NCBI RefSeq assembly: GCF_001025215.1
Contig: NZ_AP012330.1
Span: 1,550,001 to 1,614,000 of the forward strand
Direction: 5' to 3'
Length of the DNA: 64,000 nucleotides
From: Bifidobacterium pseudocatenulatum DSM 20438 = JCM 1200 = LMG 10505
GTDB lineage: Bacteria; Actinomycetota; Actinomycetes; Actinomycetales; Bifidobacteriaceae
The position numbers and the translations under genes are program-made. Within the stretch, counting starts at the first letter, position 1. Each line of letters starts with the position of its first letter. Below, in pieces: positions 1 through 64,000 of this stretch. The notes under the pieces were generated by a model. That model had not been told where the DNA came from. It ran no database searches and saw nothing but the letters and a program-made list of their open reading frames with translations.

Positions 1-720
1 ATCGGCAAGAAAACGATGTATCCTCATGCCGTCGCAGATCTGATGGTCATGCAAAACGGCATCGAGCTTGCCCCTGCATTCACTTCCAACGAGGATTCCG
101 ACCGCACGGAGTTCTCCGGCGCCGAAATGAAACCGAAGAAAAGCTCGCAGACCACCAGCAGTTTCGTTCTTACGGACACCAATTCACCAGTTGTGGTTCA
201 GCTGATGAATTATTCGCAGCATAATGTTGTTCGCGCCGCGTTTTCCTTTGACGAAGTCGACATAGAAGGATCCTTGAAACATATTGATTATGCGGCCGTC
301 CCTCAGCCCGAGCAAGTGGACGCTTCGAATTTCGACGAAGACGGATCCGTAACCGATTATGACGAAAGCACCCTGCATTTCCGCGTAGACTCCATTGAGA
401 AGACAAGCCCCTCATATGCCGATCATGACATAGCGTTCGCACGCATATCCTGGTATGTCGAAAATGGAAGCAAATACCGGGCTTTCCTGAACTATATGGA
501 TGTTTCCGCGACCCAAGACGGCACTGAGTTGCATAGCACGTATCTTGACGATGATAGCTATTCCACAACACGCAAGGTCACTCCCGGCGTGAAAATGACG
601 ACGACAGTCGCTTTTGAAACGCAAAGCAACTCGCCTGTGACATTCATATTTTCTGACTATGGTGATGAGATTCTTCGCAAAACCGTTAATTTACGGTCAA
701 TTGAGTCATTGGAACTTTAA
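1..720 (+). CDS. DUF5067-type secreted/lipoprotein-like protein, 5' end outside window
   Basis: The reading frame is open from the first base, so the annotated ATG at 16 is probably internal and the N-terminus (perhaps a signal peptide or lipobox) lies outside the window. What is visible looks like the end of one immunoglobulin-like module followed by a second: a segment near residues 15-65 (QNGIELAPAF ... SPVVVQL) is echoed at about 170-230 (QDGTELHSTY ... SPVTFIF). This layout and the charged 'G.EL.P.F' style are typical of DUF5067 proteins found at the surface of bifidobacteria. Function unknown. It is followed by a strong bidirectional terminator. Family assignment is by pattern recognition only. 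Confidence 0.6.
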   Translation: MGKKTMYPHAVADLMVMQNGIELAPAFTSNEDSDRTEFSGAEMKPKKSSQTTSSFVLTDTNSPVVVQLMNYSQHNVVRAAFSFDEVDIEGSLKHIDYAAVPQPEQVDASNFDEDGSVTDYDESTLHFRVDSIEKTSPSYADHDIAFARISWYVENGSKYRAFLNYMDVSATQDGTELHSTYLDDDSYSTTRKVTPGVKMTTTVAFETQSNSPVTFIFSDYGDEILRKTVNLRSIESLEL

Positions 721-772
721 TCCGATACTTGCAGAAACATCAAAAGAAGATTCAAATAATCATTCGGAAAGC

Positions 773-823
773 AAAAGACCGTTGTTGCAATCAGTTTTCT
801 CATGATTGCAACAACGGTCTTTG
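773..823. terminator. Bidirectional rho-independent terminator
   Basis: Perfect 18-bp inverted repeat (776-793 with 803-820) around a 9-nt loop, flanked by A-run and T-run on both sides. It lies between the convergent DUF5067 gene and glnA and can serve both. Confidence 0.9.
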
Positions 824-843
824 ATGAAACGATTGCGGTTCGC

Positions 844-2181
844 TTACAGCTTCGGCAGGTACTTCTTCAGTTCGAAAGGAGTGACCTGCTTGCGGTATTC
901 CTCCCATTCCTGACGCTTGTTGCGCAGGAAGTATTCGAAGGCATGCTCGCCGAGCACTCCGGCCACGAAGTCGGACTTCTCCATAACCTTCAACGCCTCG
1001 TCAAGAGACTCCGGCAATGGCTGGATGCCCATGGCCTGACGTTCCGCATCGGTAAGCTCCCACACGTCGTCGCTGGTCGGCTCGCCCAACTGCATCTGCT
1101 TGTCGATGCCGTCAAGGCCTGCTGCCAAGAGCACCGAATATGCGAGGTATGGGTTGGCGACCGGGTCGAGCGCACGGAATTCCATGCGGGCGGAATTGCC
1201 CTTGCCTGGCTTGTACTGCGGAATGCGCAGCAGCGCGGAACGGTTGTTGTGGCCCCAGCAGATGTAGCTCGGAGCCTCGTTGCCGCCCCACAGGCGCTTG
1301 TAGGAGTTGACGTACTGGTCAGTGACCGCGCAGATTTCAGCCGCGTGGTACAGAATGCCGGCCGCGAACTGGCGTGCGGTGACGGACATGTTGAATTCCT
1401 GGCCCGCCTCGTAGAACGCGTTGGCGTCGCCTTCGAACAGGCTCAAGTGGGTATGCATGCCGGAACCTGGAGCGTCGGAAAGCGGCTTCGGCATGAAGCT
1501 GGCGTGAATGCCGCGCTCCAGCGAAATCTCTTTGACGACGGTACGGAAGGTCATGATGTTGTCGGCCGTGGTGAGCGCGTCCGCATAACGCAGATCGATC
1601 TCGTTCTGGCCTGGACCCGCCTCATGATGCGAGTATTCCACCGAAATGCCCATCTGTTCGAGCATGTTGACGGTGGCGCGGCGGAAGTCCATGCCTGGGC
1701 TGCGCGGCACATGGTCGAAATAGCCGCCCTCATCGATTGGGGTTGGCGTCTGGGACCAATCATCCTGTCTTTCGAACAGATAGAATTCGATTTCCGGATG
1801 CACGTAGAAGGTGAAGCCTTTTTCCTTGGCTTTCGACAGAGCCTGCTTCAGCACATGACGCGGATCGCCCAACGACGGCTCGCCATCAGGGGTAAGCACG
1901 TCGCAGAACATGCGCGCGGTGCCTTGCGGGCCTCCACGCCACGGCAGAATCTGGAATGTCGACGGGTCGGGCTTGACGATCATATCGTCTTCGGACACAC
2001 GGGTGAGGCCTTCCACTGCGGAACCGTCGAATCCGAGCCCTTCCTCGAACGCAGCTTCCAATTCAGCCGGTGCGATAGCCACGGACTTCAGCGTTCCCAA
2101 CACATCCGTGAACCACAAACGAATGAAGCGCACGTCGCGTTCTTCGACTGTGCGCAAAGCAAACTCTTGCTGTTTATCCAT
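844..2181 (-). CDS. glnA: Glutamine synthetase, type I-alpha
   Basis: Makes glutamine from glutamate, ammonia and ATP in the cytoplasm; glutamine feeds HisH encoded two genes upstream. The 445-residue product starting MDKQQEFAL has the GSI signatures: a beta-grasp region (F.DVLGTLKS), the HPEIEFYLF and NEIDLRY metal/substrate segments, and the MPKPLSDAPGSGMHTH ATP-binding motif. No NLYDLP-type adenylylation tyrosine motif is present, so it is the shorter alpha form, usually controlled by feedback rather than adenylylation. The frame is open 38 codons further upstream, but similarity begins at this ATG (2181). It is the last gene of the leftward his cluster, 110 bp after hisA. Confidence 0.95.
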   Translation of the reverse strand: MDKQQEFALRTVEERDVRFIRLWFTDVLGTLKSVAIAPAELEAAFEEGLGFDGSAVEGLTRVSEDDMIVKPDPSTFQILPWRGGPQGTARMFCDVLTPDGEPSLGDPRHVLKQALSKAKEKGFTFYVHPEIEFYLFERQDDWSQTPTPIDEGGYFDHVPRSPGMDFRRATVNMLEQMGISVEYSHHEAGPGQNEIDLRYADALTTADNIMTFRTVVKEISLERGIHASFMPKPLSDAPGSGMHTHLSLFEGDANAFYEAGQEFNMSVTARQFAAGILYHAAEICAVTDQYVNSYKRLWGGNEAPSYICWGHNNRSALLRIPQYKPGKGNSARMEFRALDPVANPYLAYSVLLAAGLDGIDKQMQLGEPTSDDVWELTDAERQAMGIQPLPESLDEALKVMEKSDFVAGVLGEHAFEYFLRNKRQEWEEYRKQVTPFELKKYLPKL

Positions 2182-2243
2182 AGTGCCCCATCGTTCCATG
2201 CGCATGTTACGAAAGTCGTTAACACGCGCCGAATATGACGAGA

Positions 2244-2262
2244 CCGTCCACGTTGTGGACGG
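2244..2262 (-). other. Hairpin between hisA and glnA
   Basis: Perfect 8-bp stem (2244-2251 with 2255-2262) with a GTT loop in the 110-bp gap. No T-run follows on either strand, so it is a processing or attenuation hairpin at best rather than a clear terminator. Confidence 0.4.
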
Positions 2263-2291
2263 CCGTATCGTCATGGGTTTGCGAACAATGC

Positions 2292-3017
2292 TCAACGTGC
2301 GACTTCAAGCGCCTCTTCCAAAGTGAAGGCGCGCGCATACAGCGATTTGCCGAGAATCGCGGAATCCACGCCCAGATCGGCAAGTTCCTTGATGGCGCGC
2401 AGGTCATCGAGCTTGGAAATGCCACCGGACGCGGTGACCTTCGCATCAGTGCGTTCCGCAACCTCACGCAGCAGATCGATGTTCGGACCGCTCATCATGC
2501 CGTCGCGAGCCACGTCGGTGACCACGTAACGAGAGCAGCCAACGGAATCCAGGAACGCCATGGTTTCGAACAGATCGCCGCCTTCCTTCACCCATCCGCG
2601 GGCTGCGAGGGTGTGGCCGCGCACGTCAAGGCCAACGGCCACGCGATCGCCGTACTTCTTGATGACGGAAGCGGTCCAATCCGGATTCTCAAGCGCTGCC
2701 GTGCCAATGTTCACACGGGCGGCGCCTGCTTCCAAAGCTGCGTCGAGGGATGCGTCGTCGCGCACGCCACCGGACATTTCGATATTGACCTTGTCGCCAA
2801 GCTCCTTGACGATGGCGCGCAGCTGGTCACGGTTGTTGCCCGTGCCGAATGCCGCGTCAAGGTCGACCAGATGAATCCATTCCGCACCGGACTCGACCCA
2901 CGTGCGGGCAGCCTCCAGCGGCGAACCGTAATCGGTTTCCGAACCGGATTCGCCTTGGCGCAAGCGAACGGCCTTGCCATCACGAACATCGACTGCGGGA
3001 AGCAATGTCAAAGACAT
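2292..3017 (-). CDS. hisA: Phosphoribosyl isomerase (HisA/PriA)
   Basis: A TIM-barrel isomerase converting ProFAR to PRFAR in histidine synthesis. In actinobacteria the PriA form also carries out the TrpF step. The 241 residues contain the N-terminal [10 protein letters not shown] with catalytic Asp10, the actinobacterial phosphate loop [17 protein letters not shown], the GGVRDD phosphate motif and the second catalytic Asp in VTDVARDG. The SETDYGSP loop is the feature that suggests PriA-like dual specificity; no trpF is in this window. Start ATG has an upstream AGAGGT. It sits 126 bp after hisH and 110 bp before glnA. Confidence 0.93.
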
Positions 3018-3143
3018 GTCTGTACCTCTCTGTGATCAACCGACCGCCACTAAACGGCAATCGCAAATAAATGTACCAAGTGGTCGTTTTAAAAGCGTAT
3101 ATGTCAAAGCATCGTCGAAACAATCATCGGCGATCTCGCACCA

Positions 3144-3791
3144 TCAGAACGTCGCAATCCAATTGCGCAGCAGCTGCGAGCCCGCTTCGGCGGATTTTTC
3201 AGGGTGGAACTGCGTGGCGAACAGCGGACCACGCTCGTAGGCCGCCACGAAACGGCTACGTCCGTACGTGCACCAGGTCACGCGCTCCTCGGCGTCACCG
3301 AAATCAAGCTGGTCGCCGGACGTGTCGGCGGGAGCGGCACTCATCGCGGCGAAGGAATGTACGAAATAGAAACGTTCACCTTCCACACCCTTCATGAGCA
3401 CGGAACCTTCCGGCGCCTCGACGGTGTCCCATCCCATGTGAGGCACCACATCGGCGTCAAGCAGTTCCACGTCGCCCTTGATCAGGCCAAGGCCCGGAGT
3501 GCCGGTGCCGTGTTCCATACCGCGTTCGAACATGATCTGCTCGCCCACGCACACGCCGAGCACCGGTCGCCCGGCACGCAGACGATCCTTGATCACGGTG
3601 TCTCCGCCCACCGACTTGAGTCCTTCCATGCATGCGCCGAAAGCGCCCACGCCGGGCACTACCAGACCGTTGGCTTCCAAGGCCTGCCGATGGTCGGAAG
3701 TGAGGGTCACGTCAAGGTCGAGATCAGCCAGTGCACGAACCATGGAACGCACGTTGCCGAAACCATAATCGAAAACCACCACGGAAGTCAT
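3144..3791 (-). CDS. hisH: Imidazole glycerol phosphate synthase, glutaminase subunit
   Basis: Supplies ammonia from glutamine to HisF for IGP and AICAR formation. The 215-residue class I amidotransferase has the oxyanion strand GVGAFG, nucleophile Cys81 in GVCVGEQ, and the His/Glu pair in QFHPEKS, so the triad is complete. The start at MTSVVVFDYG is chosen over an in-frame codon 22 residues upstream because AAGGAGAA precedes it at good spacing and the family begins here. HisF, its partner, is not in this window. Confidence 0.94.
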   Translation of the reverse strand: MTSVVVFDYGFGNVRSMVRALADLDLDVTLTSDHRQALEANGLVVPGVGAFGACMEGLKSVGGDTVIKDRLRAGRPVLGVCVGEQIMFERGMEHGTGTPGLGLIKGDVELLDADVVPHMGWDTVEAPEGSVLMKGVEGERFYFVHSFAAMSAAPADTSGDQLDFGDAEERVTWCTYGRSRFVAAYERGPLFATQFHPEKSAEAGSQLLRNWIATF

Positions 3792-3887
3792 GGGCGTTCT
3801 CCTTCTTGTGTCATTCGTTGTTCTGTGGCGCGAGTCGTCTTGTGTCGCATAACGCATGTTCGGCAGGATGACTCGCGTTTACCGTCG

Positions 3888-4670
3888 TTAACTGATGCTT
3901 GATGTGCCGCGTCCGAACCGCGTATGCTCGGCGATAATGCTCATCGCCGCATCCCGATCAAGGTCAGCGGAATCGAAAATGGTCATATCCGCCTGTTCCA
4001 GCGCGTTCATATCGGTGATGCCCAGCATGAGATCCTCAACGAACGGCGCGGTGGAGGTGAATAGCACCGGCGGAGCGAAGGTTTTGCCCGCTCTGCCTTC
4101 CACGTACATCGTCGCTTCGAGCTTGTCCGCACGGTTGACGGCAAGAATCGCGGGCATGCCGGCAACGACGATCGTCATGTCTTTGACCGCCGCTTCCGGA
4201 CCGTCTCCGTCGAGATTGCGCAGCACCGCGACAGCACCTTGCGCCGATCCGATGCATTGCGCGGAAATGTCGGACAATTCACAGAATGCCGACAGCAATC
4301 GTGGCGAGGTCAGTCTGGTGATGATCACCGCCACTTTCGCGCGATTGCCAAGCAGTCCCTGCAGCTCGTCTTCGAATTTCAACGAATCCTCAGCCGCGTT
4401 GAGCATATCGTCGACTTCCGAGGATTCGGAGGATTCGGAGGATTCCGCGTTATCGGAAGCTTCGGAGGAATCGAAAGCTTCAGATGGCGGATTGTCCGCC
4501 CGCTCATGCTTGGACGCTTCGGCATCCTTGAATTCCTGCTCGAAGCCGGCCATGGCCGCTTCCAGTTCCTCTTCGCTGAAATGCATGCCGTCGGCGTTGA
4601 GGTCACCGAAATCGTTTGATCCATCGAATCCTTGGAAATCGTCGAAATCGTTATTTCGATCGTCGCTCAT
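3888..4670 (-). CDS. Acidic protein of unknown function within the his operon
   Basis: A 260-residue protein not assigned to a known function. Residues 1-105 are very acidic and rich in Asp, Glu and Ser (a run of SSE repeats), so likely disordered. The remainder, from about 105, is a compact alpha/beta-looking domain (KVAVIITRL, MTIVVAGMPAILAVN, PPVLFTSTAPFVEDL) with no catalytic motif recognised. The hisB stop and this ATG overlap as TGATG, implying translational coupling with hisB; a GTG one codon earlier is also possible. Its position between hisB and hisH suggests a regulatory or adaptor role in histidine synthesis, but that is inference only. Confidence 0.85.
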   Translation of the reverse strand: MSDDRNNDFDDFQGFDGSNDFGDLNADGMHFSEEELEAAMAGFEQEFKDAEASKHERADNPPSEAFDSSEASDNAESSESSESSEVDDMLNAAEDSLKFEDELQGLLGNRAKVAVIITRLTSPRLLSAFCELSDISAQCIGSAQGAVAVLRNLDGDGPEAAVKDMTIVVAGMPAILAVNRADKLEATMYVEGRAGKTFAPPVLFTSTAPFVEDLMLGITDMNALEQADMTIFDSADLDRDAAMSIIAEHTRFGRGTSSIS

Positions 4671-5269
4671 CACAGAGCGCCCTTCGTGCTCGGAATACCG
4701 TCGACACGCGGATCCGACTCGATGGCGAAACGAAGCGCACGTGCCAAGGCCTTGAACTCGGCTTCGGCGATGTGGTGCGGATCACGGCCGGAGATCACCT
4801 GCAGATGCAGGCAGATTCCGGCATGCATGGCGATGGATTCCATAACGTGACGCACGAGGGAGCCGGTGAAATGGCCGCCGATCATGCAGTATTCGAAGCC
4901 TTCCGGCTCGCCGGTGCACACGCAGTACGGACGCCCGGAAATATCGACCACGGCCTTGGCAAGCGCCTCGTCCAACGGCACGGTCGCATCAGCGAAGCGA
5001 CGGATGCCGCGCTTGTTCCCCAGCGCCTGCTTCAACGCCTCACCGAACACGATGGCGATGTCTTCGACGGTATGGTGCGCGTCGATGTCGGTGTCACCCG
5101 TGGCCTTGATGGTCAGGTCAATCAGCGAATGCTTGCCGAGCGCCGTCATCATATGGTTGTAGAACGGCACCGACGTGTCGATGTCAGTTTTGCCGGTGCC
5201 GTCGAGATTCAGGCTCAGTTCGACCTTGGATTCGCTGGTTTCACGAACGATGGTTGCGGTACGCGCCAT
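4670..5269 (-). CDS. hisB: Imidazoleglycerol-phosphate dehydratase
   Basis: Dehydrates IGP to imidazole acetol phosphate. The 199-residue monofunctional enzyme (no phosphatase domain) has the two manganese-binding repeats: [11 protein letters not shown] in the first half and [17 protein letters not shown] near the C-terminus, plus [11 protein letters not shown]. Length matches the family. It starts 59 bp after hisC and its stop overlaps the start of the acidic protein. The start codon is preceded by an AAAAGGAG-type site. Confidence 0.96.
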
Positions 5270-5328
5270 GTTGCGACTCCTTTTGGAAAATGTTCGGTCC
5301 TGTTGTGTTGGTTCAGTCCCGTATGTGC

Positions 5329-6504
5329 TCAGTCTTGTTCCACAATACGCAACACTTCGACCAAGGCTTCACGGAAACGCGCCATTTCCTCGTCGGTGCC
5401 CATGCATACGCGCATCCAGCCGTCAGGGCCGACGGTGCGGATGAGCACACCACGCTTGAGCAGTTCGTCGAAGATGCGGTCGCGATCGTCGAAATGACCG
5501 CCGAACAGAATGAAGTTGGACTGCGTCTCGGCCACTTCGAGCGGCTGGCCCTTGTAGGTTTGTTCCTTGAGCCATGCCGCGGTCTGATTGCGGGTGTCAC
5601 GCAGGTGCGCCACACGGCTGAGCTGTTCGTCGGTATGTTCGAACGCGGCAAGCGCGGCTGCCTGGGTGACGGCCGACAGGTGGTACGGCATACGCACGAT
5701 GCGCACACAGTCGATAATGCCCTTGTTGGCGGCCAGATAGCCGACTCGCGCGCCTGCGAAGGCGAACGCCTTGCTCATGGTTCGGCTCACGGCGAGATTC
5801 TCATACTCGCCGATGAGTTCGAGCGCGGTGGGCGTGCCCGGATCACGGAATTCGATGTAGGCTTCGTCCACCACGACCACCGGATGCACGCCTTCGGCGG
5901 CACCGGCCACTTCAGCGGTTTCGGCGGCGCCGAGCACGCGCTTGAGATCATCCATCTTCAGCGGTGTGCCGGTCGGATTGTTCGGGCTGGTGAGCACGAT
6001 CATGGCCGGCTTGACGTCTTCGATGGCCTTGATGGTGGCGTCGACGTTCAGCGAGAAATCCTCGTTGCGGTGCGCAAGCTTCCATGTGGTGAACGTGTCG
6101 CGGGCGTATTCCGGATACATCGAATACGTCGGATCGCAGCCGAGCGCAATGCGTCCTGGACCGCCGAAAGCTTGGAACAGCTGCAGCATGATCTCGTTGG
6201 ATCCGTTGGCACCCCACAACTGGTCGACTTCCAGCTTGACGCCGGACTCGCGTTCGAGATAGTCGCAGAATGCCTGACGCAACGCGATATGCTCACGATC
6301 CGGGTAACGGTTGAGCGTCAGAGCGATTTCCTTGACTCGCTGCGCGATGGTTTCGACCACTGCCGGTTCCGGCGCATACGGATTCTCGTTGACGTTGAGG
6401 CATACCGGCACGTCCAATTGCGGCGCACCGTACGGCTCCTCACCGATCAGATCGTTGCGCAGCGGAAGATATGCCGGAATGGCGTTGCTGGAAGTCTCAC
6501 TCAT
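5329..6504 (-). CDS. hisC: Histidinol-phosphate aminotransferase
   Basis: A PLP enzyme of fold type I that transaminates imidazole acetol phosphate to histidinol phosphate. Among its 391 residues are N-terminal substrate contacts (LNVNENPY), [17 protein letters not shown], the PLP-aspartate segment [10 protein letters not shown], and the Schiff-base Lys245 in [12 protein letters not shown], followed by ARVGY. The hisD stop and hisC start overlap by 4 bp (ATGA), so the two are translationally coupled. Confidence 0.96.
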
Positions 6505-7901
6505 CGAAGGCCTGCCTGCTCTTCCTGTTCCTTGATGGTTTCCTTGTTGTACGGATCGTCGATGAAACGGCTCAGCACGCTTTCACCGTGTGCCGGCAGA
6601 TCTTCGGAAACGGCGAAGGCGTTCACACGAGCAGCGAGGGTCTTCAATCCCTGCTCGTCGTATTCGATGACTTCGACCGGCTTCATGAAGGTGTGCACGC
6701 CCAGACCGGAGGCGAAGCGTGCAGTGCCGGAAGTCGGCAGCACGTGGTTGGAGCCGGACATGTAGTCGCCCAGCGGCACCGGAGAGTACGGGCCACGGAA
6801 GATGGCACCGGCGTTGCGAATCTTGGCGATCACGGCATCCGGGTCGGCGGTCTGGACCTCAAGGTGTTCGGCGGCATACGCATTGGCCGCGTCAATGGAC
6901 TGCTCGATGCCATCGGTGAGGATGATGCCGGACTGGCGTCCGCGTAGCGACGTGTTCACACGCTCGGAGTGCTCGGTGCGCGGCACACGGTACTTGAGGT
7001 TCTCCTGCACCTGTTCGGCAATCTCTTCGCTGTCGGTGATGAGCACGGAACCGGCGAGTTCGTCATGCTCGGCCTGACCGATCAGATCGGCGGCCAGCCA
7101 GCTCGGGTTGGCACCCTTGTCTGCGATGATGGCGATTTCGGTCGGTCCTGCCACGGCGTCGATGCCGACGATGCCGGACACCATGCGCTTGGCGGTAGCG
7201 ACGAAGATGTTACCCGGACCGGTGATCTTGTCGACCGGATCGCACAGGATTTCGCCGTCCTGCGGTTCGGATCCCTTGGCGCCGTAAGCGAACATGGCCA
7301 CGGCCTGAGCGCCGCCGACCGCATACACTTCGTCAACGCCGAGAATGGCGCAGGTGGCGAGAATGGTCTTGTCAGGCAGACCGTCGGCATTGTTACGGCT
7401 CGGCGGGGTTGCGATGGCGAGGGATTCCACGCCGGCGGCCTGTGCCGGGACCACGTTCATGATGACGGAGCTCGGGTAGACGGCCTTGCCACCCGGCACA
7501 TACAGGCCGACACGCTGCACCGGAATCCAACGCTCGGAAACGCGCGCGCCTTCAGCCAGATCGGTGTGGAACGGCGCCGGCACCTGGGAAGCGGACACGG
7601 CGCGGGAGCGGCGCACGGATTCTTCGATGGCGGCACGCACTTCCGGATCCAACTCGTCGACGGCGGTCTTCATGGCTTCCACCGGCACGCGCAGGTTCTC
7701 CGGACGAATATGGTCGAATTTCTCCGCGAAGTCACGCAGGGCCGCAGCACCGCGGGCCTTCACATCGTCAAGGATGGGCTGCACGAGATCGGTGGCCTCG
7801 TTGGTGCCCATCTCGGCGCGAGGCATAGCCTCCAGCATTTCAGCTCGGGTCAGCTTCTTGCCACGCAGGTCAATGATTCGCATATAGTTTTCTTCGCTCA
7901 T
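6501..7901 (-). CDS. hisD: Histidinol dehydrogenase
   Basis: NAD- and zinc-dependent oxidation of histidinol to histidine, the last step of the pathway. The zinc and catalytic segments GPTEIAIIADKGANP, GQAEHDELAGS and AAEHLEVQT are all present. First gene of the leftward his cluster. The start is uncertain: MSEENYMRIIDLRG (ATG 7901) is given; MRIIDLRG at 7883 has a weak AAGAA ahead, and neither has a good Shine-Dalgarno. The 107-bp gap to dnaE carries an 11-bp inverted repeat. Confidence 0.94.
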   Translation of the reverse strand: MSEENYMRIIDLRGKKLTRAEMLEAMPRAEMGTNEATDLVQPILDDVKARGAAALRDFAEKFDHIRPENLRVPVEAMKTAVDELDPEVRAAIEESVRRSRAVSASQVPAPFHTDLAEGARVSERWIPVQRVGLYVPGGKAVYPSSVIMNVVPAQAAGVESLAIATPPSRNNADGLPDKTILATCAILGVDEVYAVGGAQAVAMFAYGAKGSEPQDGEILCDPVDKITGPGNIFVATAKRMVSGIVGIDAVAGPTEIAIIADKGANPSWLAADLIGQAEHDELAGSVLITDSEEIAEQVQENLKYRVPRTEHSERVNTSLRGRQSGIILTDGIEQSIDAANAYAAEHLEVQTADPDAVIAKIRNAGAIFRGPYSPVPLGDYMSGSNHVLPTSGTARFASGLGVHTFMKPVEVIEYDEQGLKTLAARVNAFAVSEDLPAHGESVLSRFIDDPYNKETIKEQEEQAGLR

Positions 7902-7949
7902 AACGCCCCATGGTAACAACGTGATGTCACGAGAACGCCCGCGCGTCTC

Positions 7950-7985
7950 AAGTTCAGCCGCATAGTGAGATATTCGGCTGAACTT
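7950..7985. other. 11-bp inverted repeat between dnaE and hisD
   Basis: Arms 7950-7960 and 7975-7985 are perfect complements with a 14-nt spacer. There is no proper T-run on the minus strand, so it may be a weak dnaE terminator or a regulatory site for the his operon. Confidence 0.45.
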
Positions 7986-8007
7986 TCGGCATCATCCCCA
8001 CGACCGG

Positions 8008-11000
8008 TCATCCCAAAGGCAGAGAACTGGGACCGAAAAGGATTTTGATTTCGGCGAACAGACTCGTGTCGCGGCGTACGCGGAAACGGTCGCCGAACGT
8101 CAGTACCTTGGCGTTGCCCTTATCGTCCATCAAGGCGAGCTTCACTTCGCAGGGTCCAGGATGATTTGAAAGAATCTGCCCCAACTGCTGCACATGCGAT
8201 TGGTCAAGCGCTATTGGCGGCAGCATAATCGTCACCGGCTTCTCATCCTGCGCTTCCAACGTCGGCACGTTGAATTCCGTGGCACGCATGCTTACCGTCT
8301 CATCGCGTTTCTCAACCTGTCCGCGAATCTGCACCACCGTGTCGACCGCCAGTTCGGGAGCGGCGGTCTCATACACTTTGCCGAAGAACATGCACTGGAT
8401 GGAGCTTTCCAAATCCTCGATGGTCACAATCGCCCAAGGATTGCCCTTCTTCGACATACGACGGTCCACGTTCGTGATCAAACCCGCCACCGTCACCTGC
8501 TGGCCGTCAGGCATATTCGCCGCGCGATCGATCAGATGCGCGATCGACATTTCACGCAACGACACCAGAATCGACTGCATACCGCTCAACGGATGGTCGG
8601 ACACATACAAGCCAAGCATTTCACGTTCGAAATTCAGCTTGGTTTTCTTATCCCACTCCTCCACATCGGGCACATTCACCATGGCATCGCCCATGCCCGC
8701 ATCGTCTTCGCCGGCATCTTCCAAATCGGAGAACAAATCAAACTGGCCTTCGGCCTGCTTGCGTTTCAAACCGACCACCGAATTAATCGCAGCCTCATGA
8801 ATCGTAAACAAGGCACGACGGTTCGGATCGATCGAATCAAACGCACCGGCCTTAATCAACGATTCAACCAATCGACGATTCAACGCCTCCATCGGCACAC
8901 GCCTGATGAAATCAGGGAAATTCACATACTTGCCATGATCGTTCTCACGTTCCTTGACAATCGCATCAACCGCAGCCTTGCCAACGTTACGGATGGCGCC
9001 AAGACCGAAACGCACCACATCGCCGACAGCGGAATACTCGTACACCGACTCGTTCACGTCAGGAGACAACACCTGGATGCCCATGCGACGAGCCTCGCCC
9101 AAATACAACGCGGTCTTGTCTTTGTTCGTACTCGCACCCTGCAGCAACGCGGCCATGAATTCCACCGGATAATGCGTTTTCAGATATGCAGTCCAATATG
9201 AGATCAAACCGTATGCGGCCGAATGCGCCTTGTTGAACGCATAGCCCGAAAACGGCACAAGAATATCCCACACGGCCTGCGCCGCCTCCTGGGAATACCC
9301 ATGCTCCTTCATGCCCGCGAAGAACGGCACCTTCTCCTTGGCCAGCACCTCGGGCTTCTTCTTGCCCATTGCTCGACGCAACACGTCTGCCTTGCCCAAC
9401 GAATAACCCGCCAGAATACGCGCGGCCGACTGCACCTGCTCCTGATACACGATCAGACCATACGTTTCGTCAAGCACTTCCTTCAACGGCTCGGCCACTT
9501 CAGGATGAATCGGCGTGATCTTCTGCAAACCATTCTTACGCTTCGCATAATTCGTATGCGAATCCATATCCATCGGACCAGGACGATACAACGCGATCAA
9601 TGCGGAAATATCGTTGAAGTTATTCGGCTTCAACGTTTTCAGCAACGAACGCATACCATCAGAATCCAACTGGAACACGCCAAGCGTGTCACCTCGCGAC
9701 AACAGATCGTACGTGGCACGATCGTCCAATGGAATCTTCGTATGGTCGATACGCGTCTTGCCATTCGCCTCGATATTGTTCAACGTATCGCGAATAACCG
9801 TCAAGTTGGAAAGACCAAGGAAGTCCATCTTGACTAAACCAAGCGTTTCACACGTATGATACTCCAACGTGGTCGTAACCGTACCATCGGTACGTTCCAG
9901 CAGCGGCGACGTATTCGAAATCGGCTCGCTACCCATGATCGTGGCGCACGCATGCACACCGGTCTGACGGATCAAGCCTTCGATACCCATCGCCTCATCC
10001 GTGACGCGCTTCACATCCGGATCGGAATCATAAAGCTCACGGAATTCGCGGGCCTCCGCATAACGCTTCGAACTCGGCTCGAAAATATCATGCAGCGGAA
10101 TATCCTTGCCACCCGTCTGCGCCGGCGGCAACGCCTTGGTGATGCGCTCGCCCATGGAGAATTCGTAGCCCATGATTCGTGCGGAGTCCTTCAGCGCCTG
10201 TTTGGTTTTGATGGTGCCGTAGATCACGCATTGCGCGACCTTGTCTCGCCCGTACTTGTCTCCGACATAGTCAAGCACGCGACCGCGGCCGTCCGGATCG
10301 AAATCGACGTCGATATCAGGCAGCGACACACGTTCCGGGTTAAGGAATCGTTCGAAGATCAAGCCGTGCTTGATTGGATCGAGTTCGGTGATGCCCATGG
10401 CATACGCCACCATGGCGCCTGCCGCGGAGCCACGGCCAGGCCCGACCATCACACCATGCGATTTGGCCCAGTTGATGTAGTCGGCCACCACAAGGAAGTA
10501 TCCGCAGAACTGCATCTGACAGATCACACCGCATTCGTAATCGGCCTGCTTGAGCACTTCGATCGGCGGATGCCCGTCATAACGCCGTTCCAAGCCTTCC
10601 TCGACTTTTTTCAGGAACAGCGACGTCTCATCCCAACCTTCCGGGCAGTCGAATTGGGGCATGAACGCGCCATCTTCATGATCGTCGAACATGACATTGC
10701 AGCGTTCGGCGATTTCCAACGTATTGTCGCATGCTTCGGGAATGTCTTTGAACAGCTCACGCATTTCTTCGGCGGATTTCAGATAGTAGCCGGTGCCGTC
10801 AAATTTGAATCGTCCCGGCTCGTCAAGCGTGGATCCCGAATTGATGCACAGCATGGCATCCTGAGAGCCGGCGTCTTCGGCGCGCACGTAATGGGAATCG
10901 TTGGTGGCGAGCAGCGGCGCGTTCAGTTTTTTCGCAATGTCCAGCAGACCGTCGGTCACCTGTTTTTCGATTTTCAGACCGTGGTCCATGAATTCGATAT

Positions 11001-11598
11001 AGAAATTGTCACGTCCGAAAATATCCTGCAATTCGCCTGCCGCACGTAATGCCTCGTCGAATTGGCCGAGCAGCAGTCGCGTTTGGATGATGCCCGACGG
11101 GCATCCGGAAGATGCGATAATGCCTTTCGAATATTTGGCAAGGATTTCCTTATCCATTCGGGGGTATCGCATGACACGTCCCTCGAGATTCGCGTCAGTG
11201 GACGCCTTCATCAGATTGACAAGGCCCTCATCGGTTTCCGCCCACATCGTAAGGTGGGTGATCAGGCCACCGCCGGATACGTCGTTGGGGTTGCGCCTGC
11301 GATGTTGCGGATCGATATCGGGATTCCAGTTGGTATCCCAGCTGACGCGGGTTTGATCTTGGCGTGCGGTTTCCGGCGTCACATACGCTTCAATGCCGAT
11401 AATCGGTTTGACGCCTTCCTTGACCGCAGTGCTCCACATTTCGTATGCGCCATGCATGTTGCCGTGATCGGTGATGCCGACGGCCGGCATGTTGAGTTCT
11501 TTGGCGCGCCTGACCAGATCCGGAATCTTTGACGCCCCGTCAAGCAGTGAATAATGCGTGTGATTATGCAGTTGCACGAAATTTCCGGAAGTAGCCAT
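8008..11598 (-). CDS. dnaE: DNA polymerase III alpha subunit
   Basis: Replicative DNA polymerase catalytic subunit of the C family. The 1196 residues begin with a PHP domain (HNHTHYSLLDG, TDHGNMHGAYEMW) whose metal ligands appear intact, as in DnaE proteins with an intrinsic proofreading-like PHP. The palm catalytic aspartates are in PDIDVDFDPDGR near residue 427, followed by fingers, a helix-hairpin-helix region and a C-terminal OB fold (VTVAGLITNV). The start MATSGNFVQLHNH (ATG 11598) is preferred to an upstream frame extension because the PHP domain starts right after it and GGAACGT precedes it. It begins 34 bp after the pseudouridine synthase gene. Confidence 0.97.
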   Translation of the reverse strand: MATSGNFVQLHNHTHYSLLDGASKIPDLVRRAKELNMPAVGITDHGNMHGAYEMWSTAVKEGVKPIIGIEAYVTPETARQDQTRVSWDTNWNPDIDPQHRRRNPNDVSGGGLITHLTMWAETDEGLVNLMKASTDANLEGRVMRYPRMDKEILAKYSKGIIASSGCPSGIIQTRLLLGQFDEALRAAGELQDIFGRDNFYIEFMDHGLKIEKQVTDGLLDIAKKLNAPLLATNDSHYVRAEDAGSQDAMLCINSGSTLDEPGRFKFDGTGYYLKSAEEMRELFKDIPEACDNTLEIAERCNVMFDDHEDGAFMPQFDCPEGWDETSLFLKKVEEGLERRYDGHPPIEVLKQADYECGVICQMQFCGYFLVVADYINWAKSHGVMVGPGRGSAAGAMVAYAMGITELDPIKHGLIFERFLNPERVSLPDIDVDFDPDGRGRVLDYVGDKYGRDKVAQCVIYGTIKTKQALKDSARIMGYEFSMGERITKALPPAQTGGKDIPLHDIFEPSSKRYAEAREFRELYDSDPDVKRVTDEAMGIEGLIRQTGVHACATIMGSEPISNTSPLLERTDGTVTTTLEYHTCETLGLVKMDFLGLSNLTVIRDTLNNIEANGKTRIDHTKIPLDDRATYDLLSRGDTLGVFQLDSDGMRSLLKTLKPNNFNDISALIALYRPGPMDMDSHTNYAKRKNGLQKITPIHPEVAEPLKEVLDETYGLIVYQEQVQSAARILAGYSLGKADVLRRAMGKKKPEVLAKEKVPFFAGMKEHGYSQEAAQAVWDILVPFSGYAFNKAHSAAYGLISYWTAYLKTHYPVEFMAALLQGASTNKDKTALYLGEARRMGIQVLSPDVNESVYEYSAVGDVVRFGLGAIRNVGKAAVDAIVKERENDHGKYVNFPDFIRRVPMEALNRRLVESLIKAGAFDSIDPNRRALFTIHEAAINSVVGLKRKQAEGQFDLFSDLEDAGEDDAGMGDAMVNVPDVEEWDKKTKLNFEREMLGLYVSDHPLSGMQSILVSLREMSIAHLIDRAANMPDGQQVTVAGLITNVDRRMSKKGNPWAIVTIEDLESSIQCMFFGKVYETAAPELAVDTVVQIRGQVEKRDETVSMRATEFNVPTLEAQDEKPVTIMLPPIALDQSHVQQLGQILSNHPGPCEVKLALMDDKGNAKVLTFGDRFRVRRDTSLFAEIKILFGPSSLPLG

Positions 11599-11632
11599 AC
11601 GTTCCAATCTACCGGTGATTGGTGACGTGCGA

Positions 11633-12571
11633 TCACACTTCAGGCTTGTCTTGTGTGTCGTGCCTGCCACGCATCACGTCGAGCGCATGCTGCAAATCAG
11701 CTGGATAATGCGATTTCACCGTGGTCCACACATGGGTTCGCGGATGGCGGAATTCAAGTTGCTTGGCGTGCAGCCACTGCCGTTCCAATCCCAATGCCTC
11801 ACCCAACTGCGGATTGGCACCGTACATGGCGTCTCCCGCAAGCGGATGCCCGATGGACGAGAAATGCACGCGGATCTGATGGGTTCGACCGGTTTCCAGA
11901 TTCACGGAAACCAACGTCGCCTCACCGAAACGTTCCATCACATCCCAATGGGTGATGGCTTCTTTGCCGGCGGGCGTAACGCAAAAACGAAAATCGGAGA
12001 CTTTGGCACGTCCGATCGGCGCTTCGATCGTGGCCTTGTTTTCCTTGAGATTGCCTTGCACGAGCGCATGATAGGTTTTGACGACTTCATGTTCGGCGAA
12101 CTGCCTGCGCATTTCCACGTAGGCGAGGTCAGATTTGCACACGAGCATCAATCCGGATGTGCCCACGTCGAGGCGGGATACGATACCCTGACGTCCCGCG
12201 GCGCCGTAAGAGGTGATGTGCACTCCCCTGTCAAGCAGACTGCCGAGCACCGTCGGACCGGTCCAACCGACGGAAGCGTGAGCAGCCACACCCACTGGCT
12301 TGTCGACCACTATGACGTCATCGTCTTCGTAGACCACTGCCATATCTCGTGCGATCGGTTCAGGCTCGGTCCGTTCCTCGACAATATCGAATTCGACGGT
12401 TTCGCCTGATTGCAGAGTCGATGATTTGGAAATGTCACGACCAAGCACGCGCGCCTGTCCACTTTCGATGAGTTCCGCGGCCTTGGCTCGGGAGATACCA
12501 AGCATCTTGGCCACGGCCACATCGAATCGTTTGCCGACAAGCGCGTCGGGTGCGGGAACAAGACGGCTCAT
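11633..12571 (-). CDS. rluD: RluA/RluD-family pseudouridine synthase
   Basis: Isomerises uridines in rRNA (probably large-subunit RNA) to pseudouridine. The 312-residue protein has an N-terminal S4 RNA-binding domain (about residues 14-75, ISRAKAAELIESGQA) and the catalytic Asp in SRLDVGTSGLM, where the family norm is HRLDxxTSG. Other family blocks GRTHQIRVH and GHPLAGDAMYG are clear. The lspA stop and this ATG overlap as ATGA, a pairing of lspA and rluD common in many bacteria. The exact target site cannot be told from sequence. Confidence 0.92.
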   Translation of the reverse strand: MSRLVPAPDALVGKRFDVAVAKMLGISRAKAAELIESGQARVLGRDISKSSTLQSGETVEFDIVEERTEPEPIARDMAVVYEDDDVIVVDKPVGVAAHASVGWTGPTVLGSLLDRGVHITSYGAAGRQGIVSRLDVGTSGLMLVCKSDLAYVEMRRQFAEHEVVKTYHALVQGNLKENKATIEAPIGRAKVSDFRFCVTPAGKEAITHWDVMERFGEATLVSVNLETGRTHQIRVHFSSIGHPLAGDAMYGANPQLGEALGLERQWLHAKQLEFRHPRTHVWTTVKSHYPADLQHALDVMRGRHDTQDKPEV

Positions 12572-13116
12572 GCGTTCTGGTCTCCGGTCGTCTGTTTCGT
12601 CTGTTCTGCGGCCTGTTCGTCAAGATCCTTCTGGCTGAAGGGCTCTCCGACAAACAGCAGTACGACGGCGGCGACGCCCGCCACCATCAGGAAAATATCC
12701 GCAACATTGCCGACCGACCATCCGTAATTGAGGAAATCGACGACCTTGCCATTAAGGAAACCTTCGGCATACATCACACGATCGATGAGATTGCCCAATG
12801 CTCCTGCGAAAGCAAGAGCGAACACCACCGTCCATTTCATGGAAATGGTACGGATTGCCAGTACGGCCAACGCCACGCACGCCACGATGGCAAGCAACGA
12901 AATCAACCAGGTCATGTTGGATCCCATGCCCAAGGACGCACCCGGATTATGCACCAGCGTGAATGAGAGGATGCCCGGAATCACACGTACCGTCTGCCCG
13001 TCGGCAAGCGCCGACTGCGCCCATGCCTTGCTGATCTGGTCGAGTACCAGTGCCACAACGGCGATACACGCAAAGACGGCCACGCGGGTGCGCAGCCGTC
13101 TTTGATCATTTGTCAT
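12568..13116 (-). CDS. lspA: Lipoprotein signal peptidase (signal peptidase II)
   Basis: Membrane aspartic peptidase that removes signal peptides from prolipoproteins such as the substrate-binding lipoprotein encoded at 44898. Four hydrophobic segments are visible, with family motifs DQISKAW near the N-terminus, VHNPGASLGM, and the two catalytic Asp residues in GNLIDRV and GNVADIFLM. Start is uncertain: ATG at 13116 is given, with an in-frame GTG at 13128. The gene lies about 20 bp after divIVA and overlaps the pseudouridine synthase gene. Confidence 0.93.
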   Translation of the reverse strand: MTNDQRRLRTRVAVFACIAVVALVLDQISKAWAQSALADGQTVRVIPGILSFTLVHNPGASLGMGSNMTWLISLLAIVACVALAVLAIRTISMKWTVVFALAFAGALGNLIDRVMYAEGFLNGKVVDFLNYGWSVGNVADIFLMVAGVAAVVLLFVGEPFSQKDLDEQAAEQTKQTTGDQNA

Positions 13117-13137
13117 GATGTCAGACACAGCCTAATC

Positions 13138-14796
13138 TCAGTCGTCCTGGGAGTCCTGATCATAGTTGTTCGTGTCGGACACCTGGGACACGAGCTGGCC
13201 GAGGAATTCGGTAAGACGTGCACGGTATTCGGTTTCGAACTGCTTGAGGCCCTGAATGTTGCCTTCGATGACCTTGGTCTGCGCTTCGAGATTGTCGCGG
13301 ACCTGCTGGGCGTAGTCGTCGGCTGCGGTACGGGTCTTCGAATCGTAGTCGAAGGCGCGCTTCTGCACTTCGGACTCGTATTCGTCGGCTTCGTTGTGCT
13401 TCGTGGAGAAGTAGGTATCACCATCCTGGGTCTTCTGAGCAAGGTAGGCGTCGCCTTCCTGAGTCTTCTGATCCAAGTAGGCATCACCCTCCTGCGTCTT
13501 CTGAGCAAGATAGGCGTCGCCTTCCTGAGTCTTCTGATCCAAGTAGGCATCACCCTCCTGCGTCTTCTGAGCAAGATAGGCGTTACCTTCCTGAGTCTTC
13601 TGATCCAAGTAAGCATTACCTTCCTGAGTGCGCTGCGCCAGATAGTCATCGCCTTCCTGAGCACGCTTGGTCAGATAGGCATCGCCTTCCTGAGTCTTCT
13701 GGTTCAAGTAGCCATCAGCCTTGGCACGAGTGTCAGCCAAATACTGATCGGCTTCGGAACGGGTGCCTTCGGAGTAGTTGTCGGCTTCGGTGCGAGTGCG
13801 GTTGGAGTAATCGTTGGCATTGCCGATGAGCTCATCGTACCTACGCTGGGACTCGTCGGTGATTTCCTTAGCCTTGGCTTTGCCCTTGTCGACGTACTGG
13901 TCGTGCAGCTGCATAGCCAGGGTCAGCATGGCGGTGGCACGCTCCGGCTCCGTGTTGGCGCTGGCTGCGGCTCCTGCAATCTTCTGCAGGCTTCCGGTTT
14001 CGGTACTCGGTTCGACCTTGGCGACCTGCTCGCGCAGCTGGGCTTCACGCTGCTGCGATTCCTGCAGCTGCTGTGCAAGCTGCTGAATCTGCGCGGCCTG
14101 CTGCTGGGCACGCTCATCCTGCTGCTGGGACTGTGCCGCATGCTGCTGCGTGAGCTGCTGAGCTTGGGCGACCTGCTCCTGAGCCTCTTCAAGCCTTGCA
14201 TTGAGCTGCTGGATCTCAGCCGCCTGCTGCTGGGCCACCACAACCTGCTGCTGTGCGGAAGCCAGCTGACGGGACAGGTCTTCGGTCTGTGCACGGAATG
14301 CGTCGCGCTCATGCTGCATGGAGGTCAGCTGTTCGCCCAGATCCGCCTGGCCTGCAGCTTCAGCCGCCTGTGCGGTGAGCTGGTCGACCTGTGCGGACAG
14401 GCGATCCACCTGACCCTTGAGCTGTTCGTTCTGAGCCGACAGAGCACGGTTGCTTTCCTCAGCCTCGGTGAGCTTGGCTGCTGCGACCTGTGCGGCCTGA
14501 GCTGCCTGATCACCAGCGCCAGCTGCCTGCTCGGAGGCGGACTTCAATGTCGCGTTCTCCTGCTGCAGGGACTGAACCTGGGCGCTGAGCTCGGAAATCT
14601 TGGAGTTGAGCCCCGCAACATCCGGGCCGAGGGACTGAGTAGCCTGGCCGCTGGCAACCGCCTGCTTGCCAAGGGCCTCCACCGTCTCGGTTACCTGATC
14701 GAGAAAATCGTCGACTTCATCGACGTCATACCCCTCCTTGAACCTCACGGTCTGGAAGGTATGCTCTCTGATATCTTTCGGCGTCAACAGAGCCAT
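13138..14796 (-). CDS. divIVA: DivIVA/Wag31 polar growth protein with hendecad repeats
   Basis: A coiled-coil cytoskeletal protein directing polar growth and septum placement. The 552-residue protein opens with the DivIVA membrane-targeting domain (LTPKDIREHTFQTVRFKEGYD, then DVDEVDDFLDQV). A long Gln/Ala-rich coiled coil spans about residues 60-300. Nine 11-residue repeats with consensus KTQEGDAYLxQ follow at residues 367-465, preceded by three decayed copies, and the C-terminus is acidic. The start at 14796 is chosen over a frame extension because the domain begins here and GAGGTG precedes it. It lies in the usual divIVA position next to yggT, sepF and ftsZ. It is much longer than most DivIVA proteins (about 200-350 residues). 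Confidence 0.93.
   Translation of the reverse strand: MALLTPKDIREHTFQTVRFKEGYDVDEVDDFLDQVTETVEALGKQAVASGQATQSLGPDVAGLNSKISELSAQVQSLQQENATLKSASEQAAGAGDQAAQAAQVAAAKLTEAEESNRALSAQNEQLKGQVDRLSAQVDQLTAQAAEAAGQADLGEQLTSMQHERDAFRAQTEDLSRQLASAQQQVVVAQQQAAEIQQLNARLEEAQEQVAQAQQLTQQHAAQSQQQDERAQQQAAQIQQLAQQLQESQQREAQLREQVAKVEPSTETGSLQKIAGAAASANTEPERATAMLTLAMQLHDQYVDKGKAKAKEITDESQRRYDELIGNANDYSNRTRTEADNYSEGTRSEADQYLADTRAKADGYLNQKTQEGDAYLTKRAQEGDDYLAQRTQEGNAYLDQKTQEGNAYLAQKTQEGDAYLDQKTQEGDAYLAQKTQEGDAYLDQKTQEGDAYLAQKTQDGDTYFSTKHNEADEYESEVQKRAFDYDSKTRTAADDYAQQVRDNLEAQTKVIEGNIQGLKQFETEYRARLTEFLGQLVSQVSDTNNYDQDSQDD
13402..13698 (-). repeat. 33/66-bp tandem repeat array inside divIVA
   Basis: Nine in-frame 33-bp units encode the 11-residue repeat. 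A higher-order 66-bp unit is almost perfectly repeated from 13455, 13521 and 13587 (about 2.5 copies), which points to recent duplication and likely copy-number variation between strains. Confidence 0.9.
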
Positions 14797-14869
14797 AAAT
14801 CTTACACCTCGCTTTGGGCTTGATGCCTTGCTGTTGTTGCTTTCATTGTTCGACTCTAGCACGGGACCA

Positions 14870-14891
14870 CCGATTTTTTGCGAAAAATCGG
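14870..14891. other. AT-rich hairpin between yggT and divIVA
   Basis: Perfect 9-bp arms (14870-14878 and 14883-14891) around a 4-nt loop, in the 108-bp gap. No following T-run on the minus strand; a processing or regulatory hairpin is possible. Confidence 0.35.
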
Positions 14892-14904
14892 CATTTGACA
14901 TACA

Positions 14905-15186
14905 TTAAATGAGGAAATCAATAGCAATGAGAATGAAATAAAGAACGATGAATGCCACATCGAAGTAGATGGGACCCAATGGAATAGGGCGGATATATTG
15001 GCGTAGCCAGCGCAGTGGGGGCTCCGTCAACTGGTAAACCGCGTCGATCAACGACGACACCAACCCCCGTGGACGCCATGCCGATGCCAACACAGCAACC
15101 CAATCGAGAATCATGCGAATGAACAGCACCAGAATGTAGGCATTCACCAAAAAGTGGACGATGCTACCGATCAAAGACAAAATCAT
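14905..15186 (-). CDS. YggT family membrane protein
   Basis: A 93-residue protein with two hydrophobic segments separated by a loop holding the family motif (LTEPPLRWLRQYIRPI). YggT proteins sit beside cell-division genes in many Gram-positives (YlmG in streptococci and cyanobacteria) and affect nucleoid or Z-ring organisation; the mechanism is not known. Start MILSLIG is chosen because AAGGTGG lies at suitable spacing, over a codon 6 residues earlier. It lies between sepF and divIVA. Confidence 0.88.
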   Translation of the reverse strand: MILSLIGSIVHFLVNAYILVLFIRMILDWVAVLASAWRPRGLVSSLIDAVYQLTEPPLRWLRQYIRPIPLGPIYFDVAFIVLYFILIAIDFLI

Positions 15187-15216
15187 GGGGCACCACCTTA
15201 GCAACAGAACATAACA

Positions 15217-15245
15217 AAGCCCCCATCACGGGTGACGGAGGCTTC
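15217..15245 (-). terminator. Imperfect terminator-like hairpin after sepF
   Basis: Stem of about 13 bp with two non-Watson-Crick positions in the gap between sepF and yggT, followed on the minus strand by a short T-rich stretch. May only partly stop transcription. Confidence 0.45.
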
Positions 15246-15279
15246 ATGCAGTCTGCTTTCGCAACGGCTTTCGTCTATA

Positions 15280-15759
15280 TCAGTCGGCGAACAAATCGTG
15301 CGACGAGTTATTCGCCTGCGGTTCCTCAACCTTGATGTTCACCTGAGCTGGGCTCAGCAGGAACACGCGCGGAGTGACACGTTCGATGGAGCCACGCACG
15401 CCAAAAACCACACCCGCGGAAAAGTCCACAATGCGATACGCCACGGCCTCGGCCACACCGGTCAGGTTCAGCACCACCGGAACGCCGTCGCGAATGGCAC
15501 GTCCGACCAGCTGAGCGTCCTCATAGGATTTCGGGTGAATCGTGGTGATACGGCTCACCCTTCCGCCTTGGAACGGGTTGGCTTTGGTCTGCTCGCGCGG
15601 TGCGGACGTCGCGGCAGGAGTCGAAGCCATCGGGGTCACGGAATGGTCGGAATCGAACGAGGTTTCGCTGCTCTCAGCCTCTTCGTTGAAATCCTCGTCA
15701 CCTTCGGCAACGTCGGTCATGCCCAAATAGGACATCGCGCTTTTCATAAAACCTGCCAT
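15280..15759 (-). CDS. sepF: Cell division protein SepF
   Basis: Membrane-anchoring partner of FtsZ in Gram-positives that lack FtsA. The 159 residues contain an N-terminal amphipathic helix (MAGFMKSAMSYLGM), an acidic/Ser linker and the C-terminal SepF domain from about residue 68 (RITTIHPKSYEDAQLVGRAI, VPVVLNLTG, FGVRGSIERVTPRVFLLSP). It follows ftsZ by 30 bp, with AAAGGATC ahead of the ATG, and is likely co-transcribed with it. Confidence 0.95.
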   Translation of the reverse strand: MAGFMKSAMSYLGMTDVAEGDEDFNEEAESSETSFDSDHSVTPMASTPAATSAPREQTKANPFQGGRVSRITTIHPKSYEDAQLVGRAIRDGVPVVLNLTGVAEAVAYRIVDFSAGVVFGVRGSIERVTPRVFLLSPAQVNIKVEEPQANNSSHDLFAD

Positions 15760-15789
15760 GAACGATCCTTTCGCGTCTTCGCGTTGCTT

Positions 15790-17034
15790 TTAGCGCAGGA
15801 AATCCGGAATATCCAAATCGCCGGCATCGTTCGAAGACACCACTTCATGCTCGGTGGTCTGGTCGAATGACGGAACGACGGGTTCCGGAGTGGACGGAAT
15901 ATAAGTGGACAGCGGCTGCACCTTCGGGGCTTCCGGAGTCTGAATAAGCTGAGGCTGGGGCTGCTGCGGAACCGCCGCTGCCCTCGGGGCTGCGGACAAC
16001 GCCGACAGCGGCACCGTGCTTTCCGCAGGCTCTGCCTGCTTCTGGGCTTCAGCCTGAGCCGCCTTCTTGGAGTTGGCATCAAAGCCTGCTGCGATAACGG
16101 TGACACGCACTTCGTCGCCGTAAGCGTCGTCGAGGGAAAGACCCCAGATGATCTGTGCTTCCGGATGGATGGCCTTGCCCACCAGCTGGGTGGCGGCGGC
16201 CGCTTCCTGCAACTTCAGATCGGACGGGCCGGCGATATTGATCAGCGCGCCGTGGGCACCCTCGATGCTTTCTTCCAGCAGCGGCGAGCTGATGGCGATT
16301 TCAGCTGCCTGGGTGGCGCGATCCTCGCCTCGTGCGGAACCGATGCCGAACAGTGCGGTGCCCGCGCCACGCAGAATAGCGTTGACATCGTTGAAGTCGA
16401 CGTGAATGTACGAGTTCGAAGAAATCAGGTCGGTGATGCCCTGCACGCCGGCCAGCAAGGCGGTGTCGGCGGTCTTGAACGCATCGACGATGCCGATGGT
16501 GCGATCGGAAAGCTCAAGCAGTCGATCGTTCGGAATCACGATCAGCGCATCGACTTCCTTGCGCAGATTCTCAATGCCAAGTGCTGCGGAAGCCGCACGC
16601 TGGGGACCTTCAAAGCTGAACGGGCGGGTAACCACCGCAATGGTCAGGGCACCCTGCTGATGCGCGGCGCGAGCCACGATCGGGCTTGCACCGGTACCGG
16701 TGCCACCACCCTCACCGCAGGTCACGAACACCATATCGGCGCCCTTGAGCGATTCCTCGATATCGGACTGATGATCCTGAGCGGCCTTGGCACCCTTCTC
16801 CGGGTCGGCACCTGCGCCAAGCCCGCGGCTGGTGGCATCGTTCAAGGAGATCTTGACATCGGCGTCGGAACGCATCAGGTCCTTCGCGTCGGTATTGATC
16901 GCAATGAATTCAACACTTTGAAGACCCTCGGCAATCATGCGATTGACGGCATTACCGCCAGCTCCACCAACACCGACAACCTTGATATTCGTTTTGTCGT
17001 TGAAATTGTCAGTCTGGGCAATCTCGCTCACCAT
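15790..17034 (-). CDS. ftsZ: Cell division GTPase FtsZ
   Basis: Tubulin-like GTPase that forms the Z ring. The 414-residue protein has the nucleotide-binding GVGGAGGNAVNRM, the tubulin signature GGGTGTGAS, and the synergy loop. A Pro/Gln-rich linker of about 90 residues leads to the conserved C-terminal tail LDIPDFLR, which binds SepF and related anchors. The ATG is preceded by CAGGAGACT. A 177-bp gap separates it from dusB upstream, which likely carries the ftsZ promoter. Confidence 0.98.
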   Translation of the reverse strand: MVSEIAQTDNFNDKTNIKVVGVGGAGGNAVNRMIAEGLQSVEFIAINTDAKDLMRSDADVKISLNDATSRGLGAGADPEKGAKAAQDHQSDIEESLKGADMVFVTCGEGGGTGTGASPIVARAAHQQGALTIAVVTRPFSFEGPQRAASAALGIENLRKEVDALIVIPNDRLLELSDRTIGIVDAFKTADTALLAGVQGITDLISSNSYIHVDFNDVNAILRGAGTALFGIGSARGEDRATQAAEIAISSPLLEESIEGAHGALINIAGPSDLKLQEAAAATQLVGKAIHPEAQIIWGLSLDDAYGDEVRVTVIAAGFDANSKKAAQAEAQKQAEPAESTVPLSALSAAPRAAAVPQQPQPQLIQTPEAPKVQPLSTYIPSTPEPVVPSFDQTTEHEVVSSNDAGDLDIPDFLR

Positions 17035-17098
17035 AGTCTCCTGTCACTCGCGTTTACGCACAACTTTATCGCAGACACGCTGCAGTACGCGCACTTTT

Positions 17099-17121
17099 CG
17101 CCGTGTGTAACGGCGTTTTTT
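17099..17121 (+). terminator. Terminator-like hairpin upstream of ftsZ, plus-strand orientation
   Basis: 6-bp GC-rich stem (17099-17104 with 17110-17115) and 5-nt loop followed by six T on the plus strand. All neighbouring genes are on the minus strand, where the hairpin is preceded by A-runs and not followed by T. It would stop antisense transcription into dusB. Confidence 0.45.
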
Positions 17122-17211
17122 CACTTTTTTATTGCTAACGTGTTCATTTCGCCTGCGATTTACCCTCTTTCGGTGCCCCCACGACGATTTAACCACATCA
17201 GCATGTCATAT

Positions 17212-18441
17212 TCAATAGCTGGCGTCCATAGGGTCATCCCCAAACAACGCCTGACGTTCATCATGCGTTGTTTCCCGTGATTCCAACCATCCGTAAGGCA
17301 GATGCACTTTCTTTGCGAAGCGCACGCGCCCCCTTGGCTTGTCGACCACTCGCTCGGGAAAACGGATGTTGGGATCCAGCTTGCCTATTTCGGCTCTGAC
17401 ATCCTCAAGATTTTCACATTCCATGAACGCGCGACGGGTGGAGCCTCCAACGGGGAATCCCTTGAGATACCACGCGATATGCTTACGCAGATCATGCACG
17501 GCCATCTGCTCATCGCCATCATAGAATTCGGTCAACAGTTCCGCATGGCGTTCAACCACACGGCACACATCTCCTAACGTGGGGTCAACACGCTTGTCGC
17601 TGCCAGCGAACGCATTCTTGATATCGGCGAACAGCCATGGCCTGCCTTGGCAGCCGCGGCCAATCGCAACGCCGGCGCAACCGGTTTCGGCAACCATGGC
17701 AAGCGCATCGTTCGCACCCCAAATATCGCCGTTGCCGAACACTGGAATGTCAAGCGCTTCGACCAGCTCGCCAATCCGGCTCCAGTCGGAGTGCCCGCCG
17801 TAATATTCGGCGGTGGTACGCGCGTGCAAGGTCACCGCCTTGCAGCCTTCCTCCTGCGCGATATGGCCCGCTTCCAAGAACGTTTCATGCTCATGGTCGA
17901 TGCCGACGCGGATTTTAGCCGTCACCGGCACGTTGGCAGCATCGCAGACCTTGACCACACGCTGGATGATCTCGCGAAACAGATCCGTCTTCCACGGCAA
18001 AGCCGATCCGCCGCCGCGTCGGGTCACTTTCGGCACGGGGCATCCGAAGTTCAGATCGACATGGTCGGCCATGTTTTCGTCGATGACGATTTTCGCGGCC
18101 TGTTCCACGATCGCCGGGTTCACACCGTACAGTTGCAGCGAACGGATTTTCTCGCTCGGCGCGAAATGGCACAACCGCAACGCTTTGGGATTGCGTGCGA
18201 CCAACGCGCGCGCGGTGATCATTTCGGCCACGTATAGACCGTCCGGTCCGTAGCTTTCGCAAATCACGCGGAACGGCCAGTTGGTAACGCCCGCCATAGG
18301 CGAAAGCACCACCGGGGTTTCAACGTGTACCGGCCCTAAATCAACAGGCTTCATAACCGGAGGAACCGACGGCCTCACCGCGTCGGTACGCGGGTCGAGC
18401 ACGTCGGATTCCTCGTAAGCAGTCACAATGCTATCTGGCAT
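17212..18441 (-). CDS. dusB: tRNA-dihydrouridine synthase (DusB family)
   Basis: FMN- and NADPH-dependent reduction of uridines in the tRNA D-loop. The 409-residue TIM-barrel protein has the family entry VVLSPMAGVTNWPFR, the catalytic region DLNFGCPVPKVTRRGGGSALP and the FMN phosphate site VFGNGDIW ... VAIGRGCQGRPW. The N-terminus carries about 30 residues before the barrel. No Shine-Dalgarno precedes the ATG; a -10-like TACCAT lies 9 nt upstream, so a leaderless mRNA is possible. It follows glyS by 29 bp. Confidence 0.92.
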   Translation of the reverse strand: MPDSIVTAYEESDVLDPRTDAVRPSVPPVMKPVDLGPVHVETPVVLSPMAGVTNWPFRVICESYGPDGLYVAEMITARALVARNPKALRLCHFAPSEKIRSLQLYGVNPAIVEQAAKIVIDENMADHVDLNFGCPVPKVTRRGGGSALPWKTDLFREIIQRVVKVCDAANVPVTAKIRVGIDHEHETFLEAGHIAQEEGCKAVTLHARTTAEYYGGHSDWSRIGELVEALDIPVFGNGDIWGANDALAMVAETGCAGVAIGRGCQGRPWLFADIKNAFAGSDKRVDPTLGDVCRVVERHAELLTEFYDGDEQMAVHDLRKHIAWYLKGFPVGGSTRRAFMECENLEDVRAEIGKLDPNIRFPERVVDKPRGRVRFAKKVHLPYGWLESRETTHDERQALFGDDPMDASY

Positions 18442-18470
18442 AAGAACGCTATGGTAACCAGTATCCAGCT

Positions 18471-19946
18471 TTAATACAAGCCACCGGCTTCGGCGATCTT
18501 GACGGACTCAGGCCAAGCCTCGCCGCCCATCTCAACCGGCACCTGCGGGTAACGTACATGCTTCTCGCCAATACGTGCGGCCACATAATCAGCCACCTTG
18601 TCGAGTGCGACGCGCTCCTGCTGCATGGTATCACGTTCGCGAATGGTGACGGCCTGATCGTCAAGCGTGTCGAAGTCGACGGTGATGCACAGCGGGGTGC
18701 CGATTTCGTCTTCACGGCGATAGCGACGACCGATCGCACCGGCCTCGTCATAGTCGATCATCCAGTCATGCTGACGCAAATCGGCGGCCAGATCGTGTGC
18801 CACGGTCTGCAATTCCGGCTTCTTGCTCAACGGCAGTACAGCGGCCTTGACCGGAGCCAAGCGCGGATCAAGGCGAAGCACGGTGCGCTTATCGACGCCG
18901 CCCTTGGTATTCGGGGCCTCGTCAACGTCGTAGGCGTCAACAAGGAAGGCCATGAGGGAACGGGTCAGGCCGGCGGCCGGTTCGATGACGTACGGCACGT
19001 ATTTTTCGCCGGTGGCCTGGTTGAAGTAGCTCAGATCCTCGCCGGAATGCTTGGCATGCGCGGAAAGATCGAAGTCGGTACGGTTGGCGACGCCTTCAAG
19101 CTCGCCCCAATCGGAACCCTGGAAGCCGAACTTGTATTCGATGTCGACGGTACGCTTCGAATAGTGGGCCAGCTTCTCCTTCGGATGCTCATAATGGCGC
19201 AGGTTCTCCGGCTTCACACCAAGGTCGATGTACCACTGGGTACGCGCGTCGATCCAGTACTGGTGCCATTCCTCATCGGTGCCCGGAGCCACGAAGAATT
19301 CCATTTCCATCTGCTCGAACTCGCGGGTGCGGAAGATGAAGTTGCCCGGAGTGATCTCGTTACGGAAGGACTTGCCCATGTTGGCGATGCCGAACGGCGG
19401 CTTGGAACGCGAAGAAGTCATCACGTTCTTGAAGTCCACGAAAATGCCCTGTGCGGTTTCCGGACGCAGGTAGTGCAGCGAGTTCTCGTCTTCGACCGGT
19501 CCGAGGTGGGTGCGCAGCATCATGTTGAAGTCGCGCGGTTCGGTCCAGTTGCCACGGGTGCCGCAATCCGGGCACACAATGTCTTTCAGGCCGTTTTCCG
19601 GCAGCTTGTCGCCATGCTTTTCGGCATAGGATTCCTCAAGCTTGTCGGCGCGGTGGCGCTTGTGGCAGTTGAGGCATTCGATCAGCGGATCGTTGAACAC
19701 GGACACGTGACCGGAAGCCACCCACACGGCCGGCGGAAGAATAATGGACGTGTCAACGCCCACCACGTCGCCACGGGTGACGACCATGGAACGCCACCAT
19801 TCGCGCTTGATATTGTCTTTCAGCGCAACGCCGAGCGGACCGTAATCCCACGCGGAACGGGTTCCACCATAGATTTCACCGGCGGGAAAAACAAAGCCAC
19901 GACGCTTGGCGAGGGATACGACTTCATCGAGTTTGGATACAGCCAC
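18471..19946 (-). CDS. glyS: Glycyl-tRNA synthetase (dimeric class II)
   Basis: Charges tRNA-Gly. The 491 residues match the alpha2-dimer type: motif 1 region ([14 protein letters not shown]), a zinc-binding-looking insertion with CLNC and CPDC pairs near residues 85-130, motif 2 ([18 protein letters not shown]), motif 3 ([10 protein letters not shown]) and a C-terminal anticodon-binding domain ([15 protein letters not shown]). The start codon is GTG, preceded by AGAAGGTG at good spacing. First gene of the leftward cluster after the pilus locus. Confidence 0.97.
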
Positions 19947-20027
19947 AATGCACCTTCTGGTTTGAACGGTTTGGGGTCTTTACAAGCGCAAAGCCTACCT
20001 TTACGCGGTGACAGAACACCACCCGCG

Positions 20028-20639
20028 TTACTGTTTCGTGGCGTTCTCGTCTTCAACCGTGTCGTTGTCGAGCAATAGCGACCAGATCTTGCAATCGATC
20101 ACCACGGCATTTTTCGTTTCGTCACCGTTTCTGTCAAGTGTGTAGGTCACATTTTCCGGCACGGCGATACGGTTGATGTTCTGCACGGATGCCACGAAAT
20201 TACGCATGGCATCATAGCTTCCCGTGGCGGTAATACTTACCGACACCTGCACCAGCTGACCGGCTTGAATGGTACCTTGCATTTCAGCTGGAATGTCGGC
20301 GTCGACCGCATCATCGAAATTCACCGATTTGATGGCGACGCCGGTTCCCGCAGCGGACGCATCCAACGAATTGATGAATTCCTGCTGGTTATAGCCGTCT
20401 GGAATCTGCCGCTGCAACTGGCGCAAACGGTCTTTCTGCAGGCCGATCGTTTCGCTGGCGATGCGTAATGTTTCGATTTCGTCGCGTGTTTCCTTATTGT
20501 TCTCATCGATTTGCGCAGTTTGCGCGTCGGATGATTTGATATGGCTGATTTGCGGGGAAACGCCGACCAGCCATGTCAGCATGATGACGAAGACAATACC
20601 TGCGGCCAATGCGATCCATGCGATTTTATGCTTGTTCAT
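20028..20639 (-). CDS. pilO: PilO-like type IV pilus alignment protein
   Basis: A 203-residue bitopic protein: short cytoplasmic N-terminus, one membrane segment at about residues 8-27, a coiled-coil stretch (about 40-80) and an extracytoplasmic ferredoxin-like domain with the VSVSITATGSYDAMRNFVASVQNI strand-helix pattern typical of PilO. It would pair with PilN and link PilM and the motor to the pilus base. Last gene of the leftward pilMNO set, 12 bp after pilN, with GGGAGCAATC before the ATG. Assigned by topology and position; direct PilO similarity is modest. Confidence 0.82.
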   Translation of the reverse strand: MNKHKIAWIALAAGIVFVIMLTWLVGVSPQISHIKSSDAQTAQIDENNKETRDEIETLRIASETIGLQKDRLRQLQRQIPDGYNQQEFINSLDASAAGTGVAIKSVNFDDAVDADIPAEMQGTIQAGQLVQVSVSITATGSYDAMRNFVASVQNINRIAVPENVTYTLDRNGDETKNAVVIDCKIWSLLLDNDTVEDENATKQ

Positions 20640-20651
20640 GATTGCTCCCGA

Positions 20652-21620
20652 TCATTCATTGGATGTTTCGTCAGTTGCGGTCGCGCTGTCGGTAGTATCA
20701 GTCGACTCCCCTGCCGCGGCTTTGTTCAGGCTGTCGCGTAGCTGCTGCTGCAATGCTCGGTTGGCTTCGTCAGCACCGGCCGCGTTGTCGCTTCGTGACG
20801 TGGTATTGGTATCCATCTTCAACGACACCGTTCCCGTGTATGTATAGGTGGTGCCGTTTTCATCGCTGTTTTCGGTAATGGAACTCACATAGCCTGTTTT
20901 ATAGGTAGGAATTGCAGCAAAATTACCGATAAAATCTTTTGCAGATATGAAATCTGGAGAAAGAACGGTAAAATCAACGGAAATCACACCATTCCCAGAC
21001 CATACTGAAGATGTAGCGCTATGCGAAGAAGCGTCAGACCCGCCAATCTGGAAGCTGCTCAACGACAGGTTCGTGTACTGGCCTCCGGCTGGCAGCGCGC
21101 CATTGAGCGAATCCACCACCTTCATCCAATCCATTTCGTCGTAGAGCGCGGCGATACGTGACCTTTGCGAATCGGACAGCGAGTTCAACGTGTCTTCCAC
21201 GTCTTTGAATTCCGCCTTTTCCTTCTGCAACGACAGGGTTTTCGCCTGTGCCTCCTCCACGCGATGGTCGGCCCAGCTCACGCGCACCGCCATGCCCGCG
21301 CTGATGGCAATGGCCGCAACCACCACCACGATAAGCACGTATGACAGCAAGTATTTGATGGCACGATCACGGTTGAGCGTCACGATGGAACGTGGCAGCA
21401 GGTTGGCGCGCACATTCCATTCGGCGGGCAGATCAGCCTTTTTGGAGGTTTTCGAACTGCTCGCACGCAGCGCTTTGCCGATGTCGGAAATATTCATCGA
21501 CAAAATCGAGGTTTTCTCGCCATCACTGGTTTCAGGATTCGGATTATCCTTGATTTTGCCGCGTCGACCGCGGTGGGAGCTGCCGATCTGCTTCATGCTT
21601 CCGTTGTTTTTTCTGCTCAT
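20652..21620 (-). CDS. pilN: PilN-like type IV pilus assembly protein
   Basis: A 322-residue protein with a long, Ser/Lys-rich cytoplasmic N-terminus (residues 1-68), the PilN signature VRANLLPRS (about 70-78; the usual motif is INLLP) that binds PilM, a membrane segment at 89-112, a coiled coil and an extracytoplasmic domain. The N-terminal extension is longer than usual, and the C-terminus is a Ser/Thr/Glu-rich tail. Start ATG follows GGTGAACG and is 7 bp after pilM. Confidence 0.85.
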   Translation of the reverse strand: MSRKNNGSMKQIGSSHRGRRGKIKDNPNPETSDGEKTSILSMNISDIGKALRASSSKTSKKADLPAEWNVRANLLPRSIVTLNRDRAIKYLLSYVLIVVVVAAIAISAGMAVRVSWADHRVEEAQAKTLSLQKEKAEFKDVEDTLNSLSDSQRSRIAALYDEMDWMKVVDSLNGALPAGGQYTNLSLSSFQIGGSDASSHSATSSVWSGNGVISVDFTVLSPDFISAKDFIGNFAAIPTYKTGYVSSITENSDENGTTYTYTGTVSLKMDTNTTSRSDNAAGADEANRALQQQLRDSLNKAAAGESTDTTDSATATDETSNE

Positions 21621-21627
21621 CGTCCGT

Positions 21628-22674
21628 TCACCTCGGCTTCTTTCCGATTACCAGTCCAAGCACTGCGCCCAAATCGATCGCGTGCGCCATGATGTTCTGC
21701 CGTTCCACTTCTTTGGAAAGCCGGAAACGGATGAAGGGGTCGCCGATCCGCACCACTTTGTTGATGGAACTGGCCAATACCGGCGGCAGTCCGATCAGCC
21801 GTGCGCCGGTTCCGGTAAGCACCACGCCGCTGATGGTGCCGCCCGCATGGTCCACGTCGTACAGGTTGAGCGTATTGCGGATGCCGACGATCAGCTGCGC
21901 CGTGGTTTCGCGGATGACTTCCTCGGCTTTTTCGAGTCGTTCGTCGCCGGTCACGTTTTGCAGGCCGATCTGGTTTTTGATGCGTTCGGCGTCTTCGAAT
22001 GAGATACTGAGCGCGTTGGCGATGGCGTCAGTCACGTCATCCGCGCCGGATGGCACGACGCGCATGTAGGCGGGCTGCCCGTTTTCGAGCACGATCACGT
22101 CGGTGCCGTTGCCGCTGATGTTGACCACCGCTTCGGTCTGCTGCTGGTTGGTGTCGGCGAACAGTCTGGCAAGCGCGAACGGGCCCGCATCGATCGATGT
22201 GATCACAAATCCCGCGTCTTCGGCTGTGCGCGCGGTTTTTTCCAATCCGTTACGCAATGTCGCCACGAGTATGCCGTGCAACTGTTTGCCTTGTTCGCTG
22301 TCGATGACGTTCAATGGCACGAAGTCGAGCTCGGATTCCTCAATAGGCAGCGGAATCATGCCTTTGGCTTGGAAAGGCAAGGTGGATTTCAGATCGTTCA
22401 GCGACATGTAGGGAAAGTCCGTCTCGCGAAACACCATGCGTCGGCTGGAGTAGACGAGAGCCGTGTCCTCGCGGGGGAATTTGAATCGCTTCACCAGTGT
22501 GTTCAGCAGTCCGGCCACCACATCATGGTCGACCACTTCGCCATCCACTACGGCTCCGTTCGGCAACGGGATCGCCTGGAAATGCTTGATGGTGGGCAGA
22601 TCCGAATACGGGTCTGCTATGACCGCCGCACGGATGGCGTCGTTCGCGATCGACAGCGCCGTTATTGATCTCAT
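21628..22674 (-). CDS. pilM: PilM-like actin-fold ATPase of type IV pili
   Basis: Cytoplasmic FtsA/actin-like protein that binds PilN and couples the assembly motor to the inner-membrane platform. The 348 residues contain the actin phosphate-1 region (ALSIANDAIRAAVI), a phosphate-2 type block (AVVNISGNGTDVIVLENG), the adenosine region (SGVVLTGTGARLIGL) and the PilM C-terminus (GDPFIRF). Strong AAGGAGAGC precedes the ATG. 46 bp separate it from pilD. Confidence 0.9.
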   Translation of the reverse strand: MRSITALSIANDAIRAAVIADPYSDLPTIKHFQAIPLPNGAVVDGEVVDHDVVAGLLNTLVKRFKFPREDTALVYSSRRMVFRETDFPYMSLNDLKSTLPFQAKGMIPLPIEESELDFVPLNVIDSEQGKQLHGILVATLRNGLEKTARTAEDAGFVITSIDAGPFALARLFADTNQQQTEAVVNISGNGTDVIVLENGQPAYMRVVPSGADDVTDAIANALSISFEDAERIKNQIGLQNVTGDERLEKAEEVIRETTAQLIVGIRNTLNLYDVDHAGGTISGVVLTGTGARLIGLPPVLASSINKVVRIGDPFIRFRLSKEVERQNIMAHAIDLGAVLGLVIGKKPR

Positions 22675-22720
22675 GCTCTCTCCTTATATATAACGTGTTG
22701 CAGGTTGGCTGGGGATTGGT

Positions 22721-23557
22721 TCAGGCGAGTCCCGTCACTTGCAAGTACAGTGTGGCGATCGGAGCCCCGACGAATATGCCAAGCCATATGCCGAGCAGCA
22801 TGGACGGTCCGAACGGTATGCCTCCATGCATATCGACTTTTTTGCCGATAATCAGCACAAGACTTAAGAATCCTCCAATAAAGAAGGCTGCGAACGCCCC
22901 GATGATGAATTGCGACCATCCGAGCCAGCCCGTAATCAAGCCAAGTATGAACGCAAGTTTGATATCGCCATCGCCCATGCCACCTTTCCATATGATGGAA
23001 AGCAATAGGTAGAACGCGCCGAGCACTATCGCACATATCACAGCGCGACCGAGCCTGTTCCACTCATTCGTACCGAGTGATGCCAAAGCCAGCAGTGCCA
23101 GTGTTGCAATCAGCGTTGGCAATAGCACAACATTGAGGATCAGATGATGGTCGAGATCAATGTATGCGATCACGATCGAAACCGCTGCGAATACGTAGAG
23201 TTCCGGCAATATCCATGGCGAATACGCGCCGAATAGCGCCCCCAAGGTGACGGCGAGGAACGACAGTCCGCCCAACGCTTCCACAATCGGGTAGCGTACG
23301 GCGATCGGCTCTTTGCAATGCCGGCATTTCGCGCCGAGCACCAGCCAAGAAATGATGGGAATATTGTCATACCATGCGATCGGGGCTTCGCAGTTCGGGC
23401 AGAAACTGCGTTTCGGATTTACCAAGCTGATGTGGTTGGGCACGCGCCAAATCACCACGTTCAGAAACGATCCGAAAATGCAGCCGATTACCAGCGATGC
23501 CACGAGTAGCAGCACCACAGTTGGCGTATCGTTCACAATGCTCATGTTCACATCCAT
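22721..23557 (-). CDS. pilD: Prepilin peptidase / N-methyltransferase (PilD, A24 family)
   Basis: Membrane aspartic peptidase that cleaves prepilin leaders and methylates the new N-terminus. The 278-residue, roughly eight-helix protein has the full tetracysteine motif (FCPNCEAPI and KCRHCKEPI) in the N-terminal cytoplasmic domain and both catalytic Asp motifs, YIDLDHHLI and GMGDGDIKLA. Start uncertain: ATG 23557 or ATG 23545 (MSIVNDT), the latter with GGATGTGAAC ahead. Its substrates in this locus would be the pilins at 27365, 28326 and 29001. Confidence 0.95.
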   Translation of the reverse strand: MDVNMSIVNDTPTVVLLLVASLVIGCIFGSFLNVVIWRVPNHISLVNPKRSFCPNCEAPIAWYDNIPIISWLVLGAKCRHCKEPIAVRYPIVEALGGLSFLAVTLGALFGAYSPWILPELYVFAAVSIVIAYIDLDHHLILNVVLLPTLIATLALLALASLGTNEWNRLGRAVICAIVLGAFYLLLSIIWKGGMGDGDIKLAFILGLITGWLGWSQFIIGAFAAFFIGGFLSLVLIIGKKVDMHGGIPFGPSMLLGIWLGIFVGAPIATLYLQVTGLA

Positions 23558-23569
23558 CTCGCGCAGCGC

Positions 23570-25945
23570 TCACCATGCGATAGTGGACGGGTTCAGTTCT
23601 TTGGATGTCACGTAGCCTTTGGTGGAGGATGGCTCCAATGTGGTAGAACTACCACCGCCATAAATCACGCCGCCGCCTGAGCCGCCTGTTCCGAGGTTAA
23701 CCGAGGCATTCCACACCTGCGATTTGATTTCTCGGTTCAAAAAGTCTCGTGACGATCCGCATTTGGCCATAATCACGTCGGCATGCCCGTCGATACGTCC
23801 GGAGTATGAGGGATTGCCGTCGATTTTGTCTCCCGGATACACTTCCGTCAGGCATTGACCGTTGAGTTGGAACGTACCTTTACTGTGCTCGTCAGACGCT
23901 TTTTCGTTGTATCGGGTGAATGTTGGCGCAGCCGAGCATTCCATAAGTTGGAATTTGCCCGAACCGCCGAACCCATAGCAACGCTTCGACCCGTTCACCA
24001 TCGTCCAAATCTGCGTGTTCACGCCACTGCCGTCACTCGACGTGTCTTCAACATATTCGGCCTGATCGGTTTTACGCTTGGTGGAATCGGACACCCCGCA
24101 GTAGTCGATCTGATGCAGATCGGAAGATGATTGCGCCGGATTGCCATTGATGGTGTTGTGGTAGCAGTATGGGTTGAAATCACCGCCACCCACTCGGCAG
24201 GTTGACGTGTATGCGTCGAATCCGTCTTGCGATGACGAAATGCAGAATCCGGACGTTTCATTGACGATCTGCTTCGTGGCATAGCCGGCTTCTCCCGCCT
24301 GTCCGAACGATGCGGTGGCGTCTTCGAAATCACCGTTCACGTCGAACCAGGATTTCACGTCGGTGAGCGAATAATCCCACTTCGACACCATCAGGAAATG
24401 CGGAGTCAAATCGACAGCATCATCGACGTTGGACGCCCAGTGACCGCCGCTCAGATATTGAATAGTGGCGCCCACATTCGCCTTGTTGGAAACTTCCAGC
24501 ACTTGGAAGCGCGTCTTCTTCTGCATTTGCACACCGCCAACGGCATAGCCTTGCGATTCCGGTAGAGACGCATCATACTTGTTCGCCTCATCGCGCACGC
24601 TATCTAGCTCGTTGTAGTAGCCCGCATTGATGAAACCGTTATAGAACGCCCACTTCTGGTATTTGTTGAGCAGGCTTGACGGATCGTTCTTTTCGTCTTG
24701 CTGCGCTTTCTTGTCAGGATCGGTGTAATAGTCGCTTTGGTAGTTGGGGCCGTACGACTCGCCGCATTTCTGCAATGTGGCGGCTCCTGCAGTGCCTCCG
24801 CCAACATGCGTAATGTCAGCTCCGGTAACGCACAATGTCAGATTGGATGCAGGGCGAATGGAATCATCCTTCCAATACACCCATGTGTTCAGGTCTTTGT
24901 AGGCGCCGTTGGCTTTGCACTGTTCCGTGTAATACAGGTCGTCGCTGCTGGAGTCTTTCTTATGCGCTTGCATAAGAATCACCAACGCCGATCCTTCCAC
25001 CGGCTTGCCGTTCGGGTCAAGCATGGCGTCAAGCGTTTCGACCTTGTCTACAGGCTTGGTGGTGGCAAGCATGCAAGTTTGGTTTGCCGGATTCATAGTG
25101 ATGGTATTGCTCATAGCGTCGGCCGCATTCTTGGAGCCAGGCTTGTTGACATAGTTCACCATGCCGGTCGGATCACCGTTCTCATCGACATCATATGAGG
25201 CGATTTCCTTCCAGGTCGGCTGGTTGGTACGGCGCTCGTTGTTTGGCGCTGCCGCGTAGAAGCCCATACCGAGACGTCCACCCTTGGTGGAGATCACGTA
25301 GCTGTCATCACCGCTCGCTGTCTCGAATTGGTAGATGGCGCTCATGGCTCGGCGCGCGCTGGTTTCCGTACCCGCGCTTCGCCCATTCGGATACCTGTTG
25401 ATATACCCGTAGGAACGCACCCACGCATATTTCGCGTTCTTCAGCTCGCTTTCGGATGTGAGTCGTTTGGCCGGCGATGAGCTTGGATCGTCGTCATAAT
25501 ATCCGATTTGCACTCGGTACGAGATATCGTCTGGAGTGAACGAGCTCACGCCCGTTGCCGACACGTCGTTGCTGACTTCCGCATTGTTGAGCAGCACCGA
25601 CCCGTCCGATGCTGTAGTGAAGGTCTCATCCAAGCTGGCATTGCCAGTGTTTGATGCGGTCGACGGTAGCAGTTTCTTATAGTCCTTGCTTGCTTCCGCT
25701 TCGCGCAGGAAACTCAATGCCACTTCGAGTCCAGATTCGGCGGCATACCCGACTTGCGCGTTCTCCTTATTATTCCTGTACGGCAATGCTTGCGAAAGCA
25801 GTATGGTCATTACCAGTGCCGACGTGGTGAGCACCACCATTACGAACAGTACCGCGAGCATCATGGCCGCGCCCCGCTCCCCCATGCGTTGGCGTAATCT
25901 GGCACGATACCTGCGGTTGAGTCCGGCCCACAATCCGTTCTTCAT
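23570..25945 (-). CDS. Giant PilX-like pilus protein with lectin-like repeats
   Basis: A 791-residue putative minor pilin or tip adhesin. The N-terminus is basic, then RMGERGAAMMLAVLFVMVVLTTSALVM, the single membrane segment typical of the PilX N domain; there is no classical G|FTLVE cleavage site. The remaining 740 residues are predicted outside. They hold at least three Q-x-W motifs (W near 431, 647 and 745), each in a Cys...L.xC context (LCVTG ... LQKCG; FCISS ... CRVG; QCLTE ... MAKCG), resembling ricin-B type beta-trefoil repeats. ATG 25945 follows GGGAAGGTT; an in-frame TTG two codons earlier is unlikely. It lies between pilC and pilD, so it belongs to the pilus operon. The lectin reading is inference from motif spacing. 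Confidence 0.8.
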   Translation of the reverse strand: MKNGLWAGLNRRYRARLRQRMGERGAAMMLAVLFVMVVLTTSALVMTILLSQALPYRNNKENAQVGYAAESGLEVALSFLREAEASKDYKKLLPSTASNTGNASLDETFTTASDGSVLLNNAEVSNDVSATGVSSFTPDDISYRVQIGYYDDDPSSSPAKRLTSESELKNAKYAWVRSYGYINRYPNGRSAGTETSARRAMSAIYQFETASGDDSYVISTKGGRLGMGFYAAAPNNERRTNQPTWKEIASYDVDENGDPTGMVNYVNKPGSKNAADAMSNTITMNPANQTCMLATTKPVDKVETLDAMLDPNGKPVEGSALVILMQAHKKDSSSDDLYYTEQCKANGAYKDLNTWVYWKDDSIRPASNLTLCVTGADITHVGGGTAGAATLQKCGESYGPNYQSDYYTDPDKKAQQDEKNDPSSLLNKYQKWAFYNGFINAGYYNELDSVRDEANKYDASLPESQGYAVGGVQMQKKTRFQVLEVSNKANVGATIQYLSGGHWASNVDDAVDLTPHFLMVSKWDYSLTDVKSWFDVNGDFEDATASFGQAGEAGYATKQIVNETSGFCISSSQDGFDAYTSTCRVGGGDFNPYCYHNTINGNPAQSSSDLHQIDYCGVSDSTKRKTDQAEYVEDTSSDGSGVNTQIWTMVNGSKRCYGFGGSGKFQLMECSAAPTFTRYNEKASDEHSKGTFQLNGQCLTEVYPGDKIDGNPSYSGRIDGHADVIMAKCGSSRDFLNREIKSQVWNASVNLGTGGSGGGVIYGGGSSTTLEPSSTKGYVTSKELNPSTIAW

Positions 25946-25966
25946 GTTCAACCTTCCCGTTTTCGC

Positions 25967-27241
25967 TTACGCTTGCCCGTTGATGGCGTCGAACATGGAG
26001 AACATCGGCATGTACAATGCCACCACCATGAAGCCGACCACGCTACCGAGCACCAGAATCATCAACGGTTCCAGCAGCGAAGTGAGCTGTTTGGCGATGG
26101 ATTGCGCTTCTTCGTCATACGCTTTGCCCGCGCTGGCGAGCATCTGGTCGATGGCGCCGGAATCCTCACCGATCGCCACCATCTGCACCATCATGTTCGG
26201 GAACACTTTTTCGGTACCCATACTGTCCGCCAGCCTATAGCCGCGTTCCACGAGTCGAGACACTCGTTTGGACGCTTCGTCGATTACATAATTGCCGGAT
26301 GTGGATCCGACAATGTCAAGCGCCTGCAGAATGGGCACGCCCGAAGCGAGCATGGATGTGAAATTGTTGCAGAATCGCGCCAATGCCACATTGGTGGTCA
26401 GTTTGCCGAACACGGGCGCCTTCAACGTGAACGGATCCCACCAGGTACGAATGATGTCTTTGTTGCGATTGCGCTTCCAAAACATGACGAACGCCACCGC
26501 GCACACAATGATCACGGGAATGCCAACCGGTGCGGTCTTGCCCATATCAACCATGATCTGCGTGACCCATGGCAGTTCCGCGCCCATCGACGCATACATG
26601 CTGTCGAACATGGGCACGATGGTCAGCAGCATCACGCCCACCAGCAGCACAGCAATGCCGAGCACCACCACCGGGTAAGCCAGTGCGCCTTTGATCTGAC
26701 CTTGCAAACGCACGTCCGCTTCAAAGCTGTCGGCCACGGTAATCAGGGATTTGTCAAGGAAGCCGCCGGTTTCGCCGGCCCGCACCATGTTGATCATAAT
26801 GGGCGGAAACAGATGGTCGGGATTATTGTCCATTGCTTCGGAAAACGATGATCCCGCCTCAACCTGCTGCATGCAGTCACGTACCGCATTGCGCAGTTTC
26901 ACATTTCCGATTTGTTCAGTAACGATATTCAGTGCGCGAATCAGGGAGACGCCTGCCGCCACCATGGTGGCAAGCTGACGTGACATAACCGCGAAGTCTT
27001 TTTTGCTTGGATATTTTTCGAATGCTTTGATTTCAATATTGGTATTGAGACCGGTGCCTGCGTTCACGTCAACAAGTTCCGTTGGAATCAGACCGAGTTT
27101 ATTCACGCGATCGATGGCCTGATCTCGCGTCTGCGCTTCGATAACGCCCTTCTGCTTGGTGCGGCCGTCAGCGGAAACACCCTTGTAACGCCACTTCTTG
27201 GTGCCGTTTTGAAATGCCACTTGCGCCTGTTCCCTGGCCAT
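25967..27241 (-). CDS. pilC: Type IV pilus platform protein PilC (GspF family)
   Basis: Polytopic platform protein on which the PilB and PilT motors act. From MAREQAQ there are 424 residues: an N-terminal cytoplasmic region (KWRYKGVSADGRTKQKGVIEAQ), then two T2SSF domains (about 90-215 and 295-415) with ATMVAAGVSLIRAL and TSMLASGVPILQAL, and three membrane segments. The start at 27241 is chosen because GGGGGAG precedes it and the family begins here, over a 33-codon frame extension. Confidence 0.94.
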   Translation of the reverse strand: MAREQAQVAFQNGTKKWRYKGVSADGRTKQKGVIEAQTRDQAIDRVNKLGLIPTELVDVNAGTGLNTNIEIKAFEKYPSKKDFAVMSRQLATMVAAGVSLIRALNIVTEQIGNVKLRNAVRDCMQQVEAGSSFSEAMDNNPDHLFPPIMINMVRAGETGGFLDKSLITVADSFEADVRLQGQIKGALAYPVVVLGIAVLLVGVMLLTIVPMFDSMYASMGAELPWVTQIMVDMGKTAPVGIPVIIVCAVAFVMFWKRNRNKDIIRTWWDPFTLKAPVFGKLTTNVALARFCNNFTSMLASGVPILQALDIVGSTSGNYVIDEASKRVSRLVERGYRLADSMGTEKVFPNMMVQMVAIGEDSGAIDQMLASAGKAYDEEAQSIAKQLTSLLEPLMILVLGSVVGFMVVALYMPMFSMFDAINGQA

Positions 27242-27364
27242 TACTCCCCCATGGAATGATTGACGAACAATGGAACGAATATGGATACGGAACAAGGTAT
27301 CGGAGCGATACCTCATACGCTCCGATACCTTTAGTCCCACGCGAATTATTCGCTATGCCTTTTA

Positions 27365-27811
27365 TTATTTAGTACCAGTCTTAGAGACGACACCGTTGGC
27401 CGAGTCATACAGGAAAATCGCTGTACCAGAGTTCTCGTTCTCGCCCTCGATAGTGTAGGAGTTATCTGCTTTACCGGTAATCTTCAGGGTAACACCCTCA
27501 GTTACGGTAATCGTATTGCCTCCAAGCGTGCAGCCCGTATTCTGGCTCTTACTGCACGTGGCCGTTGCACCATTAATCTCAGACGGAAGCTTGCCATTGT
27601 TGGCAGTGGACGCAGTTTCAACCACAAGGCTGGCGTTCTTGACGTCGGACTCGGTCTGGGAGTTCCAGGCCGACTTGCGCTGGTTCAGGTAGATCGGCAC
27701 GGAGATGGCGGCGAGGATGCCGATGATGATGACCACCACGAGCAGCTCGACGAGGGTGAAGCCCTTTTCGCCCTTGGCGCGGCGGTTGAGTGCGTTGCGC
27801 ACGCTCTTCAT
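27365..27811 (-). CDS. pilA: Major type IV pilin (PilA)
   Basis: A 148-residue prepilin with a 17-residue basic leader (MKSVRNALNRRAKGEKG), cleavage expected between Gly and Phe of KG|FTLVELL, with the essential Glu at mature position 5, a hydrophobic alpha-1 helix and a small globular domain. Two cysteines (CSKSQNTGC) could form the pilin disulfide. AAGGATTC is well spaced before the ATG at 27811. It is the first gene after the terminator at 28274 and lies 123 bp before pilC. Small size, own long leader region and position favour its being the main subunit. Confidence 0.93.
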   Translation of the reverse strand: MKSVRNALNRRAKGEKGFTLVELLVVVIIIGILAAISVPIYLNQRKSAWNSQTESDVKNASLVVETASTANNGKLPSEINGATATCSKSQNTGCTLGGNTITVTEGVTLKITGKADNSYTIEGENENSGTAIFLYDSANGVVSKTGTK

Positions 27812-28273
27812 AATTGAATCCTTCTTTCCTTCGGGAAAGGTCGCCGCTCGCATCCCACGATGGAGCTTCGCGGCGTTCTTCTATCGATCGTCCCCTTATG
27901 GGGGCTGCTGGCTCACATAACCAACAGTCCTAACTTTATCCGCATTGACATCGTTTGCAGAACCATTATTCCGGCGTCAATCGTTTTACGAGCGTTTCAT
28001 TTTCGATTCATTTTCCCCTCATCCTTCATCCGCACAAAAGCGCTTTAGTTTACCCCACAACCCCCTTCACAACCATCAAGCAAATCACACTTTTTCAAGC
28101 GGACACAAAAGGTACAACACAAAACCAAAATCGTGCAACAAAAAATACAACACCACAAATAGCTTGTTTTTCAGTACAATCGCTCAGCAAATCTTTGCAG
28201 TCACGTTTTTTTGAAAAAACTGGAATAACCACCCTTTTCGGGCGTGTCGCAGGGTGCTGACGGGGCGACAAAA
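27812..28273 (-). promoter_or_regulatory. 462-bp gene-free upstream region of pilA
   Basis: No convincing gene. The stretch is strikingly A+T-rich compared with its neighbours, especially 27910-28230, and short plus-strand frames here have no ribosome site. Because a terminator closes the upstream minor-pilin genes, a pilA promoter and a long 5' leader are expected here. I could not fix a single -35/-10 pair. Confidence 0.55.
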
Positions 28274-28301
28274 ACGGCTGGCTCCGTAAGGAACCAGCCG
28301 T
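28270..28301 (-). terminator. Rho-independent terminator after the PilW-like gene
   Basis: 12-bp stem with one mismatch (28274-28285 with 28290-28301), GTAA loop, followed on the minus strand by TTTTTG. It separates the two minor pilin genes from pilA. Confidence 0.85.
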
Positions 28302-28325
28302 CTGCCGCAAGACCTATCGGAACAC

Positions 28326-28988
28326 TCAGACACACGGAGTGAAATCGATTGCAGTTCCACCCGATTTCACATTGCGTGCGGTGAACGACGTGGACGTATT
28401 CGACGTGACCGGCTTGCCGCTCACATACGACCCCGTCACCGGCGAATAACGCACCACCCGATTGGTGCCATCCACCGTGAATAATCGCGAGGCGAACATC
28501 GAATCATCAGACGTGCCTCCCGACTCGTTGTTCATTACCGACCCCAACACCGCGCGCGTGCTCCATGACGTGACGGACGCATCATACGGCTTCGTTTTTA
28601 CCTTCACGCTACCGTAATCGCTTACCGTACCGTTCTTCCACGTGGCGTCCTGGTACGTGATCACCACGCACTGCTTCGCACCAGAATCCCCCGGAGTGAC
28701 CATGGTGATCGTATGGTTCGTGGCGTCATACTCAACACCCTCCGCGTAGCGCACATACCGGTCGAGGCTTTGCACCGACGTGGCTATTTCCGTGGAAGAC
28801 CTGCTTCGTATCGCATCCGCGCTGGTGGAATGCAGGTATTGCACGATCGCCGTGGTGAACATGGTGGAGACGATGGCGAAGATGAACAGCGACACCATCA
28901 TCTCCACCAAGGTGACGCCGCTTTCACCGCGCGCCATACGTTGCGCGACGGCGCGAATACGCAGTTTTCCGCTTGTTGTTCCGCTCAT
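28326..28988 (-). CDS. Minor pilin, PilW-like
   Basis: A 220-residue prepilin with a 23-residue basic leader ending in RGESG, cleavage G|VTLVEMMVSLFIF, Glu at mature position 5 and a hydrophobic helix. The C-terminal two thirds is a soluble domain of unknown fold. Minor pilins of the PilV/PilW group prime pilus assembly. ATG follows GAGGGG. It is 12 bp after the PilV-like gene. Assignment to the W rather than another minor-pilin class is by order and general pattern. Confidence 0.85.
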   Translation of the reverse strand: MSGTTSGKLRIRAVAQRMARGESGVTLVEMMVSLFIFAIVSTMFTTAIVQYLHSTSADAIRSRSSTEIATSVQSLDRYVRYAEGVEYDATNHTITMVTPGDSGAKQCVVITYQDATWKNGTVSDYGSVKVKTKPYDASVTSWSTRAVLGSVMNNESGGTSDDSMFASRLFTVDGTNRVVRYSPVTGSYVSGKPVTSNTSTSFTARNVKSGGTAIDFTPCV

Positions 28989-29000
28989 TGCAACCCCTCA

Positions 29001-29786
29001 CTAGATGATGAGCTTGTTGTCGACACCAATATCCAGCAGTTCCGACGTGGTGTACAGGCAGGTTTTGCCCTGATGCATGTTGTCGTCCCAGGTGACACCC
29101 ACCACCACGCGGATCATGGGCATATACGTGTGCGCACCGAACGTGAACGCGCCCGATACCGTTTTGCCCGGATCCAGAATGTCGGCCGTAGCGCTTGTTG
29201 AGGTATTGGCCGTATAGCTCGTTGCGGAACTACGGGAAATGCCCAGCTGAGATGCGGTCTTGCACGAGATCTCGCCGCTGGCACGGAAACAGCGCTCCAC
29301 CACCGTGTTCACCGTGTATTCGGTATGCTTGGCGTCCTTGCCCGCAGTGGCACGAACCGGCTGAATATACTTGCTCTTGTCTGGATCAGGCGAACTGGTA
29401 TAGCTCAGATCCGCCAATTGCGACGCGATGGCGCCAACGTCGGAAAGATTCTTTTGCGCGGCGGTGACGGACGTTTCCCCCATGCCTTTGATGAGTTCAT
29501 CGAGATATTGGTTGGCGTCTACATTGGCGATCTGCGCACGCATTCTTTCCATGCCGTCGTCGCCCAGCGACACGGCGGTGGACCGCTGCTGCTGCGCATA
29601 TGACGTGCGAATGGCCGTAATGGCGAACTGTGCGGCGGCAAGTCCCGTAATGCTCAACACCACGATCGCCACCAGCACTTCCACCAACGTGAAGCCGGAC
29701 TCGCCACGTTTTGGCAATCGATTGACGCGACTCGCCGCAACCCCTGAATCGGGGGCGTCTCCCGCTGTGCGCAAGCTGTACTCCAT
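29001..29786 (-). CDS. Minor pilin, PilV-like
   Basis: A 261-residue prepilin with a leader of about 31 residues ending in KRGESG, cleavage G|FTLVEVLVAI, Glu at mature position 5 and a 20-residue hydrophobic helix. The soluble part contains several Cys (VVERCFRASGEISC, GKTCLY) that may pair. The start MEYSLRTAG is fixed by an ideal AAGGAG six bases before the ATG, over a 20-codon frame extension. First minus-strand gene of the pilus locus, divergent from pilB. Confidence 0.87.
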   Translation of the reverse strand: MEYSLRTAGDAPDSGVAASRVNRLPKRGESGFTLVEVLVAIVVLSITGLAAAQFAITAIRTSYAQQQRSTAVSLGDDGMERMRAQIANVDANQYLDELIKGMGETSVTAAQKNLSDVGAIASQLADLSYTSSPDPDKSKYIQPVRATAGKDAKHTEYTVNTVVERCFRASGEISCKTASQLGISRSSATSYTANTSTSATADILDPGKTVSGAFTFGAHTYMPMIRVVVGVTWDDNMHQGKTCLYTTSELLDIGVDNKLII

Positions 29787-30122
29787 GAGCAGCTCCTTCA
29801 CAAGATGCCACCCCATCATTGGAAGCGGCAGGAATTCGGCACGCAACCAAACGCGGTGCCATAAACATGAGTTACTGTATCACGATATTCTGCCAACGTT
29901 TTCACAGCAACATATTTCTCAAAAAACTTTGCCCCGATTAGCTTTTACCTGTTTTTGCGGCTACAATGCTGATTTAGCAGTACACAATACTGCAATCGTT
30001 GTAGCTCACATGACTTCGAACAACTGAACATCAGCCTCCCCACAAATGCTGCCGTTTGCTTGGGGTTTCATGTTATGCCGTATGACAGGCGCATAAGCGC
30101 GCATGCGGTGCAGGAGGTCATT
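29787..30122. promoter_or_regulatory. 336-bp divergent regulatory region of the pilus locus
   Basis: Gene-free A+T-rich region between pilV-like and pilB. Candidate minus-strand promoter: TTGCTG (29905-29910) and TATCGT (29882-29887), 17-bp spacer. Candidate plus-strand promoter: TTAGCT (29938-29943) and TACAAT (29962-29967), 18-bp spacer. A small GCAGTA/TACTGC hairpin lies just downstream near 29977-29993. The promoter calls are consensus matches only. Confidence 0.45.
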
Positions 30123-31880
30123 ATGAGCGACGCCGGTTCGGGAGGCCGTTTCCCCTTCCTCAGGCGAAACAAAAACAGCGACACGCCGAACGCTTTCCCG
30201 CAAAGTATGGATCCGATCGCGCCGACAACCGGCGAGATCCATCAGGTGTTCACGCCGAGCACACCACGCCATGCGGCAATGACAAGCGACGCCACCGGAG
30301 ATTTTCCCGCCATGCCAACGTCCACCGAAGGCATGGACGAACAGACCGAACGCCAATATGCCATGGCGTTGGCGCAAGGCATGAGCCTGCCGTTCGTGGA
30401 CCTCAATGAATACCAGATCGACAAAGAAGTCATCAGCATGGTTCCCGACGATCTGTGCCGACGCAACCAGCTTCTGCCGCTTTCCATCGTCAACGGGCGC
30501 ATCGCCGTAGCCATGGCGAATCCGAAAAACTTCGCCGCGGTAGACGATGTTTCCGCAACAACCGGCATGCCCGTCATCGCCATGGTCGCCATGCCATCGC
30601 AGGTACGCGACTGCATCAACCGGTTCCTGCGCGCCAATGCGGAGTTGACCGAACTATCGCACGAGATCGCCGCGACCGCGAAAAAAGAAGTCGACCTTGA
30701 ACAAGACGACAGCGAAGACGCCTCCCCCGTGGCACGCTTCGTAAGTCTGCTCATCAACCAGGCCATCGACGACCACTGCTCCGATATCCATATCGAACCG
30801 CAGGAAGACGGTCTGCTCGTACGCTACCGCATCGACGGCGTGTTGCATATCTTCCAAAAAGCGCCACGCGCCATGACCCAAGGTGTGATCAGCCGCATTA
30901 AGGTCATGGCCGAAATGGATATCGGCGAGCGCCGCAAGCCGCAGGATGGCCGTATTACCGTACGTCACAACGGTCAGAAGGTTGATCTTCGCGTGGCGGC
31001 ATTGCCTACGGTGTGGGGCGAGAAAATCGTCATGCGTATTTTGAGCACGCCTTCGGGCAATCTCAAAGTGGAGGATCTAAATTTCAGCGAACGCAATTTC
31101 GATGTGTTTTCCAAAGCGTACAACCGCCCGTACGGCATGGTGTTGGTGACTGGTCCGACCGGTTCGGGTAAGTCGACCACGTTGTATGCGACGTTGGGCG
31201 ATGTGGCCCGCCCGGAAATCAACATCATCACGGTTGAAGACCCTGTGGAATTCCGCATGGAGGGCATCAATCAGGTGCAGGTGAACAATAAGGCGGGTAT
31301 GACCTTTGCCGCCGCGTTGCGTTCGATTCTTCGTGCCGATCCTGATGTGGTGCTGATCGGTGAGATTCGAGACGAGGAGACGGCGACCATTGCGATCGAG
31401 GCTTCGCTGACGGGCCATTTGGTGCTGTCCACGTTGCACACCAATGATGCTCCGAGTGCGGTGACGCGTTTGACGGAAATGGGCGTGGAACCGTTTTTGG
31501 TGAGCTCGTCGCTGGCTGCGGTGATGGCGCAGCGTCTGGCGAGGCGCCTGTGCAAGAAATGCCGGAAAGCCGATACGGCCACTCCCGTGGAGTTGAAGAT
31601 GATGGGTGTGCCATATACGCCCGGCTCTCCGTTGCCGACCGTGTACCGTGCGATGGGTTGCCGTGAATGTTCCAACACCGGATATCACGGGCGTGTGGCC
31701 ATTCAGCAGGTAATGGGCGTGGACACGCAGATGGAGGATTTGATCGCGCGTGGCGCCACGTCGCTGGAAATCGAGCAGGCGGCCAAGTCGAAAGGCATGA
31801 CGTCGCTTCGTGAGGATGGCTGGCAGAAGGTTCTGCAAGGCATTACTTCCGTGGATGAAGTGCTTCGCGTGACCGTGTAG
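30123..31880 (+). CDS. pilB: Type IV pilus extension ATPase PilB
   Basis: Hexameric motor that drives pilus assembly. The 585-residue protein has an N-terminal GspE/MshEN-type domain (about 85-190), then the ATPase core: Walker A GPTGSGKSTT near residue 344, Asp box (EDPVE), Walker B with VVLIGEIRD, and His box. A zinc-binding four-Cys motif, CKKC near residue 477 and CREC about 40 residues later, separates PilB from PilT. The start is set by AGGAGG five bases before ATG 30123, over 21 upstream codons. Divergent from the pilin genes and 46 bp ahead of pilT. Confidence 0.96.
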   Translation: MSDAGSGGRFPFLRRNKNSDTPNAFPQSMDPIAPTTGEIHQVFTPSTPRHAAMTSDATGDFPAMPTSTEGMDEQTERQYAMALAQGMSLPFVDLNEYQIDKEVISMVPDDLCRRNQLLPLSIVNGRIAVAMANPKNFAAVDDVSATTGMPVIAMVAMPSQVRDCINRFLRANAELTELSHEIAATAKKEVDLEQDDSEDASPVARFVSLLINQAIDDHCSDIHIEPQEDGLLVRYRIDGVLHIFQKAPRAMTQGVISRIKVMAEMDIGERRKPQDGRITVRHNGQKVDLRVAALPTVWGEKIVMRILSTPSGNLKVEDLNFSERNFDVFSKAYNRPYGMVLVTGPTGSGKSTTLYATLGDVARPEINIITVEDPVEFRMEGINQVQVNNKAGMTFAAALRSILRADPDVVLIGEIRDEETATIAIEASLTGHLVLSTLHTNDAPSAVTRLTEMGVEPFLVSSSLAAVMAQRLARRLCKKCRKADTATPVELKMMGVPYTPGSPLPTVYRAMGCRECSNTGYHGRVAIQQVMGVDTQMEDLIARGATSLEIEQAAKSKGMTSLREDGWQKVLQGITSVDEVLRVTV

Positions 31881-31926
31881 TTGTGTAATCGTGTGACCGC
31901 GTTTTCAACATATGTAAAGGACAATG

Positions 31927-33867
31927 ATGACCGATATTGAACAGCAACCCGAGCTGAAAACCGAAATGAACACCGCGACGGATCCCGATGCGCAGCCGAC
32001 TTGGGATGCGAACACCGATTTGTCTGGTTTGAAAGGTGTGACCATTCCCAGTACCGCTCCTTCATTCAACGAGGATCCGCGTAGGGGACGCCATTGGTCG
32101 CCCGACAATGCGATTCAGGCTGACGATGACAGTTTGCGCAGTATTTTCGCGTCGCTTGACGCCATGCCCGCGTTGCGGCATGGTTCCGGTACCGTTCCCG
32201 ACCCCATGTCTAAGGCCGCGGTCGAGCAACAGCCGGCGGCCGAGCCTCAACAGAGCGCACAGCGGCAGTCTATGCAACAGTCAGCTGCCCCGCAAGCCGT
32301 TGCATCACAATCTGTAGCGGAACCGCAGCCCGCTCCGACACGGCCTGCGGAAACACCGCTCATTGCAGAACAACAGGAACTCTCCTACGACACCGCTTTT
32401 CCGGAAACCCCGGAAAACGAAGCCGTGGATCAGCAGAATCTGCAATTCGACGATGACGTGACGGAAGTCACCCCTGCATTCGAGTATCATGGACCGATCC
32501 AGCAAATCGACGGCGATCCGCCATCATTCATTCCAGGCGGCACGCCGTTCGCGCAACAGCCGGACGACTATGCGGCGTACGAGGAGAACGCGCAGACCAT
32601 GCAGCCTTCCGCCATCAACCATATTGCGCAGCCTACGCCCGCTGCCAGACCGCAACCCAATATGAACAACAGGCTAATCGTGGATTTCATAGTGCCCGAA
32701 ACCAATGATTCCGACGAGGACGCTGTTCCCGGACAACGCAGAATCAAAGCGCACCAGGTCAAAGAAACATTGCATGCCGAACATCCCGATGCGGATCCGG
32801 AATTCGTGGCTGCCATATGCCAGCTGGTGGAATTGAACGCGTCCGATCTTCATCTGGTGGTCAACGATCCGCCAATGCTGCGCGTGGATGGCAAGCTGCG
32901 CCCCGCCAAAGGGCTGAGCGTGTGGAACAAGGACCGCACGTATGAAGCCATCAAAGTGATGACCAACGAGCTGGAGATGGAACGGTTCAAAGACGATTTG
33001 GAACTTGATATTTCATTCTCCATCGGCGATCTGCTGCGATTCCGCGTCAACGTATACCGCGACCGTTTGGGCGTGTGCGCGGCATTACGAACCATTCCCA
33101 CGGAAATCAAAACCGCGCAGGAGCTTGGTCTCGACCCGCATATCGCCGATCTGGCGTTACTGCCGCGTGGACTCGTGCTCGTATGCGGTCCGACCGGCTC
33201 CGGCAAATCCACCACGCTCGCCGCGATTGTCGACAGAGCGAATGCCGAACGCGCCGACCATATCATCACCATTGAAGACCCGATCGAATTCGTGCATCAA
33301 CACAAGCGTTGCGTGATGAGCCAGCGTGAAGTGGGAACCGACACCAAAAGTTTCGCGGAAGCGCTTAAACGCGCGCTTCGTGAAGATCCCGACATTATCG
33401 AAGTGGGCGAGCTTCGAGACCTCGAAACCATTTCCACCGCGTTGACCGCCGTGGAAACCGGCCACTTGGTGTTCGCCACCCTGCACACGCAGGACGCCGG
33501 TTCGACCGTGGACCGTCTGATCGACGTGTACCCGGAAAATCAGCAGCAGCAGATTCGCGTGCAGGTGGCCTCCACTCTGCGCGCGGTGGTCGTGCAAACC
33601 CTGATTCCACGTGCCAGCGGGCATGGCCGCGCTCCTGCCACCGAAGTGATGATCAACACTCCGGCCGTGGCCGCGTTGATTCGCGGAGGCAAGGCGCATC
33701 AGATTCGTACCGTGCTGCAATCCGGCGAAAAGGAAGGCATGCATACGCTTGACCAAGATCTGGCGAGACTCGTCAACAAGGGCGTCATCACCTTCGAAGA
33801 CGCTCTTGCCAAGGTGCAGGTCCTCGAGGAATTCGAAAAACTCTGCGGCGCCCGCTCCTCCTTCTAA
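31927..33867 (+). CDS. pilT: Type IV pilus retraction ATPase PilT with long N-terminal extension
   Basis: Retraction motor of twitching pili. Residues from about 285 match PilT: PAS-like N-domain (ASDLHLVVNDPPMLRVDGKL), Walker A GPTGSGKSTT near 421, ITIEDPIE, Walker B region EDPDIIEVGELRD and HLVFATLHT, and no CxxC zinc motif. The first 280 residues are a Pro/Gln/Ala/Glu-rich, probably disordered extension not found in ordinary PilT (about 350 residues). ATG 31924 and 31927 are adjacent; AAAGGA fits the second better. Presence of PilT implies retractile pili. Confidence 0.94.
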   Translation: MTDIEQQPELKTEMNTATDPDAQPTWDANTDLSGLKGVTIPSTAPSFNEDPRRGRHWSPDNAIQADDDSLRSIFASLDAMPALRHGSGTVPDPMSKAAVEQQPAAEPQQSAQRQSMQQSAAPQAVASQSVAEPQPAPTRPAETPLIAEQQELSYDTAFPETPENEAVDQQNLQFDDDVTEVTPAFEYHGPIQQIDGDPPSFIPGGTPFAQQPDDYAAYEENAQTMQPSAINHIAQPTPAARPQPNMNNRLIVDFIVPETNDSDEDAVPGQRRIKAHQVKETLHAEHPDADPEFVAAICQLVELNASDLHLVVNDPPMLRVDGKLRPAKGLSVWNKDRTYEAIKVMTNELEMERFKDDLELDISFSIGDLLRFRVNVYRDRLGVCAALRTIPTEIKTAQELGLDPHIADLALLPRGLVLVCGPTGSGKSTTLAAIVDRANAERADHIITIEDPIEFVHQHKRCVMSQREVGTDTKSFAEALKRALREDPDIIEVGELRDLETISTALTAVETGHLVFATLHTQDAGSTVDRLIDVYPENQQQQIRVQVASTLRAVVVQTLIPRASGHGRAPATEVMINTPAVAALIRGGKAHQIRTVLQSGEKEGMHTLDQDLARLVNKGVITFEDALAKVQVLEEFEKLCGARSSF

Positions 33868-33902
33868 CCTCGCCGTACCCATACACCATCTTTACACCTA
33901 TC

Positions 33903-35717
33903 ATGAGCAACACAGCAGAAACACCAACCATCATCCAGCCCGACGTTTCGGCGAACCGCGTGACGAACCTTCGAAAAAGACTCTTCACCTGGTTCGCCGA
34001 ACAACGGCTGCACTGCATTGTCTTCATCGCCTACGTGACAGTGACCGTCACCGTGTCGTGTTTTCACGAACCATGGTTTGATGAGGCGCAAGCTTGGCTG
34101 ATCGCACGTGATTGCTCATGGAAGGAACTGCTTACCGTACGCACCCATTACGAAGGACACCCACCTCTTTGGTGGATGCTGCTTGCCATTCCCGCCAAAC
34201 TTGGCATGCCTTACGAAATAGGATTGAAATCCCTCAATCTTATGTGCGCCGCGCTGATGATCTGGCTTTTGGAATTCAAAACGAAACTACCAGAATTACT
34301 AAAGGTAATACTGCCATTTTCCTATTTTCTTTGCTACCAGTATGGCGTAACTTCCAGACCATATGCGCTTATGATCGCCGCAATGCTGCTCATAGCCATC
34401 AATTGGAACAACCGCAACACCAAGCCATGGCCAGTCATACTCAGCATGATGCTGCTATGCGCCACGAGCTCTTACGGATTGGCAATCGCCGGCATGCTTG
34501 CCTTGAATTGGACGATTCAATTTCTCTGCGGCGAACGCTCGCTTATAAAAAACAAGCAGCGTTTCGCGGGACTTGTTCTGCTACTGGTATTCGCCATTAT
34601 ACTGCTCCTCAACGTACTCCCCGCACCCGGCACATACCACGGTGACTTTGACATACATGGCACTGCAACAACATCACCCGCATGGGTTTCCGTATTCAAC
34701 ACCTGGCTGGTAATGCCTTCCGAGACGTTGTTCACTTCAACCCTGTCGGATGGCAATATGCAGTTCATCGCTCTCACGCCAAGCGAGCTGTTTATGCCGT
34801 GCGTAATGTCATGCCTGATGTGGTGTTTTCTTATTCAGATTTGCCTACGCCGGAAAACCGCATCATTGCTGCTCACCACATACTTGGGTATAAGCGTTGC
34901 GTTCACCGCGCATCTTTCCATGCATCATGCGGGAATCATCTTGGGATTCTTCATCGCCATTCTCGCCATCGATTGCGATATCGAAAAAATCAATTCCAAC
35001 GATTGGCCTCAGTGGATCCGTAATCTCAACAACCGTGTTATGACTCTTCTTGGACCGAAGAAAACGGAACGGTATCTCCGTTTCTTCAAAATCCTCGGTC
35101 TTATCTTCATGCTTGTCAGCGTGTATTGGACGGCAAGCGCCAGTATTTGCGATATTCGGTACGACTATTCGTCTTCCCGGGCGGTAGCGTCTTTTATCAA
35201 AACCAACCATTTGGAGCAATACCGTTGGATGGCAGGCTGGACACGCGTCAGCAAGAACGACACCGCTTCCAATCCAGAAATCAACAAAATCATCGACAAA
35301 GGCGGATATTGCGGCGGCACCGACTGCATCGACTACACTTCTTGGTACGGCAGCACCCTTATCGATTCAGCCCCTTACTTCGACCATACGCTTCTTGCCA
35401 ATGCATACAAGGGACGAAGCTATTCGTCGTGGGAATGGTGCGTTGACCCCTATGCGGGAAAGAAAGACATCGAAACATGGAAATCGTGGGGCGAACCCGA
35501 ATTCTACGACACTCTGTATCAGCCATTTTTCTTCTCCGACCTTGGTTACGACAGAAACCATTACACGAAAATCAAAATCGCCGAAACCAAGACACCTTGG
35601 AAAAGCACATGGTCGGAAGGCGCCTGCGAAATTTACGTGCGCAACGACATTTACGAGAACGTATTGCATTCGCCCGATCCTGGAATCGACTGGCCCGACG
35701 GCGCAACGCGCAGATAA
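33903..35717 (+). CDS. Polytopic membrane protein, probable GT-C glycosyltransferase
   Basis: A 604-residue membrane protein with about 10-11 hydrophobic segments and a C-terminal extracytoplasmic part of about 170 residues. The first outside loop after helix 1 holds HEPWFDEAQAW with an Asp-Glu pair at 60-61, the place and form of the metal-binding acidic motif in GT-C enzymes (ArnT/PMT/oligosaccharyltransferase type, lipid-phosphate sugar donors), followed by EGHPPLWW, also typical. Donor and acceptor are unknown. It starts 35 bp after pilT without a clear ribosome site. Linkage to the pilus genes suggests pilin glycosylation, but wall or exopolysaccharide work is equally possible. Confidence 0.7.
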   Translation: MSNTAETPTIIQPDVSANRVTNLRKRLFTWFAEQRLHCIVFIAYVTVTVTVSCFHEPWFDEAQAWLIARDCSWKELLTVRTHYEGHPPLWWMLLAIPAKLGMPYEIGLKSLNLMCAALMIWLLEFKTKLPELLKVILPFSYFLCYQYGVTSRPYALMIAAMLLIAINWNNRNTKPWPVILSMMLLCATSSYGLAIAGMLALNWTIQFLCGERSLIKNKQRFAGLVLLLVFAIILLLNVLPAPGTYHGDFDIHGTATTSPAWVSVFNTWLVMPSETLFTSTLSDGNMQFIALTPSELFMPCVMSCLMWCFLIQICLRRKTASLLLTTYLGISVAFTAHLSMHHAGIILGFFIAILAIDCDIEKINSNDWPQWIRNLNNRVMTLLGPKKTERYLRFFKILGLIFMLVSVYWTASASICDIRYDYSSSRAVASFIKTNHLEQYRWMAGWTRVSKNDTASNPEINKIIDKGGYCGGTDCIDYTSWYGSTLIDSAPYFDHTLLANAYKGRSYSSWEWCVDPYAGKKDIETWKSWGEPEFYDTLYQPFFFSDLGYDRNHYTKIKIAETKTPWKSTWSEGACEIYVRNDIYENVLHSPDPGIDWPDGATRR

Positions 35718-35810
35718 CAAGTGGACCGGCATCCAACTGGAACGTGTCGATTGTTCGTTTATGCAAAACGTGCCACTGTCAGCACCTTTGTATAGGTTAG
35801 ATATGTTATG

Positions 35811-35905
35811 TACATGCAGGGGGGCTTCCGGCGAAAGCGGAAGCTGAGATAGGCAAATGCCTGACCCTTTGAACCTGTTGGTTAGGACCAACGTAGGGAG
35901 CAGAC
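35811..35905 (+). promoter_or_regulatory. TPP riboswitch (THI element)
   Basis: The conserved blocks are all present in order: GGGGGCTTCC/GGAAGCTGAGA (P2/P3 arm), ACCCTTTGAACCTG, and the closing CGTAGGGAGCA that runs into the thiM ribosome site. Since GGGAGCA overlaps the Shine-Dalgarno region, control by translation initiation is likely. A promoter with a TATAGG/TATGTT-like -10 lies around 35790-35806. Confidence 0.93.
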
Positions 35906-35906
35906 A

Positions 35907-36776
35907 ATGGGCGATGACTCATATGCAGCTGCATTGCGTGAACAGATTGCGCAGGCAGTAAACGACGTACGCGAAACCACACCTTTGGCACAGTCGTTCA
36001 CCAATTTCGTAACGATGAATCTTGTGGCCAACGCGCAGCTGGCCGCCGGCGGCACCGCAGCCATGAGCTTCCTGCCTGACGACGTGATCGACACCGCGGA
36101 AATCGCCGGATCGAACTACATCAATGTGGGCACACTCCTGCCGTTCTTCAAGGACGCGCTACCGGAAATCGCCTACAAACTGCACAAGAACGGCAAGACG
36201 TGGGTACTTGATCCGGTCGCCGCGGGCATCGGCAAAACCCGTACCGCCATTCTCGAATCGTTCCGCACATACCCGCCGACCATTGTGCGCGGCAATGCGA
36301 GCGAAATCATCGCGCTCGATGCGATGTGGGGTTTGGCACAGCATGATTCCACCGTTCCCGGCACTCGCCCGGCAGGCGTGGAAGCCGTCGACGAAGTCGA
36401 TTCCGCCGTTGACGCGGCCAAACGAGTGGCTCGTCATCTTGCGAAATACTCCCCTGTTGGAGCCGGCGCGGTGGCCGTTTCCGGAGCAGTCGATCTGGTG
36501 ACTGACGGCGAGCGCGTGTTCCGTTTGCCCGGCGGCAGCGCGATGATGACGAAGATCACCGGCGCCGGCTGTTCGCTCGGCGGCGTTACCGCAACGTATC
36601 TGGCCGTGGCCGAACCGCTTGTCGCCGCGATTTCGGCATCATTGCTGTATAACAGGGCTTCCGAAATCGCCGAAGCGAAATCGTCCGGTCCCGGATCTTT
36701 CCAAGTGGCGCTGCTTGACGCGCTTTGGAACGTCACCGCCGAGGAAGTCGCCGCTTCCGAAATCATCATCGACTAG
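35907..36776 (+). CDS. thiM: Hydroxyethylthiazole kinase
   Basis: Phosphorylates the thiazole alcohol THZ for thiamine salvage. The 289-residue ribokinase-like protein has QSFTNFVTMNLVAN near the N-terminus, the VLDPVAAGIGKTRT segment, RGNASEI, and the anion-hole motif GAGCSLGG with the catalytic Cys. Directly controlled by the TPP riboswitch immediately upstream. The C-terminus is somewhat Ala-rich but of normal length. Confidence 0.95.
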   Translation: MGDDSYAAALREQIAQAVNDVRETTPLAQSFTNFVTMNLVANAQLAAGGTAAMSFLPDDVIDTAEIAGSNYINVGTLLPFFKDALPEIAYKLHKNGKTWVLDPVAAGIGKTRTAILESFRTYPPTIVRGNASEIIALDAMWGLAQHDSTVPGTRPAGVEAVDEVDSAVDAAKRVARHLAKYSPVGAGAVAVSGAVDLVTDGERVFRLPGGSAMMTKITGAGCSLGGVTATYLAVAEPLVAAISASLLYNRASEIAEAKSSGPGSFQVALLDALWNVTAEEVAASEIIID

Positions 36777-36780
36777 GCTT

Positions 36781-36825
36781 TGCCGAACCCTGCATGGTAT
36801 TCGGCATATCATGCGGGGTTCGGCA
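36781..36825 (+). other. Large intercistronic hairpin between thiM and thiE
   Basis: 16-bp arms with a single mismatch (36781-36796 and 36810-36825) start 4 bases after the thiM stop. No T-run follows, so it is more likely an mRNA-stability or processing element than a terminator. Confidence 0.6.
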
Positions 36826-36905
36826 ATTGCGTATATGGAAAATATGGACGATTGCCGGTTCACATTGTAGGTTTTCTGAATCACTTACCGAGAAGGGTTG
36901 ATTAT

Positions 36906-37658
36906 ATGAACAATTATTCATATGCATCGATGCGCGATACATTCGATATGAGCGCCTACTTTGTGGTCGGCCCGCAGGATTGCAAGAGCCGTACTATTAC
37001 CGGTGTGATTGAGGATGCGTTGCGCGGGGGTGCAACGTTCATCCAGCTGCGAGCCAAGAACACCGACGCGAAAGACATCACCAGCATGGCACGCGATATC
37101 GCGCAGGTTATCGAGAACAACGGCAAATCCGATTCCGTGGCGTTTGTGATCGACGATCGCGTGGATGTAGTTTGGCAGGCACGTCACAAGGGCATCAAAG
37201 TTGACGGCGTGCATATTGGGCAAACCGACTTGGAACCGCAGGAAGCCCGCGCGTTGCTTGGGGAAGATGCCATTGTGGGCTTGTCTGCCGAAACGGAAAG
37301 CCTGGTGAAGCTGATCAACGAGCTGCCTGCCGGCTGCATCGACTACATCGGGGCCGGCCCGTTGCACGTGTCCACCACCAAGCCGGAAGCTTCCGTTGGT
37401 GGCAACGATGGTTCCGGGCATACGCTCGACGAGGCGCAGATCAATGCGATCTGCGATGCGAGTGATTTTCCGGTTGTGGTCGGCGGTGGAGTGACCGCCG
37501 ACGATATGGAGATGCTCGCACATTCGAAGGCGGCCGGCTGGTTTGTGGTGTCGGCCATTGCCGGCGCAAGCGATCCGGAAGAGGCGACCCGCAATATGGT
37601 TTCGCGATGGAAGGCAGTGCGCGGTGATGCAAAGCATGGGCACGTACTGCGCAAATAG
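36906..37658 (+). CDS. thiE: Thiamine-phosphate synthase
   Basis: Joins HMP-PP and THZ-P to thiamine phosphate. The 250-residue TIM barrel has FIQLRAKNTDAKD (diphosphate binding), VIDDRVDVVWQ, DGVHIGQ, IGAGPLHVSTTKPEA and the phosphate-binding VVVGGGVTADD. The start MNNYSYASM (ATG 36906) is chosen over a frame extension of 42 codons because GAAGGG precedes it and the upstream part is occupied by the hairpin. It is about 30 residues longer at the N-terminus than common ThiE. Confidence 0.94.
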   Translation: MNNYSYASMRDTFDMSAYFVVGPQDCKSRTITGVIEDALRGGATFIQLRAKNTDAKDITSMARDIAQVIENNGKSDSVAFVIDDRVDVVWQARHKGIKVDGVHIGQTDLEPQEARALLGEDAIVGLSAETESLVKLINELPAGCIDYIGAGPLHVSTTKPEASVGGNDGSGHTLDEAQINAICDASDFPVVVGGGVTADDMEMLAHSKAAGWFVVSAIAGASDPEEATRNMVSRWKAVRGDAKHGHVLRK

Positions 37659-37726
37659 CAATCACGGATCACGAATATTTCAGAACTTCGCATCATAAGC
37701 AAGCAAAAGCAAGTAAGGAGTCATTC

Positions 37727-38569
37727 ATGACCAGCACTTTGGCACCGGTATTGAGCATCGCGGGATCGGATTCCTCCGGTGGTGCCGGCATTCAGGCGGA
37801 TTTGAAAACCATGCTTGCCAATGGCGTGTTCGGTATGACCGCCATCGCGGCGCTGACCGCGCAGAACACCACAGGCGTGACCATGGTCACGAACACTCCT
37901 CCGGAAATGCTCGCCGCGCAAATCGACGCAGTATTTGAAGATATTCCGCCGGTCGCGGTGAAGATCGGCATGGTGTCGAGCGTGGAGCTCATCAACGTGA
38001 TCGCCGACCGTCTGATTGCGCATGATGCCACGAATATTGTGCTTGATCCGGTGATGGTGGCAACATCCGGTGCGAAGCTTATCGAAGGCGACGCGATTGC
38101 GGCACTGACTTCCAAGCTGTTCCCGCTGGCCACCGTCATCACGCCGAATATGCCGGAGACCCAGGCGCTGTGCGAGCTGGCCGTCGAACAGGGTGCCGAC
38201 GCGATCGACTACGAGAATGGCGAAAGCATCTCCAGTGAGAACGACATGGTGACGGCAGGCCATATGCTCGCCGGCCATTTCGGCTGCGCGGTGCTCGTCA
38301 AAGGCGGTCATGGCACGCAGGATGCCAGCGATGTGCTCGTTGAACCGAGCGGCAAAGTCACTTGGTTCCGCGCGCGTCGTATCAATAATCCGAACACGCA
38401 TGGCACCGGATGCACGCTGTCTTCGGCGATCGCATCGCATCTGGCGCTTGGCGAGACATTGCCGGAAGCCGTCGATAGTGCAAAACTGTATCTGACGGGC
38501 GCCTTGGAGGCGCAGCTTGACCTCGGTCACGGATCCGGACCGATGGATCACGCTTGGAAATGGCGCTGA
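37727..38569 (+). CDS. thiD: Hydroxymethylpyrimidine / phosphomethylpyrimidine kinase
   Basis: Phosphorylates HMP twice to HMP-PP, the substrate of ThiE. The 280-residue ribokinase-fold protein has SIAGSDSSGGAGIQADLKT at the N-terminus, VKIGMVSS, VLDPVMVATSG, TPNMPETQAL, LVKGGH, and the catalytic Asp/anion hole NTHGTGCTLSSAIA. ATG follows AAGGAGTCATTC. Third gene of the riboswitch-controlled thi set. Confidence 0.96.
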   Translation: MTSTLAPVLSIAGSDSSGGAGIQADLKTMLANGVFGMTAIAALTAQNTTGVTMVTNTPPEMLAAQIDAVFEDIPPVAVKIGMVSSVELINVIADRLIAHDATNIVLDPVMVATSGAKLIEGDAIAALTSKLFPLATVITPNMPETQALCELAVEQGADAIDYENGESISSENDMVTAGHMLAGHFGCAVLVKGGHGTQDASDVLVEPSGKVTWFRARRINNPNTHGTGCTLSSAIASHLALGETLPEAVDSAKLYLTGALEAQLDLGHGSGPMDHAWKWR

Positions 38570-38636
38570 CAGCCAAATCCGCACCAGCCAATCCAAGTCG
38601 TATCAGGCCGATAGGAACGCAACGAAAGGAACGAAC

Positions 38637-39002
38637 ATGACCCTTGATCGCAATGCGGAAAAGCAGGAAGTGCCGATCAACCCGGAAACCGGCAAACCGT
38701 ATATCAACACGCTTGCCGCAGTCGCCATCTCCCCCGCCGGCGCAAGCCCTGAAAAGTCCACGTACGTGGCGCAGGCGGTCGACGTGATCCGTCAATCCGG
38801 ATTGCCGAGTGAAACCAACGCCATGTTCACCAACATCGAAGGCGACATCGACGACGTGCTCAAGGTGATTCGCGACGCCACCATGAAGCTGGCTGGCCAG
38901 GGCTATCGCACCGACGTGGTGATCCGTCTCGACATTCGCCCGGGTTTCGAAGGTCAGATCCACGCCAAGCAGGCACTTGTGGACGAAATCCTGTCGGAAT
39001 AA
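38637..39002 (+). CDS. Thiamine-binding protein, MTH1187/YkoF family
   Basis: A 121-residue cytoplasmic protein with the ferredoxin-like MTH1187 fold: AAVAISPAGASPEKSTYVAQAVDVI, the segment TNIEGDIDDVLKVI and VVIRLDIRPG. Members bind thiamine or HMP and often travel with thiamine transport or salvage genes, as here 67 bp after thiD. About 25 residues before the domain are extra. ATG 38637 follows AAAGGAACG; the frame is open upstream inside thiD. Role is probably storage or sensing of the vitamer. Confidence 0.85.
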   Translation: MTLDRNAEKQEVPINPETGKPYINTLAAVAISPAGASPEKSTYVAQAVDVIRQSGLPSETNAMFTNIEGDIDDVLKVIRDATMKLAGQGYRTDVVIRLDIRPGFEGQIHAKQALVDEILSE

Positions 39003-39038
39003 ATCAGGCAATAAACTGTTAGATCGTCAGAAAAATCG

Positions 39039-39075
39039 AAAAGCGCGCTATTTATAAGGAATGGCGCGCTTTTCT
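39039..39075 (+). terminator. Terminator of the thiamine operon
   Basis: Stem AAAAGCGCGC (39039-39048) with GCGCGCTTTT (39064-39073), followed by TTTCTT. Ends the thiM-thiE-thiD-thiamine-binding transcript just ahead of the LacI-type regulator. Confidence 0.85.
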
Positions 39076-39087
39076 TATTGATTTGGG

Positions 39088-39093
39088 TATAGT
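39088..39093 (+). promoter_or_regulatory. -10 hexamer of the LacI-type regulator gene
   Basis: TATAGT, 9 bases before the ATG at 39103. No clear -35 and no Shine-Dalgarno, so transcription may begin at or next to the start codon. Confidence 0.45.
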
Positions 39094-39102
39094 GTAGCGA
39101 AT

Positions 39103-40146
39103 ATGACTACGATGAAGGAAATTGCCGAAGCGACAGGGGTGTCCATTTCCACTGTTTCCCTGGTGCTTAACGGCAGGGATGAAGGACGTGTGAAAGCCCC
39201 TTTGGCCGCGCTCGTACGCGAGAAGGCAGACGAACTCGGCTACACGGTCAATCCTCTGGCGCGCAGCCTGCGCACTTGCCGCACGCGAATTCTCGGCTTC
39301 ATCAGCGAGGAAGTTGCCACCACGCCGTACGCAGGCGGCATCATTCTGGGCGCGCAAGACGCGGCAAGCACCTACGGGTACATGATCATCACGGTCAGCA
39401 CCGATGGCAGGGCGAGCGAAGAGAACGAAATCGCCACGCTGAAACGGTATGGCGTGGACGGTTTCTTCTATTCGAAGATGTCGAATCGCATTGCGAGCGT
39501 GCCAGCCTCGCTCGGCGATTATCCGGTGGTGATGGTGGATGCCACCGATGCCGACAACCAGATTCCCAGCATCGAGCCGGACGAATTCCAAATCGCCTAT
39601 GATGCCACGAAACGGCTGATTCAGGCCGATTGCAAGCGTATCGCCTACATCGGATGCTCGGAAAACATGATTGCGCAGGATGGCCGTTTTGCCGGGTATC
39701 AGGCGGCATTGCAGGATTCCGGTTTCGCCTATGATCCTTCGCTGGTATGCAATGTGCTCAATAATGGTCCTGCGTTGCGTGCCGTCGACAAACTGTTTGA
39801 CGAACGCAATCCCGACGGTTTCTTTTGCTTCAATGATGCGCGTGCATGGTATGTGTACGAATGTGCGGCACGCCGCGGACTGACCGTCGGCAAGGACGTT
39901 TCCATCGTCGGCGTCGACAACCACCGCGTGTTCGCCGAAACGCTGGAACCGCAGCTGACCACGGTGGAACTGCCCCACTATGAGATGGGTTATTGGGCCG
40001 CATGCAAGCTTATTTCGATGATCGAACGCAAGCCCGTCGACAGTTCGTCTTGGCCGAATACCACCGCTCCCATGCCGCCGTTGGATTCGCCGATTCCTGC
40101 GAAGATCCATTGCGCGCTGATAGAAAAGGGATCGGTTCGCAGCTAA
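39103..40146 (+). CDS. LacI-family transcriptional regulator (sucrose regulator)
   Basis: A 347-residue repressor. The N-terminal helix-turn-helix (MKEIAEATGVSISTVSLVLNGR) and hinge helix (NPLARSLRT) are canonical, followed by a periplasmic-binding-type ligand domain (about 62-340). It is immediately upstream of the sucrose permease and beta-fructofuranosidase genes, whose promoter carries two CG-centred palindromes, so sucrose or fructose is the probable effector (CscR/ScrR-like role). Probably leaderless, with TATAGT 9 bp before ATG. Followed by a strong terminator. Confidence 0.9.
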   Translation: MTTMKEIAEATGVSISTVSLVLNGRDEGRVKAPLAALVREKADELGYTVNPLARSLRTCRTRILGFISEEVATTPYAGGIILGAQDAASTYGYMIITVSTDGRASEENEIATLKRYGVDGFFYSKMSNRIASVPASLGDYPVVMVDATDADNQIPSIEPDEFQIAYDATKRLIQADCKRIAYIGCSENMIAQDGRFAGYQAALQDSGFAYDPSLVCNVLNNGPALRAVDKLFDERNPDGFFCFNDARAWYVYECAARRGLTVGKDVSIVGVDNHRVFAETLEPQLTTVELPHYEMGYWAACKLISMIERKPVDSSSWPNTTAPMPPLDSPIPAKIHCALIEKGSVRS

Positions 40147-40170
40147 GTTTCGCGATCTAAGACCACATGA

Positions 40171-40219
40171 AAGGCCTGTTGACGTGTCCGTTACGACACG
40201 CCGAGAGGCCTTCTTTTTT
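40171..40219 (+). terminator. Rho-independent terminator after the LacI-type gene
   Basis: Outer arms AAGGCCT (40171-40177) and AGGCCTT (40206-40212), with an inner CGTGTC/GACACG helix, followed by CTTTTTTC. Confidence 0.9.
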
Positions 40220-40236
40220 CATCCCCCATTTCGGCT

Positions 40237-40269
40237 TAATTCCAACACTTCCGAAAAGCGTTGGAATTA
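40237..40269. promoter_or_regulatory. 10-bp inverted repeat upstream of the sucrose promoter
   Basis: TAATTCCAAC (40237-40246) and GTTGGAATTA (40260-40269), perfect arms with a 13-nt spacer, just before the operator palindromes. Candidate binding site for a second regulator. Confidence 0.5.
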
Positions 40270-40272
40270 CTT

Positions 40273-40296
40273 ACGTCAATCGATTGACGTCAATCG
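40273..40296. promoter_or_regulatory. Two overlapping palindromic operators for a LacI-type repressor
   Basis: A perfect 18-bp palindrome (ACGTCAATCGATTGACGT, 40273-40290, central CG) overlaps a second perfect 16-bp palindrome (CGATTGACGTCAATCG, 40281-40296). LacI-family operators typically have such a central CG. They cover the -35 box, so repressor binding should block RNA polymerase. Confidence 0.8.
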
Positions 40297-40312
40297 TTTT
40301 ACGCACTATTAT
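40284..40312 (+). promoter_or_regulatory. Sucrose permease promoter
   Basis: -35 TTGACG (40284-40289), 17-bp spacer, -10 TATTAT (40307-40312). Transcription should start near 40319, giving a leader of about 115 nt with a GTGCCG/CGGCAC hairpin near 40385-40404. Confidence 0.75.
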
Positions 40313-40433
40313 TTAACCATGTTCATCCACTTGGCACGGCAGCTGGGTGAATGACGGCATAACACAACATCGGCACACAACCGAGGTGCCGCGCGGCAGC
40401 GGCACAAACAAAGAGAAACAGAGAAACAACAAC

Positions 40434-41759
40434 ATGGCAAGTACAACTCGATCTGCATGGAAGAATCCTTCCTACCTGCAGAGCTCCTTCGGCATCTTCA
40501 TGTTCTTCTGCTCGTGGGGCATCTGGTGGTCCTTCTTCTCCCGCTGGCTTACCGACCCGGCCCACGGTCTGGGCATGACCTCCGCCGAGCAGGGCCAGAT
40601 CTACTCCATCAACTCCCTGGCAACCCTGGTCATCATGTTCGCCTACGGCGCCATCCAGGACCAACTGGGCATCAAGCGTAAGCTCGTGATCTTCGTCTCC
40701 GCCATCGCAGCGCTCGTCGGCCCGTTCGTGCAGTTCGTGTATGCCCCGATGCTGACAGCCGGCGGCACCACCCGTTTCATCGGCGTGCTCATCGGCTCCA
40801 TCGTGCTGTCCGCAGGTTTCATGGCCGGCTGCTCCCTGTTCGAGGCACTCACCGAACGCTACTCCCGCAAGTTCGGCTTCGAATACGGCCAGTCCCGAGC
40901 TTGGGGCTCATTCGGCTACGCCATCGTGGCGCTGTGTGCAGGCTTCCTGTTCAATATCAACCCGCTGCTGAACTTCTGGGTCGGCTCCATCTGCGGCCTC
41001 GGCATGCTGTGCATCTACGCTTTCTGGGTTCCGGCCGAGCAGAAGGAAGAGCTCAAGAAGGAAGCTGATCCGAACGCGGCTCCGACCAACCCGTCCTTCA
41101 AGGAAATGATTTCCGTTCTGAAGATGCCGACCCTGTGGGTGCTCATCGTTTTCATGCTGTTCACCAACACCTTCTACACCGTGTTCGATCAGCAGATGTT
41201 CCCGAACTACTACGCTTCCCTCTTCTCCACCACTGAAATCGGCAACGCCACCTACGGCACCCTGAACTCCTTCCAGGTGTTCCTCGAGTCCGCCATGATG
41301 GGTGTCGTTCCGATCATCATGAAGAAGATCGGCGTGCGCAACTCCCTGCTGCTCGGTGCAACCGTGATGTTCCTGCGCATCGGCCTGTGCGGCGTGTTCC
41401 ACGATCCGGTCAGCGTCTCCATCGTCAAGCTGTTCCACTCCATCGAGGTTCCGCTGTTCTGCCTGCCGGCATTCCGCTACTTCACCCTGCACTTCGACAC
41501 CAAGCTGTCGGCAACCCTGTACATGGTGGGCTTCCAGATCGCTTCCCAGATCGGCCAGGTGATCTTCTCCACCCCGATGGGCGCCCTGCATGACGCCATG
41601 GGCGATCGCCCGACCTTCTTCACCATCTCCGGCATCGTGCTGGCAGCCCTGATCTACGGCTTCTTCGTGATCAAGAAGGACGACCAGGAAGTCGGCGGTG
41701 ATCCGTTCTACACCGACAAGCAGCTCAAGGCCCAGGCCGCTGCAGAAGCGAATGCCTGA
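40434..41759 (+). CDS. Sucrose/oligosaccharide:H+ symporter (MFS, LacY/CscB family)
   Basis: A 441-residue, 12-helix permease of the oligosaccharide:H+ symporter family: the N-terminal FGIFMFFCSWGIWWSFFSRWL and SINSLATLVIMFAYGAIQDQLG are typical, and LFEALTERYSRKFGFEYGQSRAWGSFGYA matches the LacY/CscB helix 4-5 region. Pairing with a GH32 enzyme and a LacI-type repressor supports sucrose as the substrate. ATG 40434 is preceded by a poor ribosome site (AAAGAGAAAC). Codon use is strongly biased, suggesting high expression. Confidence 0.92.
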   Translation: MASTTRSAWKNPSYLQSSFGIFMFFCSWGIWWSFFSRWLTDPAHGLGMTSAEQGQIYSINSLATLVIMFAYGAIQDQLGIKRKLVIFVSAIAALVGPFVQFVYAPMLTAGGTTRFIGVLIGSIVLSAGFMAGCSLFEALTERYSRKFGFEYGQSRAWGSFGYAIVALCAGFLFNINPLLNFWVGSICGLGMLCIYAFWVPAEQKEELKKEADPNAAPTNPSFKEMISVLKMPTLWVLIVFMLFTNTFYTVFDQQMFPNYYASLFSTTEIGNATYGTLNSFQVFLESAMMGVVPIIMKKIGVRNSLLLGATVMFLRIGLCGVFHDPVSVSIVKLFHSIEVPLFCLPAFRYFTLHFDTKLSATLYMVGFQIASQIGQVIFSTPMGALHDAMGDRPTFFTISGIVLAALIYGFFVIKKDDQEVGGDPFYTDKQLKAQAAAEANA

Positions 41760-41797
41760 ACGCAATCGCAAGTCCAGCCAAGAACATAACTGAATCG

Positions 41798-41838
41798 TGC
41801 TGCTCGAAGCGTTTCCCCTTTTTCCGCTTCGGGCAGCA
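41798..41838 (+). other. Intercistronic hairpin between permease and beta-fructofuranosidase
   Basis: 14-bp arms with one mismatch (41798-41811 and 41825-41838), followed by a T-rich but interrupted stretch. Likely a partial terminator or stability element that sets the ratio of the two products. Confidence 0.6.
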
Positions 41839-41905
41839 TTCTTACAACTTTTACTCAAAACTCAATAAGCAGCAATTCAACAATCACAAGAAAGGCTATT
41901 CAACG

Positions 41906-43462
41906 ATGACTGGCTTCACCCCGGACGCACCCGTCCTTCACGAAATCAAGAACCACAGCGAAGCCCTGGCACAGGCGGAAGCAGGCGTTGCAGCCATGGC
42001 CGCCGAACGCAACAACCGCTGGTACCCGAAGTTCCACATCGCATCCAACGGCGGCTGGATCAACGATCCGAACGGCCTGTGCTTCTACAAGGGCCGTTGG
42101 CACGTGTTCTACCAGCTGCACCCGTACGGCACCCAGTGGGGTCCGATGCACTGGGGCCACGTCTCATCCACCGACATGCTCAACTGGAAGCGTGAGCCGA
42201 TCATGTTCGCCCCGACTCTCGAAGAGGAAAAAGACGGCGTGTTCTCCGGTTCCGCAGTGATCGGCGATGACGGCGAGCTCAAGTTCTACTACACCGGCCA
42301 CCGCTGGGCCAACGGCATCGACAACACCGGCGGCGACTGGCAGGTGCAGATGATCGCCGAACCAGACAACGACGAGCTGACCAGCGCCACCAAGCGCGGC
42401 ATGATCATCGATTGCCCGCTCGATAAGGTCGACCACCACTACCGTGACCCGAAGGTATGGAAGACCGGAGACAAGTGGTACATGACCTTCGGTGTCTCCT
42501 CCGTAGAAAAGCGCGGCCAGATGTGGCTGTTCTCCTCCGATGACATGGTTCGTTGGACCTACGAGCGTGTGCTGTTCGAACACCCGGATCCGAACGTCTT
42601 CATGCTTGAATGCCCGGACTTCTTCCCGATCAAGGACGCCGAGGGCAATGAGAAGTGGGTCATCGGCTTCTCCGCCATGGGCGCAAAGGCCTCCGGTTTC
42701 ATGAACCGCAACGTTTCCAACGCCGGCTACATGATCGGCACGTGGACCCCGGGCGAGGCGTTCCAGCCGGAAACCGAGTTTCGCCTGTGGGATTGCGGCC
42801 ACAACTATTACGCTCCGCAGTCCTTCAACGATGGCGAGCGCCAGATCGTATACGGCTGGATGAGCCCGTTCGTTGAGCCGATTCCGATGCAGGATGACGG
42901 CTGGTGCGGCAACCTGACCCTTCCGCGTGAGATCACCCTGGGCGCCGACGGCGATCTGCACACCGCTCCGGTTGCCGAAATGGAGGGCTTGCGCGAAAAC
43001 ACCACCGATTTCGGTGCGATCTCGCTGGACGTCAATGGCGAGCAGACCATTGCCGACGATGCCGAAGCCGTTGAAATCGAAATGACCATCGATCTCAACG
43101 CTTCCACCGCGGAACGCGCCGGTCTGAAGATTCACGCGACTGAGGATGGCTCTTACACGTATGTGGCGTTCGACGATCAGATCGGCCGCGTGGTGATCGA
43201 CCGTCAGGCCGCAGCCCAGGGCGATCGTGGCTACCGTACCGCGCCGCTTTCCGCCGAAGAACTGGCTTCCGGCGAGCTCAAGCTGCGCGTGTTTGTGGAT
43301 CGCGGCTGCGTGGAAGTGTACGTAAACGACGGCCGTCAGGCCATGAGCTCCTTCAGCTACGCTTCCGAAGGCCCACGAGCCATCAAACTTGTTGCCGAAT
43401 CCGGCACGCTTGAGGTCAAGTCCTTGAAGCTCCACACCATGAAGTCCATCGGACTGGAGTGA
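41906..43462 (+). CDS. Beta-fructofuranosidase (GH32)
   Basis: Intracellular hydrolysis of sucrose and short fructo-oligosaccharides. The 518-residue protein, without signal peptide, has the five-blade GH32 propeller with nucleophile Asp54 in NGGWINDPNG, the transition-state stabiliser in YRDPKVW, the acid/base Glu235 in LECPDF, and a C-terminal beta-sandwich (from about 370) with FVDRGCVEVYVNDG. ATG follows AGAAAGG. Same operon as the permease. Confidence 0.96.
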   Translation: MTGFTPDAPVLHEIKNHSEALAQAEAGVAAMAAERNNRWYPKFHIASNGGWINDPNGLCFYKGRWHVFYQLHPYGTQWGPMHWGHVSSTDMLNWKREPIMFAPTLEEEKDGVFSGSAVIGDDGELKFYYTGHRWANGIDNTGGDWQVQMIAEPDNDELTSATKRGMIIDCPLDKVDHHYRDPKVWKTGDKWYMTFGVSSVEKRGQMWLFSSDDMVRWTYERVLFEHPDPNVFMLECPDFFPIKDAEGNEKWVIGFSAMGAKASGFMNRNVSNAGYMIGTWTPGEAFQPETEFRLWDCGHNYYAPQSFNDGERQIVYGWMSPFVEPIPMQDDGWCGNLTLPREITLGADGDLHTAPVAEMEGLRENTTDFGAISLDVNGEQTIADDAEAVEIEMTIDLNASTAERAGLKIHATEDGSYTYVAFDDQIGRVVIDRQAAAQGDRGYRTAPLSAEELASGELKLRVFVDRGCVEVYVNDGRQAMSSFSYASEGPRAIKLVAESGTLEVKSLKLHTMKSIGLE

Positions 43463-43496
43463 AGCTAATCCAAGGCAGTAGCAAGGGGTAAAGAGT

Positions 43497-43540
43497 AAGG
43501 CGGGTTTCGTGTCGAATGAGATACGAAACCCGCCTTTCGT
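43497..43540 (+). terminator. Terminator of the sucrose operon
   Basis: Perfect 14-bp stem (43497-43510 with 43523-43536), then a T-rich tail including CGTTTTGG. Confidence 0.9.
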
Positions 43541-43571
43541 TTTGGTTTGGAACGTGGTTTAGGGAGTGCTT

Positions 43572-43577
43572 TATACT
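43572..43577 (+). promoter_or_regulatory. Candidate -10 for the ABC permease transcript
   Basis: TATACT, 114 bases before the ATG at 43691. No good -35 at 16-18 bp. The leader between shows no TPP, FMN or purine riboswitch consensus that I recognise. Confidence 0.35.
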
Positions 43578-43690
43578 GGCACCCCGGTAATGAACTTTTC
43601 TGACCGGAACGCGGGCAGGCTCCTCACCTTACTGATTTCTCGCCACCGGTCACGTGCGCGCCCACTATGGCGCAGAAAGCAAGGTGAACG

Positions 43691-44611
43691 ATGGCGGTTT
43701 CGCACGTTCAACGCAGGGATTCGGCAACAGGATCCATACCCTCAAACACGAGTTCGCACATGGGTTCGGGCATGGCTGCGAACACGAATTCAAAAGCCGG
43801 CATTGTCGCAAAACTTCTCGAAGCTTTGTCCGCCTTTGCTCACGTTTGCAAACGCCGTATTCCCACGGTTATTGCAGTAGTGCTGTTGCTGGCGGTATGG
43901 GAGGCGTGGGTCCGCATCGGCAATGTGCCCAGCACCATGATCGCCGCGCCAAGCGAAATCGCACAGGCCACCGTCGAAACATGGTCGACGTTATGGCCTG
44001 CCACGCAAGTCACTTTGCTTGAAGGTACCGTCGGATTCCTGTTCGCCGTACTGTTCGGCATTCTCATCGGCATACTGCTGTACTGCTCATGCATTGCGAA
44101 CGCCGCATTGCTCCCGTTGCTTTCAGCTGCGCAGACCATGCCGTTGATTTCCATCGCTCCCCTATTTTTGATCTGGTTTGGCTTTGAGATTTCCGGAAAA
44201 ATCGTGATCGTAACGGTATTCGGCTTATTCCCGATTGCAGTGCAGACGATTCGTGGGCTTGAAGCGGTCCCCCAGTTTTATTCGGATGTTGCGCTGACTT
44301 GTGGCGCCACGAAAGCGTGGACACTGTGGCATGTGAAGCTGCGTGTGGCCGCTCGTCAGATTTATGGCGGCATCCGCGTTTCCGCCGCATACATTTTCGC
44401 CACCGCCGCCACCGCAGAATATTTGGGCGCGCGCAAAGGTCTTGGCATTTGGCTACAGGCCGCCTACAACTCGTTCCGCACACCGCTGATCTTCTCGGCG
44501 ACGCTGGTCATCATCGCCATCACCGGCGTTCTGGTGTGCCTGGTGAACCTCAGCGAACGCGTCCTGCTCGGCCCAGCTGATGCCGACGCCGATCCCGATG
44601 CAGACCAGTAA
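43691..44611 (+). CDS. ABC transporter permease, ThiX/SsuC type
   Basis: A 306-residue membrane protein with six predicted helices after a hydrophilic N-terminus of about 45 residues. The permease-ATPase contact loop (EAA-like: ALTCGATKAWTLWHVKLRVAARQIYGGIRVSAAYIF) places it in the BPD_transp_1 class used for taurine, nitrate and HMP/thiamine precursors. AAGGTGAACG precedes the ATG. It is followed by an NMT1/THI5-like binding lipoprotein, but no ATPase gene is found next to it, so an ATPase encoded elsewhere must be shared. Substrate uncertain; an HMP-like pyrimidine is the first guess. Confidence 0.85.
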   Translation: MAVSHVQRRDSATGSIPSNTSSHMGSGMAANTNSKAGIVAKLLEALSAFAHVCKRRIPTVIAVVLLLAVWEAWVRIGNVPSTMIAAPSEIAQATVETWSTLWPATQVTLLEGTVGFLFAVLFGILIGILLYCSCIANAALLPLLSAAQTMPLISIAPLFLIWFGFEISGKIVIVTVFGLFPIAVQTIRGLEAVPQFYSDVALTCGATKAWTLWHVKLRVAARQIYGGIRVSAAYIFATAATAEYLGARKGLGIWLQAAYNSFRTPLIFSATLVIIAITGVLVCLVNLSERVLLGPADADADPDADQ

Positions 44612-44818
44612 GTCAAACACGCCAAACATCATCGGCCTTCTGCAAACGCAGCATTCGCAGCATTCGCCACTCCGCATTGCATGTCGGTCACGCTGCCTAC
44701 GTATAATAAAATCCGCTGTTAAGCCAATGTGTGGCAAACCGGCAATATTCCACGCCTTTCACTAGGCACCGTAAGGAATGTCGGGGGCATTGGACGAGCG
44801 GGGGCCTGAGGCCCTTCG

Positions 44819-44868
44819 TATCGTTTTCTGCCCGAACTCCGCTCGCAGCATATCCCTAGAAAACGATA
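44819..44868 (+). other. Long-armed inverted repeat in the leader of the binding-protein gene
   Basis: Perfect 11-bp arms (44819-44829 and 44858-44868) with a 28-nt loop, 29 bases before the ATG at 44898. Nearby GGGCCTGAGGCCC adds a second hairpin. Candidate structured 5' leader; no known riboswitch consensus is recognised. Confidence 0.5.
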
Positions 44869-44897
44869 GAGAATACAGATTCAAGGGAAATCGCTTT

Positions 44898-45998
44898 ATG
44901 AGCATCTTCAGCAGGCATGACGCCACCGCACGTACTCACATCGCAAGCACAATAATCGCACTCTTCAGCGCAATCGCCATGTTGTTCAGCGTTACCGCAT
45001 GCGGACAAAGCAACGATTCCGCAACAAGCACAGCATCTGGCAGCAGCGATCTGACCAAAGTGACCTTCATGCTGTCCTGGGCGCCCGACACCAATCATAT
45101 CGGCGTATATGTGGCGAAAAACAAGGGTTATTTCAAAGAGGCAGGTCTTGACGTTGATATCGTGGCCGTGGCACAGGCCGGTGCCGAACAGGCCGTGAAC
45201 AACGGCGTGGCCGACTTCGCATTGTCGAATCTCACCAACGTAAGCACGTACGCTGTTAAGGGCGCAACCATCAAGCAGGTGCTGCAGGTACAGCAGAAGC
45301 CAAGCGCCATCTGGTGTTCGCTCGCTTCCAACACTGAAATCAAATCCCCGAAGGATTTCGACGGCAAGACTTTCGCCACGTTCGGATCCAACGAATCCGA
45401 TGCGGTGATCCGTCGCATGATTCAGTCGGACGGAGGTAAGGGCGAATTCGACAAGGTGACCGTCGGCACGTCCACGTTCCAAACGCTGTCCAGCAACAAG
45501 GCTGATTTCGGTGGTTTCTATGCCACTTGGGAGGGTGTGCAGGCCGACATGTACGGTCCGAAGCTCAACTGCTTTACCGAACCGGATTACGGCGTTCCCG
45601 GCAATGCCGACACCATTGGCGTGATCACCAGCGACAAGACGATTTCCAACAATCCCGAACTGGTGAAGAAGTTCGTACAAGCCACCAAGAAGGGCTACGA
45701 GTACGCATATTCGAATCCTGACGATGCAGCGAAGATCCTTGTGAAGGAAGCTCCCGACGCGAATCTCAAGCTTGATTTCGTCAAGAAAAGCATGAAAACC
45801 ATTGTGGACGGTCAGTATTGGGGCGATCCCGCCAAGATCAAGGATGGTTCGTTCACGTTCGGTACGAACGACGTTGAAGGCGCCCAGCAGTATTTCGACT
45901 TCCTCGCTCAGGAAGACGCCTACACCGATTCGCATGACAAGGTGGTGCACGACGCTCCGCAAGCCAAGGATCTCGCCACCGACGAATTCCTGAAATAA
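44898..45998 (+). CDS. NMT1/THI5-like ABC substrate-binding lipoprotein
   Basis: A 366-residue lipoprotein: N-terminal signal with lipobox SVTAC (lipid-modified Cys35), a Ser/Thr linker, then the NMT1/THI5-like fold, opening with FMLSWAPDTNHIGVYVAKNKGYFKEAGLDVDIV, which is the typical start of ThiY/RibY-class proteins. Family members bind pyrimidine vitamer precursors (HMP, formylaminopyrimidine) or riboflavin. AAGGGA at 9 bases fixes the start. It lies 286 bp after its permease and has its own structured leader. Confidence 0.88.
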   Translation: MSIFSRHDATARTHIASTIIALFSAIAMLFSVTACGQSNDSATSTASGSSDLTKVTFMLSWAPDTNHIGVYVAKNKGYFKEAGLDVDIVAVAQAGAEQAVNNGVADFALSNLTNVSTYAVKGATIKQVLQVQQKPSAIWCSLASNTEIKSPKDFDGKTFATFGSNESDAVIRRMIQSDGGKGEFDKVTVGTSTFQTLSSNKADFGGFYATWEGVQADMYGPKLNCFTEPDYGVPGNADTIGVITSDKTISNNPELVKKFVQATKKGYEYAYSNPDDAAKILVKEAPDANLKLDFVKKSMKTIVDGQYWGDPAKIKDGSFTFGTNDVEGAQQYFDFLAQEDAYTDSHDKVVHDAPQAKDLATDEFLK

Positions 45999-46152
45999 TC
46001 GGGTTTGAACGAGTAGGTTTGTAACCCGTTCAGGTACGAATAATCGAAAATATTGGAATACGGCATCCTGCATTTTTATTTCATGCCCAACACTGCTTGC
46101 TCAGTTCGGGTTGAACATGGTTTGTGGGATGCCGCACCATTATGCGTTGCAT

Positions 46153-46182
46153 TTGGCTTCATTGCACGAGTTTGATTAAATA
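46153..46182 (+). promoter_or_regulatory. Promoter of the nucleoside hydrolase gene
   Basis: -35 TTGGCT (46153-46158), 18-bp spacer, -10 TAAATA (46177-46182). The ATG starts 6 nt after the -10 (46188), so the mRNA is probably leaderless. Confidence 0.6.
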
Positions 46183-46187
46183 CAAAT

Positions 46188-47465
46188 ATGACACGACTGA
46201 TTCTTGATGTGGACACCGGTATCGACGATGCACTGGCGTTGGCATACCTTGCGACGTTCGACACTGTTGACGTGCTTGGCGTGATCGGCACGTACGGCAA
46301 TGTTTCCGTCGACACTGCGGTTCGCAATACTTCGTATGTGCTGGAACGGTTGGGGCTTCGGCACATTCCGGTGATACGTGGATCGTCGCATCCTTCATGG
46401 GCTCGGTGTTTCATTCCGGATGCAGGTTGTGCGCAGTTTCACGGCACGGACGGATTGGGAGGATTCGGCCCGGCTTGCGATAGTTCGTCTTCGGATACTG
46501 CTTTTTCAGATATTTTTTCGGATAATTCCGGTTCTGATACTGTTTTTTCTCGTGATTATCGTAGTCTGATTTCCGTTGGCGGATATGCGTTGGATGATGT
46601 TCATGCGAATCCTGCGGTTGATTCGTTTGAATTGTCGCTTACTACGGATTCGGCTTCTTTTATTCATGCTGATGATTCTTCCGCCGACTCGGTTTCCGAA
46701 GGCGTGCAGTTCATTATTGATCAGGTTCGCGCTTATGGTTTCGACGTCACTGTGGTTACGACCGGTCCGCTGACCAATATTGATGCTGCGATCGCGGCCG
46801 CACCGGATATTGCCGGCAAACTCAAACTGGTGATGATGGGCGGCACGTTGACGCAGGAAGGCAACTGTTGGGATCTGACTGCGGAAACGAACATCATTCA
46901 GGATCCGGAAGCCGCAGATCGCGTGTTCCATTCCGGTGCCGACATCACCATGGTCGGCTTGGACGTAACGCTTCAATGCCTGATGGGTTCCGATGCGACC
47001 CGTGCTTGGCGTGAAGCAGCGAATGCTGACACACTTACCAGCTCGACCGCATCCCAAGTCGCTGATTCACTTGATGGTTCAGCTGGTAGTTCAAATGCAG
47101 CTTCAGCTCGAACCTCGAGTGTGGCTGCAAGCCCATCTGCTTCCGATGTGCGCGTATTCCTCGCCGACATGGCTGATTTTTCCATTGCCGCAAACCTCAA
47201 GGCCGACGCGCGACTGTTTTCACAGGGCATGCCATTACATGATCCGCTGGCCGCCGCCGTTGCCGTGGACCCGTCGCTGGTGACCTGTATCGACCTACCA
47301 ATGAAAGTCGAACTCGAAACCGGCGATTTCCACGGCACCCGAGGCCGAACCATCGGCGATCCCGCCGGACTGATCGACTCCAACGCACCCCGCATCCACG
47401 TAGCCTTCCAAGTCGACTCCTCCCGTTTCGTCCCCACCTTCACCACCCGAATCAGCACGTTGTAA
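46188..47465 (+). CDS. Nucleoside hydrolase (IU-NH family) with Ser-rich insertions
   Basis: Hydrolyses ribonucleosides to base and ribose. The calcium-binding signature DVDTGIDDALAL (Asp7, 9, 13, 14) and the VVTTGPLTNIDAAI and GGTLTQEGN blocks are intact, as is a C-terminal MPLHDPLAAAVAVDP. At 425 residues it is about 110 longer than usual. Two Ser/Asp/Ala-rich insertions, near residues 90-165 and 280-320, account for this. The first lies in front of VQFIIDQ and has lower G+C than its surroundings. No Shine-Dalgarno; likely leaderless. Confidence 0.9.
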   Translation: MTRLILDVDTGIDDALALAYLATFDTVDVLGVIGTYGNVSVDTAVRNTSYVLERLGLRHIPVIRGSSHPSWARCFIPDAGCAQFHGTDGLGGFGPACDSSSSDTAFSDIFSDNSGSDTVFSRDYRSLISVGGYALDDVHANPAVDSFELSLTTDSASFIHADDSSADSVSEGVQFIIDQVRAYGFDVTVVTTGPLTNIDAAIAAAPDIAGKLKLVMMGGTLTQEGNCWDLTAETNIIQDPEAADRVFHSGADITMVGLDVTLQCLMGSDATRAWREAANADTLTSSTASQVADSLDGSAGSSNAASARTSSVAASPSASDVRVFLADMADFSIAANLKADARLFSQGMPLHDPLAAAVAVDPSLVTCIDLPMKVELETGDFHGTRGRTIGDPAGLIDSNAPRIHVAFQVDSSRFVPTFTTRISTL

Positions 47466-47470
47466 CAAAC

Positions 47471-47499
47471 AAAACGGGGAGAACATTATGTTCTCCCCG
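47471..47499 (-). terminator. Terminator of the uppS-recO transcript
   Basis: Perfect 11-bp stem (47475-47485 with 47489-47499), 3-nt loop; on the minus strand it is followed by GTTTTGTTTG. It lies between convergent genes and may also help end the nucleoside hydrolase mRNA, though the plus side lacks a T-run. Confidence 0.82.
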
Positions 47500-47526
47500 C
47501 AGTTAACCTAATCAACTCAGCAAAAA

Positions 47527-48318
47527 CTACTTTTTGACGCCGCCGAAACGACGGTCGCGGTGAATGTAGTGGTCGATCGAACGCCATAGCACGTCTCGAC
47601 CGCAATCGGGGAACAGTTCCGGCACGAAATCAAGTTCGGCATATGCCGCTTCCCACGGCAGGAAGTTCGACGTGCGCTGTTCGCCGGAAGTACGAATCAC
47701 CAAATCGCAATCAGGAATATCAGGATTGTACAGGTGCTCGGAAATCATTTTTTCCGTTACGCGATCGCCGGAGATCTTGCCGTCACGCACTTCCTTTGCG
47801 ATTGCCGCGCAAGCATCCGCGATTTCGGCACGTCCGCCGTAATTCAGGCAGAACACCACGTCGATGGTCGTGTTGTTTTTGGTACGTTCCTGTGCTTTTT
47901 CCAATTCGTCGATAACGGATTTCCATAGTTTCGGACGTCGGCCGGACCAGCGCACGCGCACGCCCCACGCGTTCATCTGCTCCACACGACGGTGGATGAT
48001 ATCACGCGAGAAGCCCATCAGGAAGCGCACTTCCTGCGGGGAACGCTTCCAGTTCTCCGTGGAGAACGTATACAGCGACAGGTAACGCACACCGGCTTCG
48101 ATGGCACCTGCGATGGTGTCGAACACCACCGGTTCGGCAGCCTGATGCCCGTCGGTGCGAATCAGCCCACGCTGCTGCGCCCAACGACCATTACCGTCCA
48201 TGATCACGCCGATATGGCGCGGAACCTTGTTCTTCGGAAAATCAGGAATAATCGACGGGTCAGAAAATGGTGCCGCCGGAATGTCAAGGGACTTGTAATC
48301 CACGTTCTCAAAAGCCAT
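47527..48318 (-). CDS. uppS: Isoprenyl transferase (undecaprenyl diphosphate synthase type)
   Basis: Condenses IPP units into the C55 lipid carrier of wall synthesis. The 263 residues contain the cis-prenyltransferase signatures HIGVIMDGNGRWAQQRG (catalytic Asp), TLYTFSTENWKR-like LSLYTFSTENWKR, and LVIRTSGEQRTSNFLPWEAAYAEL. Start codon has only a weak site (GCGGGT) and follows recO by 5 bp. Downstream of, though not contiguous with, ispG and dxr, so precursor supply and use are close together. Confidence 0.96.
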   Translation of the reverse strand: MAFENVDYKSLDIPAAPFSDPSIIPDFPKNKVPRHIGVIMDGNGRWAQQRGLIRTDGHQAAEPVVFDTIAGAIEAGVRYLSLYTFSTENWKRSPQEVRFLMGFSRDIIHRRVEQMNAWGVRVRWSGRRPKLWKSVIDELEKAQERTKNNTTIDVVFCLNYGGRAEIADACAAIAKEVRDGKISGDRVTEKMISEHLYNPDIPDCDLVIRTSGEQRTSNFLPWEAAYAELDFVPELFPDCGRDVLWRSIDHYIHRDRRFGGVKK

Positions 48319-48323
48319 ACCCG

Positions 48324-49052
48324 CTAATCTAGCAAGCGCATGGAACGAATCGGACGTTCCAAATAGTATTCACCCCATTTTTCCACCATTTGTCGGGTTT
48401 CCGGAAGCAACGCCGTACCGTCCAGCTCTCCCCAATCGCCGTCTACAAGCGCCTGCAGCTGGCAGATCGCATTCCACGAAACATCAAACGATTCACGAAT
48501 ATGATCGGTCAAACACATTAGTCCGCCCGCGGAAATCGAAAAGAACCATGGACGATCAGCAGAAATCGGCTCCCCGCACACCACGCAGGCACGCAAACGC
48601 GGCGTCCAGCCAGCGATCGCAAGAGCACGCATCACGTAGGAATCGCCAATCGCAGCAGCCTCATGCGCATGCTTGGAAAGGGCATTCAACGCTCCCAACA
48701 CCAGCCGATACTGTGCCACGGAACGCTCCTGCTCCGTCACCACCAGCTTGTCAGCGGTTTCGCAAATCACATTCGCTGCGGTATACGCCTTGAAATCGGT
48801 GCAGATGCCTCTCGCATACGCCGACACCGACTCGGCTTGGGAAATCACATCAAGCGAACGCCCTTCCGCAATAAGCAACGAGACGCGCATGAAAGGCTCC
48901 AAACGACCTCCGAAACGCGATTTGGTTCGACGCACACCTTTGGCGACGGCGCGGATTTTGCCATGGTCACGTGTCAGCAAAGTGACGATACGATCAGCTT
49001 CGCCAAGTTTGACGGTACGCAAGACCACGCCCTCGTCCTGATACAACGGCAT
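48324..49052 (-). CDS. recO: DNA repair protein RecO
   Basis: Recombination mediator that works with RecR to load RecA on SSB-coated DNA. The 242-residue protein has an N-terminal OB fold (DEGVVLRTVKLGEADRIVTLLT), the helical middle and a zinc-like Cys pair in LRACVVCGEPI; the other two Cys of the usual zinc finger are at least partly missing (one at GLMCLTDH). AAGGAGG precedes the ATG. recO-uppS is a common actinobacterial pair. Confidence 0.95.
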   Translation of the reverse strand: MPLYQDEGVVLRTVKLGEADRIVTLLTRDHGKIRAVAKGVRRTKSRFGGRLEPFMRVSLLIAEGRSLDVISQAESVSAYARGICTDFKAYTAANVICETADKLVVTEQERSVAQYRLVLGALNALSKHAHEAAAIGDSYVMRALAIAGWTPRLRACVVCGEPISADRPWFFSISAGGLMCLTDHIRESFDVSWNAICQLQALVDGDWGELDGTALLPETRQMVEKWGEYYLERPIRSMRLLD

Positions 49053-49142
49053 TCACACACCTCCTTCGCCTCGACTCGTTTTCTTAACTGAACTATCTAT
49101 ACTTTCCGCACGTTCTCGCGCCAGCCGCACTCTCCCGCGATA

Positions 49143-50855
49143 TCAGTAAATAAACAATCCCCAGAACGCGAACACCAACAGCACATACAGCATGGTGACC
49201 GCCGTGATCCAAAACATCACACGGCCGAACCTCGTCGACGCGAGCACCGGCTGGCGGCCACTCACAATCGCGCCTATAGCCCCCTTACGCGGTGGCCATT
49301 GTGCAAGGCCACGATTCGTCGCCTCCTCGATAAGACGCACGAACACGCGAGACCACGCCCACACCACAACAACACACACCATTTGAATAACCGGCCAACT
49401 CCAATACATCATGCCCGGATCCTCGGCGGGAGCGCCACCCCACGCTAGCTTGACCACGCCCATAACCACTTCGCCCAATCCTGCACCAAACAGCACAAAA
49501 GTGGCCATGGTGGCAACGGCAAGCGTAATCAACGCATTTTTGAACACAGGTCTCAGCCCCAACACATATCGGCGTCGATGCGCATGCGCCCAAATCTTAC
49601 GTACGAGCACAATCAGCCACAGCACGCCGATCACCAGCAGCAACAGCACCATGCTGGCATGCAGCACCACGAGATAAATGGTCAGCCCGCTGTTCGCCTG
49701 CAATTCCAACGGCACCGCAATCGACTGATACAAGTTGGTACCGGCCACACGCTCGCTGGTCTGCTGCAGTCCCCGCGTGATGCCGACAGCCCAACTGATT
49801 ACATCATCCACGTAGGCGTCGGCGAACGGAGTGCCGCTGTTGGATTCGTCGCCGAGTCGGAGCACATGGTTGGCGATGGGGTATGTGCGCACGGTCACGT
49901 CCCAATTGCCCGCCTTATGCGCCATGTCGATGATTTTCTCCGTACCTTCCACCTGCGCGGTCATCACGTCTTTGGTGCCGTATGCCACAAGCGTGGGAAT
50001 GGAATAGGCTTGGGGATTCAACGTGTCGAGGTCGAGATTGGTCAGGCCGAACAATTCCGCATCGATGTTGAACGCGCGGCGCACAATGGACTGGTATCCA
50101 TCATGCGCTCCGACCAGCGCGAAATCCTGTGCGGCAAGGAATCCCAACGAATGTCGTGGCGAATACACCATTGGGCTCAGCAACACCTGGAATGCCACGT
50201 CGGGGTCTTGATCAAGCAGATATGAGGAAATCCAGGTGCTTTCGGAAGTCGCGTAAATGCCGACATTCGAAGCGTCAACGTTGTCGAGATCACGCAACAT
50301 GGTGATGACCTGATCGTAAATGGCCGCGGAGCCCGGGTAATCACGGGTCGCATCGTTGGTGGACCATACCGGCTTGTCGAGCACGGCCGTCACGAAGCCT
50401 GCGGATGAGAGATCGGTGGCCATGTCTCCAAATGAGTTGTCACAGGTGCCATATCCGGCACCATGCATGAACACCACGCCGGGCCGATTGTTTCCCGCGT
50501 CTTTCGGCTCTCGAATCAACACTTTGACCTGTTGTATTTCACCGGTTGACGGCTGTTTCGCCTCAATGGTGACATATCGTTGCGTCACTTCGTAATCGCC
50601 TCGTTTGGCAAGGGTTTTGCCGGAAGGATTATCGAAGGTCACTGCCGTGTCGGATGATAACGTTTCGATGGTTTGACCGGTTGGCTCGTACTCCCATGAC
50701 GATGCCGTCAAATTGGATACCGACACCAGAATGCCCAGCAGGATGATGAAGATAGGCAGACTGACCATCAGCCGTCTGCCCCTCGTCCACTGACTGGATT
50801 GGCTCTCCGCGCTGGACATGACTGACTGACGTTCCTGATCTGACACGCCGTTCAT
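49143..50855 (-). CDS. Membrane-anchored alpha/beta hydrolase
   Basis: A 570-residue protein: cytoplasmic N-terminus, one membrane helix (about 29-50), a large extracytoplasmic alpha/beta-hydrolase domain (about 90-375), then four more membrane helices. The hydrolase shows the oxyanion HG (VVFMHGAGYG), a nucleophile elbow YATSEST in place of G-x-S-x-G, Asp in YGTKDVM and His in ANHVLRL, so a full Ser-Asp-His set is possible. Its substrate is unknown. Start MNGVSDQ (50855) follows CTGGAG. It sits alone between recO and ispG, and no operon partner is evident. Confidence 0.8.
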   Translation of the reverse strand: MNGVSDQERQSVMSSAESQSSQWTRGRRLMVSLPIFIILLGILVSVSNLTASSWEYEPTGQTIETLSSDTAVTFDNPSGKTLAKRGDYEVTQRYVTIEAKQPSTGEIQQVKVLIREPKDAGNNRPGVVFMHGAGYGTCDNSFGDMATDLSSAGFVTAVLDKPVWSTNDATRDYPGSAAIYDQVITMLRDLDNVDASNVGIYATSESTWISSYLLDQDPDVAFQVLLSPMVYSPRHSLGFLAAQDFALVGAHDGYQSIVRRAFNIDAELFGLTNLDLDTLNPQAYSIPTLVAYGTKDVMTAQVEGTEKIIDMAHKAGNWDVTVRTYPIANHVLRLGDESNSGTPFADAYVDDVISWAVGITRGLQQTSERVAGTNLYQSIAVPLELQANSGLTIYLVVLHASMVLLLLVIGVLWLIVLVRKIWAHAHRRRYVLGLRPVFKNALITLAVATMATFVLFGAGLGEVVMGVVKLAWGGAPAEDPGMMYWSWPVIQMVCVVVVWAWSRVFVRLIEEATNRGLAQWPPRKGAIGAIVSGRQPVLASTRFGRVMFWITAVTMLYVLLVFAFWGLFIY

Positions 50856-50948
50856 TGTACCGACTCCAGCTGAAATGGCAATCGACAACCAGCAAAACCA
50901 GCGGGCGGCCGATCACAATCTGCAATCGACCGCCCGCGGTCAGCGAAA

Positions 50949-52145
50949 TCAACAATTACCTTGCGCCACCGGCACCACCACCGGTCCTGTGGCGTTGACG
51001 GGCACCTGTCCGTCCGCTTCCATCTGCGCGGCGATCTCCTGCGCTTTGACCAGCAGCGTTTCCACAATCTGGTCTTCCGGCACGGTTTGAATGACTTTGC
51101 CCTTGATGAAAATCTGTCCCTTGCCGTTGCCGGATGCCACACCCAAATCGGCTTCACGGGCCTCGCCCGGACCGTTGACGATGCAGCCCATAACAGCCAC
51201 GCGAATCGGCGCGGTCACATCCTTTAAACCTTCGGTCACCGCATTGGCCAACTGAATCACATCAACCTGGGAACGACCGCAGCTCGGGCAGGAGATAATG
51301 TCGAACTTGCGCGGACGCAATCCCATGTATTCCAGCAGCTTGCACCCGACTTTCACTTCTTCGACGGGCGGTGCCGACAGCGAAACGCGAATCGTGTCTC
51401 CAATGCCTTCAGCCAGCAGCGCACCGAATGCCAAACAGCTTTTGATGGTGCCCTGCCATGCCGGTCCAGCTTCGGTGACACCAAGATGCAACGGCCAATC
51501 ACCCTTGGAAGCGAGCAGACGATACGTTTCCACCATGGTGATCACATCATGATGCTTGACGGAAATCTTGAAATCATGGAAGCCGACGTCTTCGAACATG
51601 CGCGCTTCCTTCATGGCGGACGCAACCAGTGCCTCCGGCGTCGGACCGCCATATTTCGCATACAGTTCCTTATCGAGCGAGCCCGCGTTCACGCCGATGC
51701 GCAACGAAATGCCCGCGTCCGTGGCGGCTTTGCAAATGGAAGGGCCAACCTCGTCGAATTTGCGGATGTTGCCGGGGTTCACACGCACCGCAGCGCAGCC
51801 CGCGTCAATGGCCTGGAACACGTATTTGCTTTGGAAATGAATATCGGCGATGACCGGAATCGGTGATTTCTTTACGATTTCCGGCAATGCGTCGGCATCA
51901 TCCTGGCTGGGTACGGCCACGCGCACGATATCGCAGCCGGCTGCGGTCAGTTCCGCGATCTGCTGCAATGTCGCGGGAACATTGGCTGTCAGCGTATTGG
52001 TCATGGATTGCACCGAGATTGGCGCTCCCCCACCGACTGGAACGGGGCCGACCATAATACGGTGCGATTTGCGGCGCGGATGCAGCGGGCTTTCGCTAAT
52101 GGCTGCCTCACCGGTTTTACGGAACGGCTTTTCGATTTCTGGCAT
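50949..52145 (-). CDS. ispG: 4-hydroxy-3-methylbut-2-en-1-yl diphosphate synthase
   Basis: [4Fe-4S] enzyme of the MEP pathway converting MEcPP to HMBPP. The 398 residues have the TIM-barrel start ([18 protein letters not shown]), the [10 protein letters not shown] block, and the cluster ligands ISCPSCGRS and [12 protein letters not shown]-terminus Val/Pro-rich and longer than usual by about 20 residues. AAGGATTTGACG precedes the ATG. It lies downstream of dxr in the same direction, separated by a terminator-like hairpin. Confidence 0.97.
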
Positions 52146-52165
52146 ACGTCAAATCCTTGCAATAA

Positions 52166-52191
52166 CAAGGCTCCCGACTTAGGGAGCCTTG
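52166..52191 (-). terminator. Terminator-like hairpin between dxr and ispG
   Basis: Perfect 10-bp stem (52166-52175 with 52182-52191), 6-nt loop. The minus-strand tail TTGTTATTG is only moderately T-rich, and the base of the hairpin is close to the ispG ribosome site, so it could work as an attenuator. Confidence 0.7.
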
Positions 52192-52232
52192 CGTCACTTA
52201 CGTTTCGTCTGTTTGTTTTGTTTCGTTTTCCG

Positions 52233-53411
52233 TTACTTGTTTATCAGGTCGTCGGCTCGACGACGGGCTTCCAGCTCGAGTTGGCTCATTTCCTCCACGG
52301 AAGCGAATAGCGGATTGCCGCGCAGTTCCGCATCCATTTCGTCCAACACTTCCTTGACGGTATCGACGATGCCGAGATATGGCAAGCGATGTTCGAGGAA
52401 GGCGTGAACGGCCTGTTCGTTGGCAGCATTCAGCACGGCCGTATGCTTTTCGGAAGCTTCCAAGCAATGTCGAGCCAAGCTCACTGCGGGGAATGCCTCA
52501 TCGTCAAGCGGTTCGAACGTCCACATGGCGGCTTTCGTCCAATCACAGGCCGCTGCGATGTTGCCAAGTCGTTCGGGAGCCGATAGGCCAAGCGCGATCG
52601 GCAGACGCATATCAGGCGGTGAAGCCTGTGCGATGGTGGCGCCATCGCGGAATTCCACCATGGAATGCACGATGGATTGCGGGTGCACGGTCACGTCGAT
52701 ACGGCTCGGAGGCACGTCGAACAGACGGCTCGCTTCGATGACTTCAAGCCCCTTGTTCATCAACGTGGACGAGTTGATGGTCACCACCGGACCCATATTC
52801 CAAGTAGGGTGGTTCAACGCCTGTTCAGGCGTGATGTCGGTCATCTGCTCGCGTTTCCAACCGCGGAACGGACCTCCGGAAGCGGTGACCACGAGTTTCG
52901 ACACTTCACCGTGCGTGCCCGAACGCAACGATTGCCAGATGGCGGAATGTTCGGAATCAACCGGATTGATCTGCTGCGCACGAACCTGTGCGTCGAACAG
53001 CAGATGACCGCCGGCCACAACGGATTCCTTGTTGGCGAGCGCCAGCTGCGATCCTGCCTGCAGTGCCGCAATCGAAGGTTCAAGGCCGATGGATCCGGTA
53101 ATGCCGTTCAACACCACGTCGGCACCGGATCCGGCCATGGCGATTACCGCTTCCGGCCCGGCCATGATTTCCACATGGCTTGCGCCGGCTTGGTTTAGCG
53201 CATCTTGGAGCGCATGGACCGCGTTTGTGTTGAAGATGGCGACTTTCGAAACGTGAAATTGGACCGCCTGTTGGGCCAGAAGTTCCACGTGGGAGCCGCC
53301 TGCCGCAAGTCCGACCACGTTGAAACGGTCGAGATGGCGGGAGATGACGTCAAGTCCTTGGGTGCCGATGGATCCGGTGGATCCCAGAATGACTACGGTT
53401 GAGGTTTGCAT
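52233..53411 (-). CDS. dxr: 1-deoxy-D-xylulose 5-phosphate reductoisomerase
   Basis: NADPH-dependent first committed step of the MEP pathway. The 392 residues show the nucleotide-binding GSTGSIGTQ, ANKESVVAGG, the catalytic/metal region PVDSEHSAIWQ, TASGGPFRGW and HPTWNMG. Start lacks a close Shine-Dalgarno (GGAG 12 bases upstream). Preceded upstream by a terminator that ends the DivIVA-like gene, so it has its own promoter. Confidence 0.97.
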   Translation of the reverse strand: MQTSTVVILGSTGSIGTQGLDVISRHLDRFNVVGLAAGGSHVELLAQQAVQFHVSKVAIFNTNAVHALQDALNQAGASHVEIMAGPEAVIAMAGSGADVVLNGITGSIGLEPSIAALQAGSQLALANKESVVAGGHLLFDAQVRAQQINPVDSEHSAIWQSLRSGTHGEVSKLVVTASGGPFRGWKREQMTDITPEQALNHPTWNMGPVVTINSSTLMNKGLEVIEASRLFDVPPSRIDVTVHPQSIVHSMVEFRDGATIAQASPPDMRLPIALGLSAPERLGNIAAACDWTKAAMWTFEPLDDEAFPAVSLARHCLEASEKHTAVLNAANEQAVHAFLEHRLPYLGIVDTVKEVLDEMDAELRGNPLFASVEEMSQLELEARRRADDLINK

Positions 53412-53462
53412 GGGTTATGCGTGTGCTCCGTATTTGTTTTGGATTATTCGTGTGAACGCGAA

Positions 53463-53490
53463 AACAGGCTGACGGTCACGTCAGCCTGTT
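53463..53490 (-). terminator. Terminator after the second DivIVA-like gene
   Basis: Perfect 12-bp stem (53463-53474 with 53479-53490), GTCA loop, followed by TTTTCG on the minus strand. Confidence 0.88.
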
Positions 53491-53502
53491 CAGTGCGATT
53501 GC

Positions 53503-55068
53503 CTATTCAAAAGAGGGGAACGACAGGTCGGGAATATCGACATCCAGATTGCTGTTGGATGCTTCGAACATCGGATTGGTTGCCGGCTTGGTTTCGTTCT
53601 TCTTCTCTTCCTCTGCCGGTTTCGCCGGTTCAACGGGAGTTGCCGTTGTCGAGTGATCTGCGGAGGTTGCTGGTTCCAGCGTGAAGGAGGGTGGGACGGT
53701 CGGCAAGGTTCCGAGATTAATCGAGTCGGTATTGACCTGCGGAAGGTTCGGCGTCGACAGGCTTGGCATGCGCGGAGTGAACGTGTCTTCGACCGGATCG
53801 GGAGCGTCGATGTTCTGGGCCATCTGCGCCAAGGCAGCCAACGAAGAATCGGGAGCGATGTTGATGCCGTGAGATTCTTCCGGCTGATGTGCGACCGAAG
53901 TGTCTGGAATCACAGGAGCCGCAGGCGCGGCCGGAGCGTCATAGCTCAGCGCGCCATCATCAGAAAGCGGATTGAACGCTTCGGTTTCCGTTCCTGCGGA
54001 AGATGGCTCCTCGGCAACCGCATTGGACGCTTTGAACAGGTGTGCCAACGACTGTTCCGGAGCCGCTGGAGCAACCGGAGCGGCCTGAGGTTCCGGCGTT
54101 ACAGGAGCTGCCGGAGTTACCGGAGCCGACGGGGTGCTGATGGTTGGCTGGAACACAGGCGGAACCACGGGAGCATACGTCGGCGCAGCGGTTTGAGTGG
54201 CCGGAATGCTCACCGGGGACGTTGCAGGCGTGGTGAAAATCTCACGTTCCGCCTTATTCAAAGCGTCGAAGGAGTCAGTGCTGTTTTGAACCTGAGCGGG
54301 CTGCGCAATAGGTTCTGCGGAAACGGCTGGAACGGCGAATAACGGCGAGACCACCTGCGTCTCTTGGGATGCCAGACTGGTTGCGGACGGATTGGCTGCG
54401 GTCATCGCGCTTTCGGAGGGCTCGCCCACGAAGTCGGCCACACGAGCATAGGATTCGAGTCTGGTCAGCAGCTGCACGCATTCGTTCAGGTAATAATCCA
54501 CCTGACGCTCGTCATAGCCACGCTTGCCCTTGCGCTGGGTGAAGATCACATTCGCCACGGTCTGGGAGTTCAGATCGACAAGTTTCTTGGCATCGTCTTC
54601 CGACACTTCCTCAACGCCGAGCTCGCCAGCGGCCTTCGTCAGGCACTGATCGACGATGCGATCCACTTGCTTGCGGTCATAGCTCGGTTCCTTGCCTTCT
54701 CCTGGCTTGAAACGTTCGCCGTGCTCACGTTTGGAATGGGCGTCAAGCTGGCGGAACAGACTTTCGGTCTGCGCTTTCCACGCCACACGACCGTGCTGCG
54801 AAATCTCCCATGTGGTCTGCTTGTCCACCACGGCGCGCTCCAAACGAGCAAGGGCCGCGTCCACTTGGGCGATCACATAGCCGCCTTTGACCAAATCGAA
54901 AGAAACATTCTGAATATCATGCTGGGTGAGTTGCGCTCCCTCACCTTCGTACAGCATGTGCGCACGCTCAAGAAAAGCGTCCACCTGTTCGGAATCATAC
55001 CCCCACTTGCGCTTTGAAGTACGAGCGATCCCCGATGCGTTCCTCTCGGATTCAGGTTCCTGCGCCAT
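53503..55068 (-). CDS. DivIVA-domain-repeat protein with disordered tail
   Basis: A 521-residue cytoplasmic protein. The first 200 residues contain four DivIVA-like 'YDxxQVDxFL' modules: WGYDSEQVDAFLERA, VIAQVDAALARLERA, SYDRKQVDRIVDQ and GYDERQVDYYLNE. Each short module resembles the actinobacterial DivIVA-domain repeat seen in cell-division accessory proteins. Residues 215-500 are Pro/Ala/Thr/Glu-rich and likely disordered. A short conserved-looking acidic end (LDVDIPDLSFPSF) resembles the FtsZ C-terminal peptide style. AGGAGG lies well before the ATG. It probably interacts with the polar growth or division machinery; precise role unknown. Confidence 0.75.
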   Translation of the reverse strand: MAQEPESERNASGIARTSKRKWGYDSEQVDAFLERAHMLYEGEGAQLTQHDIQNVSFDLVKGGYVIAQVDAALARLERAVVDKQTTWEISQHGRVAWKAQTESLFRQLDAHSKREHGERFKPGEGKEPSYDRKQVDRIVDQCLTKAAGELGVEEVSEDDAKKLVDLNSQTVANVIFTQRKGKRGYDERQVDYYLNECVQLLTRLESYARVADFVGEPSESAMTAANPSATSLASQETQVVSPLFAVPAVSAEPIAQPAQVQNSTDSFDALNKAEREIFTTPATSPVSIPATQTAAPTYAPVVPPVFQPTISTPSAPVTPAAPVTPEPQAAPVAPAAPEQSLAHLFKASNAVAEEPSSAGTETEAFNPLSDDGALSYDAPAAPAAPVIPDTSVAHQPEESHGINIAPDSSLAALAQMAQNIDAPDPVEDTFTPRMPSLSTPNLPQVNTDSINLGTLPTVPPSFTLEPATSADHSTTATPVEPAKPAEEEKKNETKPATNPMFEASNSNLDVDIPDLSFPSFE

Positions 55069-55274
55069 TGGCTATCGACCTCCTACTGCACTACTCAACG
55101 TCCCCACTCTACGTGATTGATTCGACGCTTTTGGCTTTCTTGTGGAAAATTCAGCGAATCGACACTCAAATCACACCATTTTTCACGCATTTACTATGGA
55201 AGGAACCCCTATTGGGCAGCGCGACACACGTTGAAGCTGTCGCAGGCAACGAATACTGTACAGTGGAGCTTTGC

Positions 55275-55484
<210 letters not shown>

Positions 55485-55521
55485 CAAAAAAAGGCTCGGA
55501 ATCGTGTGATTCCAAGCCTTT
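55485..55521 (-). terminator. Terminator of the DUF3052 gene
   Basis: Stem AAAGGCT/AGCCTTT plus GGAAT/ATTCC with one internal mismatch, followed by a run of seven T on the minus strand. Confidence 0.9.
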
Positions 55522-55574
55522 ATATGAGCGCCCGACCTTGGCCATGCGTGCCAAGGCAGGTAAAACGAATACGA

Positions 55575-55991
55575 TCAGCGGCCTTTGCCGAATGCGCGCA
55601 GACGGATGCCGTTCCAGTCACCGCTGACGGTCAGCGGCGTGGCTGCATTCATGCCGGCGGTCTTCGCGGCGGACTGCACGGTGCTTGAACTTGCCGCGCC
55701 CGGGCGCCCCGGCTTCGGGGTGAGCACCCACAATGGACCATCGTCTCCAAGGACCGCATACGCATCGACGATGGTGTCAGACAGTTCGTCTTCGTCATCG
55801 CCGTCGCGCCACCAGATAATCACGCCATCAACGGCGGAATCATAGTCCTCGTCGACCAGCTCTTCACCGGTCAGCTCCTCGATCTTGGCGCGGATCGAGT
55901 CGTCCACATCATCGTCCCACAGCCATTCCTGTACCAGGTCGCCGGCGTGGAAACCGAATTCTTCAGCGTTATCAGATGCCGTTTGATTCAC
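55575..55991 (-). CDS. DUF3052 family protein
   Basis: A 138-residue acidic protein widespread in Actinobacteria; function unknown. It has EEFGFHAGDLVQEWLWDDDVD at the N-terminus and ends with DGPLWVLTPKPGRPG...VSGDWNGIRLRAFG. The usual annotation would use TTG 56000, but GTG 55991 is given because TATATT lies 7 nt ahead of it and no Shine-Dalgarno is present, which suggests a leaderless GTG start. Confidence 0.85.
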   Translation of the reverse strand: MNQTASDNAEEFGFHAGDLVQEWLWDDDVDDSIRAKIEELTGEELVDEDYDSAVDGVIIWWRDGDDEDELSDTIVDAYAVLGDDGPLWVLTPKPGRPGAASSSTVQSAAKTAGMNAATPLTVSGDWNGIRLRAFGKGR

Positions 55992-56086
55992 GTTCGTCAA
56001 TATACCAACACTGCTCGAACATATACGTTACGAACCGTGGAATTGCTCACTTTGCGAGATTGTTTTTTCTTATATCTCGGAATGCG

Positions 56087-56971
56087 TCACTCTCCCGCGG
56101 AGCATTGCGGCAGGGATGCACCCTTGCCGTCTCGGACGGCAACCAGCGCATCGTACGCCTCCTGCAAAGTGGACACCTTCACCACGTTCAAACCTTCCGG
56201 AATATGATCCACAACGCTGGAACAATTGGATTCCGGGGCAAGGAACCAAGTTGCTCCGTCGCGTTTCGCTCCGAGCATCTTCAAACGGATGCCTCCGATT
56301 TCACCGACTTCACCTTTGTCGTTCATAGTGCCCGTTCCCGCGATGATCTTACCCCCAGAAAGTTTTTCACCGGTCACCTTGTCGATCAGACCAAGCGTGT
56401 ACATCATGCCCGCCGACGGCCCGCCGATGTCGTCCACATGCATGGACACCTTCATGCCGGACACGTCATAACCATGCTCTTCCAGGAACTTTTTCGCCGC
56501 TGCGGTGGCGGAATCCTGCGATGACGTCATCTCCTTGTCGCTGGACTGCTTGTATTCCTCTGCGGTCTGCCCAACAGGAACCACCGCTTCCTGAGGCATC
56601 ACCGTGGATTTCGAATCGGCCCACGCCACCAATGCCTGCGCGTTCGACACCGGGTACCCTGGCACGCCTGAAGCATTGACCGTGACCAACAGCAGTTGGC
56701 CTGAATCCTTATACGTTTTCGCACCGGAAACGGCGATGACCTGCTTGCCGGAAACCTCCCCGAGCACATTCTGTGTCGGGCCGGGCACCTGCACCACATA
56801 CGCGCTGGGCATAATCAACACCAATACGCACAGTACCGCCACCAACGGTCCTGCAAGATAACGCCATGAACGCGCGGACAGCCAACCTTCCGCGCCTATC
56901 AGCCATCGTTTGACACGTCCCGGAGCGCCGCTACGTGTGTTTTTGCCGTGAATTCGTCGTGTTTCCTTCAT
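56087..56971 (-). CDS. Lon-like (S16) membrane-anchored protease, YlbL-related
   Basis: A 294-residue protein: basic N-terminus, one membrane helix (about 40-60), a middle region in the place of the PDZ domain (GQLLLVTVNASGVPGYPVSNAQAL), then the Lon protease domain with nucleophile Ser186 in GGPSAGM and the catalytic Lys in GEIGGIRLK. ATG 56971 is chosen because GGGAGG lies 10 bases ahead; ATG at 56980 would be only 1 base from it. Divergent from the Zincin_2 gene. Corresponds to Rv3194c-type proteins of mycobacteria. Confidence 0.88.
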   Translation of the reverse strand: MKETRRIHGKNTRSGAPGRVKRWLIGAEGWLSARSWRYLAGPLVAVLCVLVLIMPSAYVVQVPGPTQNVLGEVSGKQVIAVSGAKTYKDSGQLLLVTVNASGVPGYPVSNAQALVAWADSKSTVMPQEAVVPVGQTAEEYKQSSDKEMTSSQDSATAAAKKFLEEHGYDVSGMKVSMHVDDIGGPSAGMMYTLGLIDKVTGEKLSGGKIIAGTGTMNDKGEVGEIGGIRLKMLGAKRDGATWFLAPESNCSSVVDHIPEGLNVVKVSTLQEAYDALVAVRDGKGASLPQCSAGE

Positions 56972-57046
56972 CTTGGGCATACCTCCCATAACATAGTATG
57001 GAACCAACCAAACTTGAAAAAACGCTTAGGAAAAGGCAGGGCCGGC

Positions 57047-58624
57047 ATGGACGAGAACGCGATCCGCCAATGGTTTATCGATTGTTTCGGACCAATTCAA
57101 GGCGAGATGGCATGGAACCAGTTTTCCAACATGCCGGAAGAGTTGCGCGACCAGTTGATGAGTCAGGATGTGAGCAAGCTTCCCAAGCCGGCCGAGGTCA
57201 GGTCGATGATGCAGGCGTTCACTGCGGGCGGGCTCAACACTTTCGGAGACATCCAGCACATCACCGAGGAAGGTCCAATCAACGTCAAACTGGCGAAATC
57301 ATTGGCATTGCAGCAGGCCAATGGCGAAGGATCGGAAACCAGTGTGAGCGCGGAGTACGGCGAGATGGCCCGGCGAGCCATCAGCGAGGCGAATCTGTGG
57401 CTTGACACCGCTTGCGAATTCAACCCCGCGCAAGGCGAAACGCAGGTGCTTACCCGCGCAGGCTGGGTGGAAGGATGCATCGATTCCTGGGCGCAGTTTG
57501 CATCCCCGATTGCCGAGTCGATGAGCGACGCTCTGGCTTCGATTTTGTCACAGCGTTTCGGCGATTCCGAATTCCATACGGAAATTTCCGGCATTTTCGC
57601 CGGTCCGGTGCAGATTCCGATTCCCGATGATATGAAAGATCCGGCAAAACTCATGCGTTTCGTCGGCAATACGTCGTTCGCCATGCAGCTGGGACGTGCC
57701 GCCGGCGATTTGTCGCATGAGGTGCGCGGCAGTTTCGACCAAAGCATTTCGTTGCTGAAGAATCCGGCTGGAGGCCTGATCGTGCAGAATGTCGTCGAAT
57801 ATGCGAAATCCTTGGAAATCGACGTGAACGAAGTAATGAGCTATCTTGCACTGCAAGAGCTCGCCCATTCGCGCCTGTACGCTTCCGTGCCGTGGCTGAT
57901 GCCACGCTTCGAGGCGCTGTTGGGCAAGTATGCCCGTGGCACCAGCATCGATTTGGACGCCATGGAGGAGCAGATCCGCGATGCGCAGTCCGTCGACCCG
58001 GATTCCATGGCCGACGCGGTGAACATCACCAAGGTGGCGTTCCCTGACACGCCTGAACAACAGCAGGCCATGAAATCGCTGGAGAATCTGCTCGCCTTGG
58101 TAGAGGGTTGGGTAGACACCGTAGTGTGGCGCGCCGGCATGGCTCATATTCCGCATATCGAACAGCTTCGTGAGATGCTCCGCCGCGAGCGCGCCATCGG
58201 AGGTCCCGCGGAACGCACCTTCGAAAGCCTGATCGGCTTGCAATTACGCCCGAAGCGCATGCGTGAAGCGGCCGCATTGTGGGATAACATCTGCGCTACG
58301 GAAGGCGCGCAGGCACGAGACGCGAAATGGTCACATCCCGATCTACTGCCGCAACTGCCGAATGATGACGATGACAACACCTCACAGTCGCAGAACAACG
58401 GATCGTCGGAAAACACGGAAAATACGACGTTCGCCGCTTCCAATGCCACCGATATGGCGTCGCAGCCCCTTGGCGACGCCGATGGCATGACCATCGATTG
58501 GGATGCCGAACTCAGCAAGCTGCTTGACGAGGAAGAGCACAAGGGCGGCGAATCCGATACCAATGGCAGCGACTCTGACGATTCCGCAGAATCCGGCAGC
58601 AACAACGATACCGACGCCGAGTAA
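57047..58624 (+). CDS. Zincin_2 / DUF2342 protein with altered metal motif
   Basis: A 525-residue actinobacterial protein of the 'zinc-dependent metalloprotease' (COG5282, TIGR03624-like) family: FGPIQGEMAW, MQLGRAAGDLSHEVRGSFD, PRFEALLGKYARG and the C-terminal RPKRMREAAALWDNI are typical. The expected HExxH is QELAH here (Gln270, Glu271, His274), so the first zinc ligand is absent. The last 95 residues are acidic and Ser/Asn-rich. AGGAAAAGGC lies ahead of ATG 57047. Divergent from the Lon-like gene, as in mycobacteria (Rv3194c/Rv3195). Confidence 0.85.
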   Translation: MDENAIRQWFIDCFGPIQGEMAWNQFSNMPEELRDQLMSQDVSKLPKPAEVRSMMQAFTAGGLNTFGDIQHITEEGPINVKLAKSLALQQANGEGSETSVSAEYGEMARRAISEANLWLDTACEFNPAQGETQVLTRAGWVEGCIDSWAQFASPIAESMSDALASILSQRFGDSEFHTEISGIFAGPVQIPIPDDMKDPAKLMRFVGNTSFAMQLGRAAGDLSHEVRGSFDQSISLLKNPAGGLIVQNVVEYAKSLEIDVNEVMSYLALQELAHSRLYASVPWLMPRFEALLGKYARGTSIDLDAMEEQIRDAQSVDPDSMADAVNITKVAFPDTPEQQQAMKSLENLLALVEGWVDTVVWRAGMAHIPHIEQLREMLRRERAIGGPAERTFESLIGLQLRPKRMREAAALWDNICATEGAQARDAKWSHPDLLPQLPNDDDDNTSQSQNNGSSENTENTTFAASNATDMASQPLGDADGMTIDWDAELSKLLDEEEHKGGESDTNGSDSDDSAESGSNNDTDAE

Positions 58625-58646
58625 TCGCGCTATTCCGTTCGCAGTA

Positions 58647-60146
58647 TCAGCGGAAGAAGCGCGACACCCGTCGTGCCCTTTCACCCTCATTGCCTTCACG
58701 GGTACGCGCATATGAGACGTCAAGCGTGTCTTCGGCGCGCGTCACGGCCACATACATGAGCCGGCGTTCCTCCTCAAGCACGTCGTCATCCTGCGGCAAC
58801 CCATACGGTATGAGTCCTTCCGAGCAGCCGATAAGGAACACGTGCTTGAATTCCAAACCTTTGGACGCGTGGATAGTGGAAATGGTCACGCCGCTCAGAT
58901 CCGCGCCGACGCCCAATGCCTCCAACATGGCCAGTCTGGTCTGCGTGTCGTCGGAAAGTGCGGAATTCTGCCATCCGCTATCCCTGCGCACGCGATATCT
59001 CAAATGCTGTTCGGCCAATGCCTTGCACAGGATTTTCTGCTGCGCGTTGACTCTGGTGAGAATCGCGCAATCGGCCGGCGACTCCCCCGCATCCACCAGT
59101 TTGCGGATGCGCGCCGCCACACCTTGCGCTTCCTCCCAATCGCTGCCATATATGGTTTCCACGACCCTCCGTCCTTTGCTCCTTTCAGAGCTGAGCTTCA
59201 GATAATCGGCCCGTTGCGGCGATGCCGCAAGCACACGATTGGCATAGTTGACGATCTGCGGCGTGGAACGGTAGTCGTTGTTCAGATTGATGTCAGCGGT
59301 GAGCGGACCGAATTCCGAATCGAAGTTGAGCAGACTGTAGCTACTTGCGCCCGCGAACGAGTAGATGGTCTGCGCCGGATCGCCCACCACGCAAATATTG
59401 CGGTTTGAGCCGAGCCATCGGGTGAGCAGACGGTGCTGCAATGGCGAAACGTCCTGGTACTCGTCGACGGTAAGCCATCTGATGTTGGAGCGGATAGCTG
59501 AGGCCACTTCCTCGTCGCTTTCCATCAGATGACAAACGATCAGCAGAATATCGTCGAAATCGATTTCGTTGCGGTTGGTTTTTTCTGCCTCATACGCTTT
59601 GTATACGTCTACGAATTGGCTTGGTTCGAGGCCTGATGGCGGCTGTCGATGCGTTGCCGCGCAAACCCGCGCGTAATCTTCCGGTGCGATCAGTGAGATT
59701 TTGCACCAGTTGATTTCCGCTTGCAAGTTACGTATGGTGTCGTCATCCACTTGGAAGGCGGTGACGCGGCGCAGCGAGCGCTCCACCAGTTCACGTGGAT
59801 TTCTGGAAATGAACGGCATCGGCCCCTCGCATACGTCCGGCCACACTTGGCGTAGCTGATGGAGGGCCGCGGAGTGGAAGGTGGCTGCTTTGACGTCGGC
59901 TGCGACATCGAGTTTCGATAGGCGGCTACGCATTTCCGCCGCCGCTTTGACGGAGAATGTGACTGCGATCGTGCTTCGTGGATTCCACGCTTTGGTGGCG
60001 CACGCATAGGCGATTCTGCGGGTAACGGTTCGCGTCTTGCCCGCGCCCGCGCCCGCGATGATGCGCACTGGACCGTCCACGGCCGTTGCGGCCGCCCTTT
60101 GCGCCTCATCCAATCCGTCAAGAATCTCTTCCGCTGTTGCACTCAT
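58647..60146 (-). CDS. UvrD/PcrA-type superfamily 1 DNA helicase (UvrD2-like)
   Basis: A 499-residue 3'-5' helicase. Motif I is AGAGAGKTRTV, motif II VDEYQDVSP, motif III VVGDPAQTIYSFAGA, motif IV LNNDYRST, motif V TIHASKGLEF and motif VI LMYVAVTRAED. It is shorter than UvrD (about 700) and lacks a C-terminal HRDC domain, though it resembles UvrD2. Start MSATAEE (60146) is probable; MERMSATAEE is also possible (GGAACGT lies just ahead of it). Convergent with the Zincin_2 gene and divergent from the APH-like gene. Confidence 0.9.
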   Translation of the reverse strand: MSATAEEILDGLDEAQRAAATAVDGPVRIIAGAGAGKTRTVTRRIAYACATKAWNPRSTIAVTFSVKAAAEMRSRLSKLDVAADVKAATFHSAALHQLRQVWPDVCEGPMPFISRNPRELVERSLRRVTAFQVDDDTIRNLQAEINWCKISLIAPEDYARVCAATHRQPPSGLEPSQFVDVYKAYEAEKTNRNEIDFDDILLIVCHLMESDEEVASAIRSNIRWLTVDEYQDVSPLQHRLLTRWLGSNRNICVVGDPAQTIYSFAGASSYSLLNFDSEFGPLTADINLNNDYRSTPQIVNYANRVLAASPQRADYLKLSSERSKGRRVVETIYGSDWEEAQGVAARIRKLVDAGESPADCAILTRVNAQQKILCKALAEQHLRYRVRRDSGWQNSALSDDTQTRLAMLEALGVGADLSGVTISTIHASKGLEFKHVFLIGCSEGLIPYGLPQDDDVLEEERRLMYVAVTRAEDTLDVSYARTREGNEGERARRVSRFFR

Positions 60147-60260
60147 ACGTTCCATTGTGGCAGATTGCCGTCGCCATGTGACGATTTGCCCGCGGTTCAC
60201 CTGCAGTTTTACTGGCAAGTCGGCAACGCTTCGCCCCTATTGTGTATTAAGGTTGGAATT

Positions 60261-61820
60261 GTGACCGAACGAAGCAAATTTATGATAGCTGCCCTGACGA
60301 GTGCGGCGATGCCGAACGCCGCCATTGCGGGCGCGCGTGCCAGCGAACAGACCAACCCGACCGACGAGGGGTACGGCGTCGACCATGCCGTGGTTCAGGA
60401 TGCAGCGGGCAAGCTGTATGACGTGTTCGCATCCAACACGCCTGAAGGCCGTAAGCGTCTTGCCGGTCGCGTGCGCGCTGCGCAGACGCTCTCGCAAGCC
60501 CGCGAATTAGGCGGATTGGGTTTTGCCGTCGATAGCATAGTAGCTTTTTCAAACGGCGATTTGAAGCATTCCGCCACTGGAGATACGTCCGTGCTGGTGG
60601 CCACCCACCATGTGGGTCAGGCGCGGCCGTTGGAGCTGCTGACTTTGGATGATTGTTCCAGCGTAGGCACCGCTTTGGGCGCGATTCATCGCCTTCGTCC
60701 CGACTTCCTGCAGGAAGCGGGCTATCCGACGTTTGTCACCGGCCAGATTCGCGCTCAGCTGACCGCTTGGATCAAGCGCCTGCGTCAGGCTGGTCATGTT
60801 CCGCAGGAGATCACCACTAGTTGGGCGAATATTCTTGAGACCGACGGCCTGTGGTCGTTCTCCACTTGCCCGGTGCATGGCGGGTTGCGTGACGGCGATG
60901 TGCTTTTTTCCGGTTCCTCCATCACCGCGGTCACGAATTGGCAGGATATGCAGGTCAACGATCCTGCCCGCGATTTGGCTTGGATTTTCGCCAAGCTTGA
61001 CGAGAACCACCGCAATGCCTTGCTTTCCGCATACGGTCGCATGTTGGGCAATCGTTTGGATGATCTGATTATGCTGCGGGCCAATCTGTGGCTGCAGATG
61101 GAGCAGGTCGGCGATTTTATTTCCGCTTTGAACAAGGCAGACAACGCCAAGATTATGCAATTCAAGGCGCAGGTGGAACGCCTGGCCCACCAGTTGGGTG
61201 TCGCCACAGCGAAGAATCGCGTGCAAACTGAAACGAAGCAGGAGTCCAAGGATCGCCCCCAGCGCCCGCCGAGCACAATCACCGTAGGCACGTTGCTGAA
61301 CGAATCGGAGCGTCGCCGTAACGCGGCCGCACAGCAGAATGATTCCGACACGACCGGCGAACGTCATGTTGACGCTGTGGATATGGATGATTCCACTGGC
61401 GATTTCGACGTGACCGGCGATTTCGACGTGACCGGCTCCCAGCCGGTCCGCAAGACGAAGGAAATCGTCAACGACGCGACGGAAGCGTTCGTACCGGCCG
61501 GAGCCCAGCCATCACAAGCACCGTCCGGCAATACGAATGAACATGAGGCGACCTCGGTCAGCACTTTCATTCCGGAACATTCCGCAAAAGAACGGCACGA
61601 ATCCATGCCGTCAAGTTCCACCATGGTAATCAGCAGGCTGGAAACGGCCGACGACAACGACGATACGAACGAGGAATCGATTCCCGCATCGCACAGCGAG
61701 GCCGCGACAGTACTCATTCCACTGTTGGAGCGAGATGAGGCGACCATGCAGAAAGCGCAGGCGCAGATCAATCAGTGGGAGGCGGAAGACGCCACCGATG
61801 AGAAGCTACGCGTAGAATAG
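60261..61820 (+). CDS. APH-like protein with degenerate kinase motifs
   Basis: A 519-residue protein. Residues 1-330 look like the aminoglycoside/choline phosphotransferase fold (a helix-rich lobe with SVGTALGAIHRLRPDFL). The Brenner motif, normally HGDLHxGN, reads HGGLRDGD (His206, Gly208), and the metal segment IDWGDA...DP is TNWQDM...NDP (Asn226). Both catalytic and metal Asp are therefore changed. The C-terminal 190 residues are acidic/Thr-rich and disordered. Start is GTG 60261 behind AAGG; ATG 60282 is an alternative. Related genes sit next to uvrD2 in other actinobacteria. Confidence 0.75.
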   Translation: MTERSKFMIAALTSAAMPNAAIAGARASEQTNPTDEGYGVDHAVVQDAAGKLYDVFASNTPEGRKRLAGRVRAAQTLSQARELGGLGFAVDSIVAFSNGDLKHSATGDTSVLVATHHVGQARPLELLTLDDCSSVGTALGAIHRLRPDFLQEAGYPTFVTGQIRAQLTAWIKRLRQAGHVPQEITTSWANILETDGLWSFSTCPVHGGLRDGDVLFSGSSITAVTNWQDMQVNDPARDLAWIFAKLDENHRNALLSAYGRMLGNRLDDLIMLRANLWLQMEQVGDFISALNKADNAKIMQFKAQVERLAHQLGVATAKNRVQTETKQESKDRPQRPPSTITVGTLLNESERRRNAAAQQNDSDTTGERHVDAVDMDDSTGDFDVTGDFDVTGSQPVRKTKEIVNDATEAFVPAGAQPSQAPSGNTNEHEATSVSTFIPEHSAKERHESMPSSSTMVISRLETADDNDDTNEESIPASHSEAATVLIPLLERDEATMQKAQAQINQWEAEDATDEKLRVE

Positions 61821-61880
61821 GCGCACATAACCCGTACATACACGTGCGCATGCATTGCGCATTATCACGAAGGAGCATCC

Positions 61881-62105
61881 ATGGATATTGAACTCGGCAT
61901 TCAGAATGTGGCCCGCACCGTCACCTTCAGCACCGAACAGAGCGCCGATGAGGTCAACACGGCCATCGCCGACGCCGTGGAGAACGGCAAGACCATCAAT
62001 CTGACGGACGACAAGGGCCGTCGCATCGTGGTGCCGGCAGGCTCGCTCGGCTACGCCATCATCGGTTCCGAAACCAAGCACGCCGTCGGTTTCGGCAACC
62101 TCTGA
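61881..62105 (+). CDS. DUF3107 family protein
   Basis: A 74-residue actinobacterial protein: MDIELGIQNVARTVTF, then a central helix and VPAGSLGYAIIGS. Function unknown; similar in size to mycobacterial TB9.4. AAGGAGCATCC precedes the ATG. A strong bidirectional terminator follows. Confidence 0.9.
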   Translation: MDIELGIQNVARTVTFSTEQSADEVNTAIADAVENGKTINLTDDKGRRIVVPAGSLGYAIIGSETKHAVGFGNL

Positions 62106-62163
62106 CCCGTTCGCATCACCAGATTTCAGCTTCGAACTGAAACACACGTTTTCGACGTCACAA

Positions 62164-62193
62164 GAAAAGCCAGACGTTCACGTCTGGCTTTTC
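62164..62193. terminator. Bidirectional terminator
   Basis: Perfect 13-bp stem (62164-62176 with 62181-62193) with TTCA loop, A-run before and T-run after. Ends the DUF3107 gene and, on the other strand, the PHP gene. Confidence 0.9.
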
Positions 62194-62233
62194 CATTTTG
62201 GGCGATCAACTCGTTCCTGGTTTCATATCGCGA

Positions 62234-63160
62234 TTACGCATCGATGATTGCGTTTCGGTTTTTTATTTTCGCCTTCGACGATTCTTTGCTCAAGTGAACG
62301 CCTCGATTGATGATTTCCTGAACCGTTTCGTCGCTGGTGAGGTTCTCCCCCAGCGCGTTCGGCTTGCCTTTGCCGTGCCAGTCGGATCCGCCAGTCACCA
62401 GCAGATCGTGCCGGCGCGCAATGGTGAGCAGACGTTCACGCTGTTCTGATGGATTGCCGCGATGCCACACTTCCAAACCGTCCAAGCCTTCGGTGATGAG
62501 AGATTCGATTTGCCGGTCGGTCAGTAATGTCCGATTGCGCCGGGGGTCTCCGGCGTGGGCGATAACCACCACCCCGCCCGCACCCTTGACCGCGGCCACC
62601 ACGTCGTGCGTGGTCGGTGATGGCGTGGGAATGTAATATTTCGACGTTGCGCTCACCGCATCGGCGAAAGCGTCGGATCGTGTTTCATATACGCCGGCAG
62701 CCACCAATGCGTCGGCGATATGCGGCCGGCCTATCGTGGTGCGTTTGCCTTCACGCACCTGCGCGAGCACATCATCCCACGTAATCGGAAAATCCTGCGC
62801 CATCAGTTCGACCATGCGCTTGGTTCTACGCAGTCGCGCCTCGCGGGTGGACGCGAACATCTCGCTGATATCGGCGTTCAGCGGATCATATTGGAATGCG
62901 AGCATGTGCACGGATACGCTCTCATCGACGGCAGTGATTTCCGTACCGCGTAACAACGGCAATCTGACCTCCCGCGAAGCAGCCAACGCATCCTGCCAAC
63001 CGGAGGTCGTGTCATGATCGGCAATCGCAACACCATGCAATCGCAATGCTCTCGCTTCCTGCAACAACGCACGCGGCGTTTCCGTACCGTCGGAAAAAAC
63101 GGTATGGCAGTGAATGTCCCAACCTTCAGCGGGCGGTGCCGCAGTGCCTACGCGAATCAT
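62234..63160 (-). CDS. PHP-domain phosphoesterase (YciV/TrpH-like)
   Basis: A 308-residue metal-dependent phosphoesterase. All PHP metal motifs are present: DIHCHTVFSDGT, IADHDTTSG, TEITAV, VVVIAHAGDP and GSDWHG. Family members hydrolyse 3',5'-bisphosphonucleotides or trim RNA 5' ends (RNase AM). Start MIRVGTAAPP (63160) fits the family and has GATGGATAC ahead; the frame is open 60 codons further. Convergent with DUF3107 and divergent from the VKOR gene. Confidence 0.9.
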   Translation of the reverse strand: MIRVGTAAPPAEGWDIHCHTVFSDGTETPRALLQEARALRLHGVAIADHDTTSGWQDALAASREVRLPLLRGTEITAVDESVSVHMLAFQYDPLNADISEMFASTREARLRRTKRMVELMAQDFPITWDDVLAQVREGKRTTIGRPHIADALVAAGVYETRSDAFADAVSATSKYYIPTPSPTTHDVVAAVKGAGGVVVIAHAGDPRRNRTLLTDRQIESLITEGLDGLEVWHRGNPSEQRERLLTIARRHDLLVTGGSDWHGKGKPNALGENLTSDETVQEIINRGVHLSKESSKAKIKNRNAIIDA

Positions 63161-63252
63161 GTATCCATCGTAAGCTGTTTTTGGCGCGACTCGGCACAAT
63201 ACCGCGTAAACTAGGCGATGACAACGTTTGTATTTTGATTCAAGGATGCACG

Positions 63253-63918
63253 ATGAGCGATTTTTCCGGCGAACAGGTTGCCGAAGCCACTCTCGACGAT
63301 GATTATACGAAGCCGCGCGGTTGGCGGCATACCGCGACATGGACGTATCTAGTCATGCTGATCGCCTCGGCGGTAGCGCTGGTCGTATCGTTCGTGCTTT
63401 CCGCCGAGACACTGAAAATGGCGCGCAATCCCGGTCAGAAGCTCAGCTGTGATGTGAATGCCGTGATGTCGTGTTCCGCGGTTGCGGAATCGTGGCAGGC
63501 TGAGGTTGTGAAGTTCGCCGGTTTGAGTTTCCCGAATGCGTTCTTCGGCATCGCCGCGGAATCAGTGTTCGTAACGATCGCGGTGATCGGTTTGACGAAG
63601 GTCGCCGTGCCCCGCTGGTTTGCGTCGTGCACATGGCTGGGTGGATTGGCCGCGCTGGCTTATTCGTATTGGCTGACCTCGCAGTCGTTGTTTGTGATCA
63701 ACGCGCTATGCCCGTGGTGTCTGTGCCTGATGTTCTCCACCACCGTGCAGTTCATGGCGTTGTCTCATGCCACGGCGGTGGTTCAGGAGATTCCGGCCAA
63801 GCGCGAGGGCGTACGCACCTACTACCGTCTTAATTACGATCTGATGGTCGATGCCTTATGGATCGTGACATTGATTGTGATCATTCTCGTCGAAGACGGC
63901 CCCCTGCTGTTCAGTTGA
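63253..63918 (+). CDS. Vitamin K epoxide reductase family protein
   Basis: A 221-residue membrane protein with four to five helices. It has the VKOR cysteines: a loop pair in LSCDVNAVMSC, with Ser in the conserved SCS, and the redox CPWC near residue 155. In actinobacteria VKOR reoxidises a DsbA-like thioredoxin and so drives disulfide formation outside the cell. No DsbA is fused or adjacent here. AAGGATGCACG precedes ATG 63253. Confidence 0.92.
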   Translation: MSDFSGEQVAEATLDDDYTKPRGWRHTATWTYLVMLIASAVALVVSFVLSAETLKMARNPGQKLSCDVNAVMSCSAVAESWQAEVVKFAGLSFPNAFFGIAAESVFVTIAVIGLTKVAVPRWFASCTWLGGLAALAYSYWLTSQSLFVINALCPWCLCLMFSTTVQFMALSHATAVVQEIPAKREGVRTYYRLNYDLMVDALWIVTLIVIILVEDGPLLFS

Positions 63919-63963
63919 CGTCAAGTAACGTCCAATCAGCAGTAGGGATTCACTCGCCTACAA

Positions 63964-64000
63964 GAGAAGCCGACTGGAAACAGCCGGCTTCTTTCTTTTG
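63964..64000 (+). terminator. Terminator after the VKOR gene
   Basis: 11-bp stem with one mismatch (GAAGCCGACTG / CAGCCGGCTTC), GAAA tetraloop, then TTTCTTTTG reaching the window edge. Confidence 0.85.

Follow-up and report, generated by a model that had tools for sequence, protein, structure and literature searches.

We characterized a locus of eleven pil genes in Bifidobacterium pseudocatenulatum DSM 20438 as a complete, secretin-less type IVa pilus (T4aP) system of a monoderm, presumably retractile; this characterization is supported by the predicted gene products. The best explanation of our observations, to which we assign a probability of roughly 70%, is that the locus encodes a T4aP which can be retracted and which grips glycans with a lectin at its tip. 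The presence of T4aP genes in bifidobacteria is already in print, and the lectin-bearing tip pilin is a new lead.

The pil locus and its setting

The window, i.e. the whole stretch of 64,000 nucleotides that was analysed, corresponds to positions 1,550,001–1,614,000 of a genome made of one contig (2,313,752 bases). The eleven pil genes occupy positions 20028–33867 of the window; all are open frames and they form two divergent groups, with pilB and pilT on the plus strand and the other nine genes on the minus strand. On one side the locus is flanked by glyS (18471–19946, minus strand), on the other by a TPP riboswitch with thiM (35808–36776, plus strand). The features are as follows.

20028–20639, minus strand: pilO, inner-membrane alignment protein (PF04350, 35.4 bits, cut-off 22)
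20652–21620, minus strand: pilN, named by its position between pilM and pilO
21628–22674, minus strand: pilM, actin-like cytoplasmic platform protein (TIGR01175, 149.8 bits, cut-off 133; PF11104, 111.1 bits)
22721–23557, minus strand: pilD, prepilin peptidase (PF06750 and PF01478 above cut-off)
23570–25945, minus strand: pilX, 791-aa K-like minor pilin with a lectin-like C-terminal region (no Glu at +5 in 13 of 13 sequences; conserved start; nine invariant Cys)
23693–24280, minus strand: second beta-trefoil of PilX, residues 556–751
24626–25090, minus strand: probable first beta-trefoil of PilX, residues ∼286–440, limits approximate (alignment of two-trefoil lectin chains)
25967–27340, minus strand: pilC, platform protein (PF00482, 205.8 bits for the best stretch, cut-off 25.2, and one more stretch)
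27365–27853, minus strand: pilA, probable major pilin (N_methyl above cut-off)
28326–28988, minus strand: pilW, J-like minor prepilin (N_methyl above cut-off; Glu at +5 in the sequence)
29001–29846, minus strand: pilV, I-like minor prepilin (N_methyl above cut-off; Glu at +5 in the sequence)
30060–31880, plus strand: pilB, extension ATPase (best NCBIfam model TIGR02538; PF00437 above cut-off)
31924–33867, plus strand: pilT, retraction ATPase with a long N-terminal extension (TIGR01420 at residues 297–632)
33903–35717, plus strand: candidate gene of a GT-C-like membrane glycosyltransferase (conserved FDEAQ and EGHPP stretches)

The true start of pilC may be the ATG at 27241, and that of pilA the ATG at 27811. 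The first-pass annotation had placed the pil genes together in divergent operons, and every gene that it named was indeed found as an open frame in one of the two groups; pilX, located between pilC and pilD, was missing from its inventory. The interval that it gave, 20028–35717, encloses the pil genes, but its right limit is the end of the GT-C-like gene, of which it made no mention.

Core pilus machinery

PilT scored 442.4 bits with TIGR01420 (cut-off 319.1). The earlier claim of a complete type IVa system with PilT, presumably a retractile one, is supported. For PilB the score with TIGR02538 was 601.6 bits, below the curated cut-off of 675.65, while the GspE model gave 574 bits, below its cut-off of 630.25. 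PilN matched no PilN family in Pfam or NCBIfam; in three of the eight stretches fetched from other Actinomycetales (L092, L093 and L094) the corresponding place was occupied by a recognisable relative. Products of pilA, pilW and pilV were identified by N_methyl as class III prepilins with Glu5, a residue invariant in 14 aligned PilA-type pilins (from nine loci and the window).

A whole-genome search for the secretin PF00263 produced no match, while the same search was positive in 6 of 14 control genomes; the earlier statement that a secretin is absent, as in a monoderm, agrees with this result. The search for PilP had no match in any control genome and hence is uninformative for the window genome. 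Elsewhere in the genome we saw a third PF00437 ATPase above cut-off, at 189 kb, which is probably the Tad ATPase; another A24 peptidase, the second of the genome, lies at 988 kb.

PilX as a lectin-like minor pilin

The start of pilX was set at the ATG common to its relatives, the listed frame beginning two codons earlier (25951). In all 13 aligned sequences position +5 is Leu or Met, never Glu, and nine Cys are invariant. The GspK model NF037980 gave PilX only 14.6 bits (E 0.018), far below its cut-off of 130, and we therefore call the protein K-like, not GspK. With this difference in score, the gene set resembles the GspK/HIJK tip complex: PilX is without Glu5, as is K, and PilV and PilW are like I and J in size and order. 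We know of no lectin in the K component of type II secretion.

Taken alone, PilX of the window matched no Pfam family and no PDB sequence. It did not reach the cut-off of Ricin_B_lectin, to which 3 of 13 relatives match weakly (best E 0.0015), and alignments of PilX against PDB sequences gave only matches with E 0.066–0.4, to lectin-type chains. Structural models had mean pLDDT of 54.8 and 61.0, and Foldseek searches with them returned no E under 0.001. Two-trefoil lectin chains aligned over model residues 286–290 to 746–748, with large rmsd (11.8–16.6), and on the models PilX would have a beta-trefoil fold. PilX is a modular minor pilin, apparently with a tandem beta-trefoil, R-type-lectin-like region. 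Among the 15 other pilT-bearing genomes BLAST did not find PilX in two, G092 and G073 (for G073 the contig measures 6.7 kb).

PilX-like pilins in other Actinomycetales

We used an order-level sample of 396 genomes and a family sample of 189 Bifidobacteriaceae genomes, with one genome per species. The PilX profile matched 10 of the 396 genomes; in the eight outside the genus the match was via the prepilin N-terminus only. Seven of these eight extra-genus proteins (all except L085) were scanned from the match onwards, and all seven passed the Ricin_B_lectin cut-off, with E from 1.7e-7 to 1.2e-15. When the profile of their lectin part was compared with that of bifidobacterial PilX, we observed a probability of 97.3% (E 2.3e-11, 162 columns); at the level of sequence profiles, the PilX C-terminus is homologous with the Ricin_B_lectin-bearing pilins.

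Synteny extends beyond the genus as well. In seven of the eight fetched stretches (L092–L098) relatives of pilT, pilC, pilA, pilV, pilD and pilM were found around the PilX-like gene, which lies directly upstream of pilD; the eighth, L099, had pilX and pilV only. A profile built from the seven lectin pilins matched 32 of 396 genomes, 30 of them outside Bifidobacteriaceae. The window genome and G113 match this profile by the N-terminus alone. PilT was present at E 1e-60 or better in 31 of these 32 genomes, versus 131 of the 396 overall, giving a hypergeometric value of 2e-15 with kinship ignored. The exception is G113, whose contig C12 (L045) ends ∼1.9 kb past pilB. The distance from the PilX-like gene to the listed PilT was 3.7–5.7 kb in at least 23 of the 30 extra-family genomes, in a count that leaves out G321, G334 and G347; in four (G202, G234, G275 and G375) the listed pilT was on another contig.

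One could argue that PilX does not use its lectin-like region for sugar binding but for another task, for example contact with proteins, passage through the cell wall or the building of a short pseudopilus of the secretion type. Beta-trefoils have many functions, and K-like pilins are described in type II secretion as well (PMC9934059). However, the disulphide-rich R-type lectin relatives score above the Ricin_B_lectin cut-off, and a separate PilT favours a retractile pilus; we consider a role other than sugar binding improbable. Of the functions suggested earlier, adhesion gains specific support from the predicted lectin-like PilX, a protein which the first-pass annotation had not singled out.

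In the open-licence papers and passages covered we found nothing relevant on a trefoil or ricin-type pilin. A survey of modular pilins counts 264 architectures among more than 1,200 proteins (PMC8179133), and pilins of this type may already figure in its dataset.

Relation to known systems

The first-pass annotation took a full type IVa system to be new for bifidobacteria. That view is outdated: in 2026 Lugli et al. reported an eleven-gene T4aP locus for Bifidobacterium, present in 13 of the 117 reference strains that they studied and predicted to be functional in 12, and named B. adolescentis and B. pseudocatenulatum among the carriers (PMC13091076). As described there, the locus has the same eleven pil genes in the same genus, with pilB and pilT oriented against the remaining nine. 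Their pilX figures as a pseudopilin only, and a word search of the main text found neither lectin nor glycosyltransferase, glyS or Pseudoscardovia (PMC13091076). The same authors described interstitial twitching-like halos on starch agar for three locus-bearing strains of B. adolescentis and none for the locus-less strain ATCC 15703; without starch no strain formed a halo (PMC13091076). The starch halos of B. adolescentis may reflect growth.

The PilA-PilB-PilC system of Streptococcus sanguinis, as described in PMC9934059, is a monoderm type IV pilus with a lectin-bearing modular minor pilin proposed at the tip, as is PilX here. Its lectin, however, is a ConA-like beta-sandwich accompanied by an Ig-like module, whereas here we predict a trefoil region; and its Glu5-less pilin is PilA, not the lectin pilin (PMC9934059), whereas in our case the Glu5-less PilX itself carries the lectin-like region. 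By description, the locus may also be likened to the T4aP of other Actinobacteria, for example those of Actinoplanes zoospores and Rubrobacter, which are type IV pili for surface adhesion (PMC8325347). The bifidobacterial Tad (T4cP) pilus is a type IV filament of the same genus; it differs in having Flp pilins, no PilT and a separate locus (PMC13091076; PMC6916266).

Distribution, loss and origin of the locus

PilT scored above cut-off in 129 of the 396 order-level genomes, hence T4aP genes are common in actinobacteria. Presence by species, a mapping that the first-pass annotation had proposed, was established for pilT: 16 of 189 Bifidobacteriaceae genomes carry it (11 of the 16 in Bifidobacterium), agreeing in kind with the 13 of 117 strains given by Lugli et al. 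The pilT of L023 is an open frame of 702 aa whose core is PilT-like, in agreement with the HMM.

These counts bear on the idea that the pilus serves mainly for DNA uptake, feeding ComEA and ComEC; DNA uptake was one of the functions that the first-pass annotation had suggested. Retractile T4aP serve uptake in other bacteria, and both proteins score above cut-off in this genome, at ∼1,110,984 and ∼1,112,021, respectively. However, the com genes lie >400 kb from the pil locus, and ComEC is present in 175 of the 189 family genomes against 16 with pilT, all 16 inside the 175; since comEC persists without the pilus, DNA uptake receives no specific support, and we regard it as an unlikely main role.

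GlyS was matched in 60 of 61 genomes of the genus. We fetched 30 glyS loci; removal of the window's own locus and of two from pilT-bearing genomes left 27 T4aP-negative loci, in 12 of which thiM lies next to glyS on its upstream side. The pil genes of Pseudoscardovia and other members of the family occupy the same site, having glyS at one border, thiM at the opposite border, or both. G033, a T4aP-negative close relative whose GlyS is 100% identical, has two fragments in the interval from glyS to the riboswitch: one of 27 residues corresponds to the PilO end (E 2e-7) and one of 25 residues to the GT-C-like end (E 1e-8), both E values referring to the small set that was searched. The presence of both stumps shows that at least this lineage lost the locus. 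In the other 26 T4aP-negative loci we saw no pilO or GT-C-like stump; a weak match in L073 (E 0.27) we attribute to chance.

Could the locus of the window be a relic as well, rarely or never expressed in this strain and heading for loss? Along with the deletion scar in G033, we observed that 173 of 189 family genomes lack pilT and that in the G062 locus pilB and pilM are in pieces; also, a scan for promoters and terminators gave counts below those of shuffled sequences (5 versus a mean of 10.9, and 13 versus 16.6) and no promoter evidence. Nevertheless, every gene of the window locus is an open frame with its domains, and pseudogenes in the source strain were what the first-pass annotation would have counted against a functional pilus. 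The locus is, moreover, highly conserved within species according to Lugli et al. (PMC13091076). A relic is a reading to which we give little credence.

Trees of PilB, PilC, PilM and PilD were compared with those of the neighbours GlyS, Dus and FtsZ for 12 taxa (for L047 and L048 GlyS is partial, with Dus and FtsZ absent). The Robinson-Foulds (RF) distance was 2, and given so small a difference we set aside the idea that the locus as a whole came recently from outside Bifidobacteriaceae. The exact neighbour topology is rejected by the pil data (AU 3e-55), with a support of 77 for the conflicting neighbour branch; this rejection, together with branch lengths, counts against simple vertical descent. 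The distance from boum to thermophilum JCM 1207 is 0.005 for pil genes and 0.037 for the neighbours, while from boum to apri it is 0.613 and 0.076, respectively. Such clashing distances in the B. boum group suggest that whole pil alleles have been exchanged at this site.

The gene adjacent to pilT

The protein encoded next to PilT had no match in Pfam, NCBIfam or PDB; we take it to be GT-C-like because of the FDEAQ and EGHPP stretches, conserved in four aligned relatives. The gene adjoins pilT in 6 of the 16 pilT-bearing genomes, on the strand of pilT in two and on the opposite strand in four; in two of these six it is split into two frames. Relatives occur in 29 of 189 family genomes, some without pilT. 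We refrained from counting the gene as a fixed part of the pilus, as it is a neighbour of pilT in only six genomes and has relatives in pilT-less ones. In favour of membership, the scar in G033 keeps the GT-C-like end alongside the end of pilO. We leave the gene as an open candidate for pilin glycosylation.

Proposed mechanism and its implications

We infer that PilX would sit at the tip and bind a sugar ligand there, and that the filament would retract in the B. pseudocatenulatum strain. In the mechanism that we propose, PilD would cut the prepilins, and PilB, acting on a platform of PilC with PilM, PilN and PilO, would polymerise the PilA filament. PilV (I-like), PilW (J-like) and PilX (K-like) would prime assembly and so end up at the tip, where PilX would display its beta-trefoil, R-type-lectin-like region and grip glycan. 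PilT would then retract the filament. Cycles of extension, tip grip and retraction could move the cell over glycan-rich surfaces or draw it onto them; starch grains, plant polysaccharide and mucin are examples of such surfaces.

A broader view, which we offer tentatively and at somewhat less than even odds, is that many Actinomycetales, and the few bifidobacteria that have kept it, possess a sugar-seeking grapple: a retractable pilus with a K-like, R-type-lectin-bearing pilin as its cap. On this view the grapple would be ancient at the glyS–thiM site of Bifidobacteriaceae, repeatedly lost and retained where gripping glycan surfaces pays, and the B. adolescentis halos would be due to the tip lectin binding and not to growth alone.

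At least one loss has contributed to the patchy distribution of the pilus, a point to bear in mind when presence or absence of the locus is read as niche adaptation. PilX is now a named candidate for the tip adhesin, with a testable mechanism and a predicted sugar-binding region shared with other Actinomycetales T4aP. If PilX binds starch, plant glycans or mucin, one could better understand why the pilus is kept by a few gut species and why the halos formed on starch only.

Loss and decay of the pil locus

In a T4aP-negative relative we observed a deletion scar, situated between glyS and the TPP riboswitch, in which the end of pilO survives together with that of the membrane glycosyltransferase-like (GT-C-like) gene found 3′ of pilT.

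L053 (glyS-side locus of this relative), 3056-3230: deletion scar, pilO end and GT-C-like gene end

The pil locus in L027 (G062:C8:102483-122002) is in decay: pilB and pilM are fragmented, and the match to pilX, the gene of the 791-aa K-like minor pilin, begins only at residue 274 of the window protein.

Divergence in the B. boum group

Distances were compared for Pil proteins and for proteins of neighboring genes (loci L042, L043, L044 and L045). Between B. boum and B. thermophilum JCM 1207 the Pil proteins were closer together than the neighbor proteins; between B. boum and B. apri the Pil protein distance was eight times the neighbor distance. Two records bearing the name B. thermophilum were placed by the tree in separate sub-groups. 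The B. apri genome carries an additional pilT above the cut-off (L035; G021:C34:183433-184449), and the 19.5-kb stretch surrounding it gave no match to any other pil gene of the window.

PilT extension and intervals between pilin genes

Two features of the window were considered here.

27854-28325: pilW-pilA gap, 472 bases
31924-32811: PilT N-terminal extension, ∼296 residues, ahead of the PilT core

The extension is rich in Gln and Pro; the pilT open frames of relatives range in length from 589 to 1309 aa, and comparison with B. ruminantium gave 47% identity over ∼105 residues close to the PilT N-terminus.

A consensus scan of the pilW-pilA gap revealed no clear promoter; near the corresponding place some relatives have additional pilA-type genes. 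In four of the Actinomycetales stretches L092-L098 (L092, L093, L094 and L097), the space from the pilV match to the pilW match includes ∼0.8-1.3 kb to which no window gene matched and which may encode an additional minor pilin.
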